Virus record (IMG/VR): IMGVR_UViG_3300017783_000044
Coordinates: 1-47,123 of that record
Source: a virus
Length of the DNA: 47,123 nt
Direction: 5' to 3' (one strand)
The position numbers were made by a program, and so were the translations under genes. Positions 1-47,123 of the stretch are shown piece by piece; position 1 is the first letter of the stretch; each line of letters begins with the position of its first letter. The notes beneath the pieces are model-generated. The model made no database searches and was not told where the DNA came from. It saw only the letters and a list, made by a program, of their open reading frames with translations.

Positions 1-772
1 CGTAGATAGTACGTACAACTTCACGGTTGATTTCAGCAAGAACTTCAGCAGAAAGAATGTTAGCAAGTTCTGCTTCAGCGTCAAGACCATGGATCGCCTT
101 AAGGTCTTGAGCGAGTTCTAGTGAATACTCAGCTTTTAGAGCGCGACCTTTTGCTTCAACAGCAACTTTCTCGATCGAGAATGACATCTCGCGGAAAGCG
201 GTTGATGTCGAAGATCCTAGAGCTTCCTGAGTCGCGGTGTTCATACCACCGACAGCAGCATAATTACCAGGTGATGAAGCGTTAAGAACTGAAGGGTTAG
301 TTGCGTTCTCACCAGTTGCAGCAGAATATGCACCGTCGTCTGCAGAGAATCCAGAAGGAGTCTCGTTGTAGAATGCTTCGTTGGTGAATACGTTGGGGGT
401 TGCACCGTTACCATCGCGGTCAGCACCACGTTGTGAGCGCATTGCGAAGATAAGTCCGGTAGGACCAGACATTGGTTGGACACCGCAGATGTCATATGCC
501 ATCAACTTAGGCATTGAACGGCGGATAAGACTGATTAGAACAGGGTCGAAACCAGCAACAGGTGGGTTAGCGCCTGAACCTGAGAAACCACCATTACCAG
601 CAGCGTTGGTTGGAGTCTCGGTGATTAGACCACGCTCTTCGCGGAGGAAACGCTCTTGGTTCTCCAGAAGAACAGCGGTAACTGCACGTCTATGACTATC
701 TTTAATTGAATCTAGACCTTCGTGCTCAAGCACGGGAGACCACTTCTCCTGAAGGTTTTCTGAATTATACAT
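1..772 (-). CDS. 23: Major capsid protein gp23, N-terminal part (cut by window edge)
   Basis: This is the precursor of the T4-type HK97-fold major head protein, which forms the prohead shell on the gp22 scaffold. Translation from the ATG at 772 gives about 257 residues, open to the left edge, so the C-terminal half lies outside the window. It begins MYNSENLQEKWSPVLEHEGL and contains typical cyanophage gp23 segments such as PKLMAYDICGVQPMSGPTGL and GLDAEAELANILSAE. A GGAG ribosome-binding site precedes the ATG. Protease gp21 cuts T4 gp23 after (L/I)-X-E motifs. Here the ITE at residues 50-52 is a candidate site for removing the N-terminal propeptide, which is my inference. The gene follows gp22, with a late-promoter box in the gap. 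Identification is firm; only the length is incomplete. Confidence 0.95.
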   Translation of the reverse strand, partial: MYNSENLQEKWSPVLEHEGLDSIKDSHRRAVTAVLLENQERFLREERGLITETPTNAAGNGGFSGSGANPPVAGFDPVLISLIRRSMPKLMAYDICGVQPMSGPTGLIFAMRSQRGADRDGNGATPNVFTNEAFYNETPSGFSADDGAYSAATGENATNPSVLNASSPGNYAAVGGMNTATQEALGSSTSTAFREMSFSIEKVAVEAKGRALKAEYSLELAQDLKAIHGLDAEAELANILSAEVLAEINREVVRTIY

Positions 773-810
773 TGAATGTACTCCGTTGTTTGTTTGTTAG
801 GAAGTTAATA

Positions 811-820
811 TTATTTATTA
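811..820 (-). promoter_or_regulatory. Late-promoter box upstream of gp23
   Basis: The minus strand reads TAATAAATAA, close to the T4 late -10 box TATAAATA. It lies 38 bases before the gp23 ATG and overlaps the TAA stop of gp22. Phage late sigma gp55 would be expected to recognise it. The call rests on sequence and position only. Confidence 0.6.
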
Positions 821-1839
821 CTAGACCACTTTGAAAGTGCGGCGGCATATACAGCCATCGAACCTTCTTCCGCGATAACTTCATGTTTTTCTACAAGATC
901 TTCAGATGAAGATGCTTGTGATTTGGGGAAATAATTTTCCTTGATCGTTTCGATCTTTTCACGATAAGACTCTTCACTAACGAACTCAACACCTTCTGCG
1001 AGAGAGGCAAGCTTTTCTTTTTGTGTTTGAGCAAGACCTTCGGATACTTCTCCAATGATTCCATCTTTAATATAGGTTCCGACTGACTTGTTGAGCTCAA
1101 CGTTTACTTCGATTTGCTCATTGAGTTTCTCTTCCATTTGATCAAGTTTCTCGGACATTTCACCGAGAATATCATACTTATCTTCAGGGATATCGACATA
1201 ATGTTGTTCAAAGAGTCCTTTGAGTCCAAGGATAAACTCTTCTGTCAAGTCACTGCGAAGACCGCTGTCGATTGCAATTTGATTCTCACCAACCCATTGC
1301 TCGGCAACGTAGTCAAGGTGAGCATCAACTCTTGCCTCTACAGACTCAGCGATCTCCGCGATTTGTTCTTCTAATTTTTGTTCGTAGGTCTTCTCTAGTT
1401 TTTCTAGTTCTTCGACTACTTTTGATTTTACGGCAGCTTCGAAGATAGTTGCTGCTTTAAATTTGAACTCCTCAGAGAATTCTTCTCCACGAAGAAGTGC
1501 TTCAACATCATCTGAAACATCAATTGATAGTTCCGCATCTACTTCTTCACTTTCCTTCACACCACTTTGACCAGGCGCTGAACCGTCAAGAGTTGGCATT
1601 GGATCTGGAGTGCCACCAGTTTTGTTAACAACGTTAGAGAGTTTCTTTGCTTTCGCAGAAACTTTCTTACCGGGAGTTTCTTCTGTACCTGGTGATGGTT
1701 TCGTTAATGGACCACCAAGATCTTCCGCAGAACCAGTTTGTCCTGGAACTGTGTTATCGATCTTAGGCATAGGATCAGCAGCACTCGCGTTAGCGGTCAC
1801 CGACTGTTCCTCTAGGTTTTCATTATTTGCATTCGACAT
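811..1839 (-). CDS. 22: Prohead core scaffolding protein gp22
   Basis: At 342 residues this is the main internal scaffold on which gp23 assembles, later degraded by gp21. Position between gp21 and gp23 and composition both support the call. A charged, helical, coiled-coil-rich stretch (about residues 105-300, rich in E, K and L) follows a low-complexity N-terminus. T4 gp22 is 269 residues, so this one is longer. The extra length is an N-terminal region with two copies of a DPMP-x-(I/L)-D-x4-PGQ-(T/S)-G motif, at residues 22-36 and 79-93. The ATG at 1839 is preceded by AGAGGA. Sequence identity to T4 gp22 is low in this family, so the assignment leans on synteny. Confidence 0.88.
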   Translation of the reverse strand: MSNANNENLEEQSVTANASAADPMPKIDNTVPGQTGSAEDLGGPLTKPSPGTEETPGKKVSAKAKKLSNVVNKTGGTPDPMPTLDGSAPGQSGVKESEEVDAELSIDVSDDVEALLRGEEFSEEFKFKAATIFEAAVKSKVVEELEKLEKTYEQKLEEQIAEIAESVEARVDAHLDYVAEQWVGENQIAIDSGLRSDLTEEFILGLKGLFEQHYVDIPEDKYDILGEMSEKLDQMEEKLNEQIEVNVELNKSVGTYIKDGIIGEVSEGLAQTQKEKLASLAEGVEFVSEESYREKIETIKENYFPKSQASSSEDLVEKHEVIAEEGSMAVYAAALSKWSSNK

Positions 1840-1876
1840 GGGATTCCTCTAAAGAAAGACTGTAATTCTATAATAA

Positions 1877-1885
1877 TATTTATTA
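1877..1885 (-). promoter_or_regulatory. Late-promoter box upstream of gp22
   Basis: The minus strand reads TAATAAATA, 37 bases before the gp22 ATG, and overlaps the gp21 TAA stop. It has the same form and spacing as the box before gp23. Confidence 0.58.
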
Positions 1886-2533
1886 AATTTTTATGTTAAG
1901 TAAAAAGCTTTCAAATACTTTCAACTTTTTATCTAGTAGATCGTTGCGCGAAGATTCATCTAGATAAGCTTTTGCTTTCTCTAATTCAGATTCTCCCCAT
2001 GATCCATTTGACCAGATCCATTCTTTTCCTTCCATAATACCTTCTACAAAAGCATCAGGTGCGGAAGGATCAGCAACGATATCAGCAGCAGTAGAAAGCA
2101 TGAAATCATCTTTAACGATATTCATACCATCTCTTCTTTCAATTGACCCAAGTCCCCTGGATGAAACTCCGAGTTTTACACCTTCATCTAATAAATTTTT
2201 AGCGATTCTCCCCATGGGAGTTTCGAGAATTTTTGCTTTACCAATAAAGTTTTTCCCTTCTGATTGTAAAGAAACAATCTTATGAGAAACACGGTCTAGA
2301 TTAATTGTTGGTCCGTCAGGGTGACCCAACTCTCCTAAAGCCCTACCTTTCTGAATGTAGTTTTCATTATACTTAGATACTTCACGGTCTAAAGTATCGT
2401 ATGGGTACATACGTCCATTACGATTTTTAATATCCGATTGAAGGAATACACCTTCAATAAAATGATTCTTTTTGCCATTAGAATCTTCAGTAATAAACTG
2501 AATATCTACAATTTCTTCTGAGATAAGTTTCAT
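1883..2533 (-). CDS. 21: Prohead maturation protease gp21
   Basis: This 216-residue serine protease of the T4 gp21 / herpesvirus assemblin-like group cleaves the scaffold and the capsid propeptide during head maturation. Typical features are RNGRMYP (residues 38-44), GELGHPD (67-73) with the candidate catalytic His71, and GVSSRGLG (122-129) with the candidate nucleophile Ser124 or Ser125. The acidic segment DIVADPSAPDAFVEG follows. T4 gp21 is 212 residues, so this is full length. Its ATG overlaps the stop of the upstream core-protein gene by four bases (ATGA), which suggests translational coupling. gp22 follows immediately. Confidence 0.94.
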   Translation of the reverse strand: MKLISEEIVDIQFITEDSNGKKNHFIEGVFLQSDIKNRNGRMYPYDTLDREVSKYNENYIQKGRALGELGHPDGPTINLDRVSHKIVSLQSEGKNFIGKAKILETPMGRIAKNLLDEGVKLGVSSRGLGSIERRDGMNIVKDDFMLSTAADIVADPSAPDAFVEGIMEGKEWIWSNGSWGESELEKAKAYLDESSRNDLLDKKLKVFESFLLNIKI

Positions 2534-2778
2534 TGTTCTGGGGGTTCTTCTGGACTTTCCACTTCCGCATTATTTGATACTTCAACTTCAGTTTCGGATT
2601 CGGGTTCCTCTTCTGTTGACTCATTGTCTGGGTCAAAGAAGTGTTTAGCAATTTCAACCTTTCTTGCTTGAAGTTGCTCGGAACTTTTTCCGTACAAAGC
2701 ATTATAAATTTTTTCATTTGCGTTGATGTTATCTTTATCCAAGATCGCATCAACGATTTCTTTTGATACTGAAGACAT
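2530..2778 (-). CDS. 67: Prohead core protein, gp67-like
   Basis: This small acidic protein of 82 residues lies between portal gp20 and protease gp21, exactly where T4 encodes the 80-residue acidic prohead core protein gp67. The N-terminal half is helical (residues 1-48). The C-terminal half is almost entirely E, P, S and T (about residues 50-82). In T4, gp67 is part of the scaffold core and is cut to an internal peptide. Sequence similarity is weak at this length, so the name rests on position, size and charge. A GGAG ribosome-binding site precedes the ATG. The stop overlaps the gp21 start (ATGA). An alternative is an unrelated acidic accessory protein. Confidence 0.7.
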   Translation of the reverse strand: MSSVSKEIVDAILDKDNINANEKIYNALYGKSSEQLQARKVEIAKHFFDPDNESTEEEPESETEVEVSNNAEVESPEEPPEQ

Positions 2779-2791
2779 AATTACTCCATTC

Positions 2792-2800
2792 TATTTATTA
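2792..2800 (-). promoter_or_regulatory. Possible late-promoter box before the gp67-like gene
   Basis: The minus strand reads TAATAAATA and overlaps the gp20 TAA stop. It lies only 13 bases before the next ATG, which would leave a very short leader, so it is less certain than the other boxes. Confidence 0.4.
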
Positions 2801-4438
2801 AATGTTTCCTTTATTATAATCGGAAGGTGAGATGGCAGCAGCAAAAGCACTATCTAAATCAGATCCTGCTTCCGCATCTGCACCTCCGCCGCCATTAGGT
2901 GGTGCTTGTTCTCCACCCATTTGATCCATCATTTGCATAGGATCTTGAATGATCCCAAGCTTTTGTTCATTTTCAATTTGAAGATCCATCTCTTCAATTT
3001 CTTCATCAGTAAAATGAAGAACTTGTTTACGTATATACTCAACTGAGAAATACTTACCTATATAGGGTTCCATTAAGCCAACAGAATTTAATCTTTCTGT
3101 TAACAACTCATTATCTTTTAATTCAGTGAAATGATTATCAAAGATATAATCATACTGTATATTTTCTTTTAAATCATCCCAATCATCAAGAGTCATAATA
3201 CCCTTGAGTACCAATTGAGTCTTTAAAAGATCGTGGAACATTTCTGAGAATTTTTTACGTAGACGACCTACAAATTTAGCAAACTTAAGTTCGTCACGGG
3301 TAATCTCATTTGTTCTTCCAATAGTGAAAGACGATTCTTGCTCTAGTCTTGAAAGAGGAATGTTCAATGACTTGTATAGTTTCTTCTGGAAATACTTAAC
3401 GTCTTCTAGTTCTCCAAGGTTCTGTCCTCCAGGCAGCGTAGTAATTTCAGTACCACGTCCACCCTCTCTACGAGGTAACCAAAAATCTTCAAGCATACTC
3501 ATATGCTTACGGTCATCACGTACTTCACCAGTCGCTGAATCATAAACCAACTTATTACGATAACGGTTCATTACCTCTCTAAGGTATTGTTCCGCTTTCA
3601 TCTTTGGTAGATTACCAACATCAATATAGAAAATTCTACGCTCAGGAGCGCGTGACATTCTATAGATGACCAAAGAATCTTCAATCATGCGGAGTTGATT
3701 AACCGCTTTAATTGCTTTATGTAGGAATGATAGAACAGAGTTTCTATTATGATCCATCAATCCAGAGTTAACAAAGGTAATTGCATCAGAAGCAATCTTT
3801 AATCCTTTTGCTTGAGTTGCTTTATATCCATGTGGAAAGTACATGTAATACTCAAGTGTCTCGCCGTAATCAAATTTTTCACCGGCTGGACCCCTCTCCA
3901 TTTCAGTAACATTAGTTTTCTTTTTGATTACTTCCCTAACTTTTTTAATTTTTAAAGCGTCAATATATCGTAATTCTTTAATACCTTCTTTGGGGTTTTC
4001 AAAATCAATCATTTTATGATAATGAAGTCTTCCATCTACATACCAACGACGAAAAATGTCATGACATTTTTTATCAAAATCTAAAAGTTTTAAGATATAT
4101 CTAAACTCTTCTCTAATTTGTTTTTTAATTTTTTCACTAACTTCTAAGTTAGAGAGTTCAATATTAACCGGCGCAAAATCTAAGTCACTACTAATTGACT
4201 CATTAATTATATCATCAATAGCACTATCACACTCTGGATGTAATGCTATTTCTCTGTATTTTTTAATTAACTCAAAATCATTTTGGTTTTTGGGGATGCC
4301 ATCAATATCTACATACTGACCAAAATAGGCACCTGCCGCTACTGTGGAGGTGCCATCATCATTATTGGGAGGAGCTGGAGAATAAAGTTTTCCTTTCTTC
4401 TTGCGCTCCTCAATTGAAAATCCAAATAATTGGGACAT
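2798..4438 (-). CDS. 20: Portal vertex protein gp20
   Basis: At 546 residues (T4 gp20 is 524) this is the dodecameric portal at the unique head vertex. It nucleates prohead assembly, docks the gp16/gp17 packaging motor and later connects to the neck. Diagnostic conserved segments are RAPERRIFYIDVGNLPK (residues 263-279), NRYRNKLVYD (291-300) and DFWLPRREGGRGTEI (318-332). These include regions widely used as cyanophage diversity markers. The C-terminus (about 500-535) is a Gly/Ala/Met-rich low-complexity tail. The gene sits between tube gp19 and the prohead core gene, as in T4. No clear Shine-Dalgarno sequence is seen before the ATG at 4438. Confidence 0.97.
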   Translation of the reverse strand: MSQLFGFSIEERKKKGKLYSPAPPNNDDGTSTVAAGAYFGQYVDIDGIPKNQNDFELIKKYREIALHPECDSAIDDIINESISSDLDFAPVNIELSNLEVSEKIKKQIREEFRYILKLLDFDKKCHDIFRRWYVDGRLHYHKMIDFENPKEGIKELRYIDALKIKKVREVIKKKTNVTEMERGPAGEKFDYGETLEYYMYFPHGYKATQAKGLKIASDAITFVNSGLMDHNRNSVLSFLHKAIKAVNQLRMIEDSLVIYRMSRAPERRIFYIDVGNLPKMKAEQYLREVMNRYRNKLVYDSATGEVRDDRKHMSMLEDFWLPRREGGRGTEITTLPGGQNLGELEDVKYFQKKLYKSLNIPLSRLEQESSFTIGRTNEITRDELKFAKFVGRLRKKFSEMFHDLLKTQLVLKGIMTLDDWDDLKENIQYDYIFDNHFTELKDNELLTERLNSVGLMEPYIGKYFSVEYIRKQVLHFTDEEIEEMDLQIENEQKLGIIQDPMQMMDQMGGEQAPPNGGGGADAEAGSDLDSAFAAAISPSDYNKGNI

Positions 4439-4465
4439 AGTATAATGCGCTTCTATTCGTCTCTT

Positions 4466-4474
4466 TTATTTATG
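4466..4474 (-). promoter_or_regulatory. Late-promoter box upstream of gp20
   Basis: The minus strand reads CATAAATAA, 27 bases before the gp20 ATG. It overlaps the TAA stop of gp19 (4470-4472). Confidence 0.55.
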
Positions 4475-5117
4475 CCCCTGCAGATGTGTCAAGAGCTGGT
4501 TTAGAGACTTCATAGTAGTTGTACTGGAATTCAACAGTAAATTCTTCAATCTGGTCGTTAGACTCATATGAAAGATCTATTGCAGAAATTGACGATGGCC
4601 ATGCATCATAGAATGTATAAGCACGAACAACGTCCATACCATCAGTGCCACCAGCAGTAATAGATTGTGGTGTTTTATTTGGAGTTTGTTGATCTCTACT
4701 CAGTTGGAATACTGAGAGATCTACACAATATCCTGGATTGTCATCACCGTATCCCAATTGTGATACGTTCTCGGTTAAGGCGTTAATACCTCTAGACCAA
4801 GTTTCAAATGCTTTACGGATACCGAACTCACCGTCATTTACGACAGTTACTGACCATGGTTCAAATGTCCTATCTCCAGCAACTTTCAGCATTCTGCCTC
4901 TAAAAGGAACATCAATAGTTCCAATTGTAGATGCAGGAAGTTGAGCAGTTTTTACTAGAAATTCAGCCCTTTCTGTAATTAGTGGTGATGAATCGACTTG
5001 ACCGATGTCTGCAATTGATGATAGTGTTGTTGGAAAATTTAAACGTACTAAAAATAGATTTGGTCTAGCACCACCATTTATAAGTTTAGTTTTAAATTCA
5101 GAGATACCTCTTGCCAT
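4470..5117 (-). CDS. 19: Tail tube protein gp19
   Basis: At 215 residues this is the subunit of the inner tail tube, through which DNA passes, surrounded by sheath gp18. T4 gp19 is 163 residues; the extra length here is distributed rather than one obvious insert. Typical tube segments are the N-terminal RPNLFLVRLNFPT (18-30), then FLVKTAQLPAS with PFRGRMLKVAGDR, and a C-terminal EEFTVEFQYNYYEV strand. An AGGAG ribosome-binding site stands before the ATG. The gene follows gp18. The gap holds only an ATATATA-type variant of the late box, beside the gp18 stop. Confidence 0.94.
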   Translation of the reverse strand: MARGISEFKTKLINGGARPNLFLVRLNFPTTLSSIADIGQVDSSPLITERAEFLVKTAQLPASTIGTIDVPFRGRMLKVAGDRTFEPWSVTVVNDGEFGIRKAFETWSRGINALTENVSQLGYGDDNPGYCVDLSVFQLSRDQQTPNKTPQSITAGGTDGMDVVRAYTFYDAWPSSISAIDLSYESNDQIEEFTVEFQYNYYEVSKPALDTSAGA

Positions 5118-5160
5118 TTTCTTTTTCTCCTAGTTATTGGTTAGCGAAAGGGAATATATA

Positions 5161-7434
5161 TTAAGAAATTAGTTCACTGAATGAGACACCAGTTCTGGTG
5201 GCAACAAACGTAATTGTGATAAAGTTAATAGAACGTGCAGGTTTGATGAAAATTTCAGCAACCAACTCATTTCTATCAATAACATCTGGTGTGTTATTTG
5301 AAGTGTCGCATACAACTAAGAAGTCGTAAATACCTCTTCTACCTTGAACACCCCTTAAGTATGGTTCAACAGCGGATCTAAATCCTGCTCTTGTCAATTC
5401 ATCGTTAATTTCAAATAGTTGATACTTGGAGAAATTAGCAATATTTTTTTCAAGTTCAATAAACAAACGACGAACGTTAATTCTATCGAATGCTGAAGGC
5501 GAAGCAAGACCAGTCTTATCACCAAATAGAACAATACCTTGACCAGGGAATGATGTAATTGGGTTAATTCTATTTGTGTATAATCTATCTCTTTCAGCCT
5601 GTTTCGGACTATATGCAAGTTTAGTTGCATTTAGAACTTGACCTCTGTTATATCCCGCAGGAGAGAACCAGGTCTCAGAATTAATTGTTGTGGATAGACA
5701 TAGACCAGCAACATCAGCAGCACATGGTACATAACGATAAACATCATTATACTTATCATAAATGTATTTGTAACCAGAATCAAACATTGCATATGATGTA
5801 CTCGTTAAACCCCTAAAGAATTCAACAATGTCATCAGTTTTTTTAGATGTACTGTTTGAGTTAATTACTGCACTACGTGGTGGTGAACAAACCACAACGC
5901 AATCTCTTCTCTTCTCTGCAATTGCAATTAATCTAGAAACAACAGAGGCACTAATCGTACCAGGAACTAGGAAATCAATATCACCGAATACTTCGGGATC
6001 TTCTACTAGGTTATATCCAGTTACAATACCATCAACTACTGCTTGTTTCTTACTAGCAGTACTGTAATCATAGTCACCACCTGCTGAAAGAGTGTCGCCA
6101 TTTGTTGAAGATCCACTAAAACTGAATAGTTTGAACAAAGCGTTGTTTCCAGATACATTAGGATTTGTTTGTGTAAATCCTGCACCGTGACCAAGCAATT
6201 CAAGTAATTCAGTTGAAGTGTTTACAAATGAGTCATCACCATGATAGATGTATTCTGATTGGTTAGTTACAACTGTTTTCCAGAATTTTGTAGAACCTTC
6301 AGTTGTTTTAGCATCAGATGCTTTAGAGACATAAGTTAGTGATTCTAAAATTGTTCCAGGAACACCACTTACCTTTCCTTTAGTGTCAACTACTACAATA
6401 TGAAATTCGTCAAACTTACCTCCCCTATCAGAAACCGATACTGAAGTACCTGGTTGTGGTGCAACTGAAATCCATTTTCTACCAGTTGCATATTCTAAAT
6501 CACCATAGGTGTCATTACTAGTAACTGCAGTTACAGTCGCTACAGTATTACCAGATGCATCTTTAAGAACTTCAGTTCCGCTAAGTCTCTTCGTGGTATC
6601 CCATAGAGTAATTTCTAAAGTATCATTACCAATAGTCTTATACACATTACCTTTTACACTACTACCCCATGTAAGATAAGTTCCAGCAACTGGAAGAGCA
6701 GCACCGACTGTAGCAGCATCAAACGTTAAGTCTGCACCACCGCCACCACCAAGATTAGCATCGGAAACAGTGATGGTGTCATCTACTGCATATCCAGAAC
6801 CTTTAGCGGTAATTGTAACTGTTGCATCACCAGAACCGTCTACTACAATCGAGAAAGTAGCACCGGTACCTGAACCAGCAGCGCTATAATCTGAAGCACC
6901 GATTGTGTATGTGCCGGCAGTCCTTGATGCATCAGCAGCACCAACAGTATCCACAGTATCCAACTGTCCAGCAGCAGGTGTTACTGTTACTTTTTGGTCT
7001 GATCCGTGGTCAACAACTGAGACTGTTACATCGTTATTGAATGATCCGGATGTTCTAGCTGCCCACATGAAGGGTAAACTAGTTTTGGTTTCGTAATCGT
7101 CTTTATTTTTAATTAGTAAATCTGTCGCAGATGTACCGTCAGCCTTGATGTTTGCATTCTTAAGTCCGAGATCTGTTTCTCCTGATGGTCTAATGACTGC
7201 TACAACACCGCCGTACTGGATGACAGTTGATGCAGCAAACCAAGACTCAAAATTATTTGAGTTTGGACGACCAAAAATTTCGACAAGTTCTCTTTCGCTT
7301 GCAACGTAGGTTACCGCATCGGTAGGACCACGTTCAGCGTCAATAGCAACAACACCAATATTTTGATCAGCTACTGATACGGTAGCTGTAAAATCAAGTT
7401 CTTTGACTAGTACTCCGGGTGAAGCTAATGCCAT
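5161..7434 (-). CDS. 18: Contractile tail sheath protein gp18
   Basis: At 757 residues (T4 gp18 is 659) this is the contractile sheath subunit. The N-terminus MALASPGVLVKELDFTA is the standard myovirus sheath start. The C-terminal half carries the conserved core: FNRI-like RINVRRLFIELEK, FRSAVEPYLRGVQGRRGIYDF and a terminal strand with ARSINFITITFVATRTG. The extra length is largely a Gly/Thr-rich beta module at about residues 162-243 (DNA 6706-6951), with GSGTGATFSI, KGSGYAVDDTITV and NLGGGGGADLTF. This resembles modules found in other proteins of this window. It lies in the surface-exposed outer part of the sheath in known structures, so surface display is plausible. An AGAGGA site precedes the ATG. 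Confidence 0.97.
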   Translation of the reverse strand: MALASPGVLVKELDFTATVSVADQNIGVVAIDAERGPTDAVTYVASERELVEIFGRPNSNNFESWFAASTVIQYGGVVAVIRPSGETDLGLKNANIKADGTSATDLLIKNKDDYETKTSLPFMWAARTSGSFNNDVTVSVVDHGSDQKVTVTPAAGQLDTVDTVGAADASRTAGTYTIGASDYSAAGSGTGATFSIVVDGSGDATVTITAKGSGYAVDDTITVSDANLGGGGGADLTFDAATVGAALPVAGTYLTWGSSVKGNVYKTIGNDTLEITLWDTTKRLSGTEVLKDASGNTVATVTAVTSNDTYGDLEYATGRKWISVAPQPGTSVSVSDRGGKFDEFHIVVVDTKGKVSGVPGTILESLTYVSKASDAKTTEGSTKFWKTVVTNQSEYIYHGDDSFVNTSTELLELLGHGAGFTQTNPNVSGNNALFKLFSFSGSSTNGDTLSAGGDYDYSTASKKQAVVDGIVTGYNLVEDPEVFGDIDFLVPGTISASVVSRLIAIAEKRRDCVVVCSPPRSAVINSNSTSKKTDDIVEFFRGLTSTSYAMFDSGYKYIYDKYNDVYRYVPCAADVAGLCLSTTINSETWFSPAGYNRGQVLNATKLAYSPKQAERDRLYTNRINPITSFPGQGIVLFGDKTGLASPSAFDRINVRRLFIELEKNIANFSKYQLFEINDELTRAGFRSAVEPYLRGVQGRRGIYDFLVVCDTSNNTPDVIDRNELVAEIFIKPARSINFITITFVATRTGVSFSELIS

Positions 7435-7467
7435 TTCTTATATCCTCTATGAGATTTTTTCTCTGAA

Positions 7468-7484
7468 CTATTTAGTATTTACTA
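7468..7484 (-). promoter_or_regulatory. Late-promoter region upstream of gp18
   Basis: The minus strand has AGTAAAT followed by CTAAATAG, the latter at 7475-7468, 33 bases before the gp18 ATG. The 80-base gap upstream of gp18 is one of the longer non-coding stretches of the module. This box does not overlap a stop codon. Confidence 0.5.
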
Positions 7485-7514
7485 GTTTTTGAGGGGGGAA
7501 ACAATGCACGAACA

Positions 7515-7748
7515 CTACCAATCAGGATAATTGTAGTTTTGGATCTTGATATTTTTATAATATCTATTATCTTTAATTCTTTTTATAGTACATACTTTAC
7601 ATTCGTATGAATATGAGGATGGACAACTTCCTTTATGTTTTCTGCTCAAATAAAAGTCTTCTAATAAACTTTTAATTTCACCACATTTTTTACATTTTCT
7701 TTCAGAAAATAAAAGATGCTCTAAAGAAAATTGATCCGATAAATCCAT
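7515..7748 (-). CDS. Small zinc-ribbon-like protein
   Basis: This is a 77-residue unknown protein. Two CxxC pairs, CKKC at 19-22 and CKVC at 50-53, probably bind one zinc ion. The layout, with CxxCGE, then a DFYLSRK segment, then YECKVC and a basic helix, resembles the zinc-binding N-terminal part of phage endonuclease VII-like and HNH-type nucleases. No catalytic His-Asn-His or equivalent follows, so it may be only the DNA-binding half or a regulatory protein. Its start overlaps the stop of the upstream 67-residue gene by one base (TAATG). It sits between large terminase and sheath, which are adjacent in T4. Function is inferred weakly. Confidence 0.75.
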   Translation of the reverse strand: MDLSDQFSLEHLLFSERKCKKCGEIKSLLEDFYLSRKHKGSCPSSYSYECKVCTIKRIKDNRYYKNIKIQNYNYPDW

Positions 7749-7951
7749 TATAACTCCCTGTAAGCATAATCAAATATTATTCTATTAAGACTATCTCTCA
7801 TATACCATAAATGTTCTTGTTCATTCGCTGGTCTAGCAGGATAACCCTCCCATCTTTCTAATCTTTTTTCCACACAATGATGAAGTAATCTTATATCTTC
7901 TATACGAAGAGATACCTGATAATCATAATTTTCATTTGATCCTTGCATCAT
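7748..7951 (-). CDS. Conserved small cyanophage protein, unknown function
   Basis: This 67-residue protein has the sequence character of a compact helical domain, with SLRIEDIRLLHHCVEKRLERW followed by HLWYMRDSLNRIIFDY. It has no membrane segment or recognisable catalytic motif. Its start overlaps the gp17 stop (ATGA at 7948-7951) and its stop overlaps the next gene, so it is translationally coupled to the terminase. The second codon is also Met, so the start may be one codon later. A role alongside packaging is conceivable from context only. Confidence 0.75.
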   Translation of the reverse strand: MMQGSNENYDYQVSLRIEDIRLLHHCVEKRLERWEGYPARPANEQEHLWYMRDSLNRIIFDYAYREL

Positions 7952-9597
7952 TTATATTCCCACATATATGACATATCTCCATATTCATCTACTTTGTTCC
8001 AAACATCTCCAGACTCATCAACATAAACATCTTGATCATCAACACCATTTACAATAAACCCAAATGGTGCCATATCTTCTTCAATTGATTCACGTTGGTC
8101 TTCAAAAATTCTTTTTCTGACATCATCGGAAGTTAACTCTCTAAAATAGTCTTGAACTGCCAACCATGCAAAAATAACCAGACACATAGCAAGGTCATCA
8201 TTACATCCTTCTTCTGCTTCAAATGATTGTTTTTTCTGGATGAATGTTGTCATCTCAGCAATAATATCATAGTCGTTAATTAATAACTTATCATCTTCTA
8301 TAAGTGCTTTTAGATTTGAACATCCAGTTTTTTTAACGGTGGAAGTCATTTTGATACCTAACTGCGATTTATGTGAAAATCCTTGGCCAACAATTTGTCC
8401 AGCACGACCTCTCATCGCACACATTAAAAGATTTTCGTATTCCATATCAAATTGCATAATATCTGCAACCTGTCCACCAATATCATTTACCTCGCATAAT
8501 ACATATGCTTTATTATAACTTCTAGCAACAGGATCAATAATATTTGGAAATAACAATGGTTTGATCATATTGTTTTTATATTTAGCAACAACTCTATAAG
8601 GAATAGTAGTAATGTCTACAACAACAAACGCAGAATAATCATTACTAACACCTCTAGATACATCAACAGTCATTACATACTCATGATCTGGTAATGGTTG
8701 TTCATATACATCCAAACCATTACGTCTTTCTAATGGATCTTCATAAACCATTGTTCTTAGTTTGGATGCAGCAATGAGTGTATCTACAGATCCTAAGAAC
8801 TCGCATTCAAATTCCTGAGTAAACTGACGTTCAGATGTGTTCTTAATCGTCTGTTCTTTCCAGGCAGCGTCTCTGCCTGGTACTTGAGACCAATGGACTT
8901 CAGTTGTTGTATATTCGTTCTTACCCCTCTCAGCGTCATGCCAGAGCTTGTAGAACATGTTCATCCCATTTGGGGTTGAGATGATAATAACTTTGGTAGA
9001 TTTACCAGATGAGATAGTAGGATATACAGAGGAGAAAAACTGTTCAGCGATATGATTTGGAACGAACGCAAATTCGTCCAAGAAAATAATGTTAAATGAC
9101 ATACCTCGGACAGCAGAACTAGACGTTGATGCTGCAAGGATTTTAGATCCGTTTTCTAATTCTACATTACCCTTATTCCATGCAAGGATACCATGTTGCA
9201 TCCAGCGGGGTAAATTTTCATATGCTAACTGCAAACGGGATAGTAGTTCTCTTGAAGTCGATGCTTTGTTAGCAAGAATACCAATATTTACATTGTCATT
9301 AAATATGATATAATGAAGCAAGTAAGAAACAACAGTAGTAGACTTACCGGTCTGCCTGGGTAGTTTTGCAATGTTAAACCTATTCTTATGAAAACATTTT
9401 ACCATTTCCTCTTGGAAATCGTACAAGTTAAATGGTACTAAACCTTCATCTAGTGAAACAATTTTAATATAATTTTTAGCAAAATATACAGGATTTCCCT
9501 TACACTTAATAAACTCCTGAACTTGATCAGGAGTAAATTCTATTGGTGTATTAGCTTTTTTTAAATTGGGATTTCCTAAGTATATACTTTCAGACAC
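7948..9597 (-). CDS. 17: Terminase large subunit gp17 (packaging ATPase and nuclease)
   Basis: At 549 residues (T4 gp17 is 610) this is the motor that translocates DNA into the prohead and cuts concatemers. ATPase features seen are Walker A RQTGKS at 81-86, Walker B IIFLDE at 170-175 with Glu175 as likely catalytic carboxylate, and the coupling motif STPNG at 207-211. The C-terminal RNase H-like nuclease has VDVSRG with Asp312, VLCEVND with Glu369, and CNDDLA with Asp467 or Asp468. These match the T4 triad by order. The start codon is GTG: the base triplet at 9597-9595 reads GTG and no usable ATG lies nearby. A late-promoter box lies just upstream. Confidence 0.97.
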   Translation of the reverse strand: MSESIYLGNPNLKKANTPIEFTPDQVQEFIKCKGNPVYFAKNYIKIVSLDEGLVPFNLYDFQEEMVKCFHKNRFNIAKLPRQTGKSTTVVSYLLHYIIFNDNVNIGILANKASTSRELLSRLQLAYENLPRWMQHGILAWNKGNVELENGSKILAASTSSSAVRGMSFNIIFLDEFAFVPNHIAEQFFSSVYPTISSGKSTKVIIISTPNGMNMFYKLWHDAERGKNEYTTTEVHWSQVPGRDAAWKEQTIKNTSERQFTQEFECEFLGSVDTLIAASKLRTMVYEDPLERRNGLDVYEQPLPDHEYVMTVDVSRGVSNDYSAFVVVDITTIPYRVVAKYKNNMIKPLLFPNIIDPVARSYNKAYVLCEVNDIGGQVADIMQFDMEYENLLMCAMRGRAGQIVGQGFSHKSQLGIKMTSTVKKTGCSNLKALIEDDKLLINDYDIIAEMTTFIQKKQSFEAEEGCNDDLAMCLVIFAWLAVQDYFRELTSDDVRKRIFEDQRESIEEDMAPFGFIVNGVDDQDVYVDESGDVWNKVDEYGDMSYMWEYK

Positions 9598-9618
9598 AAC
9601 AAATTATTCCAACTGTAA

Positions 9619-9626
9619 TTATTTAG
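9619..9626 (-). promoter_or_regulatory. Late-promoter box upstream of gp17
   Basis: The minus strand reads CTAAATAA, 21 bases before the gp17 GTG, and overlaps the TAA stop of the upstream 99-residue gene. Confidence 0.5.
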
Positions 9627-9922
9627 AGGTCACCAAATTTATCACGCATATCTTCCATTTGTTTTTTCTTTTCTGAAAAAACACCATCGATATATCCTGC
9701 ACGATATTCCCAAGTTTGACCACCCTCTTGTCCTTTCTTAGGATTAATACATTGATGGTTACCTAGCTTGTTGCAAACAAGACCAGCAAGGTCAAGCTCA
9801 CTAGAATCAGATGAATCCCCAGTGCCACGCCAGACATGTGTACCATTAATCCAGGTGGCCCCGCACTTTTCGCATTCTTTCCTTTGCAATTTCAAATCAG
9901 ATAGTTGCTTTTCGTTTTCCAT
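9623..9922 (-). CDS. Small cysteine-containing cyanophage protein, unknown function
   Basis: This is a 99-residue unknown protein. It has CEKCG at 17-21 and a second Cys pair at 50 and 58 with His56 nearby, a possible zinc site. A Ser/Asp-rich loop lies at 35-44. The C-terminus is helical and charged (residues 80-99). It lies between gp16 and gp17, which are adjacent in T4, so the small genes here are a cyanophage-type insertion into the terminase region. A TGGTATAAT promoter element lies about 29 bases upstream, and AGGA precedes the ATG. A packaging accessory role is possible but unsupported. Confidence 0.75.
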   Translation of the reverse strand: MENEKQLSDLKLQRKECEKCGATWINGTHVWRGTGDSSDSSELDLAGLVCNKLGNHQCINPKKGQEGGQTWEYRAGYIDGVFSEKKKQMEDMRDKFGDL

Positions 9923-9950
9923 TAAAGTTCCTATGGTAAATGGTATTCAC

Positions 9951-9959
9951 ATTATACCA
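9951..9959 (-). promoter_or_regulatory. Extended -10 sigma70-type promoter
   Basis: The minus strand reads TGGTATAAT, a perfect -10 hexamer with the TGn extension. It lies 28 bases before the ATG of the 99-residue gene. No good -35 box is visible at 16-18 bases, which is acceptable for extended -10 promoters. It would allow host-polymerase transcription of this gene and possibly gp17 before the late phase. An inverted repeat TTAAG-T-CTTAA lies just upstream. Confidence 0.5.
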
Positions 9960-10001
9960 AACTATTTAACAAAGTTTGTATTGCTTAAGACTTAAATTAG
10001 A

Positions 10002-10133
10002 TTATGCAGACACAGAGTTATTATCTTTATCGTGTCTTTGGTATGCTGCTGGAGTTCTGGTTGTATTGTCTGAATTTCTTGCTTGATATGTTCCGGGTGT
10101 TCTAGATGTATTATTTGATTTTCTCGCCTGATA
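10002..10133 (-). repeat. Coding tandem repeat, 45-base period
   Basis: Two full and one partial copy of a 45-base unit encode the C-terminal repeats of the 88-residue protein (residues 46-88). Confidence 0.7.
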
Positions 10134-10268
10134 ATCATCATTAAAATCTTTCCACTGTCTTTGTGTCCACCCTTCATTACCATCGAAGTGTGTGACAGTT
10201 GTTGATCCTGGTTGAGATGAATCGGCCGTATTTGATTTGTCGTGCCTTACAAAACTTAAGTTAGCCAT
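10002..10268 (-). CDS. Small hydrophilic protein with 15-residue tandem repeats
   Basis: This 88-residue, highly polar protein is predicted disordered. It has tandem units of 15 residues: YQARKSNNTSRTPGT (46-60), YQARNSDNTTRTPAA (61-75), and a degenerate third unit starting YQRHDKDNNS at 76. The N-terminal RHDKSNT (8-14) resembles the third unit. There is no hydrophobic core, signal peptide or catalytic motif. The start is one base beyond the stop of the DUF6321-like gene, so the two are co-transcribed. Function is unknown. The Arg/Asn/Thr-rich repeats could bind nucleic acid or act as a packaged or scaffold peptide, but this is speculation. Confidence 0.72.
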   Translation of the reverse strand: MANLSFVRHDKSNTADSSQPGSTTVTHFDGNEGWTQRQWKDFNDDYQARKSNNTSRTPGTYQARNSDNTTRTPAAYQRHDKDNNSVSA

Positions 10269-10269
10269 A

Positions 10270-10692
10270 TTAGCAATTCCACTTCCTTAGTGATTTTGAG
10301 AGACGATCATCTCCGGTATTATTTGATGGTTTTTGACGCTTTCTCATTCCCTTCATTCGAGCGCAGAACGATGCCCTGCGGGGGTTTCCAACCTTTTTGC
10401 TTGGTGCCTTAAGGTCAGATCCTGGATTTTCCTTTTCATAAGATCTTCGTCCCTTTTCATTGAGACCTCCTTCTTTATTTTTGCCTGATTTTTTGGTCCA
10501 GGCTGCTGCTTCTTGTGTGAGTTCAAAACTTTCTTTGGCAGTCCTCGCCGCCTTCTTGAAAGCATCCTTGTCTGGGTAATCCGACTCTCCAGGACGTGCA
10601 GAACGCTCTCCTCGTTTTCGCTTTGCGTGGATATTTGCGTAGAGACCACGCTTAGCTTCAGCTAATTCTCTAAACTCTCTAAATGTCTTCAT
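10270..10692 (-). CDS. DUF6321-like basic protein
   Basis: This 140-residue, strongly basic protein is of a type widespread in cyanophages and other T4-like phages. Its conserved segments are YANIHAKRKRGE (19-30), ARPGESDYPD (32-41), AWTKKSGKNKEGGLNEKGR, and the C-terminal run with RRASFCARMKGM and DRLSKSLRKWNC. I recognise it as the DUF6321 type from memory; no function is established. The regular Lys/Arg and Gly/Asn composition suggests nucleic acid or virion contact, which is inference. It lies directly after gp16 with a late-promoter box between them, so it is probably expressed late with the packaging genes. Confidence 0.82.
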   Translation of the reverse strand: MKTFREFRELAEAKRGLYANIHAKRKRGERSARPGESDYPDKDAFKKAARTAKESFELTQEAAAWTKKSGKNKEGGLNEKGRRSYEKENPGSDLKAPSKKVGNPRRASFCARMKGMRKRQKPSNNTGDDRLSKSLRKWNC

Positions 10693-10715
10693 AATAACAG
10701 CGAGGGTTTACCTTA

Positions 10716-10724
10716 TTATTTATC
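10716..10724 (-). promoter_or_regulatory. Late-promoter box before the DUF6321-like gene
   Basis: The minus strand reads GATAAATAA, 23 bases before the ATG, and overlaps the gp16 TAA stop. Confidence 0.52.
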
Positions 10725-11126
10725 TGAATTCATCTGTTTAAGCATCTTCTGTAATTCAGATGTACTACCAACAAACATGGCATTATTTGTTACTGTTGTT
10801 GGACCCTTCTTCTCCTCATCTAGATCTTTCATTTTTTTCTGTAGATCTACTAGTTTATCTGATATATCAGCGACGTTTTTAATGAGGTTGCCTGCTACCT
10901 CATACGCTCTAGGATGGTCCGAATTCTGTGCTACGTCTAAAATACCATTTATTGCTTCTTGACCCTTTTCTATGAGGTTGTAGAGTTGTCCTCTAGTATA
11001 CTCATAATCAGTTTCAACATCTTTTTCTGTTTTTGCTTTTTTAATATCAACAACGGTTTGTTCTGCTTTTTCGATTACAGATTCAGTATTAAAAGTTTTA
11101 TCTAAATTTTCAAAAGTATCAGACAT
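10716..11126 (-). CDS. 16: Terminase small subunit gp16
   Basis: At 136 residues (T4 gp16 is 164) this recognises DNA and stimulates the gp17 ATPase during packaging initiation. It is largely helical, with a central paired-helix region of alternating heptads (about residues 55-110, containing YNLIEKGQEAINGILDVAQ and AYEVAGNLIKNVADISDKLVDL). This matches the coiled-coil oligomerisation domain of the family. I chose the ATG at 11126, because the upstream ATG at 11168 would overlap gp15 by 41 bases, while 11126 lies one base after the gp15 stop. The assignment rests on position between gp15 and gp17 plus helical architecture. Confidence 0.88.
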   Translation of the reverse strand: MSDTFENLDKTFNTESVIEKAEQTVVDIKKAKTEKDVETDYEYTRGQLYNLIEKGQEAINGILDVAQNSDHPRAYEVAGNLIKNVADISDKLVDLQKKMKDLDEEKKGPTTVTNNAMFVGSTSELQKMLKQMNSDK

Positions 11127-11127
11127 A

Positions 11128-12183
11128 TCAATACTCCGTCCATGATTCATTAAATCCGAAGTTGTCATCTGATTCTACAAAAGCATCATCAAGAGAGTTT
11201 ACAATTGAGAATGTTTGTTGACCAACTCCAGCTGAAGTAATATCTAATCCATACCCACGTTGAGAATTATATTTTGTAGCAGCTACTCTAAAGTTATCAT
11301 TATCAATTTTAACAATATAATATTCGTTACCGTCAACTAAACCACCAGCAGCACTTCCACCAGTTCCAACTCTATAAGTTACATAATCTGATGTTACAAA
11401 TCCATGATTCGTTAATGTAAATGTATTACTGTTAAAATTAACACCAGTAACTGCAGTACCATCATTATTATAGTCTTCAGTTGCTTTTGGTGTTGCACTA
11501 TACCTAACATATCGTGCGCCTTCTTTGATTGCTGCACCAATATCAACATTTACAGTTCTAATAACATCTGCAGACGAAATAGGACCATATAGATAAGTTT
11601 TAGCAACAAAATTTAAAGTATGTATTAAAGATCTTCTCTTAGTAAAGTCCCCTTCATAATCATCTTGTATACCAACATTACTTAATACTATAGGTATATC
11701 TTTTATTTCATTAGTTTTTTCAATAAGTTTTATTGTTATACTAAATACCGGTTGAAAATATGGTAAAATTTGTTCTAAAATTTGAACAGAGTCATCATTA
11801 TTTTTACTAATTATATTTAATTCAAAATCTAAATTATATGGTACTGGCGCATATTGTTTATATACTGCTTCAGTATCTCCATTTTTTGGACTAGTGCAGA
11901 TATTTACTGGACTCATTTTTCTGGTAGGATCATATGTTATTCCTTTCATTTCAAAAGTTATTCTTGGTAGTTGAATTTGAGTTTCAGCTCTACCATCTAG
12001 TCTTGGTTCTGCATCCAACCTTGCTAGAAATTTTTCTCTTGGTCCATAAGAAAGAGGAATTTTGAGAGTTTGTACAGTCTCTCCAGATGAATTAACTCTC
12101 CTTAACTCAATATTATTGAATAATGTTCCAAATCCAACAATAGTTTTACGTATAATTTCGTGATAAAAATGTGTTCCTAACAT
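11128..12183 (-). CDS. 15: Tail sheath stabiliser / tail terminator gp15
   Basis: At 351 residues (T4 gp15 is 272) this caps the top of the tail and joins it to the neck. The N-terminus MLGTHFYHEIIRKTIVGFGTLFNN is the family signature, and the core through about residue 215 follows the family pattern. Near the C-terminus, a beta module is inserted at about residues 246-328 (DNA 11200-11448). It contains TFTLTNHGFVTSDYVTYR, GNEYYIVKIDNDNFRVA and a Gly-rich end. This kind of module recurs in the giant protein of this window. The gene abuts gp14 with a one-base overlap and gp16 with a one-base gap. Confidence 0.95.
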   Translation of the reverse strand: MLGTHFYHEIIRKTIVGFGTLFNNIELRRVNSSGETVQTLKIPLSYGPREKFLARLDAEPRLDGRAETQIQLPRITFEMKGITYDPTRKMSPVNICTSPKNGDTEAVYKQYAPVPYNLDFELNIISKNNDDSVQILEQILPYFQPVFSITIKLIEKTNEIKDIPIVLSNVGIQDDYEGDFTKRRSLIHTLNFVAKTYLYGPISSADVIRTVNVDIGAAIKEGARYVRYSATPKATEDYNNDGTAVTGVNFNSNTFTLTNHGFVTSDYVTYRVGTGGSAAGGLVDGNEYYIVKIDNDNFRVAATKYNSQRGYGLDITSAGVGQQTFSIVNSLDDAFVESDDNFGFNESWTEY

Positions 12184-13508
12184 TAAAAGACTCCTTTGTT
12201 ACCATATTCTCCGAAAGGATTACCTTCCGTCCAATCTAAAATATTATCACCCTCAGTTTCAAAGAAGTCATTCTCTGCTTCAGGATCGTTCTCGTTTTCA
12301 ATAGAACTAAACGTATTTATCGTCCATTCAGCTCCACTTGTTAAACCTAATAACGTATCATTATCAGTAAACGCACCGACGATATCAGTTACTTCCAATT
12401 CTTTATTCGTAGTATCAAATCTAACAACAGTAGCAGTTGCTTCATTTGGCGAAGCTTCTATAGTTATAATTGGATCTGAGGTATATCCAGAACCAGGCGA
12501 CGTAACAGTAATTCCAGAGACTTGTCCTACAGAATTTATAGTAGTAGTTGCAACTGCACCACTTCCACCACCGCCACTAATAGTAACTGTTGGTGCAGAC
12601 GTATATTTAGCACCATTATCATATAAAATTATTGATGAAATAGCATCAAATGTTCTAACTGGAACAGCCTTGGCAGTATTTGCTCTAGATTTAACTGTCT
12701 CTCCAGTTTCAAAATTACCTCCGTCAGAAATTAAAGCGGTAACGGCAGCACCACTACCAGATCCTTGTATACTAACTATAGGTGCTGTTGTAAAACCAGT
12801 ACCAGGTTCAGTGACATTTACAGAAGTTACTACACCACTCGTGAGAGTTACACTAGCAGATGCCCCAGCACCAGGAGTACCTATTGATAATATAGTTCCT
12901 GATCCATAACCAGTTCCGCCAGCAGTAACAATGAAATCTTCAATACCATCTGTAACTTTAAATACCTGTGTATAACCAATATCTCTTCTAAGCTTATCAA
13001 TTTCTTCAACGCCAGTATCAAGTCTTTCATCACTATATTCCATTAGTTCAGCAACTAATCCATAAGTTTGGATAGCATCTAACTGTCTAAATGGTTTTTC
13101 GTGTTCTACAAATTTAATTTGAAATAATTGTTGTGTGAGTGGTAGATATATTGCATCGCCTTCATTTGGTCTAAAAGAACTTACCAAATTATTTGATGAT
13201 GATATTAAATCTTCCCATCTTCTTTTTGAAATTATAAATGTTGCTTCATCAGCAATTCTTACACCAAATTTAGTTAATAAAGAACCATCTCCCTCAAATC
13301 CTTCAAAATTTGAAATATACATTTCAATCAAATAATTTTCATCAAATTTAGAGAGAACATCTTCAGTAAAAAGATCATCTTCTTTTACTATTTCTCTTGG
13401 TAGATAATATACATCATGACCATAAATCTTTAAAGATTCAATAATCAGATCTTCGTATAACCTTTGTTCTGGGATTGTTCCACCAGAAAAATAAACATTT
13501 TTTGCCAT
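12183..13508 (-). CDS. 14: Neck protein gp14
   Basis: At 441 residues (T4 gp14 is 256) this forms part of the neck joining head and tail. The N-terminus MAKNVYFSGGTIPEQRLYED and residues 1-188 match the gp14 core. The extra length is a Gly/Thr/Val-rich block at about residues 190-362 (DNA 12423-12941). It is built of units such as GTGYGSGTILSIG, GTGFTTAPIVSI, YTSAPTVTISGGGGSG and GSGYTSDPIITIE. Such units suggest a repeated beta structure projecting from the neck. The family-typical acidic C-terminus, with DWTEGNPFGEYG, resumes after it. The gene lies one base after gp13. Confidence 0.94.
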   Translation of the reverse strand: MAKNVYFSGGTIPEQRLYEDLIIESLKIYGHDVYYLPREIVKEDDLFTEDVLSKFDENYLIEMYISNFEGFEGDGSLLTKFGVRIADEATFIISKRRWEDLISSSNNLVSSFRPNEGDAIYLPLTQQLFQIKFVEHEKPFRQLDAIQTYGLVAELMEYSDERLDTGVEEIDKLRRDIGYTQVFKVTDGIEDFIVTAGGTGYGSGTILSIGTPGAGASASVTLTSGVVTSVNVTEPGTGFTTAPIVSIQGSGSGAAVTALISDGGNFETGETVKSRANTAKAVPVRTFDAISSIILYDNGAKYTSAPTVTISGGGGSGAVATTTINSVGQVSGITVTSPGSGYTSDPIITIEASPNEATATVVRFDTTNKELEVTDIVGAFTDNDTLLGLTSGAEWTINTFSSIENENDPEAENDFFETEGDNILDWTEGNPFGEYGNKGVF

Positions 13509-13509
13509 A

Positions 13510-14487
13510 TCATCCTACAAGATCAAGTGGTGGAAGTTCATATGTACTCAGCATTTTACTTTCTAATTTATCTAACTCAGAAACCGCATCGTCATATAAT
13601 TGTCTTCCATTAAATTCTACGCCACCAGGCATCTTAATACCAGTAAATTTAATTAAATTTTGACCCCATTGTTTCTTAATTAATGAAGTTAAATATTCTT
13701 TCACAAATCTTTCATTGTATAATTTAGTAAATGTATCCGGATCTAAAGCTCTATAACAATCAATAACTATATAATCACCAGCAGCTACTCTACCCCAATC
13801 TAAATCTAAATAAAGTCTATTTTGAATTTTATTATATCTTATAGGTTTCTTTCCTTCCAATAAAAATTCTAAAGTTTCAAGATACTGCATAGTCATTTCT
13901 AAATTTAGCATATCATATGCATAAAAATTATAAAAATCATTTAAGAAAAATTGATATCTAAATCCAAACATATTGTTAACATGACTATTGGAAACTGGGT
14001 GTATTCCCATAATACCAATAACATGATCTGGTACTGTTAAATAACCCCTACCTTCCTCAAAATCCATTGTTCTACATCTGTCAGCAGTGCCAGTACCAGC
14101 ACCAACCCCTGTTGCAGTAAAAATTATACCCACAGTATTTGCGGATGCACCAATAGCAGTAAAATCAGTAGTACCTATACTAGTAATTTTATAACTACTT
14201 CCCACAATAAAAGATCCGGATATTACAGATGGATTATCACCAGAGTTTTGATCTTTCTCTGTGGTATCACTATTTCTTTTTTTACCGTTATCTAAATCTT
14301 CTTGTGTAAGTTTATATTTTAAATATACTCGCTCGCATCCATCATAAACCCTTTCATTGAAAAGTTGAATCGTATCATCAATTAGATCTTCTATTTGATC
14401 GTCATCAACATTTATTTCAATAACTGGTTTACCCAATTTACGGAGAGAGTACTCCTTTAATTCAGTCCTGCTGTTTGGTTTTGCCAT
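13510..14487 (-). CDS. 13: Neck protein gp13
   Basis: At 325 residues (T4 gp13 is 309) this is the head-completion neck protein bound under the portal. The N-terminus carries RTELKEYSLRKLGKPVIEIN (7-26) with DDQIEDLIDDTIQLF after it. The C-terminal half carries LNDFYNFYAYDMLN, ALDPDTFTKLYNERFVKEYL and KKQWGQNLIKFTGIKMPGG. All are gp13-like. A short beta insertion at residues 88-137 (DNA 14077-14226) has SYKITSIGTTDFTAIGA and GIIFTATGVGAGTGTA, a module seen in many marine phage structural proteins. Its start lies inside the 3-prime end of the upstream 69-residue gene (26-base overlap). Confidence 0.94.
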   Translation of the reverse strand: MAKPNSRTELKEYSLRKLGKPVIEINVDDDQIEDLIDDTIQLFNERVYDGCERVYLKYKLTQEDLDNGKKRNSDTTEKDQNSGDNPSVISGSFIVGSSYKITSIGTTDFTAIGASANTVGIIFTATGVGAGTGTADRCRTMDFEEGRGYLTVPDHVIGIMGIHPVSNSHVNNMFGFRYQFFLNDFYNFYAYDMLNLEMTMQYLETLEFLLEGKKPIRYNKIQNRLYLDLDWGRVAAGDYIVIDCYRALDPDTFTKLYNERFVKEYLTSLIKKQWGQNLIKFTGIKMPGGVEFNGRQLYDDAVSELDKLESKMLSTYELPPLDLVG

Positions 14488-14671
14488 TATTTTGCTTTAC
14501 TGGTGGGTTTTCATCATAATTTCCACCGTCATCAGACTCATCTTGTTTCATACTCTCAATCGCGGCGGTCAGTGTCATCACACGAGATTCAAGAATTATG
14601 TTCTGTTGTGTCAATTGATTAATTTTATTGTTCATGACTTGCATGATATTATTCGCTTCTTCAGGAGACAT
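14462..14671 (-). CDS. Short coiled-coil protein
   Basis: This is a 69-residue protein. The first 42 residues form an amphipathic coiled coil (MNNKINQLTQQNIILESRVM region), followed by a disordered Asp/Asn/Gln-rich tail. There is no known domain. It sits between the fibre-like gene and gp13, overlapping gp13 by 26 bases in another frame. Its place corresponds to the T4 region holding short-fibre and whisker genes, so a small trimerisation or fibre-associated role is possible. A late box is found directly upstream. Confidence 0.7.
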   Translation of the reverse strand: MSPEEANNIMQVMNNKINQLTQQNIILESRVMTLTAAIESMKQDESDDGGNYDENPPVKQNNGKTKQQD

Positions 14672-14690
14672 AATTACCTCATAATTTTAA

Positions 14691-14699
14691 TTATTTATC
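14691..14699 (-). promoter_or_regulatory. Late-promoter box before the coiled-coil gene and gp13
   Basis: The minus strand reads GATAAATAA, 19 bases before the ATG at 14671, and overlaps the TGA stop of the fibre gene (14698-14700). It could drive the neck operon gp13 to gp16. Confidence 0.52.
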
Positions 14700-16998
14700 A
14701 GTATGTGCCACCATCTAAAGTAGTTGTCCAAACAGGAACACCAGTTGCACCATTAGTAGTGAGAATTTTATCTGACGTGGTAATATCAGCAGTACCTGGA
14801 GTAGCAGTTGTAGTTAGTCTCTTATACTGATCAAAGAATGGTACGCCATTGAGATTACCAATTTCTAATTTTACAGTATCAAAGTATGCTTTACAAACCG
14901 TACCACTGAATACTTGTGAAGTATTTGTTGCATCCGGAATGTATGTAAAGTAATAAGTTGTAGAACCACCTTCAGAAGTTCCAGACTCATCGTATCCGAA
15001 GAAACCTGTCTTAAGACCACTATTAAAATACTTAAACTCAATACCACGATCTTGGTTATCATCAGCACCTTGAGTAAATGTTAGAGTTACATTTGCAGCA
15101 TTTGTACTTGCTGCAATACTACCAGTCAGTGCAGCACTAAGAGTAATAGTCTTAGTTCCAGTATTGATAGAACTAATTGTAGTTCCAGCTGGAACAGATG
15201 AATTTCCAGAAATAATATCACCGACATTTAGACCGTCTACACTATCAAGAACAATAGTTGTTGCGTTAATAGCTGCAGCAGTTTTAACAGTTTTCTCACT
15301 GATACTATCTCCTAAAGTAAAGACAGGATCATTAATGGTCATCTGGGTCGAGTTTACAGTCGTAGTTGTACCAGCAACTTGCAAGTTACCACGAACAACA
15401 ACGTTACCACCAGCATCACCACCCGCAGGGAATGGGTCAATAGTAATTGTTTGAGCACTACTGTTATCACTATAAATGGTTGATCCAATAATTCTTAGAT
15501 CACCAAAATCAACTTCTGTAGATGCATTACCAATATTGATTGCATTTGCTGCACCGAATGCATTAACCGTAGTTGCAACTGTATTGAATACATTCTGAGT
15601 TGTTTCAGTACCAAGTAAAGTTGAAGAACGTAATGTGGTTGTTCCACCAGCAGCACCAAAATTTAATACACTTGCTGCACCAAAAGCATTGACCGTAGTT
15701 GCAGTTGTATTGTAAAGATTTTGAGTTGTCTGTGTACCAACAACAGTCGGATTACCGATTGTCATAGTACCAGTGTTTGCACCCATATTCAATCCAGTTG
15801 CAGCACCAAAGGCGTTAACTGTGGTAGCAGTAGTATTGAAAACATTTTGTGTGGTTTCAGTACCATCAACAGTGTCATTACCGAAAGTAGTTGCACCAGT
15901 ACCGGAAGCACCGATGTTAATATCAGTACCAGCACCAAATGCATTTACCGTAGTAGCAGTAGCATTGAATACATTTTGGGTTGTTTGAGTACCAACTAGA
16001 GTAGGATTGTTTAGAGTAAACGTACCAGAAGTAGCACCTACGTCAATCGCGGTAGCAGTACCGAATGCATTTACCGTAGTAGCGTTTGTTTCTAGTAGGT
16101 TAAATGTGGTTTGATTGGTGGTTATATCTCCACCATCTACATTTAAGTCATTATCAATATCAACATTAGCAGTTCCGAAGGTAATTAACTCAGAACCATT
16201 GTTTGTGTCAATATCAATGTACTTATTAGTACCTTCTTTGACTGTAAATGCATCTGTAGTATCATCTTTAATATCAAAATTAGTTTCATTAACAAAGGTG
16301 ATGCCACCGTGCATGGCAATATTACCAGCCAAATCAATATTGAACTTATCAGAACCACCTACAGATAGATTGAGTAGTCTGGAGTTAGCACCAGAAGCAC
16401 TATTGGTTACATCAACATCAATACCATAGAATGTTGCACCAGCATTATTCCATGTTGCTCCAATGTTTAATGCAGTGTCTGCACTACTCAATGATGGAGT
16501 TGTAATGTCTATAGAACCAGAGAATGAGTCAACTACTAATCTGTCAGTTGAACCATCTGTAATTTTAAATAAATTAGTTCCTAAAGTTGCAGCACCAGCA
16601 ACAACTACATTACCAGTACCATTGGTATCTACAGTAAGATCACCATTACTATTTGTTGTGGAAATTGTATTTCCATTTAGAGTAATATTATCTACATTCC
16701 ATTCATCAACTTTTTTAGCAGAGTCAACAACTGCTGCAGAGTTTGCAGTTACTGTACCATGACCATGATCTAAAAGGTCCGTAAAATATTTACCACCAAT
16801 AATATCAAGACCAGCGGCAACCCCATTAGTTTCGCTTCCTTTACCAACAAATAATTTACCGAAAGAAGTTACTGAAGCACCTTGTGCGTCCGTATATGTA
16901 CTAGTACCTTCACCGTAGGCAAGTTCACCTTGCCCCAGCCCACCAGGTGTTGCTGTTGGGTTAGTACTAGATCTTTTGATCTTTAAAATAGTTGCCAT
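14698..16998 (-). CDS. Tail-fibre or whisker-like structural protein with 42-residue repeats
   Basis: This 766-residue beta-rich fibre-like protein starts ATILKIKRSSTNPTATPG, with GELAYGEG at about 24-31. This resembles the Mtd-type receptor-binding N-terminal domain common in phages. Residues 297-500 hold five repeats with core TTQNVFN-x-TATTVNAFG, starting at 297, 339, 382, 424 and 466, each followed by a Gly/Ala strand and a TLVGT-like turn. Residues 550-700 hold TQMTINDPVFTLGD and TKTITLSAALTG segments typical of cyanophage fibres. It occupies the position of T4 gp11/gp12/wac, between baseplate and neck genes. Host contact is likely but not shown by sequence. Confidence 0.85.
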   Translation of the reverse strand: MATILKIKRSSTNPTATPGGLGQGELAYGEGTSTYTDAQGASVTSFGKLFVGKGSETNGVAAGLDIIGGKYFTDLLDHGHGTVTANSAAVVDSAKKVDEWNVDNITLNGNTISTTNSNGDLTVDTNGTGNVVVAGAATLGTNLFKITDGSTDRLVVDSFSGSIDITTPSLSSADTALNIGATWNNAGATFYGIDVDVTNSASGANSRLLNLSVGGSDKFNIDLAGNIAMHGGITFVNETNFDIKDDTTDAFTVKEGTNKYIDIDTNNGSELITFGTANVDIDNDLNVDGGDITTNQTTFNLLETNATTVNAFGTATAIDVGATSGTFTLNNPTLVGTQTTQNVFNATATTVNAFGAGTDINIGASGTGATTFGNDTVDGTETTQNVFNTTATTVNAFGAATGLNMGANTGTMTIGNPTVVGTQTTQNLYNTTATTVNAFGAASVLNFGAAGGTTTLRSSTLLGTETTQNVFNTVATTVNAFGAANAINIGNASTEVDFGDLRIIGSTIYSDNSSAQTITIDPFPAGGDAGGNVVVRGNLQVAGTTTTVNSTQMTINDPVFTLGDSISEKTVKTAAAINATTIVLDSVDGLNVGDIISGNSSVPAGTTISSINTGTKTITLSAALTGSIAASTNAANVTLTFTQGADDNQDRGIEFKYFNSGLKTGFFGYDESGTSEGGSTTYYFTYIPDATNTSQVFSGTVCKAYFDTVKLEIGNLNGVPFFDQYKRLTTTATPGTADITTSDKILTTNGATGVPVWTTTLDGGTY
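15499..16110 (-). repeat. Five coding repeats of about 126-129 bases
   Basis: This is the DNA encoding the TTQNVFN...NAFG repeats of the fibre-like protein (residues 297-500). The copies are diverged at DNA level but clearly aligned at protein level, and could recombine. Confidence 0.8.
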
Positions 16999-17019
16999 TT
17001 TTTGATACCTATTGGGAAA

Positions 17020-17229
17020 TTAGAAGTTGCCGCAGTTTATTTGGAGGCCGGATTTTTCAAGAATATTTTCAGCAATCCAAGTATTACTTGTTGCATCATA
17101 TTGTAATACCGCACCATCGGTTGCATTATTAAGATTCACGTCAGATAGATTTCCTACTGACAAATTAGCCCCACCGCCGGTGACCTTAATCACTTGAGGT
17201 TGGTTTGATACTGTAACTTTGGTTTTCAT
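17020..17229 (-). CDS. Small fibre-associated protein
   Basis: This 69-residue protein begins KTKVTVSNQPQVIKVTGGG and has SVGNLSDVNLNNATDGAVLQ (25-44), followed by YDATSNTWIAEN. This NLSDV...GAVLQYD...WV pattern is a common phage fibre building block, suggesting a small trimeric fibre or connector piece. Its start is one base after the stop of the 108-residue gene, and it precedes the repeat fibre. Function is inferred from pattern and position. Confidence 0.72.
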   Translation of the reverse strand: MKTKVTVSNQPQVIKVTGGGANLSVGNLSDVNLNNATDGAVLQYDATSNTWIAENILEKSGLQINCGNF

Positions 17230-17230
17230 G

Positions 17231-17557
17231 TTACGTTGTTACTCCTGGGTTTATAGTTATTAAACCTTCTATGACTCTGGTTTTGGTGCCACCGCCTGAG
17301 GTAATCACAACGTCATACAAATATCTTCCTTCAGCAAGAGTTGATGTGTTAGCTGCTGTTAGAGATAGTGTCACAGTTCCTGTAGCATTTACAGATACTG
17401 TAAATGGCGTTGATGTAGAACTATAATATGATTTTTTAATTTTAGCCGCACCGGAGTATCCAGTCAAATCCCAAGATGTATTGAAATCATCAAAGATTTC
17501 AATGTCTGCAGAAAAATCTGATCCTTGGTCAATATAAAGATTATGTACAGCCGCCAT
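17231..17557 (-). CDS. Small beta-sandwich structural protein (BppU-like)
   Basis: This 108-residue protein has YIDQGSDFSADIEIFDD (8-24), WDLTGYSGAAKIKKSY (29-44) and a C-terminal EGRYLYDVVITSGGGTKTRV with GLITINPG. This arrangement resembles the N-terminal beta-sandwich of phage baseplate upper proteins, used to anchor fibres. Two late-promoter boxes stand upstream, including the best match to the T4 consensus. It probably forms a transcription unit with the next small gene and the repeat fibre. Confidence 0.75.
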   Translation of the reverse strand: MAAVHNLYIDQGSDFSADIEIFDDFNTSWDLTGYSGAAKIKKSYYSSTSTPFTVSVNATGTVTLSLTAANTSTLAEGRYLYDVVITSGGGTKTRVIEGLITINPGVTT

Positions 17558-17577
17558 AGGAGTTTACCACTTATTTG

Positions 17578-17585
17578 TATTTATA
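17578..17585 (-). promoter_or_regulatory. Late promoter, exact T4 consensus
   Basis: The minus strand reads TATAAATA, identical to the T4 late -10 box, 20 bases before the ATG of the 108-residue gene. Confidence 0.68.
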
Positions 17586-17597
17586 TAATCTCATTAA

Positions 17598-17605
17598 TAT
17601 TTATG
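17598..17605 (-). promoter_or_regulatory. Second late-promoter box before the fibre genes
   Basis: The minus strand reads CATAAATA and overlaps the TAA stop of the 74-residue gene (17601-17603). Together with the box at 17578-17585 it makes a tandem pair. Confidence 0.45.
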
Positions 17606-17825
17606 CTTTGTTAATTAAATCAATCAACAAATTTTTTATTTCATCTATTTCATTCTTCAAATTTGAAAGATTTTCTTCCATATTGTTAATTTTATCTTTT
17701 TCAGCCATTCTAAATTTAGAGGCTTTCATATAATTTTCATAATCAAGTGAATTTTTATTTACTATAGCTTTAGATGAAACATCCCGAACTAAATCGGGAT
17801 GACCTTTTACTTTAATTTCTTCCAT
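17601..17825 (-). CDS. Small charged coiled-coil protein
   Basis: This 74-residue protein has an N-terminal segment with KVKGHPDLVRDVSSKAIVNK, then a charged helix, then a clear heptad coiled coil from about residue 46 to the end (MEENLSNLKNEIDEIKNLL). It is encoded one base after the stop of the DUF4815-type gene. Small proteins like this recur at this site in cyanophages, as I recall, but the function is not known. It might be a baseplate or fibre connector. Confidence 0.72.
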   Translation of the reverse strand: MEEIKVKGHPDLVRDVSSKAIVNKNSLDYENYMKASKFRMAEKDKINNMEENLSNLKNEIDEIKNLLIDLINKA

Positions 17826-17826
17826 A

Positions 17827-20800
17827 TTATAATGCTAATGCAAGTGCTCTAAAGTTTCTAATCTTAGGACAATCACTTTGGTCATTACCAGCCATTATAA
17901 CTTTAATACTGAACTCTTGGAATTCTCTAAGTCCCTTGATTTCATAGTCAAATGCTCTATATTGTTTTTTGGTTTCTGATACTGGATAAGAAAGTGCAGG
18001 TATTTCAATATAATTCATACTATTAAAGGCCTCTGAAGTAGAATCACCTTTAATTTTTACAAATACTTTGATATCATTACTGACTGTTCTTATACCATCA
18101 AACATTACTTTAACTGATGTTGAACTAGTTTCTAGAACTACTTTCTTAGTAATATAAGCAGAATGTTTTCCTCCAAATGGAGGGGTTTCAGAAGTTAAAT
18201 CTAGATTACCATCAGCATCAATTTCTTTACTGAGTCTATTTGAAACAGTTATGATTGAAGATCCACCGAGATCAATTACTGGACTCAATCTATCATTAGT
18301 AGTTGACAGGTTAAGTGTAGAAGTTAAAGTACCAGACTGACCTCCAGTAAATTGAAGTCTATTGGGTTCTGATAATACTAGTCTAGGACTAGTTAATATA
18401 TTTTCTACAGTATTTTCAATAGCCTCAGAACTTATAGCATTAAATGATTGTTGAGAACTATTGCCTATACTGGTTCCACTAACAGATGTTAAATTAATAT
18501 CAACTGAAGTATTAACAGGTGAGAACATGTTAAAGTTTGGAGTTATATTTTCATATTGGATATTTCTAGTTGCAAGAGATCCAGAACCACCAGATTTTTT
18601 AGTATTACTAGCTGTAGTTTGAACTATAATTTCATATTCATCCAAACTGATTATTTTAGACACTGTATGTTCTTTATTTAAATCGGATAGAATAATTCCA
18701 TTGTTATGGAAACATTGAACAGTTGCGCCAGTTAAGTGTACTTCAGCAGTAGTTCCCAATACACCTCTAACACATCCTCGTAATTCTGTACCGACAACCT
18801 CAGTATAAGAAATTATCTCATTATCAATTTTTACAAATCCAGGATTATTTGCTGAAATTGAACCGTTATTAATAAAATTCCAACCCTCAACACTGGATGG
18901 AGTAAATGCAACTCCAGTAACGTCGGATATAATAATTGTCGTAGCATTAGACGTTATATTTGGAGTATTTGCAACTTGTGCATTTGAAGTTTCGGAGAAC
19001 ACATTAGAAATTTTTACCAAATTACCAACTTGATGCATACAATGATTTGGTTGGAACACTCTTATGGATGAACTTCCTTTAGTGAAACTAAATGGATTTG
19101 ATGATAATTTTTGTGGTTCTACTTTTTTATTTGGTAGAATTGCTGTGAATGTCGTATTGGTAGTAAACTGTGCCCTTCTCAGTTCAAATTTTACATCTTC
19201 ATATTGATCAGGTGTCCATATACTCTGGTTTGCTGATTTATATAGAACACCCACAAATGGTTGTTTGTCAATAATAAGTCCAGTAGTAACGTCCTCTTCA
19301 CCTAATCTAGAAACCCACATGTTGTAATTTTTAGATGTTGACCTAACAACAAAACAATAATCACTACTACTGGATAGATACAGTGGATTTTTAAATGTGA
19401 AAGTAGTTGATGCAGAAGCATCTATAGATGTATTAACTTTCGATGCTTGTACCGTAACATTAGAACCAGGGATAACATTTGAAGTGGGACTACCATTTTC
19501 CACAGTTCTTATGTCAAGAATAACTGGAGTAATATTATCCTTTGTCAAGAAGAATAGATCCAAAGAAGTTACAAAAATACCCCCTTCATCATCAACAAAG
19601 AATGACTGAGCAATAGGATCATGTCTTGGACCAGGTGGTGGTGGATTCGGAATAAATCTAGTTCTTTCTTGTGTAATTGTAGTTTCAGTAAGTTCTGGCA
19701 CTTCTAGTGTAGTTACGTTAGAAGTAACTTGTAATTCCGTACCTTGGGAATAGTAATAACCGGTTGCATAAGATCCAGAAAGTCCTTTAACTTGTACGTT
19801 ATCTGACTGATCAGACAATGAGAAAATTATATCACCAGTTTCAAATGTCAATGGTGGAATTAAAACAAATGCACTTAGATTACCATATTGATCTGAAATT
19901 AATTCCTGTTTAGTATTAGATCTTGCTCTAGCACCAGAAGAATCTCCCGTAATTAAAAATCTCTCTCCAATTTCTATAGGATCAATATCACTACCTTCCT
20001 CAGATCTAATTTGATCAATTGCTAAAATAGATTTATCTATTGATATAGAATCGTCAAAAATTGTAGGAAGTACAACAGTCGCTTTTAATGGACGATTTGG
20101 TATTACTTGTATTGAAATTTCATCATCTCTAATTGGAATTATAGATACAGTTTCACCAAGAACAAAACTTCCAACAACGTTATCTAAATTTCTAAGTAGT
20201 TTTGGATAGATGATACTAGAAGATTCCTTCTCATTAATATAGAAGAAGAAATTAGTATTTGGTTTCAATCCAAAACTATTAAGATTAACAATTCTAGACC
20301 TACTAAATCTTATGTCAGAAATACTATCAATAGTATCAGACTCTATCTCAAAGTTTAGAGCATCAATACCATATTGTGTTCCTGTCATAATATCGGTAAT
20401 TGTTGTACCTCCACCACCACTAACACTACCACCAGCACCATTTTGCCAATCTCCCCAAGTTTGACCAGTTGGCACAACCAAATCAAATAATGTTTGGAAT
20501 GGATCAGTTAAATTAATATTTTGGGTTTCTTCTATTGTTCTTTGAGTATCATACCAGATATCTTTCTTAGGAGAAACCTCCATGGTACCAATCCATGAAT
20601 ATACTTCATAAGGAAGTAGGTTTTCAACCCTACTCGAATATGGTTGAGAAACAAATGTAGTCTCTACAAAGGGGATAGTTATGTAAGTGTCATGTTTAAT
20701 TGCCGTACTAGAAGCATCGAAATTAAAACCAACATTATTGACATATGGATAAGGTCTTGCAAGATTTTTATCTAGATCAATTGAAGATGTATAATCTGGA

Positions 20801-23800
20801 CTTAGTAAATCAGCAACATCGGTAGTTGTAAAAGAGTCAACAACAAATCCATTTTTAAATCTATTTCTACCTTCCTGATCCAAAATATTAAGATTATTAG
20901 TATCTACTTCTAGTAATGATAGTGAAGTATATCTCTCGACATTGGAAAGTCTATCTTCTAATTTTCCAATATCTCTCATAGTATAGTTTCTGGTTTTTTC
21001 AAGTTTTACTTTGGCATCAGAAACTTTCTTTAAATATGGAGGAAGAGTAATTGTTCCGAGTAACAATCCAGCAGACGCATCTTCCGAACCAACTGGTTCA
21101 ATTGAACTAGAACCTTCTATTACACGTAATAGTCCACTAAAAGCTCCATATTTTTCTGGACTTGTCGTTAAATATACTTTATCTACTCTACCAAGATAAA
21201 ACTCATAATCTGTACTGAATATAGTTTCTGGATATGGAGCTCCTTGGGCAGAATTAATTGATTTTTGATATATATCAAATGCAGAATAAGATGCAGTACT
21301 ATCTTCTACAAATGGAGATGTAATACCTCCAGTGGTCCCACTAGTACTAGTTGGAGTTAAATAATACCTAAAATCAAGTTGATCTGACATAGGAACAGAA
21401 TTATATGAAGAAGGAATTTCCTCGTAATACATATTATCACTCATCATATCTGGGCAATATGATTCAATTGAATAGAAATCCCCGGACAAATTTTCATGAT
21501 TAAAGTAATCAAATAATACAACAATTTTCTTTGATGGTATATTTGATTGAGATTTTCTTACTAGTTTAGATGTTGCATAAAAATCAGGACCATCATTTCT
21601 AATAAATTTAAAGTCATTCGTAATATCTACATATCTACCATAAGTAGACTGTCGGATAAACAATCCGGCAGCATCAGCATCTTCTAAAATATCTATTTTA
21701 ATTGCTAAATTATTTCCGGATTTAAATTTAGTTCTAGAAATATAGAGCACATAAACAGTAGTTCCAGATATAGAAACTATTTGAGCTTTTATATTTCCGG
21801 AACAAATAGTTTGTCCTACTTTTATTGGAGTTGTTTCATTTAATACAAGTTTATCATACATATCCGATGCAGTATCACCATCTCTCACAGATTCTCGTAT
21901 ATTGCGAATTTTTATAACGTCTGGAAACTTTAGTGATATTTCTGTGTCAGTAAACCTAGTACCGTAAACATCAGAATTAGATTTTGTTTTAGTTACTTCT
22001 AAGAATTTAAAATCTTGTTTTGATTTTAATCTATGAGTTGGATTTCCAATTTGATTTCTATAGTATACAGTAATGTTAGTATTCGCATTAGCAGATCCGG
22101 TACTAACATTTATTACGTTAGATGCTACTATAGTAAAAGATAGTCCAGATAATACTCCAGATGAAGTAGTAACTAAAATACTAGTAGTATCAATAGAACC
22201 ACCGGAAGATTGAAGAGTAAAGTTACCTAAGGAATTAGTTGATAAACTAGTATCGCAAATTAATCTACTATGAATTGCATCATGTTCAGACTTAACTGGA
22301 CTAGATGAAATTCTTGCAGTTAAACCACCAGGAGAACTAGTTAACTTACAAACTTGTTTGAAAGCGCTATAGTAAGTTCCATCTGCAACTGTAGATGATA
22401 ATGTAATTGTAGTTGAACTTGCCGTAGCAACCTCTACTGCAGGTTGATTAGCAACTTTAATTCTAGATTTTGCTGTTATTTCTTCCGCGAATGAAGTATC
22501 AATTCCAGTTAAATTTGTACCACCACTAATAGTAAAAGAACTACCACTTATAGGTACCGAATCTAGTTTAATAGTAGCTTGAAATCCACCTGACGTTGAT
22601 ACAGTTCTAACATTTTCTAATAAAAATTTACTGGAAGATGATAATGATATTTGACTAGAATCTCTACTAGATTCTATAGTTTCGGATTGTATAAATGATC
22701 CTGTTACTTGTCTCAAGTAAACAGTAGTTCCACTAACTTGTTGAACAAAAGCTGTAGCACCAGAAACTTTTCCTGTTATAAAATCACCCTCGGTTAAACT
22801 GCTACTAGATTGTGTTATTATCGATTCGTATATAGTTACATTTACAAGATATAATCTATTAGCCGCTGTAAGTCCAAGTGCTCTTGCTCTACCAATAACA
22901 TCACCATTAGCATCACTTAGTAAAACTTCATTACTAGAATTAACAGCACCTTGTATAGTTGCACCATCAATTTTTACATAAGAACCTACACTAGTAGGAA
23001 TACCTTGGTTATTTAATTTTTTTACATCTCTAGGTTTTTTTACAAGCGCATATTGTTTTCTTTCGTTAATAACTTCAAAACCTTCAACATAAGCTTTTCC
23101 TTGAGAAAGCTCTACGGCATAATAATCATTACCATTAATATCACCAACAGTACCACCAGAGTAACCAATTGATTGATTAGATGAAGCATTTGAAGGATCT
23201 ACTGATAGTATTCTTCTACCATCATATAAAACTTCATTTGGTTGATAAACACCGTCATTACTACCATTATCAAGTGCTTCTCTAACTTTAATTGTATATG
23301 GTTTTGTGGTGTAGCTTCCAGACTCATCAAAAGTTCTTCTTGCTAGATTTTTTTCTAACTCTGCGTATACCGAGTTATATGAAGCTGCAGATTCAGTAAC
23401 CTGACCCTCTTCAAATCTTAGTAATTCAATAAAATTTGAATTATCAGTAAATACTAAATCTTGTTTTATTAATTTTAAATCTATCTTTAATCTATCAGCA
23501 CCAGGAGCAGAATAGTTCGTAGATCCTAGTGAATTATCAAATAAAGTCTCGTCTTCGTCTGAAGTTGCTACACTTTCATTAATTTGTAGTCCAACTTTAG
23601 CAGAAGGTTTATTAGTATATTGAGATAAAATAATTCTTTGTGCGCCAACCTCGACAAAGAATCCTCTGACAAAATAAACTCCAGGATTTATATTTGCAGT
23701 AGATCCAACATATGCAGAAGCATTTTGAACTGTAGTAACTGCTATAGAATTACCATCTTCATCAATTAGAGTTTCATTATTCTTAAACTCTTTTATTTGA

Positions 23801-24219
23801 GTTCCATTTTCAACTACTCCACCATAATTATATGTAATGTATAAAGTAATAGTATCTTTTTCAGATTCACTTTGACTTAAGGTCTCAACAACTTCCGCTT
23901 TTACACCAGAAGTAACTCCAGTTAAAGTTTTTCCTACTAAAGATTCTCTATAACCTTCAACAGAAACTCCATTCACAAATGGTTGAATTAATACACAACT
24001 CAGCGATAAGTTGTAATTTACATTACCTGGTATTACAAGTGAACCATCTCTGAATACATGTTGACCAAATTTCTCCACCTGATTTTGTAAAATCGATTGG
24101 AGTGTATTCAGTTCTCTAGTCTGAACAGAAAATCCTGGTTTGAATAAAACTTTCTGATAGTTTTTTGAGCTATCAAAGTCATCAAAATATGGAGTTATAT
24201 TTAGATTTGTATCTTGCAT
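17827..24219 (-). CDS. Large baseplate/fibre structural protein with DUF4815-type N-terminus
   Basis: At 2130 residues, its N-terminus, with NITPYFDDFD (7-16), VLFKPGFSVQTRELNTLQS (25-43) and FGQHVFRDGSLVIPG (52-66), matches the DUF4815 family of phage baseplate proteins. The rest is a chain of beta-rich segments. About residues 1775-1835 carry a module ending in EIISYTEV...GCVRGVLGTT...H, also present in two other large proteins here. The C-terminus (about 1950-2130) ends in a conserved block with YEIKGLREFQEFSIKVIMAG. It lies in the gp9/gp10 slot after gp8, so it probably builds the outer baseplate wedge and fibre attachment site. It has no detectable similarity to T4 gp9 or gp10 by eye. 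Confidence 0.85.
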   Translation of the reverse strand: MQDTNLNITPYFDDFDSSKNYQKVLFKPGFSVQTRELNTLQSILQNQVEKFGQHVFRDGSLVIPGNVNYNLSLSCVLIQPFVNGVSVEGYRESLVGKTLTGVTSGVKAEVVETLSQSESEKDTITLYITYNYGGVVENGTQIKEFKNNETLIDEDGNSIAVTTVQNASAYVGSTANINPGVYFVRGFFVEVGAQRIILSQYTNKPSAKVGLQINESVATSDEDETLFDNSLGSTNYSAPGADRLKIDLKLIKQDLVFTDNSNFIELLRFEEGQVTESAASYNSVYAELEKNLARRTFDESGSYTTKPYTIKVREALDNGSNDGVYQPNEVLYDGRRILSVDPSNASSNQSIGYSGGTVGDINGNDYYAVELSQGKAYVEGFEVINERKQYALVKKPRDVKKLNNQGIPTSVGSYVKIDGATIQGAVNSSNEVLLSDANGDVIGRARALGLTAANRLYLVNVTIYESIITQSSSSLTEGDFITGKVSGATAFVQQVSGTTVYLRQVTGSFIQSETIESSRDSSQISLSSSSKFLLENVRTVSTSGGFQATIKLDSVPISGSSFTISGGTNLTGIDTSFAEEITAKSRIKVANQPAVEVATASSTTITLSSTVADGTYYSAFKQVCKLTSSPGGLTARISSSPVKSEHDAIHSRLICDTSLSTNSLGNFTLQSSGGSIDTTSILVTTSSGVLSGLSFTIVASNVINVSTGSANANTNITVYYRNQIGNPTHRLKSKQDFKFLEVTKTKSNSDVYGTRFTDTEISLKFPDVIKIRNIRESVRDGDTASDMYDKLVLNETTPIKVGQTICSGNIKAQIVSISGTTVYVLYISRTKFKSGNNLAIKIDILEDADAAGLFIRQSTYGRYVDITNDFKFIRNDGPDFYATSKLVRKSQSNIPSKKIVVLFDYFNHENLSGDFYSIESYCPDMMSDNMYYEEIPSSYNSVPMSDQLDFRYYLTPTSTSGTTGGITSPFVEDSTASYSAFDIYQKSINSAQGAPYPETIFSTDYEFYLGRVDKVYLTTSPEKYGAFSGLLRVIEGSSSIEPVGSEDASAGLLLGTITLPPYLKKVSDAKVKLEKTRNYTMRDIGKLEDRLSNVERYTSLSLLEVDTNNLNILDQEGRNRFKNGFVVDSFTTTDVADLLSPDYTSSIDLDKNLARPYPYVNNVGFNFDASSTAIKHDTYITIPFVETTFVSQPYSSRVENLLPYEVYSWIGTMEVSPKKDIWYDTQRTIEETQNINLTDPFQTLFDLVVPTGQTWGDWQNGAGGSVSGGGGTTITDIMTGTQYGIDALNFEIESDTIDSISDIRFSRSRIVNLNSFGLKPNTNFFFYINEKESSSIIYPKLLRNLDNVVGSFVLGETVSIIPIRDDEISIQVIPNRPLKATVVLPTIFDDSISIDKSILAIDQIRSEEGSDIDPIEIGERFLITGDSSGARARSNTKQELISDQYGNLSAFVLIPPLTFETGDIIFSLSDQSDNVQVKGLSGSYATGYYYSQGTELQVTSNVTTLEVPELTETTITQERTRFIPNPPPPGPRHDPIAQSFFVDDEGGIFVTSLDLFFLTKDNITPVILDIRTVENGSPTSNVIPGSNVTVQASKVNTSIDASASTTFTFKNPLYLSSSSDYCFVVRSTSKNYNMWVSRLGEEDVTTGLIIDKQPFVGVLYKSANQSIWTPDQYEDVKFELRRAQFTTNTTFTAILPNKKVEPQKLSSNPFSFTKGSSSIRVFQPNHCMHQVGNLVKISNVFSETSNAQVANTPNITSNATTIIISDVTGVAFTPSSVEGWNFINNGSISANNPGFVKIDNEIISYTEVVGTELRGCVRGVLGTTAEVHLTGATVQCFHNNGIILSDLNKEHTVSKIISLDEYEIIVQTTASNTKKSGGSGSLATRNIQYENITPNFNMFSPVNTSVDINLTSVSGTSIGNSSQQSFNAISSEAIENTVENILTSPRLVLSEPNRLQFTGGQSGTLTSTLNLSTTNDRLSPVIDLGGSSIITVSNRLSKEIDADGNLDLTSETPPFGGKHSAYITKKVVLETSSTSVKVMFDGIRTVSNDIKVFVKIKGDSTSEAFNSMNYIEIPALSYPVSETKKQYRAFDYEIKGLREFQEFSIKVIMAGNDQSDCPKIRNFRALALAL

Positions 24220-24259
24220 TTATTGAGACCTTCAGGTTTTTCTTTTGATTTCTTTTGAT

Positions 24260-24267
24260 TATTTATT
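24260..24267 (-). promoter_or_regulatory. Late-promoter box before the DUF4815-type gene
   Basis: The minus strand reads AATAAATA, 40 bases before the ATG and adjacent to the gp8 stop (24268). Confidence 0.48.
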
Positions 24268-25860
24268 TTAAAATTCAATGACTAATTTAATATCTTCAAT
24301 TTGATCACTTGATCTGTTGATTGCCTTTCTGTTTTCAACATAAATTATAGTTCCACTATTCTTTTTCACTTCTGGAGCTGCATATCCGAGAACAATGTTA
24401 ATACCATAAATGGTAGAATTGTGGGTAGTATCAGGTGTTACGGTAACAATACCATCAGATATACTATTTGCACCAGAAAATGGAATTAATTTATATTGAT
24501 TATTACCTGTTTGCTGACCATCAATATATTCATTTTGATAGTAACGTAAAATTTTATTTACATTGTCCCAATGAATTATCCTTCCTTTAGCTCCAGTAGT
24601 TGATTGTGTAATAACTTTACCAGGAGTAAAGTTCAACGTTGTCGCTGCGGGAAATTTAATAGAACTACAAGCAGATGCTGAAGATGTAGTCAAATCATCT
24701 GTACTATTATATGATTTGGGATCAGAAAGTAATCCATATCTTCTGAATTGAGAATCTACTGGAATATCACCACTACCATCAAGAAAGTCTAGACTTTTGT
24801 TAATCATGACTCTATACCCGCCAAGTTCTACCGATGCATCAGAACCATGACCACCAGGAGGAGAAATTATAGCCTCAACTTCACCAGTTAATGCAGTTGT
24901 ACGGTCTGCTACATCTCTACTAATTGCATTTGCTGGAGTTGCATAAGTTTCACTTAATATCACTGTAGCTCTAGTGTATCCTCTTCCAACCTGATGTACA
25001 ACAGCTTCATCAATTGTTGTAGAACCAGCATTTACAGTAACCTTAACGATAGCTTGATCATTATCAACTGTACTATTATTATCACCCACCACAGGACAAT
25101 AATAAGTACCAGGGGAATTATTAGTTACTTTTTTTGTGTTAACTAAAACTTGATCTATAGATCCATCAGTTGCGGCAGATACTACTGCGCTTTCATTTTT
25201 AATTGGAATAAAATCACTAGAAACAAATTTAATATAGTCAGAAATATTGATCGTAAACATATACTTCCATCTATATCCATCATTAGGCATTGTCTCAATT
25301 GTGGTTGAGTTGCCAGTTGGTTCGTCAGTAGAAGTTTTACCATCAGTAAAATCTTCACTCTCCCCATTAAATATACACTTATATACTTGAAAATTACTAT
25401 TCATCACATAAAATTGTGATTCATATAATTTTGTTTGACCATTTATGGAAGTTTTGCCAGCTTCAGGACCATAATCATTTTTATACATATCATACTTCAC
25501 ACCAGATTTCCAAGTAATTTTTCTAATTACTTTAGAAACATCAGATTTAGTTATTCTTTTTAAAGAAATCATATCATCAAATATTTCATCCAGAGCATTG
25601 AATGAATCTGTTTCCACCGGAGGATTAATTTCAGTTATTGATCCTCCAGATGGATATTTTTCATCTATAGTGTCGGCACCCGTCCACTCTTGTGATCTTC
25701 CAGTAAATAAATAAATTTTACTTCTATAAGCCTCAGATAATCCACCAGCATCTCCATCAGCTACAGTAGTTCCACTACTATCTGAATAAGGTTCTGCTAA
25801 AGATTCTATAAATTGTTCTGCTGCAAAGACTCTAAAATTATCAGTTACGATTGATGGCAT
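24268..25860 (-). CDS. 8: Baseplate wedge protein gp8
   Basis: At 530 residues (T4 gp8 is 334) this is a dimeric wedge subunit of the baseplate. The family signatures are KSGVKYDMYKNDY, LYESQFYVMNSNFQVYKC and the following NDGYRWKYMFTINISDYIKF. The N-terminal FRVFAAEQFIESL and YLFTGRSQEW are typical of cyanophage gp8. The extra length is mainly in the C-terminal half, which has added beta-type segments around GSTTIDEAVVHQVGRGYTRA and the FTPGKVITQSTTGAKGRI stretch. The gene lies between the giant protein and the gp9/10-slot protein, as in T4. Confidence 0.93.
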   Translation of the reverse strand: MPSIVTDNFRVFAAEQFIESLAEPYSDSSGTTVADGDAGGLSEAYRSKIYLFTGRSQEWTGADTIDEKYPSGGSITEINPPVETDSFNALDEIFDDMISLKRITKSDVSKVIRKITWKSGVKYDMYKNDYGPEAGKTSINGQTKLYESQFYVMNSNFQVYKCIFNGESEDFTDGKTSTDEPTGNSTTIETMPNDGYRWKYMFTINISDYIKFVSSDFIPIKNESAVVSAATDGSIDQVLVNTKKVTNNSPGTYYCPVVGDNNSTVDNDQAIVKVTVNAGSTTIDEAVVHQVGRGYTRATVILSETYATPANAISRDVADRTTALTGEVEAIISPPGGHGSDASVELGGYRVMINKSLDFLDGSGDIPVDSQFRRYGLLSDPKSYNSTDDLTTSSASACSSIKFPAATTLNFTPGKVITQSTTGAKGRIIHWDNVNKILRYYQNEYIDGQQTGNNQYKLIPFSGANSISDGIVTVTPDTTHNSTIYGINIVLGYAAPEVKKNSGTIIYVENRKAINRSSDQIEDIKLVIEF

Positions 25861-25884
25861 TATTCTTGGTCTTAGTGTGTGCTT

Positions 25885-25893
25885 TTATTTATC
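25885..25893 (-). promoter_or_regulatory. Late-promoter box upstream of gp8
   Basis: The minus strand reads GATAAATAA, 24 bases before the gp8 ATG, and overlaps the TGA stop of the giant gene (25892-25894). Confidence 0.52.
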
Positions 25894-28800
25894 AGAGATA
25901 ACTGTCGAAATATACAGGAGTATATGTGCTAGTATCATCCGGAGATTCAATTTGAGCACTGTGAGAGACTGCAGTTGTACCTGCAACACCCCTAGTGCAT
26001 CCATCTACTTGATTAGATGTTACTGTAGTATATTCAATCACTTCATTATTAATAATTATTCTAAATGTGTCATAACCGATACCAGGATTTTTAATATTAA
26101 CAGCTGTAAACACACCAGAACCGTCTATAACAGGTTCTAATACACATCCAGTACCTCCGCCACCTGTCAGTGCAATTGTAGTCTCACGATCATCATAACC
26201 ACTACCAGCTGATAGTATATCAATTTTTCTTAATTCACCACCAGAAATATAGACTTTAAATTGTGCTCCAGATCCACTAGGTGTACTATTATTGTTACCA
26301 GTTTGAGAAACAGTTATAGTTGGAGAATTTGAAGGTAATCCAGTAGTATTATCAAGTGATATAGTTTCTACATTTGCATTTATGTCAGATGATAACTTAG
26401 TAGCTCTTCTAACTTCTGTAGAATTTAACGGTTGTTTCTTATAAACATTTGCATTTACAGTTGGGAATACAATGTGATTATTAAAAATATTATGTCCTGG
26501 ATCAGTAACTTCAGCTGAAATAACATTTCCTCCACCAGTAAAACTAATTTTACCTGCTGAACGACCACCTCTACCAGTTCCAACAGTTTTTAACTTAACT
26601 GTATTTAAATATCCCGATCCATCGTTTGTTATATTCATGGAAGAAATATTTCCATTTGAAATTGTAGTAGTAGCAACTGTTTGAACAGGTGTAGTACCAC
26701 TATAAGATGATGTCGTTAATACAGTTGGAGATAGTATTGCAGTTACAACTCTAGAATCTTCACCATCCAATATAAGTTCATCACCAATAGAAATTTGATT
26801 GTTTCTACTAAAAGTTCTTATATCTTTATAAGTTCCACGGAAATCAAGAATTACTAATTTTGTAAAACTTACACTTGATACAAATTTAATATTAGAATTG
26901 AAAATATAATAATCATAGAGAGGACTCTGTATTTCACCATCTTTTATTACTAAAATTTGATTTTCAAAATCTCTAGGACGTGCAATATCAGCATCAGGAT
27001 AATAATCAACACCACCCTTCTTCAATCCAAAAGATGTTCCAGATTGATTATTAAGTGTATCTAATTTATCAAAACTACCAACACATCTAACACTAATTAC
27101 ATCAGTAGATATTGGAGCAGTTGTAAATTGAATTTGACTCTTAATATCTCCAGATAAAGTATAGTCAACACCAGGATCTAGTATTTTACCATTTTTAACT
27201 ACTAAAATACTAGATTCATGAGGAACATTATCATTACTTGTAGTACCGACTGGAACATAATTTTCCTGATCAAACTCTACAATGACAGATCTTGGTTTAG
27301 CAGAAACAAATGTGTGTACATAATTACCACCAGTAATTACTGAATTCGATAGAGCACTTACAAATGTATGAATTGACTTTTCTGGAGAAGGTCCAACATT
27401 TACGGTTATCGTTCCAACTGTAGTGTCGATTGAGGTAATTACTAATGGTGTATCATGTCTATCACGTTTTCTCTTTAAAGAACTTGTTACAGCACTTACA
27501 AATGTGTGTGCATATTGTTCACCTGATGGTGATGCACCAACATCAATATCAAAGGTATCAGTAGTTGCATTGAAAATTTGAATAAACTTACCGCTAATTG
27601 GATCGGTTGAACGAGGATATGCATGGTTACTACCATCACTATCCTTAGTACATGTAAATGTCAAAGCACCATCTTCTAACTTAATCCAATCATCATTAAC
27701 AAATCCATGACCAGTAAGTGTTATAGTTACAATACCAGTAGATGCAATGTAGGTAGCACTTTCTGGTGTATGAGGATCAACAAATGCTCTTGGATGAGAT
27801 AGTTGAGCTACATTGTTATCAGATGCACAAGTAAATGTTAGAGCACCATTTGATAATTTAATTTGTTCTCCAACATAAAGAGCAGACGCACCAGTAGTTC
27901 CAATATCTAAAACTAAATCACCAGTAACTGTATTGTAAGTAGTATTAGCACCAGGTGTGTAGTTAACTAGAGGAGATGTTCCAATTGGAAGAGTTATAGT
28001 ATTTGTAGTTGCCGAACCTACAGTAATAGTATTACCATAAACAGGGTCAGTAGTTCTTGGATAAGTTTTAACTCTGTAATTACCATCCATCGAACATGTA
28101 AAACTCAATGAATCAGAAGCAATCTTAACCACAGAACCATTAGACAATCCGTGATTTGGAATAGTCAAAACCAAATTACCATTACTGGCATTATAAGTTG
28201 CTCCAGTTGGACTCAAGAATTTCTCACCATCCATTAAATTAAATATAGTGTTAGTATTATTAAATGGTGAATTTAATGGATCCAAAAGATTAACAACACC
28301 ATAGAATTTAATTGCAAACAGATTACCAGTTGTATGAGCAGAATTTAATGTAATGGTTGAATCATTATTCCATGTAAAATCACCGAGTTCTTCAAATTTC
28401 CAAGTGTTATTTGAAAATACTACTACATTTTCTTTCTCAGTTGTTTGAGATGAACTTATCGTATATTGATTACCACTTACATTAGTTAAATTTATCAATG
28501 CATTATCAAGCATTCTAATCATAAACACTTCATCATCATGTTGAGGTGCAGTTGTAAATTGAATTTGTCCTCTATTTGCTGTTAATGTATATTGTTGTCC
28601 TGGATGTTGTACAACACCATTAACAGACACTAAAATATCTGCATTTGACGCTACATTAGTGACATTAAGATTTAAGTTATTGTACAGTAACCTAAAGTTT
28701 TTTCTAGTCCCGTTAGGACATTCAGCGGGATCATCAACAATAAGAACTGATGGATATTTAACCACAAAAACTTGTGTTGGGGTAATTCCATCTGCATGAT

Positions 28801-31800
28801 TTAAATGTAATTCAGTATTACTGTTTTGGATTGTAAAATCACCAAGTGTATGGAATCTTGGTACACCATCCGCAAATAGAATAATATTATCCTCATCATT
28901 AGTTGCTAATGCACTAGATAAAGTATATCTATGGACAGTAGAACTTACTGAAGCATCACTTGATATTGTTAATTCCTCGGAACCATGTGTGTATACTATG
29001 AATACAGAATCTGTTGTTTGTAGAGCTGTAGTAAACGTAATATTACTACCACTAACAGTAAAGTCCTGAGTTGGATTTTGGATAATACCATTTCTAGATA
29101 CCATAAGGTCATCTACTGATGGTGGAGTAAATAATGAACCACTATCATATAATGCATGTGTAGTTTGAGAACCATCAATTCCTGTTAGTGAGTCAAGCAT
29201 AATATTTTGATCTAATCCATTATAAGAATAGAACAGTAGTATATTGTCTTGTACAACTGGAGGAACATCAAATGTAATTGTACTACCAGAAATAGTGTAG
29301 TCTGTTCCAGGTTTTTGAATTACACCACTTCTAAGAACAAATAAGTTATTTACATTTGCTGGTGTAAATCTTATTCCAGCATTGGTAATTGGATATTGTG
29401 TGCTTGTTCCATCATGACATATAAATTTATCTAAAATAACATTTTTAGACGGTTCTGGTAATAACTGTCTATTGAAATACAATAAAAGATTATTTTCTGA
29501 GACAGAAGGGGCATCTATAAATGTAATTTTGTTATCACTAATAGTATGTGAAGATAAAATTAAATTTCTATGATCAGTATAACCATTTGACGGAATTTTT
29601 AAAGCACCATCTTTAATATTAAATACATCAGCAATATTTTTAACATATTTTGGTACTCCCCTATCAGATAGATTAAATGTTCTTCTCGATCCATCTTGAC
29701 CAACATTTAATCTATCAATAATAGATCCACGTTCATTATCTGTATTTGATCTAAAGGAACTGACAAAATCTATAATTGTGCATTCCTGATTAGTTGGATA
29801 TGCAGTTGTAAATGTAATGGTAGATCCAGAAATATTATAAGCATCAGGATCAACAATACTGTTTTCAAGATAAACAACTAAACTTTCTTTTCCATTACTT
29901 GGAACATAATTTACACCACCAGACTTTAATGTAAATGCGGTACTACTAGAATTAAATGCAATAGGATCTAGTACCTCCACATAACTCGAAGATTGACCCG
30001 GAGATGTATAAGTAAATCTAGTATCGAAACCATCAATATGTGTGCCATTATCCGATGGATGTAAAGTACCATCAATTTGTTTTCTTCGTAACTCAAATAT
30101 AGATTTTGGTTTTTTAGATGTATTTGATTCAATGAACTGAGTTACATTTTGAGAGTTGCATGGAGAAACATTTAACGCTTTATTGTTAGTAAGCGTTGAT
30201 GTATCTACTGTATTACAAGTAGCTGTTTCATCCAGGAACCAACCAAATATATCACTTTGATTTATTGATTCTTGAAGTTTTATCTCATCTCCATTTTGAA
30301 TATCATAATCATCTAATGCAGTCAAATGAGATTGACTTGCTCCATTGACAAATATTAATAACTGACATGCACTTGACGGAGTGTAATTTAATTGATATGT
30401 ATCACCAGATCCAGTGAAAGTCAACTTTTTCAAATTTGAATGTCTAAATGCAAAGATGTCACTTTCATATGTTAATGGATTACTAAGAGTTACTGTATTG
30501 TTACCTATAGTACCAATATCATCAGTTCGTTGTACAGATCCTGCAATAGAAATTATAAATTGTTCTTTTGTACCACTAGTTATAGGATAAACTACATTAT
30601 TCTTCTTTAAAGTGAAGAAAGTTTCACCGACAGGTAATGTATTAGTGTCCATTACGTCATAGTCAGTGCTAGACTTATTCAATACGATTATTTCATTATT
30701 GATATCAAATTTTGGTATATATTGCAATACTGGAGTTGTATCATCAGTTAAAGCGGTAATGTAACTGACATTTAATTCTTGTAGAATACCGTTTACAAAC
30801 GACAACATTTTTGTTGTATGTTGAGTTTTAGATCCATCAAAGTTTACATTAACTCTAATGACAAGTTCTCCAAGTTCAAATTTAATTGAATTGAGAATTA
30901 AGAACTCTACAAACGTTTCTCCAATATTTGTTACTAGACCCATCGCTCCAGTTTTAGCACCATAATAATATTTTCCAACAATAAAACCAGTTTTTACAGG
31001 AAATAATACTTTTTGTGTTGTGCAAGGTGCTTTTTGAAGTTTTAAATCTATATTATCACTTAACGTAGCTGTAAAGATTACACTACCTTTAAACGCATCA
31101 GCTGGATTATTGAAGAAAGATTTTCTGGTTTCAATAATTTTTTTACCAAATTGTTTAAACCCAGCTGGGTGAGTATTAATATTTTGCTCAACTTTCCATT
31201 CTTTTGTATCTCTAGAGGAGGTTAAACTATATGACCAATCTTGATAGTAATCACTATCAGTAATTTTTTGTAGATATTCACTTGTGTTACCAGAGATATC
31301 AGCTCTCTCAAAGTTTATAGTAGCAGTTGGTGATACTTTAGAATATACTTTTGATCTCTTAATGCTAACAATTTTTCCATATTGTTCACCATCTGGAGTA
31401 AACATCATGTCATTATCATCAAATTGACCAATAAATTCATCAAATTGTATTGTAGAAGTGTCCGGATCAAAGTCAACAACTTTGGTCTCTACTTGTACAG
31501 GAAATAAATCAGTATCAGCAAATCCACTAGATTTTCCTTTTATAATCGTACCAGGAGTTATATTCTTTCTTCTAATTTTTGCTTTTAATACAGCATCAGA
31601 TCCAAATTTAGATACTATTGTTATGGTTGGTTCTTTAGAGAAATTAGATCCCCCATTTACTACGGTTATATCTGAAATTGTACCTACATTAACTTTTGCT
31701 TCTAATGTTGTTGTTTTTTGAACTCCATCTTCCGAAGCAATCAGTGTAATCGTATTATCGTAATTTTTACCACCATTAATAATTTCAACATCATATATCT

Positions 31801-34800
31801 CAAAATTATTAATTACTTTTGCTGCTGCTGGAGTATTAATATAGTAATTAACATTTTTATTGGAAGTTAGACTTGTTCCAATAGAATTATACTTTATATT
31901 TTTAAGTTTACCTATAGAATTTGAATCTGTTTGAATAATTGCTTGACCATCACCAGCTGGGGTGTCAATTGTACCTTTTTTAATTACACCAGTAACTACT
32001 GGTAATCTTCTATAGTTAAATCCTTTATTTGAAATAGAAACTTCTTCAATTGGTCCACTAGCGCCAAAAGATTTTATATTATAAAAAATCTTTTCTTTCT
32101 CATAAAATTCTGTAGATTCTGGAAACTCTACAGTAAATTCTTTTCTAAAATTATCTACAGAAAATACTTTATGTAAACCAAAATAATCTTTTACTATATT
32201 AAGTTCGTAAATATATTGTTGACCACTTGTTCCAGCAGTTAAATGTAAATATAATCTGTTGGGGATTTTTTGTGCATTTAATATAATTGTATCAGCAGGA
32301 GATTTTTCTAAAGTAAAATATTCATTTACAGATTCAATATCATATGTAAGTTTAAATTCTGAATTAGCCCTTAAATTAAGTTTATAGATATATCTAAAGT
32401 TTAAATTAAGAGAAAATACTTTTTTATCTTTAAACGTGTTTATGTTTTGATTTTTGCGTAAAAATAGATCAATATTAGTTAATTCTACCAATTTATTACT
32501 TACAGATTTAGGATTAGATGGGTTGTTAAATTGAATTTCGTGTAAGTTAACTTCGACTGGAGAATCAGAATTAGTCATAGCAGTATAATCAAAGTTGATA
32601 TAATCACCAACAATCAAATTATGATTTTCTGTAGTTCTAAAAGTTACTTTTCTATAATCATCATTTATTGAATTAATTACAGCAATTATTTTTTTACCAC
32701 CAACTTTTGAAATAAAAGCAGAAAAACCAGATCCAAATGTACGATCGTTATTAACCTCTAATCTATCTCCAACTCTATAGTTACTACCTTTATTTTCAAT
32801 AATTACAGAGTCAACAGAACCTGGTGTTACTTTATCAGTAGAAAAAACAGTTTTTACAATTTTGTTATCTTCTGATGGATATTCATCATTAGCACTTAAT
32901 CCAGGAAAACCAAGTAATGGTGATGGATCAACTTTCTTTTCAAAAATTCTGGTGAATCTGCTAGGTATCTTATCGTTTGTTCTACACCTAGTATTCATAT
33001 ACGTATCATATTCTCCAGCAAATGTATCTCCAATAAAATAAGGGAATCCATTAAAAGATACACTTTGATTTGCAATTAGTGCATTAGTGACAGGATCGTA
33101 AGATTCTCTGGTTGCATAATAAACATATCTACCAGCAGGAAATTCTGGTGTAATAGAGAATCTGCCATTATGAATATCTAGGGCATCATTATTTCCCTCT
33201 ACAAACTCATAATCCTCAATAAAAGTGCCCATTGGATAGTCACTTAAGGAAGGACCACCAATTCTATTAATATAGTAAGTTGTACCACCTACTACAATTG
33301 ATTGTTCACCAGAAACACTAGATGAAGTAGTATCATGTTTAAATTTATATCTAGATTTAATCTCCTCAAGAGGGTTGGTCCCACCATCAACTGTTGATGG
33401 TTTAGTTCTATCTTGATTTACCTTATTAGAACCATATATTGGAATACCATCATAAGAAATTGCTATTGCTGGAGAGTGTGTATAAGCGGCTATAACTTGA
33501 GCGTCAGTACCAGTTATACCTTTCTTATCTCTAATATGACGTGCTAGTAATTTATCTGCATTTTGTATTAAGTGATATTGTTTCTGGTCATCACTAGCAG
33601 GGAAATCTAATTTATAGTCAATTACTTTAAATGAATTAGGATTATTTGATGATGGTGTAGAATCACCACTATCATATACATATCCACCAAAATCATCAAT
33701 TCTATCGTACTTGTTTAATTCTCTAACTAAGTTAAAAGTCCATTCTCTTAATTTAGCTGTAATCGAACCACCAGAACCAGCAGATGTTATCTTAATTCTT
33801 GGGGCGGATTGATATCCAGAACCTTCATTGATAATATTAAATCCAACTACACTTCCAGAATCATTTATTATTGATTCAACAACAGCATCAATAGTATTTT
33901 CACCATTACCTATTACTTCCACTTTTGGCGGAACATTATATAATGAACCGAAACTTAATAATGATATAGAAGTAAGTTTTCCTTGTGATATTAAACTAGT
34001 AGCTTCAGCATCAACACCACCATTAATGGTTACAGTTGGTGCTATAGAATAATTTTTATCTATAACAGTAAAATTTTCAATAACGTTAAAGTTTTCATTA
34101 TCAAAATTATGATAGGACGTAAGTGGTCCTGACAATTCTACAAAAATATCTTTATCAACACTAAATGGTATGCTAATTGGATTTGCTAATCCTCCACCAA
34201 AAATTTTAATTTCAGGCAATTCAATATATCCTTTACCAGATTTTTTAATTACAATGTTATCTATTTTACCATTTTTGTAACTTAACTCTAATTCCGATTC
34301 TTCAAAATTTAATGGATTTTGTTGATTTCTTTCAAATTTAAATTTAATATTAGTATCAATAATTGGTGAACTATTAAACGATGATACTGGGTTTCTCTTC
34401 AATGAAACTTTATTGATATTTAATAAAGCATCAGATTTTGTTTTATGAATAGTAAAATTATCAGTATCAATTGTTTGTACAAAATATTTTGTATTTGAAA
34501 TTAAACTAACAAAATAATTATCATCTGATGTAAATGTAATTTCATCACAAGTTTTTAAATTGTGATTAGTAAAATTAATTACATCAGTATTATTCAAATT
34601 GCCATAATCGGTAAAAGATAAAACTAATTGTGGGTTATTATTAACTACTTCGATGTTTGGTTTTTCTGTAAAATTCTCTAGATCTGATTTAAAGTGATTA
34701 TAGATCTTAGTAAAATTAATTTTACTAATTCCAGCAGAAATTTTAGTGAAGTTTTTGTTATTTGTTTCATCAGATTGAGTAACACCCGTGTCTAAACTAG

Positions 34801-37393
34801 ATGGAGTTATTCTAAATGCTGGATTATCATTATGATTTACAGATGCTGCAATATTGATGGTAGTACCCTTAAAGTTAGTAGCAACTTCTGTATATGAAAC
34901 AGGATGATTACCACCATCTGATATAAAGAATTTATCTATGTATCCGTATTCTACTACATTTCCTTTATATGAATTTAACTGAATTGCGTCAATATTTAAA
35001 CCAATAGCTTTTTTTGTTTTTGTAAATTCACTTACTGATTGGGTTTCAAAAATAAGACCACTCTTTTTCCATCTTGCTAATAATTTTTGATCAGTAAATG
35101 CAACTTTCTTAGCATCAGCAATACTAAATGGACTGGACCCTGCAGTATTTACAATATCACTCCACCATGTAGGAATCGTAGATGTAGGAACATAGATATA
35201 ATCTTCATAATCATGTTGAGTTAAAAATCCGGATAAACTTTGATATGAAGAAAATCTAGAGTCAGTAACTGTATTTCTAGTCCTATTGAAGTTAGTAGCA
35301 AGTACTAATGATAATCTATCAGATATCTCATTCGTCGTAAAATTATATACTTTGATATTTGGACTATCACTATCAACAAAATTAAAAGTATTCTTAGATT
35401 GCGTATATAAAGCTCCAGATTCTTCTATAAAAAGTTCTCCTGGAAGAGCAAGTACTTGGAATCTTGGGTTTGGAGAGAAATTATCTATTTCTATAGTTAG
35501 TGAGTAATCATATCTATTAGTATCGTAGTATCTCCACAACACTGTTTCATCACCATCATATTGTTTTCCAGATGTATGCACAGGTGCAACTGTTCCAGTT
35601 GTTCCAGAGTTTTCTGAGATATAAAGATTATTATTATAGAATTTATATGTGTTCTTTTCTACTAATTGGTTAGATTGCCATTCCTGGTCAAATTTTGTTC
35701 TACCAAAAGATATTACCTCATCTGATACTTTTAAATCTAATGTTGTTGACCCAGAATATTTGCAATCAAATAATTGATGCATTGATCTAGATTTATATGA
35801 TATTTCTACACCATTAACAAAAATTATTCCATTTGTAAGTGGGAATCCTGAAGCATCATCAACAGTAATGACTACGTTTGATGATGAATTTGTTATTCCA
35901 GTACGTTCTTTAGTTATTACTGTTGATGGAGGTAAATATAGCGCATCTATAGTATTGTTTGTAGAGACATCAAATTCGTATACATCATTAGATATTATTG
36001 TTATACCATCTACACTAATATCAATTCCTTTAACACCAAAAAGTTTATCTGAATCTTGTTTTAATGTGAAAATTTCTGGTAGTCTGTTATTTGGTAATCC
36101 ATACCCATCGAGTAGTTTACATCTTATAATTTGTTTAGATGTAAATCTAGAATTTGAAGTTTTAAACGTATATTCTTTAGGAAATTCAATATTTTGTTCT
36201 TCACCTTTAACAACTAAACCAGTTCTACTTGAGACAGGAGTAGTAAATGATTTTGCAATAAATCCTCTTGCTTTTTCACCATCATCGGTTAAAACCTCTT
36301 CATTTGGGCTAAAATATCCAATAACATCATTTAAAATTAATTCTCCAGTTTTAGGATCAAAATATTCAACTCTACCACTTCCAGTTTTAGATTGATTATA
36401 TACTAGTTCGTTAGAAATAAAATTTCTTGGTCTAACTCTAGAAGATATTGCACCTCTATATAATTCACCTGCATTTGTAACATTAATACTATCAATTATA
36501 CCATTTGTTATCCCAGTTACTTCAATAACAGCAGTTTTATCTGGTCGAATAGAACCAACTTGTTTACCTACACCACTACCAAAAATATCTACTATTGGAG
36601 GATTAAGTAATTCGTTAGAACTATTTTTTCTAGAGTCATAATTAGAACCACCATTTAAAATTGTTGTTGATCCAATGCTTCCACCATAATTACTAATTCC
36701 TAATTCTGCACCAGTCCCTCTTGGTTTTAATTTAATATTAAATTTTTTATCATTAAATAAAATTTTAAATAAAATTTTATGACCGTTTAAACTACCTTTA
36801 GCAGAATAAAAACTTTTTATTTTTGAGATAAAAGCAGATACATCAATAGAATCATCAAGAACTTCTGGTAATAAAACAGCTAATTCAGATTTAATTCTAC
36901 TAAAGAATTCATTTGCATATGCAAATGCAATATTGGTTACTGTTTTATCAGTTTTATGAGATGCAGCGGTAGAAGCAGTTAATACTAAATTTGATTTTGG
37001 TATTGATTTTAATACCAGTGCTGAGGTACCTCTAGTACAATCAACAAATGTAGTATCTGTTTTACTCTCATAAAAAATTATTTCATCTCTAATTTGAATA
37101 AATCCACTCTTAGGAAATCCTACAGTGCTACTTACAGTAACTGTAGTATTACTATCAGTTAACGCTGAAGTTAATTTTGTTGTCTCAACTAATTTATTAG
37201 GTTTAAAATAAGATATATTATAATAATCAATGATATTAGCTACAATATCAAGTGGTTGATATTTAAGTTCTTGTGATTGGTAATATCCAGTTAAAAATGA
37301 TATAAATTTACTATTATTTTCCTGAACAAAATTAGGAAACTGATTTTCAATCAGAGTTGAAATATTTGAAGGGCTTTCTTCTAGATAAATCAT
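25892..37393 (-). CDS. Giant modular baseplate protein in the gp7 slot (3833 residues)
   Basis: One uninterrupted reading frame of 11.5 kb lies between gp6 and gp8, the place of T4 gp7 (1032 residues). The N-terminus, with FPNFVQENNSKFISFLTGYY (about 20-39), recurs in marine T4-like phages. Visible parts in order are: a GF..I..E.I.Y..CTRG module near 91-124; a second near 501-551; Gly-rich GxGYxSAPxI units around 1100-1220; a YHYH-like domain near 1288-1461; about eleven repeated NGVxQxPxxDYTxSGxxITF modules from about 2200 to 3525; and a terminal GCTRGVAGTT module. It probably forms or decorates the outer baseplate. Equivalence to gp7 is by position, not by visible similarity. Its start overlaps the gp6 stop (ATGA). 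Confidence 0.87.
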   Translation of the reverse strand: MIYLEESPSNISTLIENQFPNFVQENNSKFISFLTGYYQSQELKYQPLDIVANIIDYYNISYFKPNKLVETTKLTSALTDSNTTVTVSSTVGFPKSGFIQIRDEIIFYESKTDTTFVDCTRGTSALVLKSIPKSNLVLTASTAASHKTDKTVTNIAFAYANEFFSRIKSELAVLLPEVLDDSIDVSAFISKIKSFYSAKGSLNGHKILFKILFNDKKFNIKLKPRGTGAELGISNYGGSIGSTTILNGGSNYDSRKNSSNELLNPPIVDIFGSGVGKQVGSIRPDKTAVIEVTGITNGIIDSINVTNAGELYRGAISSRVRPRNFISNELVYNQSKTGSGRVEYFDPKTGELILNDVIGYFSPNEEVLTDDGEKARGFIAKSFTTPVSSRTGLVVKGEEQNIEFPKEYTFKTSNSRFTSKQIIRCKLLDGYGLPNNRLPEIFTLKQDSDKLFGVKGIDISVDGITIISNDVYEFDVSTNNTIDALYLPPSTVITKERTGITNSSSNVVITVDDASGFPLTNGIIFVNGVEISYKSRSMHQLFDCKYSGSTTLDLKVSDEVISFGRTKFDQEWQSNQLVEKNTYKFYNNNLYISENSGTTGTVAPVHTSGKQYDGDETVLWRYYDTNRYDYSLTIEIDNFSPNPRFQVLALPGELFIEESGALYTQSKNTFNFVDSDSPNIKVYNFTTNEISDRLSLVLATNFNRTRNTVTDSRFSSYQSLSGFLTQHDYEDYIYVPTSTIPTWWSDIVNTAGSSPFSIADAKKVAFTDQKLLARWKKSGLIFETQSVSEFTKTKKAIGLNIDAIQLNSYKGNVVEYGYIDKFFISDGGNHPVSYTEVATNFKGTTINIAASVNHNDNPAFRITPSSLDTGVTQSDETNNKNFTKISAGISKINFTKIYNHFKSDLENFTEKPNIEVVNNNPQLVLSFTDYGNLNNTDVINFTNHNLKTCDEITFTSDDNYFVSLISNTKYFVQTIDTDNFTIHKTKSDALLNINKVSLKRNPVSSFNSSPIIDTNIKFKFERNQQNPLNFEESELELSYKNGKIDNIVIKKSGKGYIELPEIKIFGGGLANPISIPFSVDKDIFVELSGPLTSYHNFDNENFNVIENFTVIDKNYSIAPTVTINGGVDAEATSLISQGKLTSISLLSFGSLYNVPPKVEVIGNGENTIDAVVESIINDSGSVVGFNIINEGSGYQSAPRIKITSAGSGGSITAKLREWTFNLVRELNKYDRIDDFGGYVYDSGDSTPSSNNPNSFKVIDYKLDFPASDDQKQYHLIQNADKLLARHIRDKKGITGTDAQVIAAYTHSPAIAISYDGIPIYGSNKVNQDRTKPSTVDGGTNPLEEIKSRYKFKHDTTSSSVSGEQSIVVGGTTYYINRIGGPSLSDYPMGTFIEDYEFVEGNNDALDIHNGRFSITPEFPAGRYVYYATRESYDPVTNALIANQSVSFNGFPYFIGDTFAGEYDTYMNTRCRTNDKIPSRFTRIFEKKVDPSPLLGFPGLSANDEYPSEDNKIVKTVFSTDKVTPGSVDSVIIENKGSNYRVGDRLEVNNDRTFGSGFSAFISKVGGKKIIAVINSINDDYRKVTFRTTENHNLIVGDYINFDYTAMTNSDSPVEVNLHEIQFNNPSNPKSVSNKLVELTNIDLFLRKNQNINTFKDKKVFSLNLNFRYIYKLNLRANSEFKLTYDIESVNEYFTLEKSPADTIILNAQKIPNRLYLHLTAGTSGQQYIYELNIVKDYFGLHKVFSVDNFRKEFTVEFPESTEFYEKEKIFYNIKSFGASGPIEEVSISNKGFNYRRLPVVTGVIKKGTIDTPAGDGQAIIQTDSNSIGKLKNIKYNSIGTSLTSNKNVNYYINTPAAAKVINNFEIYDVEIINGGKNYDNTITLIASEDGVQKTTTLEAKVNVGTISDITVVNGGSNFSKEPTITIVSKFGSDAVLKAKIRRKNITPGTIIKGKSSGFADTDLFPVQVETKVVDFDPDTSTIQFDEFIGQFDDNDMMFTPDGEQYGKIVSIKRSKVYSKVSPTATINFERADISGNTSEYLQKITDSDYYQDWSYSLTSSRDTKEWKVEQNINTHPAGFKQFGKKIIETRKSFFNNPADAFKGSVIFTATLSDNIDLKLQKAPCTTQKVLFPVKTGFIVGKYYYGAKTGAMGLVTNIGETFVEFLILNSIKFELGELVIRVNVNFDGSKTQHTTKMLSFVNGILQELNVSYITALTDDTTPVLQYIPKFDINNEIIVLNKSSTDYDVMDTNTLPVGETFFTLKKNNVVYPITSGTKEQFIISIAGSVQRTDDIGTIGNNTVTLSNPLTYESDIFAFRHSNLKKLTFTGSGDTYQLNYTPSSACQLLIFVNGASQSHLTALDDYDIQNGDEIKLQESINQSDIFGWFLDETATCNTVDTSTLTNNKALNVSPCNSQNVTQFIESNTSKKPKSIFELRRKQIDGTLHPSDNGTHIDGFDTRFTYTSPGQSSSYVEVLDPIAFNSSSTAFTLKSGGVNYVPSNGKESLVVYLENSIVDPDAYNISGSTITFTTAYPTNQECTIIDFVSSFRSNTDNERGSIIDRLNVGQDGSRRTFNLSDRGVPKYVKNIADVFNIKDGALKIPSNGYTDHRNLILSSHTISDNKITFIDAPSVSENNLLLYFNRQLLPEPSKNVILDKFICHDGTSTQYPITNAGIRFTPANVNNLFVLRSGVIQKPGTDYTISGSTITFDVPPVVQDNILLFYSYNGLDQNIMLDSLTGIDGSQTTHALYDSGSLFTPPSVDDLMVSRNGIIQNPTQDFTVSGSNITFTTALQTTDSVFIVYTHGSEELTISSDASVSSTVHRYTLSSALATNDEDNIILFADGVPRFHTLGDFTIQNSNTELHLNHADGITPTQVFVVKYPSVLIVDDPAECPNGTRKNFRLLYNNLNLNVTNVASNADILVSVNGVVQHPGQQYTLTANRGQIQFTTAPQHDDEVFMIRMLDNALINLTNVSGNQYTISSSQTTEKENVVVFSNNTWKFEELGDFTWNNDSTITLNSAHTTGNLFAIKFYGVVNLLDPLNSPFNNTNTIFNLMDGEKFLSPTGATYNASNGNLVLTIPNHGLSNGSVVKIASDSLSFTCSMDGNYRVKTYPRTTDPVYGNTITVGSATTNTITLPIGTSPLVNYTPGANTTYNTVTGDLVLDIGTTGASALYVGEQIKLSNGALTFTCASDNNVAQLSHPRAFVDPHTPESATYIASTGIVTITLTGHGFVNDDWIKLEDGALTFTCTKDSDGSNHAYPRSTDPISGKFIQIFNATTDTFDIDVGASPSGEQYAHTFVSAVTSSLKRKRDRHDTPLVITSIDTTVGTITVNVGPSPEKSIHTFVSALSNSVITGGNYVHTFVSAKPRSVIVEFDQENYVPVGTTSNDNVPHESSILVVKNGKILDPGVDYTLSGDIKSQIQFTTAPISTDVISVRCVGSFDKLDTLNNQSGTSFGLKKGGVDYYPDADIARPRDFENQILVIKDGEIQSPLYDYYIFNSNIKFVSSVSFTKLVILDFRGTYKDIRTFSRNNQISIGDELILDGEDSRVVTAILSPTVLTTSSYSGTTPVQTVATTTISNGNISSMNITNDGSGYLNTVKLKTVGTGRGGRSAGKISFTGGGNVISAEVTDPGHNIFNNHIVFPTVNANVYKKQPLNSTEVRRATKLSSDINANVETISLDNTTGLPSNSPTITVSQTGNNNSTPSGSGAQFKVYISGGELRKIDILSAGSGYDDRETTIALTGGGGTGCVLEPVIDGSGVFTAVNIKNPGIGYDTFRIIINNEVIEYTTVTSNQVDGCTRGVAGTTAVSHSAQIESPDDTSTYTPVYFDSYL
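26820..30800 (-). repeat. Array of about eleven diverged coding modules of 65-85 residues
   Basis: Protein-level repeats in the giant share the pattern FxLxxGG...VxVNGVxQxPxxDYTxSGSxITFTxAP...VxV. Clear copies include those with VIQKPGTDYTISGSTITF, IIQNPTQDFTVSGSNITF and VVQHPGQQYTLTANRGQIQF. One copy is split by an inserted block at about 27265-28202. Confidence 0.78.
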
Positions 37394-39510
37394 GAGCAGG
37401 AATATGGATTTGTTTCTGGAGTGTAGTCTTCAAGATCGTCATAATCATTAGGATCATTAATAATTGGATCGTCAATCACGTCATCTATAACTGGTGGAAT
37501 GGATATGATTGGCAACTGTACAGTACTTCCACCAGGTCCTGGACCTAGAATTGGTGATGTTGGATCGCCGGGGACAATTCCACCATCCCCTGTATCACTA
37601 TCACCTGGGGGTGGATCAGATAAAATATCATCACCTGGTAGAAATGGTCCATCATCATCAAGTAAGTCTGGAATGTCTGGATCATCATTACTATCCTCAA
37701 CAATAATTTCTTCAATATCTACTTCCGGTACAACATCACCCGGTGTTGGGAAATCAATAACCTCAGGTATTACTACAATATTTATTGGATCCGAATCATC
37801 GTCAGAATCACAAGGTTGAATAGTATAATTTAATTCTCCTGTCTCAGGATTTATATCACCAACAACATCAATAACTACTCCATTCATATCAACCAAATAA
37901 ATGTTAGTATCTATTTCACAATCTGCAGTTTTTTGACTTAGAGCAGCCAAAAATACAGGCACACCTATTCCTTTATGACAAAATGGGTCGGAAAGAGCAA
38001 AATATTTATCTTTAGAAGAAGTATTTAATTTTGTAGCAAAATCGGTAGTGTATTTTGTTAATACACCAGTTTCAAATTGAACACTTCTTTGTAGATATGT
38101 TGGAACATTTACATATTCAATTGCTTGATCTATAGATTTAAGTCTGCATCTTAATGATAAATCAGAATATTTGCCACCAAAAGAATTGAACTCTTTATTT
38201 TGTATATAATTTGATACAACTTCGTTTACTGATGATTGTAGCTCAGATACTCTATTTCTTGTTTTTGTGGAATCGTATATTATAATTGGTTTAATTACTA
38301 CTTTATAGTCTTGAGGATCTACAATTTTTACTGTTATAGACCCGACTTTAAATTTATCTAATTCTAATATAATTCTTTCTTTTTCACTAACACTTACTTT
38401 ATCACCAACTTTTGGTAATATGGAAATGTAAATTTCTCCAAATCTTTTTGGTTTTAAATTTTCACCACCAATAACTCTAACAAGATCAGCATTTGGATAA
38501 ATTCTCTGTATTATAGATTCATAATCAGAAACAGTAACTGCTCTCTCCTGTGATGCATAAGATCTAGGTGCCCTAAATTTTATAGATCGAGAAGTTTCAA
38601 AAGCAGATCCACCATCTGATACTTTAGATAATAACGTATATGAAATATCTCCATATGTTATATTAGTAGGAGTTCCTATTACAGGTACCCCCTTTACAAC
38701 ACCAGAAAATTTAAAATTAGTAATACCATTAGCTTCTTGGCCAGATGTGACCATATATCTTATTTTTATAATCTCGCCGTTTCTTACTTTTCGTCCGATT
38801 GCATCATCACCAAATATAACCTCATATTTTTGATCTTGAACTTCTTCCACGAAGAAAACTTCATCAGAATTACTAATATCTACAATAGTATTTTTCTTGG
38901 TATAATCTACTTCTTTATTATTAGTTGGATCTGATATTACAGCAACACGAATAGATTCTACATCAACAGAATTATTTGGTATGAAAAATCTTTGATTTTC
39001 ATTTGATTCATCTACCACATAACTAATTGTTAATTCTGTACCTTCAAAAATTTCAACATCATCAAATGTAATTGATGATTTTCCTTTTGATGATAATTCT
39101 AATTTATCACGAAGTGTAAACGTATAATTTTTTCCCGCAGAACTAGCAGTTAAAACAGCACCTGGATCTATCCTAATAAATTCATAGTTAGAATATACTG
39201 AACGACTAGTATCAATAGTTATGTTTAATTTAACCCTAGAAGACGTATATGAGTTAGGTGTATACCCCAACCTTTTTGATATTGAAACAATATTATCACG
39301 AAGGACAGCAGTATCTAAATTTAACTCATTTGCTGCCATATTAACGTTATATGTCGTATATAACGTATTATATGCTAAGACATCAACTAACATTGATAGG
39401 TTTGACCCTTCAAAGTTATATCCAGTAAATTCTGATTTATTCTTGATGTAGTTCTTTATAGAACTCCTAACTTGATCAAACTCAAGCGCTGATATTATTG
39501 GTAGTTCCAT
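37390..39510 (-). CDS. 6: Baseplate wedge protein gp6
   Basis: At 706 residues (T4 gp6 is 660) this forms the wedge ring around the baseplate hub and belongs to the J-like baseplate family. Signatures are LSMLVDVLAYNTLYTTYNVN (38-57), the following MAANELNLDTAVLRDNIVS, ARAL-like APRSYASQERAVTVSDYESI and RIYPNADLVRVIGGE. The core ends near residue 560. The last 140 or so residues form an unusual Asp/Pro/Ile-rich acidic tail (DNA 37390-37825). The gene follows gp25 by five bases, and its stop overlaps the giant gene start. Confidence 0.95.
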   Translation of the reverse strand: MELPIISALEFDQVRSSIKNYIKNKSEFTGYNFEGSNLSMLVDVLAYNTLYTTYNVNMAANELNLDTAVLRDNIVSISKRLGYTPNSYTSSRVKLNITIDTSRSVYSNYEFIRIDPGAVLTASSAGKNYTFTLRDKLELSSKGKSSITFDDVEIFEGTELTISYVVDESNENQRFFIPNNSVDVESIRVAVISDPTNNKEVDYTKKNTIVDISNSDEVFFVEEVQDQKYEVIFGDDAIGRKVRNGEIIKIRYMVTSGQEANGITNFKFSGVVKGVPVIGTPTNITYGDISYTLLSKVSDGGSAFETSRSIKFRAPRSYASQERAVTVSDYESIIQRIYPNADLVRVIGGENLKPKRFGEIYISILPKVGDKVSVSEKERIILELDKFKVGSITVKIVDPQDYKVVIKPIIIYDSTKTRNRVSELQSSVNEVVSNYIQNKEFNSFGGKYSDLSLRCRLKSIDQAIEYVNVPTYLQRSVQFETGVLTKYTTDFATKLNTSSKDKYFALSDPFCHKGIGVPVFLAALSQKTADCEIDTNIYLVDMNGVVIDVVGDINPETGELNYTIQPCDSDDDSDPINIVVIPEVIDFPTPGDVVPEVDIEEIIVEDSNDDPDIPDLLDDDGPFLPGDDILSDPPPGDSDTGDGGIVPGDPTSPILGPGPGGSTVQLPIISIPPVIDDVIDDPIINDPNDYDDLEDYTPETNPYSCS

Positions 39511-39514
39511 TTAA

Positions 39515-39964
39515 TTAACTTTCTCGAACTAAGATGAATGATAGATTTTGAACCTCTGGCGGCAAACCAACAATCAAATATTCAATATCAACGTCAAATT
39601 TATTTAAGTCATCATTCACATCAACAGTTATATTCTGTAAACTTATTCTTGGTTCATAAATTGAAAGTACAGTTTCTATCTCATCAATAAGTTTATTTGC
39701 CGCAATGTTAGTATTTAATTCAAATAGATATGATGTAGTATTGGTTCCAAGATCAGGATTAAAAGGTCTTTCACTAACTTGTGTTAAAACTAAATTTTTA
39801 ACAGCTTGTTTAATTGCCTCTTCATTTTTAAGCACAACGATATCACCAGTCACTGGATTTTTGGTGAAATTAAAACTAAAATCTTTGAAAGATCTTGAAA
39901 TTTTACCTAAAAATTCAGACTCTAATGATCTTTTGTTTGATACTGATCCGAGATACTGAGGCAT
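39515..39964 (-). CDS. 25: Baseplate wedge protein gp25
   Basis: At 149 residues (T4 gp25 is 132) this is a small wedge protein of the gp25 family, conserved across contractile injection systems and contacting sheath and gp6. It shows ERPFNPDLGTN (65-75) and the family EPR motif in YEPRISL (103-109). The ATG at 39964 is followed by MPQYLGSVSN. It lies 36 bases after the 216-residue gene and five bases before gp6. Confidence 0.96.
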   Translation of the reverse strand: MPQYLGSVSNKRSLESEFLGKISRSFKDFSFNFTKNPVTGDIVVLKNEEAIKQAVKNLVLTQVSERPFNPDLGTNTTSYLFELNTNIAANKLIDEIETVLSIYEPRISLQNITVDVNDDLNKFDVDIEYLIVGLPPEVQNLSFILVRES

Positions 39965-40000
39965 TTATTAAAGTTTTTACCCGTATACTATATATGTCAG

Positions 40001-40651
40001 TTAGGAGGATGTTTCCGTCTCTGTTTTCCAAAAATACTCATCTGTTTTACCAAGACGACCCCACTTCGTGCCGTTTTCGACTTGGTAGTATTTAGTAGAA
40101 ACTTTAAAATCGGGAGTTTTTGGAGTTTCGGGTGTAATAGAGAGATCATAAATTCGCATTCTATTATTTGGATATAGAGCAAACTGACCGTTTTCTATTA
40201 GCACACAATTATGTGATTTATGTTCGTCTGGAACTTCACTTACATTAGTGTCGATAGAATTAATATCATTATGATAATTATCCAATGTAAACAAATATTC
40301 TCCCTTTAGTAGTCCATGATCACGAGTTCTTAATTCAAAATCCATAGAAGCTATAAATTGTTTTTGAACCGCAATAACTCCATAATCCATACAATTCCAA
40401 AATTGCAGGTTAGGTAGGTCTAAATCGGGTTGAGGGGTCTCTGGGCGGTCCAGGAACGCACTGATTGGGAGCTTATCATACATTGCACCATATTCTGGTA
40501 AATAGGTCTCAAAATAAAAAGCACGTCCAGGTATGGACTTTGCCGATACCCAGACGCCCTCTACAAATTCGCCAAAACCAGATTGATGATCAGTGAGATA
40601 TTCTTTTCTCACATACACTTTTTTCGCTGGTAAATTGACGACTAAATTCAT
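40001..40651 (-). CDS. Conserved cyanophage protein of unknown function, baseplate cluster
   Basis: This 216-residue protein is encoded between PAAR and gp25. It has KVYVRKEYLTDHQSGFGEF (11-29), AFYFETYLPEYGAMYDKLP (45-63) and FWNCMDYGVIAVQKQF (84-99). The C-terminal half has YLFTLDNYHNDIN followed by NQFALYPNNRMRIYDLSIT-like strands. It has no signal peptide, membrane segment or catalytic motif. I recall relatives at this site in other cyanophages but no function. Its context suggests virion assembly. Its start overlaps the stop of the 44-residue gene (ATGA), so the two are translationally linked. Confidence 0.8.
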   Translation of the reverse strand: MNLVVNLPAKKVYVRKEYLTDHQSGFGEFVEGVWVSAKSIPGRAFYFETYLPEYGAMYDKLPISAFLDRPETPQPDLDLPNLQFWNCMDYGVIAVQKQFIASMDFELRTRDHGLLKGEYLFTLDNYHNDINSIDTNVSEVPDEHKSHNCVLIENGQFALYPNNRMRIYDLSITPETPKTPDFKVSTKYYQVENGTKWGRLGKTDEYFWKTETETSS

Positions 40652-40782
40652 TTACCTTGACCTCGATATGCTTTTTTAGCACTATTACGAGAAGTTGCCG
40701 CATGTTTGGTATTTTGAGAATTACCTTGACGGGTCATTTTTGGTTTTCCGGGAATGTAGTTCCCATTTTTCATCATTGCCAT
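40648..40782 (-). CDS. Very small basic protein (44 residues)
   Basis: This short reading frame of 44 residues starts MAMMKNGNYIPGKPKMTRQG and is rich in Lys, Arg, Asn, Gln and Ala, with KHAATSRNSAKKAYRGQGK at the end. Three features support it: it fills the gap between PAAR and the 216-residue gene, its stop overlaps the next ATG by four bases, and its composition is not random. ATG codons at residues 3 and 4 are alternative starts. It is predicted disordered; it may bind nucleic acid or another virion protein. No clear Shine-Dalgarno sequence is seen. Confidence 0.65.
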   Translation of the reverse strand: MAMMKNGNYIPGKPKMTRQGNSQNTKHAATSRNSAKKAYRGQGK

Positions 40783-40823
40783 AAGATTTATTCGATTAAC
40801 AACAGTATACTATAGGAAGAGCA

Positions 40824-41093
40824 TTAGGTCAAGACTCTCGGGTTACCAGATACCCTCTTATGGAAACAAGTATCAAAATCTCCTATTCTGGTAACAGGAA
40901 ATCCATTCATCAGGACTCTTGGTTGCGTTGTTGTAGTAACAGCAATGTGAGTTGGTTTTGAGTCATGTGGTGCTACAATATCACCGACTGTACTAGTTGG
41001 TCTTCCACCTACAATAATATTTGGAGTTGCTGTAGAAATTACTGGAGCAGCATGACTATTGATGTCTCCTATACAAACTTGTGGTCTAGGCAT
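40824..41093 (-). CDS. PAAR-type tail spike tip protein (gp5.4-like)
   Basis: This 89-residue protein has repeated GD and PH/HD patterns: CIGDINSHAAPVIS, STVGDIVAPHDSKPTHIAV and RIGDFDTCFHKR. They form the small PAAR cone, which caps the central spike of contractile tails and binds a metal through His and Cys residues. T4 gp5.4 (97 residues) is the counterpart. His14, His43, His48 and Cys81-His83 are candidate ligands. It is adjacent to a large structural gene (one-base overlap with the 1332-residue gene) and near gp25. Confidence 0.9.
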   Translation of the reverse strand: MPRPQVCIGDINSHAAPVISTATPNIIVGGRPTSTVGDIVAPHDSKPTHIAVTTTTQPRVLMNGFPVTRIGDFDTCFHKRVSGNPRVLT

Positions 41094-44000
41094 TATGCTT
41101 CCCTCAAACTAAAGACTGTGTATTGTGCTATACTAAAACCTCGTTCATAACTAGTTATAGCAGGTGGTGACCCAATTATTTTAGTTGGATCTGGAGAAGC
41201 TCCAAATATAGAAACAAGTCCAGTCCCTTTAAACCAATTCGGTTTTTGTGCTTCAAATACATCACCAATTTTTGCTGAATCTAAACCAGCGGCTTTTTCC
41301 CAGAGTGTATTACCTAATTTTTCAATTTTGTATTTAACCCCTTTCTGCATTTCCCCAGCAGTAATGCTACTTTCAAAGCCAGGAGATGTGCCGAAACATC
41401 CCCTTTTGCAGTTATCAAACGATGTCTCAGTTTTTGAACCGTAATAGATAATTTCCTCTCCAGAGTAAGAAAATATAGAGTTATAGTTTCCAGTTTCATT
41501 TATAAGTATTTTTTTAGTATATTTTGGAATAATTAGGTATCCACTAGAGAAAAATCCTGCAGTAGATGCTACTTTAATATTATTGTCACCTCTTTTTAAT
41601 TCATCAGTTAATTTAGCAAGTAATGGTTCATCAATAAATGGGTTACCTTTATTTAAAATTGTCTCACCAATCATTTCAGAAATTTCATTCATCCTAAAAT
41701 GGAACATTTTATAATGGTCCATTTGATAATTTACATTTGGTAACCAAATATTTTGTGGATGAACAACAGCTGTTGGTAAAGATAAACTAGAATGTTCAGG
41801 TTTTTCTTTGTGATTAAGATCTCTTAATTGTGGTGGTAAGAACCAGTTAGTGTTAATAGTATAGTTGTTTGGCCATGCAGTTCTATCATAAAATTGTATA
41901 TCAGTACCATTAGTTGGATTTGTCCAATTTGCAGTAACAGTTGCAATTCCGTTAGGACATGTAGCAGTTACAACAAGCGTTACAGGATCATTAGTACTAG
42001 TAATGGTTTCTACATATCCACCTACATCTTTAGTAATATTTACTTTTATATTAGTAGTGTGATTAGCACCAGTAAAAGGAAAAACTGTTTGATCGGGTGT
42101 AGAAGTGCTCCATTTTGGCTTAGACCTAAAAACCATCGTTGGTTGATTATGGGTTGTAGTTGGATCTAAGTTAATTGTTGGATCAAGTGCTCTATTATCA
42201 GAAAATTGTACATCCGATGTAAAGAATTTAACCCTATCCATTGCTGGTGGTATGTTTCTAAAGTTAGATGTTTTGAACGTTATACCAGAAGAGTCTTCAC
42301 CCTCGATTTGTGGGGGTAAATTTGTAACTTTTTGTTTAGGAATTGACTCTCTTACTTTACTTGATCCTTTTTGTATCCTATTAAACAAAGAATTTTCATT
42401 AGTAATCAACCGTTTATAGTATTCTTCCGATAAAATAGATGATTGTGAGAGTGATTTTGACACAATTTCACTAAAACGGTCTTTTACATCGTTTAAAGTA
42501 TTAGATTGCGACTCAGATGGGTTAAGAATTTCATTTTCTTCCACACAAACATCACTAATTCCAGAATCAACGGATTGCAAAGCAATATTAATATCTTCTG
42601 CCTCTAAAAATGGGTCATAAGATTGAAAATATTCAAGATCAATTTGATCACGACACACATCATCTTCAACTAATACCGCTTTTTTTCCGTTTAAATTAGT
42701 TTGTACGTATGAATTAATAAAATTATACAAAACAATGATGTTACGACCAGATATTTCATACACTTCACGGAATGTTTCATAAAGATCTATGTCAAGTGGA
42801 GCATTAGTGAATGAAAGATAGATTGATGCAATCTTATATGCATCATCTGTTTCTGGTCTTGTTAGTAAAAATTGACCTGTTGTTTTAGAACCATCATCCC
42901 AAAGAATACTTCCTAGGGTATAATCACCAGTTTCTTCTTCTAAAACATATTTTTCACAGAATGGATCCGCAGAATAGAAAACTGGTTGATATGTTACACT
43001 CTTTTTATCAAAACTAAAGTAAGTTCCTACAACTGCTGAACGATTTGTAATACCTTTACCAGCACGTACTATAATTTGTGCGCCTTTATCAGTAGTATGA
43101 GTAGAGTCTGCAGTAAAAGATCCACCACTAATAGTAGCATAACATAGTGTATGTTTACTAACTCTATTAACTTCGTCGTTAATTACAAGTATTGATTTTA
43201 AATCGGATGATTTTATCTTCTGATTTAACCAAACTATTCTATTTGTGGGGTCTACTGCAACAACTCTAGTACCTTCCTCAAGTCCTTTACCTCCAATTTT
43301 CATACGATGTGATATATCATCAACATCATCTAAACGTACCCAAGATTGAGCATTAGAATAATCTGAAGATGTATAACCTAAATTGATAAATCTTGCCTCA
43401 CTGACTTTTTTATCAACTCTTCCAGGAGTAGAAAATTGATTTACACTACGTCTTAGTCCAGTAGCAACAACATAATTGACAACATTATTAATTGTTGCAC
43501 CACTTACAGTATCACCAATAGAAACTAAATCTGTTGTACCCTCTTCAAGACCTTCTAGAGTAACTGTAAATGATCGAGCAAATGTATTATTACCATTTTC
43601 TGTCTCAAACCAAACACGAATACTATTCTCACTTTCAACTTTTACTTTAGCAAGTTGAGGATTTGAGGTTACTCCAGATGCAGTTAGATTAGAATCTACA
43701 GTTACAGAAACATCTCGCGCACTAGTAACCTTCTTATTGTTAAATGTGATTAGATAATGTTTTCTTCCTTTCTTAAAATTATTTGCTCCTTCGTCTGATT
43801 TAGATTTTGATTCAATCTGTACAGTGCTAACTGAAGACGTTAATGATATATCTTGATTTAAACTGTCATTAAAATCATGAAGTATACTAGCAACTACACT
43901 GGAACTATTTCCACCCTTACTTTCTACGTAATTAAAGAAAATGCAATCATCATCTGTACCACCATGATAGATGATTGGACTTCCTATCTTCTCACTAACA

Positions 44001-45091
44001 TTATTTGATACACTATCAATTTTAAATGTTGCGTTAGTATCATTCCCATCAGTATCTTTTAAGATAATTTTATTACCACTTACAGTATAACCACCACTAT
44101 TACCATTTAATTTTACATCATATGTCTGACCTGCTTCCAATAAAACATTTTGTGTAGTCTTACCAACTTCACCACCACCATCACGAATCCATATCTTACC
44201 ACCAAACTCTACAGTTTCAATTGCTTTACCATAAGCATTGGGATCATCATCCCATTCTAATGTAAATGTTGCTAATGAACTGCCTGTACCAGTAACATTT
44301 AAATTACCACTACTATCAAATGATGGACTAACTTCACCATTACCACCCTGAACTCTTCCTAGTGAGTCGAAGACAACTGGTTCATATACCCAATCTGATG
44401 TGCCATCTGTACCACTACCAGGTACAATCCAATATATTTCACTGTCTACACCTGTTAAAGTTAAATCTGCACTAAATGTTGCAGCATGTTCATATTGTGT
44501 ATATGTGGTTGTAGTTGTACCACTGCCGGGGATCTCTTCTCCTTCATCATCAGTCTGATTAGCACTTGTACATGTTACTGATTCTTCTACAATACCAGCA
44601 ATCTTTCTTGGTTTGATTGTGTGTGAAGTAGGCCAATTAAAGATATGTTGAAAATATTGTTCCTCATACGTATCATTTGGTTTACTTTCTAATTCAAATT
44701 TTGGTATCTGTTCATTATCACCAACACCTTGAATACTTTGTGAATATAGGTATTGACGTTCAAGAATTGAAGAGATATCAAAATCTCCATCTACATCATT
44801 AACTGCCGTTGCTAAATTAAAACGACTCATATTAGGCATACGTCTAGAATACGTAATCGCCTTGATAGGATTACCATAACTATCAGTACCGCTAAGACTA
44901 CTGCCGACATCCCCAACTTCAAAATAACTATTCTCTACTAGATCAGTTATATTTTGAGTTGAAGGAACCGCAACTGTATTACCATCATCATCAGTACTAG
45001 TTGTGGTAGTCTGAAAAGTTACCTTACCCGTTTTACTATGATTGGGTTTTGGTCGAGTATTTTCAAATCTATCCCTTGTTTTCTGTGCCAT
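41093..45091 (-). CDS. Large structural protein of unknown assignment, upstream of PAAR
   Basis: This 1332-residue protein is rich in Thr, Ser, Asn and Gly, with beta-type segments. It has no lysozyme motif (no Glu-x8-Asp-x5-Thr block seen), so it is not a simple T4 gp5 homologue. Residues about 1170-1237 carry a module with STAGFFSSGYLIIPKY and EEIIYYGSKTETSFDNCKRG, shared with the two other giant baseplate proteins. Residues about 950-1130 include LPPQLRDLNHKEKPEHSS and NVNYQMDHYKMFHFRMNEI. The SD-like AGGA precedes the ATG at 45091. The one-base overlap with PAAR and the upstream AbrB-like gene suggest one transcript. A hub or fibre role is likely, but unproven. Confidence 0.8.
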   Translation of the reverse strand: MAQKTRDRFENTRPKPNHSKTGKVTFQTTTTSTDDDGNTVAVPSTQNITDLVENSYFEVGDVGSSLSGTDSYGNPIKAITYSRRMPNMSRFNLATAVNDVDGDFDISSILERQYLYSQSIQGVGDNEQIPKFELESKPNDTYEEQYFQHIFNWPTSHTIKPRKIAGIVEESVTCTSANQTDDEGEEIPGSGTTTTTYTQYEHAATFSADLTLTGVDSEIYWIVPGSGTDGTSDWVYEPVVFDSLGRVQGGNGEVSPSFDSSGNLNVTGTGSSLATFTLEWDDDPNAYGKAIETVEFGGKIWIRDGGGEVGKTTQNVLLEAGQTYDVKLNGNSGGYTVSGNKIILKDTDGNDTNATFKIDSVSNNVSEKIGSPIIYHGGTDDDCIFFNYVESKGGNSSSVVASILHDFNDSLNQDISLTSSVSTVQIESKSKSDEGANNFKKGRKHYLITFNNKKVTSARDVSVTVDSNLTASGVTSNPQLAKVKVESENSIRVWFETENGNNTFARSFTVTLEGLEEGTTDLVSIGDTVSGATINNVVNYVVATGLRRSVNQFSTPGRVDKKVSEARFINLGYTSSDYSNAQSWVRLDDVDDISHRMKIGGKGLEEGTRVVAVDPTNRIVWLNQKIKSSDLKSILVINDEVNRVSKHTLCYATISGGSFTADSTHTTDKGAQIIVRAGKGITNRSAVVGTYFSFDKKSVTYQPVFYSADPFCEKYVLEEETGDYTLGSILWDDGSKTTGQFLLTRPETDDAYKIASIYLSFTNAPLDIDLYETFREVYEISGRNIIVLYNFINSYVQTNLNGKKAVLVEDDVCRDQIDLEYFQSYDPFLEAEDINIALQSVDSGISDVCVEENEILNPSESQSNTLNDVKDRFSEIVSKSLSQSSILSEEYYKRLITNENSLFNRIQKGSSKVRESIPKQKVTNLPPQIEGEDSSGITFKTSNFRNIPPAMDRVKFFTSDVQFSDNRALDPTINLDPTTTHNQPTMVFRSKPKWSTSTPDQTVFPFTGANHTTNIKVNITKDVGGYVETITSTNDPVTLVVTATCPNGIATVTANWTNPTNGTDIQFYDRTAWPNNYTINTNWFLPPQLRDLNHKEKPEHSSLSLPTAVVHPQNIWLPNVNYQMDHYKMFHFRMNEISEMIGETILNKGNPFIDEPLLAKLTDELKRGDNNIKVASTAGFFSSGYLIIPKYTKKILINETGNYNSIFSYSGEEIIYYGSKTETSFDNCKRGCFGTSPGFESSITAGEMQKGVKYKIEKLGNTLWEKAAGLDSAKIGDVFEAQKPNWFKGTGLVSIFGASPDPTKIIGSPPAITSYERGFSIAQYTVFSLREA

Positions 45092-45112
45092 ATCCTAAAG
45101 AAATTCGCGCTG

Positions 45113-45292
45113 TTACTCACCTACCTTATGTAGGCGCAGGCCCGGAAGTCCATCATAATCCCAGAATTGCCACTCTAAGATATCTCCTTGACGCCATTCC
45201 ATCTCTTCTAAGAGATCTTGAGGAAGTTGTACCATATACTCTTCCGAGTTTTCATCGAACTCTACCTCAGTAGTTGTTATATCATATGACAT
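45113..45292 (-). CDS. Miniature AbrB/MazE-like protein (59 residues)
   Basis: This short frame encodes 59 residues. The stretch EEYMVQLPQDLLEEMEWRQG (18-37), continued by DILEWQFWD (38-46), resembles the AbrB/MazE swapped-hairpin pattern (V-x-LP-x-x-L-L-x-x-x-x-W-x-x-GD). Such domains bind DNA as dimers or act as antitoxins. Only one short domain is present and no toxin partner is seen. It fills the gap between petF and the 1332-residue gene, 30 bases after petF. Its composition is acidic, which is unusual for a DNA binder, so protein binding or mimicry is also possible. Function is inferred. Confidence 0.6.
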   Translation of the reverse strand: MSYDITTTEVEFDENSEEYMVQLPQDLLEEMEWRQGDILEWQFWDYDGLPGLRLHKVGE

Positions 45293-45322
45293 AGTTAATT
45301 ACTAATACACTTTCAGTATATA

Positions 45323-45613
45323 TTAAAGTTCTTCTTCCTGATTTGTTAATACTGTGCAATTACTTGTAGGATATGTCACACATGTGAGAATATATCCTTC
45401 TTCTAATTGTTCATCATCTAAAAAGAATTGCTCACTTGCATCGACTGTACCTTCTACAACTTTTCCGCAACATGTAGAACATGCACCTGCACGACATGAA
45501 GATGGTGCATCAACACCCGCATCTTCTGCGGCATCTAATAGATGTTGATCTTCTTCACACTCAAATGTACTCTCGTCTCCGTTAGGAGTTCTAAAAATTA
45601 TTGTGTAACTCAT
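45323..45613 (-). CDS. petF: Plant-type [2Fe-2S] ferredoxin
   Basis: At 96 residues this is a soluble one-electron carrier accepting electrons from photosystem I and passing them to FNR and other reductases. Cys40, Cys45, Cys48 and Cys78 form the C-x4-C-x2-C-x29-C signature (CRAGACSTC) of plant-type ferredoxins. The protein is acidic, as in chloroplast-type ferredoxins. Length is that of cyanobacterial ferredoxin. It lies eight bases after petE. Cyanophage ferredoxins are known from some genomes. During infection it could keep electrons flowing into reductive metabolism or feed phage-encoded reductases; this is inference. Confidence 0.94.
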
Positions 45614-45621
45614 TTGTTTTA

Positions 45622-45945
45622 TTAATTAACGTGAATTGTACCTACCATACCAGCACCTTGGTGCGGACCACAAAAGAACTCGTAATCTCCTGCATCTGCA
45701 AACTTAATGTCTTGCGATTCTCCAGGTGAAAACATTAACGATTCTCTCGATAAATCTGGACGTGACTCAACAATAATATTATGTGGTGGTAACATACCAT
45801 TCACAAAATGAATTGTATCCCCTGATTCAATAGTAATCTCATTCGGTTCAAACACTAAATTACCATTTGATCCCATGGTTACATCTACTGCCCATACAGG
45901 TAATGAAAGGAAAAGAAAAGCTGTGAGTGCAATTAAAAATTTCAT
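45622..45945 (-). CDS. petE: Plastocyanin
   Basis: At 107 residues this is the thylakoid-lumen copper protein that shuttles electrons between cytochrome b6f and photosystem I. The copper ligands are His55, Cys92, His95 and Met100 in the CGPHQGAGM motif. An N-terminal signal peptide (about 1-19, hydrophobic core [16 protein letters not shown]) fits Sec export, with cleavage near Ala19. The mature form is about 88 residues, shorter than typical cyanobacterial plastocyanin (about 98-105). Plastocyanin genes are known auxiliary genes in some cyanophages. It lies 14 bases after the upstream gene, so it is in an operon with petF. Confidence 0.95.
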
Positions 45946-45959
45946 AAAAAAACTCTAGT

Positions 45960-46163
45960 TTATTCAACTAAACTATCTAGGTATTCTTTCTCTGATCTGT
46001 ATAAAAATTTCATGTTTTTATCTAATATGATCTCGATTCCCTGACCTAATTCTGGAAGTAACCATTCATGCACTGGAAGACAATGCTGCCAATTAACTGG
46101 TTGTATACAGTTCATGACAGCTACACTCCAAAATGCTGAAAGATGTATCCATATACTAGTCAT
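45960..46163 (-). CDS. Small protein of unknown function upstream of petE
   Basis: I chose the ATG at 46163 rather than an upstream start at 46202, because 46163 overlaps the stop of the preceding gene by 8 bases, a tight coupling. This gives 67 residues. The N-terminus MTSIWIHLSAFWSVAVMNC is hydrophobic, then CLPVHEWLLPELGQGIEIIL, and a C-terminal charged helix with YRSEKEYLDSLVE. It might be membrane-associated, but the hydrophobic stretch is short. No known family is recognised. It sits in the petE-petF operon, so an auxiliary redox-related role is conceivable. Confidence 0.6.
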   Translation of the reverse strand: MTSIWIHLSAFWSVAVMNCIQPVNWQHCLPVHEWLLPELGQGIEIILDKNMKFLYRSEKEYLDSLVE

Positions 46164-46368
46164 CTTGCTCAAAAATTGGTGGATTATATTTGAGATACTC
46201 ACGAAATGTCATCTTCATTTCTTTCTCAGTCATTCCACAATGTTTTGCGGCTTCTGGAAGATTCATCGATGAATGATAAAGTCCTTCGTGTGCTTCCTTG
46301 ACATTCTCTGGTGTCGTCTTCTTACGAACTTCTGTGAGTTTGTTTTTATTTACTTGAAGTAGACTCAT
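46156..46368 (-). CDS. Small helical protein with a helix-turn-helix-like segment
   Basis: This 70-residue protein has LPEAAKHCGMTEKEMKMTFR (37-56), a pattern of two short helices separated by a CGM turn, as in simple helix-turn-helix proteins, followed by EYLKYNPP. It is the first gene of the petE-petF group. I recall similar small proteins in cyanophages and marine cyanobacteria, without function. It may be a small regulator or a protein-binding helper. The upstream non-coding stretch (46369-46511) has no clear promoter. Confidence 0.65.
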   Translation of the reverse strand: MSLLQVNKNKLTEVRKKTTPENVKEAHEGLYHSSMNLPEAAKHCGMTEKEMKMTFREYLKYNPPIFEQDD

Positions 46369-46511
46369 AGGGGTTTTTTGGCTGGGAAAATTTTTTTATT
46401 TTAGAGTGACATCGAGTGGTCGAATCTGGTCCGTTATAGATTAGGGTAGTGCGGCGTTTTCGCTCACGGACGGGGGACCAGAGGCCAGGCCCTCCCGTTT
46501 CCTCTCTTGAC

Positions 46512-46751
46512 TCAGCCGGATGTCTTGAAGTAAGATGAGGCGTTGCCGGCGACGACTGAACGGGTCGCTGTCACAGCAGAGGGCGATGTCTGTCCTCGGC
46601 GGTTGGTGTTAGAGCGACTGCCTTTTGTCATGCTCATGGGTGTCTCACCCTTACGTGGACCACGTTGCTTGAGCACTGTGACCTTGACTGTCTTGCCGTT
46701 TGCCTGTAGGGCAGTGGCGATGTCGAGCAGGTTCTGAGTGGCGGTTGTCAT
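46512..46751 (-). CDS. Small basic protein of unknown function, GC-rich region
   Basis: I start at the ATG at 46751, giving 79 residues; the longer alternative at 46802 begins with TTG that is part of the -35 box, so it is not likely the start. Sequence: an N-terminal helix (ATQNLLDIATALQANGKTVK) with following VTVLKQRGPRKGETP, then a Ser/Thr/Arg-rich tail. The segment KQRGPRKGETP looks like a nucleic-acid-binding loop. The coding sequence is markedly richer in G and C than the structural genes. No family is recognised. Confidence 0.62.
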   Translation of the reverse strand: MTTATQNLLDIATALQANGKTVKVTVLKQRGPRKGETPMSMTKGSRSNTNRRGQTSPSAVTATRSVVAGNASSYFKTSG

Positions 46752-46779
46752 GTGGTTTGTTTTGTATGTGGCTATTGTA
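46749..46779 (-). repeat. Duplicated leader, copy 1
   Basis: This 31-base stretch, from the start codon through the -10 box, is nearly identical to 47042-47073. The two differ by one inserted base and one substitution. On the minus strand both read TACAATAGCCACATAC-(A/G)-AAACAAACC-(C)-ACATG. Confidence 0.8.
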
Positions 46780-46802
46780 CAGGGTAAGCGGTCAGATGTC
46801 AA
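46774..46802 (-). promoter_or_regulatory. Near-consensus sigma70 promoter
   Basis: On the minus strand TTGACA (46802-46797) is followed after 17 bases by TACAAT (46779-46774). That is a perfect -35, optimal spacing and a 5/6 -10 box. It lies two bases after the stop of the upstream gene and 22 bases before the ATG at 46751. It should be strong for host RNA polymerase, giving early expression. Confidence 0.82.
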
Positions 46803-46804
46803 CG

Positions 46805-47044
46805 TCAGACCAGCAACTCAAGAGCAGGTGATGCAGCATCGATTGTCTCGTCGGCATAGACTCTCACCCAACGGATCGGATCACCAGCAGTCAGACGCCA
46901 GATCATCATGTCTCCATCCTCTCCCCCTGCCCTCCACTGTCGGCAGATCTCGTAAGCGTGTGAGATGTTGATGGCGTAGTCAGCACCCGCTTGATCGAAA
47001 CATCCCCAGGCGTTAGGTTGGACAGCGAAGGTTGGCAGAGTCAT
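46805..47044 (-). CDS. Small protein of unknown function, GC-rich region
   Basis: This 79-residue protein starts MTLPTFAVQPNAWGCFDQAG and includes DYAINISHAYEICRQWR (22-38), DMMIWRLTAGDPIRWVRVYA (45-64) and an acidic C-terminus. Hydrophobic and charged residues alternate as in a folded globular domain. No known family is recognised. Its start region carries copy 2 of the duplicated leader. The gene is GC-rich compared with the structural module. Confidence 0.65.
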   Translation of the reverse strand: MTLPTFAVQPNAWGCFDQAGADYAINISHAYEICRQWRAGGEDGDMMIWRLTAGDPIRWVRVYADETIDAASPALELLV

Positions 47045-47073
47045 GTGGGTTTGTTTCGTATGTGGCTATTGTA
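47042..47073 (-). repeat. Duplicated leader, copy 2, with -10 box
   Basis: This 32-base copy of the leader at 46749-46779 includes a TACAAT -10 box at 47073-47068. Its -35 region is weak: at spacing 18 it reads CTCTCA, which matches TTGACA in three of six positions. Confidence 0.75.
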
Positions 47074-47123
47074 GGCCATAGCCCCCTCCTCTGAGAGGGC
47101 CGTTGTGACAGTTTAGAAATCGA

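Follow-up and report, generated by a model that had tools for sequence, protein, structure and literature searches.

Variable slots filled by small Gly/Thr-rich modules in the neck and sheath proteins of a marine T4-like phage

Inserted blocks in gp13, gp14, gp15 and gp18

The DNA analysed here (the window, 47 kb in full) is part of the genome of a T4-like marine myovirus, a relative of cyanophages. Among cultured phages, the closest show less than 60% identity to it in gp14 and gp15; in gp18 the best full-length match reaches about 43%. Four of its genes, identified from PHROG, Pfam and PDB matches, encode gp13, gp14, gp15 and gp18 (Table 1), and the conserved cores of all four are homologues of the T4 proteins of the same name, as judged from the PHROGs and from PDB matches to T4 gp13, gp14, gp15 and gp18. 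Each core is interrupted by an extra block. The earlier note had placed four such blocks, and its coordinates nearly coincide with the matches of module profiles built from the window blocks together with those of close relatives; alignment of the relatives, in which the same places are either filled or empty, bears out that the blocks are insertions in conserved proteins. The gp14 block consists of two separate insertions, one preceding the motif GxFxxGExVxS (slot a, approximately residues 188–264) and one following it (slot b, approximately residues 283–352).

The blocks belong to at least three unrelated families in the window, M1 (gp13), M3 (gp15) and M2/M4 (gp14 and gp18), and a further family, M5, occupies the gp15 slot of other cyanophages. 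With hhalign, M2 and M4 are the sole linked pair (96.9%), M1, M3 and M4 being mutually unlinked, which rules out a single module family for all blocks. No Pfam or NCBIfam family covers any of the four blocks, and in scans at E values up to 10 they gave no match to Ig-type families, a difference from the Ig-like domains of phages. Within the modules dN/dS is 0.10–0.41, that is below 1, and the modules are therefore under purifying selection.

Two smaller features were seen next to these genes. The genes for gp15 and gp16 share 41 bases on the same strand (11128–11168), where the former ends and the latter starts, and a small ORF at 7748–7951, in the interval between gp17 and gp18, explains about 200 bases that one relative (L235) lacks there.

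Table 1. Genes, inserted modules and module relatives in the window (window coordinates)
Feature	Position	Strand	Match or evidence
gp13 neck protein, head-tail adaptor (325 aa)	13510..14487	-	phrog_211, E 3e-43
gp14 head closure/neck protein (441 aa)	12183..13508	-	phrog_460, E 8e-126
gp15 tail sheath stabiliser/terminator (351 aa)	11128..12183	-	PF16724, E 3e-82; phrog_227
gp18 tail sheath protein (757 aa)	5161..7434	-	phrog_23, E 1e-123
M1 module, gp13 slot, aa 88-137	14077..14226	-	profile match 14083-14220, E 2e-25
M2 units, gp14, two separate slots, aa 190-362	12423..12941	-	profile matches 12765-12959 (a), 12453-12659 (b)
M3 module, gp15 C-terminal slot, aa 246-328	11200..11448	-	profile match 11200-11442, E 7e-38
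M4 module (subtype S1), gp18 slot B, aa 162-243	6706..6951	-	profile match 6706-6945, E 3e-34
M2/M4 units near C-terminus of giant protein	26066..26371	-	E 1e-9 to 1e-3
M2 units, giant protein (GSGYQSAPRIKI)	33785..34087	-	iterated profile, E 2.5e-14 and 1.8e-9
M3 relative, giant protein	34421..34591	-	E 6e-12
M5 relative, giant protein	37022..37183	-	E 5e-9
M5 relative, 2130-aa protein	18712..18840	-	E 7e-8

Slot contents among relatives

About 300 IMG/VR loci (numbered here with the prefix L) were retrieved as a comparison set, with gp17, gp13, gp18 and the gp15 core as queries. Among them the slots vary in content, and the description of the blocks as exchangeable modules is supported; the gp13 and gp18 modules are also discordant with their host proteins (see below).

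In gp13, M1 is a clean insertion of 50 residues in the window and in L235, L081, L252, L309 and L306, and is missing from L234, L236, L232, L237, L251 and others. Mapped on the core tree of gp13, its presence requires four changes, of which no fewer than three are forced by supported branches. The trees of the modules themselves rest on few alignment columns; that of M1 (48 columns) has two changes and does not distinguish one entry into gp13 from several, and the copies may all stem from one entry, with recombination and loss thereafter. In more distant phages the slot is occupied by an M3-like module (L088, L090 and L105, E 2e-16 to 1e-19) or an M4-like module (L021, L034 and L058, E 3e-5 to 2e-4), so that its states among relatives are empty, M1, M3-like and M4-like. 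The pair L235 (with M1) and L234 (without) differs in gp13 by 150 bp, in frame, and differs in the gp18 module too, the stretch between these two differences being mostly about 75–98% identical. A predicted gp13 model (pLDDT 67; Z 14.4 to T4 gp13, 9lu4) was of low confidence and too weak for placement of the slot.

Elsewhere in the window gp13, most of the segment equal to T4 gp13 residues of about 190–239 (the fibritin-binding domain III) is missing, and this suggests that the phage has no whisker attachment of the T4 type. The place of the T4 fibritin gene wac, adjoining gp13, is taken by a protein of 766 residues (14698–16998) with repeats of the form TTQNVFN.TATTVNAFGAAT.INIGA and a best match to phrog_15769 (unknown function); it could be a local neck or tail fibre.

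The two slots of gp14 occur in all four on/off combinations: both are filled in the window clade, only a in L071 and others, only b in L129 and neither in L054, with one locus each for the last two. The number of units varies further in L085, L243 and L245. Two gp14 proteins are unusually long (L047, 1066 aa; L097, 843 aa), with three or four M2 matches. The C-terminal slot of gp15 is, in marine relatives, empty (20 residues) or filled by M3 (104–107 residues) or M5 (87–88 residues), and these three states require six changes on the gp15 core tree.

In gp18, M4 comes in two subtypes, S1 and S2, giving the states none, M4-S1, M4-S2 and other; the module is missing from L234/L179, L187 and L015. 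At least ten changes among these states are required on a core tree of 50 sequences, the branches of which are mostly well supported. An ORF of L181 (1–2526) encodes a gp18 with two M4 modules in tandem.

Discordance with host proteins and copies in other virion proteins

Comparison of module and core shows that the gp18 and gp13 modules do not follow their host proteins. For gp18, the window and L173 are 87% identical in the module and 66% in the core, against 53% and 75% for the window and L235, and 47% and 86% for L161 and L235. Silent divergence between the window and L160 is 0.13 in the gp18 module and 0.53 in the rest of the gene (p 1e-11), beneath that of every other stretch of the same length in the gene. 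For M1 of gp13, the corresponding values are 0.14 and 0.45 against L081 (p 1.5e-4) and 0.22 and 0.46 against L309 (p 1e-3); the contrast is weaker against L235 (p 0.014), for which other stretches of the gene are equally low. With silent-site divergence in the modules of gp13 and gp18 well below that of the remainder of each gene, these modules were exchanged recently between some phages. The same search for recent exchange in M3 of gp15 (window against L235) gave no sign of it, the module diverging as the rest of the gene does (p 0.27), and M3 looks to have been inherited vertically within the clade of the window. The earlier note had held that the blocks would be ancestral parts if all close relatives carried them with matching phylogeny; this is not so for gp13 and gp18, because close relatives differ in their blocks and the phylogenies mismatch, and M3 of gp15 is the part for which vertical descent within the clade is indicated.

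Units of the same families occur well beyond these four proteins. A giant protein of 3,833 residues in the same genome contains M2/M4, M3 and M5 units, and the proposed relatives of the gp14- and gp15-type units were recovered there, the first at 33788–33976 (E 4e-4) and the second at the position given in Table 1. M5 also occurs in gp18 proteins, near the position of T4 domain I, as well as in the giant and the protein of 2130 residues (big1). A phrog_697-type structural protein of L061 has a copy with 78% identity to the gp18 module M4; the C-terminal part of the gp18 of L061 itself is 55% identical to that of the window. Copies about 75% identical to M4 are present in VrlC of P-RSM4 and, among other cyanophages, in large virion proteins. 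M1 is present in at least 289 viral contigs, and in other phages the proteins that bear it include minor tail (phrog_290), J-like tail fibre (phrog_31) and virion structural (phrog_3287) proteins. The reading of M1 as a cellular domain was rejected: 84,980 species genomes gave at least three matches, those listed being all on MAG contigs, against the 289 or more viral contigs. The idea of one module pool spread along the virion is thus retained in part, as families are common to gp13, gp14, gp15, gp18 and the giant, and has to be amended in part, as the pool is made up of several unrelated families (hhalign). A weak M1-like stretch (E 0.008; YKIEKLGNTLWEKAAGLDSAKIGDVFEA...GTG) was also seen near the C-terminus of a 1332-aa protein, at 41249–41362.

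Position on the virion and possible roles

The blocks had been described as absent from the T4 proteins. By alignment this holds for gp13, gp14 and gp15, but T4 gp18 has a protruding domain I of its own (residues 98–188), which is set into outer domain II, stands out from the tail without subunit contacts, and binds the baseplate and the retracted long tail fibres (PMC3004832). T4 domain I (PF22639) resembles the window M4, in which strands are predicted, in being an extra beta domain of the outer sheath region, and differs from it in its insertion point along the sheath chain: it comes after residue 97 and precedes the strand matched by window gp18 residues 124–141, whereas M4 lies beyond that strand, elsewhere in the same outer region. 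In other marine sheaths, M2 and M5 modules sit close to where T4 has domain I. The gp18 block and T4 gp18 share a GSxYxVGDxITV motif, a weak likeness (hhalign 34%), and M4 scored 15.8 bits against PF22639, below the cut-off of 27; these values do not establish T4 domain I and M4 as homologues. The predicted gp18 model (pLDDT 83) matches T4 gp18 with Z 27.3 over 377 residues at 2.7 Å, with strands predicted in M4 at residues 174–244 (pLDDT 74–88); fold searches with the whole model returned the dominant sheath core and not the M4 module alone. By analogy with T4 gp18, and from the alignment and the model, the gp18 modules very probably face outward.

T4 gp13 is a dodecamer, and T4 gp14 and gp15 are hexamers (PMC12270204, PMC3004832), with gp14 residues 178–256 touching gp15 residues 203–245 (PMC12270204). 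In alignment the window gp14 and gp15 slots fall in or near the arms equal to these contact arms, and the modules of gp13, gp14 and gp15 would cluster round the neck joint. The proposal that modules coat the whole tail was not upheld, only gp18 of the four proteins being tail-long and outward exposure being indicated, through analogy with T4, for the outer part of gp18 only.

Related arrangements are known. Smug et al. 2023 (PMC10684548) found that phage proteins with no other relationship have fragments in common, with recent shuffling in tail proteins and neck passage proteins among the cases and with mosaicism hotspots in receptor-binding proteins, endolysins and polymerases and no mention of the sheath. 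The present case is similar in that homologous fragments occur in unrelated proteins (M4 in L061, and M1) together with recent exchange; it differs in that a set of small modules occupies fixed slots of T4-type adaptor, closure, terminator and sheath proteins. A comparison by Evseev et al. 2022 (PMC9230969) dealt with the extra domains, often Ig-like, of 112 phage tail sheath proteins, and a role in adhesion or stability was suggested for the beta domains added on the outside of the sheath core. The window gp18 likewise has an extra, predicted beta module on the outer side of a conserved core; their study concerned sheath proteins only, while here presence, absence and replacement within a slot are seen in close relatives and the module families are traced to other proteins. 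Finally, PMC10684548 and PMC9230969 both cite the promiscuous Ig-like domains of Fraser et al. 2006, which are small beta domains exchanged among unrelated virion proteins of diverse phages; as far as those citations describe them, the window modules resemble them in being small, accessory and common to unrelated virion proteins. In the open-licence literature, no paper was found to describe slots of this exchangeable kind in the gp13, gp14 and gp15 proteins of T4-like phages.

We consider it probable that the slots are refilled by recombination from a shared pool of accessory modules. The core neck and sheath proteins would have permissive surface loops that serve as slots: gp13 has one, gp14 two, gp15 one (close to its C-terminus) and gp18 two (in its outer part). 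Each would accommodate, with the reading frame kept, a small beta module rich in Gly and Thr and some 45–100 residues long. The modules would be drawn from a pool of unrelated families common to many virion proteins, and recombination would add, remove and replace them with the conserved core left undisturbed, recently so in gp13 and gp18, the gp15 module being retained within the clade of the window. As folded, outward-facing, accessory decoration they might make weak contacts with the host surface or with fibres and/or brace the neck and sheath; we infer two leading roles, accessory adhesion or fibre docking and mechanical bracing.

It is possible, though we lean against it, that the modules chiefly brace neck and sheath joints and make no host contact, as is thought of the neck decoration proteins of Staphylococcus phage 812, the necks of which are often deformed or broken when these proteins are lacking (PMC12886913). 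The location of the slots of gp14 and gp15, which lie within or close to arms that contact each other in T4 (PMC12270204), and the purifying selection on the modules fit such a role. Close relatives lack the gp13 and gp18 modules, however, so bracing by these would not be essential, and a specific joint is hard to square with unrelated modules being exchanged rapidly. Rather less likely, in our estimate, is that marine T4-like phages have a plug-in surface, in which slots on several neck and sheath proteins, refilled from the common pool, give each virion a fast-changing coat, and that this coat, and not the tail fibres, governs contact with the host or the docking of fibres. That the modules are dispensable loop filler, spread by chance recombination and devoid of function, would agree with the empty slots common in close relatives, but is unlikely in view of their dN/dS and of their high conservation in unrelated proteins of distant phages.

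A very improbable reading is that the blocks are ancestral, vertically inherited and lost in some lineages, with no exchange. gp15 comes closest to it, since every close relative with a complete slot has M3 and the module matches the rest of the gene in silent divergence (window against L235). For gp13 and gp18 it is already contradicted: unrelated modules occupy the same slot in relatives, module and core identities of gp18 are discordant, silent divergence of both modules lies far under that of the rest of the gene, and near-identical copies exist in unrelated proteins. A resemblance owed only to the Gly/Thr-rich, low-complexity composition that the blocks do have can hardly be entertained, as the five module profiles gave zero matches to reversed proteins at E<1e-3 and the four seed models zero to reversed or shuffled gp13, gp14, gp15 and gp18, a decoy test that refutes chance or composition as the source of a likeness amounting to 70–85% identity over 46–80 residues between copies in unrelated proteins, and for M4 to 73–80% at the DNA level.

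The proteins gp13, gp14, gp15 and gp18 belong to the conserved T4-like core and carry fast-moving cassettes at defined points, and whole-length alignments of the four are unsuited to phage trees. Natural close pairs with and without a cassette, such as L235 and L234, make the role of accessory beta modules directly testable. Because the same spots are empty in relatives, or filled with unrelated blocks that are found in other phage proteins, T4-like marine phages seem to rebuild their exteriors through the exchange of short protein segments.

Follow-up and report, generated by a model that had tools for sequence, protein, structure and literature searches.

Near-identical start signals of two unrelated small genes as the probable core of an early promoter-leader cassette in T4-like cyanophages

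The window analysed here, a whole viral contig of 47,123 bases (IMG/VR record IMGVR_UViG_3300017783_000044), represents, to judge by its gene content, part of the genome of a T4-like marine cyanophage, since its plastocyanin, ferredoxin, PAAR and baseplate genes are ordered as in isolated Kyanoviridae. Its end is the edge of a GC-rich early small-gene cluster: the late structural genes have a GC content of about 0.35, which rises sharply to 0.55 past position ~46,380 (46380-47123). A gene for a 1332-aa protein (41093-45091), for which Pfam gives nothing and PHROG only partial matches to head proteins, adjoins a ferredoxin-like gene and that of a PAAR protein (40824-41093).

Two small genes lie on the minus strand of this edge, each encoding a 79-aa protein of unknown function. 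Gene 1 (46512..46751), assigned to family 2 in our clustering of downstream proteins, matches neither Pfam nor PHROG and has relatives at 97% (L115) and 89-90% (L116-L118), as well as in the isolates S-SCSM2R, S-8S53, S-CAM9 and S-PRM1. Homologs of this gene in the window and in three other loci (L098, L093, L092) have the first 27 codons in common and continue into two unrelated C-terminal parts, which therefore points to a swap inside a tiny gene. Gene 2 (46805..47044) belongs to phrog_6036 (PHROG E 1.2e-30) and to family 1 of the same clustering, with relatives in 64 cyanophage records. The assignment to different families agrees with an earlier note on this DNA, which had called the two proteins unrelated.

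Upstream of both genes (46751-46512 and 47044-46805) the minus strand reads TACAATAGCCACATAC(A/G)AAACAAACC(C)ACATGAC, the gene 1 copy being TACAATAGCCACATACAAAACAAACCACATGAC (46779->46747) and the gene 2 copy TACAATAGCCACATACGAAACAAACCCACATGAC (47073->47040). Over about 33 bases, a single substitution and a one-base indel are all that separates the copies. With up to 3 mismatches allowed, the pattern occurs in the window at these two places only and is absent from 100 dinucleotide-preserving shuffles, a chance expectation of zero, which confirms the near-identical block of 31-32 bases reported in the earlier note. Both copies begin with a -10 box TACAAT, at 46774..46779 for gene 1 and 47068..47073 for gene 2 (minus strand), and transcripts are predicted from the sequence to start at 46767 and 47061, respectively. 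The resulting leaders, AUACAAAACAAACCAC (46752..46767, 16 bases) and AUACGAAACAAACCCAC (47045..47061, 17 bases), would be A/C-rich and devoid of a Shine-Dalgarno sequence.

Beyond the -10 box the two genes part ways. Gene 1 has a -35 box TTGACA (46797..46802, minus strand) with a spacer of 17, and its promoter TTGACA-17-TACAAT (46802-46774) is of the host type, with 11 of the 12 bases of a strong sigma-70-like promoter; neither a stem-loop nor a ACTGTCAC element is found there. At gene 2 there is no consensus -35, nor was any TTGACA-type promoter called, and the place of the -35 is occupied by a hairpin, GGCCCTCTC-AGAG-GAGGGGGCT (47080..47101, minus strand; 9 pairs, -16.3 kcal/mol), with no U-tract. 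In relatives, this position is taken by a different hairpin or by a true terminator. Further upstream, 39 bases from the -10 box of gene 2, lies ACTGTCAC (47105..47112, minus strand), the right arm of a cyanophage upstream element whose left arm is degenerate here; only 50 bases of contig precede that box. The perfect TTGACA that had been pointed out at gene 1 stands, but the region described as a weak -35 at gene 2 is not merely weak, as it has a different upstream element. Both this element and the hairpin are additions of the present analysis.

The upstream element recurs in other phages. Among 49 non-redundant anchors, picked by their -10 and leader only, the right arm ([CG][TC]G[TG]CC?AC) occurs between -42 and -34 in 21, of which 18 have it at -37 or -38, compared with a mean of 0.34 and a maximum of 4 in shuffled upstream sequence; because the pattern was first spotted by eye, the comparison with shuffles is only descriptive for the discovery set. 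The whole element, approximately GTGACAGTY-N4-5-AACTGKCAC, forms an imperfect dyad. No covariation is seen between its arms (5.63 vs 5.51 for swapped arms), and for that reason it is read as a putative DNA-binding site. A sequence-only model of it, R1, was built on 59 sites with leaders of the window type excluded. In every one of 11 genomes of isolated cyanophages R1 predicts 8-22 sites, against none in T4 and KVP40; three of the 11, S-PM2 (14 sites), P-SSM4 and Syn1, were outside the training set and serve as an independent check. In Syn9 there are 10 sites, mostly in a small-gene cluster at 43-53 kb. The gene 2 site (47067-47119) gives a weak score of 8.9 bits (E 0.1), equalled in the window by a second match at 9837 that covers the model partially and is without a -10.

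Among the leader anchors, TTGAC at -35 is found in 0/21 with the element vs 7/30 without it (Fisher p 0.03, a value not corrected for relatedness of the anchors), and the core therefore joins two promoter types. These upstream types are not strictly exclusive, since 3/74 composite sites contain TTGAC together with the element. Composite sites are enriched for TTG only (24/74 vs a shuffle mean of 3.6), most of them lacking TTGACA, and in 19/70 the spacer folds more strongly than its shuffles (z < -1.5). The same upstream element also precedes a second recurrent leader type, TATATTRGCCATGTTGAGAGRAACACC, which lacks the A/C-rich leader and stands ahead of other genes (L092 15125 and 16643, L132 8651, L136 7686, L095 7866).

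Doron et al. reportedly described, in the ISME Journal in 2016, a novel non-host regulatory element of Syn9 early genes that is common in T4-like cyanophages, and are said to have assigned host-like promoters to middle genes. The upstream element may be this Syn9 early element, with which the R1 sites clustered among the small genes of Syn9 agree; gene 1, unlike the Syn9 early genes with that element, has a host-like promoter. Sigma-70-like promoters have been noted in S-PM2 and Syn9 (PMC2984593), and that of gene 1 is of this type, whereas gene 2 and most composite sites are without TTGACA. According to the same 2010 review, it is unclear how the early and middle genes of T4-like cyanophages are transcribed (PMC2984593).

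Could a shared factor account for the block itself? The earlier note had suggested that it binds a common regulator, and the conservation does cover the discriminator and the leader, beyond the needs of a minimal promoter, as expected if it were an operator for a single phage regulator, or an RNA element to which a protein or sRNA binds so that both genes are co-regulated after transcription starts. Such a regulator is not needed, however, since the block coincides with the -10 box, discriminator, start site and mRNA leader, and in diverged orthologs it degrades to an A/C-rich string. The separate ACTGTCAC element, present at gene 2 and absent at gene 1, is a candidate regulator site, and the dyad to which it belongs makes a better operator candidate than the block. 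A search of eight related loci, the window not among them, gave no match to any known RNA family in Rfam, and we regard an operator or RNA element within the 31 bases as distinctly improbable. A reading as RNA structure was rejected on this lack of an Rfam family in the eight loci and on the missing covariation of the dyad arms.

The block extends well beyond the window. A 16-mer scan of viral contigs returned 57 stretches, and those with a leader extension all come from phage contigs resembling the window; the remaining matches, including prophages of other bacteria, were removed as chance hits for want of that extension. A 33-mer BLAST against phages gave mostly noise outside cyanophages. 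A host origin of the core was likewise rejected, as the exact 23-base pattern was found among genome contigs in two unrelated bacteria and in no cyanobacterium. The core or close variants of it occur in the isolates S-PRM1, S-8S53, S-CAM9, S-T4 and S-SKS1, and, when the downstream proteins were clustered, it proved to precede members of 14 unrelated families, spread over 27 phage genomes or contigs, some of these near-identical to one another. The search for further copies in related phages that the earlier note proposed has hence yielded many. Being found ahead of 14 unrelated families, the core is not a private duplication, and genes 1 and 2 are alike in their start signal because both carry a promoter-plus-leader unit that these phages reuse widely.

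The near-identity of the two copies in the window could by itself suggest a recent local event, in which one gene received a copy of the other's leader, in this phage or a near ancestor, too recently for the two to have diverged. Against this, orthologs of both genes in other contigs have the same core, 12 further families are also preceded by it, and the identity of leaders within a genome is not above that between genomes: 0.87 for two genes of the same genome, 0.85 for two genes of different genomes and 0.87 for orthologous genes. As same-genome leaders are not clearly more alike than between-genome ones, the leader sequence is long-standing, and recent duplication or gene conversion was rejected for lack of any within-genome excess; we leave it a very slight probability, the lowest of all the alternatives. 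Where the earlier note had the unit copied or conserved apart from the genes, the 14 families favour conservation apart from them, and the leader identities speak against a recent local copy.

Comparisons between contigs show that genes have been exchanged or inserted between copies of the unit, the evidence for breakpoints near leaders coming from a few contigs. Between the window and contig G009, leader 2 is 93% identical, gene 2 only 47%, leader 1 89% and gene 1 96-97%; identity falls inside gene 2 and recovers at the gene 1 leader, and therefore genes have been exchanged between units. Against contig G007, gene 2 is 96% identical and gene 1 is 91% identical over its first 27 codons and 41% thereafter, which places this breakpoint 27 codons inside gene 1, off the leader. 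A DUF7249 gene with its own leader separates the two homologs in G002, G011 and G012; its place in G008 is ~7 kb away, behind another leader type. The term "promoter-leader cassette" proposed in the earlier note is apt, because the unit recurs before unrelated genes and the breakpoints show gene exchange, but the cassette is mobile only as a recombination joint.

Swaps bounded by or near leaders, together with the gain or loss of the leader-bearing DUF7249 gene, are also what would be seen if the core were kept mainly by recombination between copies, as a PeSL-like joint or through gene conversion, with little selection as a leader. We find this unlikely: copies in the same genome are not homogenised relative to other genomes, and the start-site rule and the A/C-rich leader without Shine-Dalgarno persist in diverged orthologs that have lost the exact core.

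This start-site rule emerges from the distance between the -10 box and the first start codon. Counted from the first base of the -10, transcription normally starts 12 bases on, and exactly there the first start codon is found in 19/70 composite sites (17 of these 19 with ATG). The genes concerned are, given that normal distance, predicted to be leaderless, with which the GenBank starts in S-CAM9, S-T4 and Sf-CH3 agree. In the other composite sites the start codon comes at least 27 bases on, with none at 13-26, apart from six sites with a start codon at offset 10, mostly in a GCCATGTTGAGAG-type leader. Genomes unseen before bore this out, with 3 starts at offset 12, 1 at 10 and 14 at 26-37. A purine occupies offset 12 at every one of the 62 tabulated sites, of which 17 are leaderless and 45 leadered, and most often a T follows at base 13. 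For the S-PRM1 cores at 142720, 142974 and 143225, transcripts are accordingly predicted to start at 142732, 142986 and 143237. A Shine-Dalgarno-like word is present in only 10 of the 45 leadered sites.

We tentatively propose, at a little under even chances, that the early genes of cyanophages share a two-state 5'-end module, where one purine-U start would give either a leaderless mRNA with AUG at +1 or a short leader free of Shine-Dalgarno beginning with AUAC at +1, the module being swapped between unrelated genes and freely paired with the phage element or a host -35. If so, one start-site rule would govern the translation of dozens of takeover genes. A limited literature search found no description of a common 5'-end module that takes both a leaderless and a leadered form.

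PeSLs are small promoter units, often with a stem-loop, which are repeated between small variable genes and act as joints for gene exchange. They were reportedly described as promoter-early stem-loop cassettes of T4-type phages by Arbiol in 2010 and Comeau in 2014, and by analogy they are the nearest known system. As in T4-type PeSLs, near-identical copies stand before unrelated small genes in variable regions (14 families), and exchanges or indels are bounded by copies, as seen in a few contigs with G009 and the DUF7249 gene. The sigma-70-like promoter of PeSLs has its counterpart at gene 1, with gene 2 lacking the consensus -35; as to their stem-loop terminator, gene 1 has none, gene 2 has the hairpin without a U-tract, and several relatives have true terminators. 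Unlike PeSLs, the cyanophage units have the -10 plus leader as their conserved core, and their hairpin, often absent, separates the upstream element from the -10; many sites use a cyanophage-specific element instead of a consensus -35, and leaders are absent or lack a Shine-Dalgarno. The density of PeSLs in the ORFanage of S-PM2 was judged too low to explain gene acquisition there (PMC4503421); R1 predicts 14 sites in that genome.

On these comparisons of sequences, the 31 bases are probably the core of a PeSL-like promoter-leader cassette of the early region, kept by selection and serving as a recombination joint. This core would comprise the -10 box, the discriminator, a probable start 12 bases from the first -10 base, the A/C-rich leader of 16-17 bases and the ATG, joined to a host-type -35 at gene 1 or to the ACTGTCAC element and hairpin at gene 2. 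Both genes would be transcribed by the RNA polymerase of the host, carrying the main sigma factor, gene 2 being placed in the early class through its upstream element and gene 1 able to follow host-like timing. The unstructured leader would allow ribosomes to load without a Shine-Dalgarno, as in the leaderless form with ATG at +1, and the shared stretches, like the PeSLs of T4-type phages, would offer the homology at which genes are exchanged.

The outcome is a precise model of promoter and start site, with predicted sites in the isolated phages Syn9, S-PM2 and S-PRM1, which suggests that leaderless or Shine-Dalgarno-free early mRNAs are widespread and indicates the joints where small, probably host-directed genes are exchanged. 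The model also aids the correct calling of small genes, some homologs being now annotated on the wrong strand. The gene 1 homologs of S-CAM9 (L133 6496-6714) and S-PRM1 (L132 18556-18795) both carry an opposite-strand annotation, in the former case as a long-chain-fatty-acid-CoA ligase, which is probably a mis-called frame in each.
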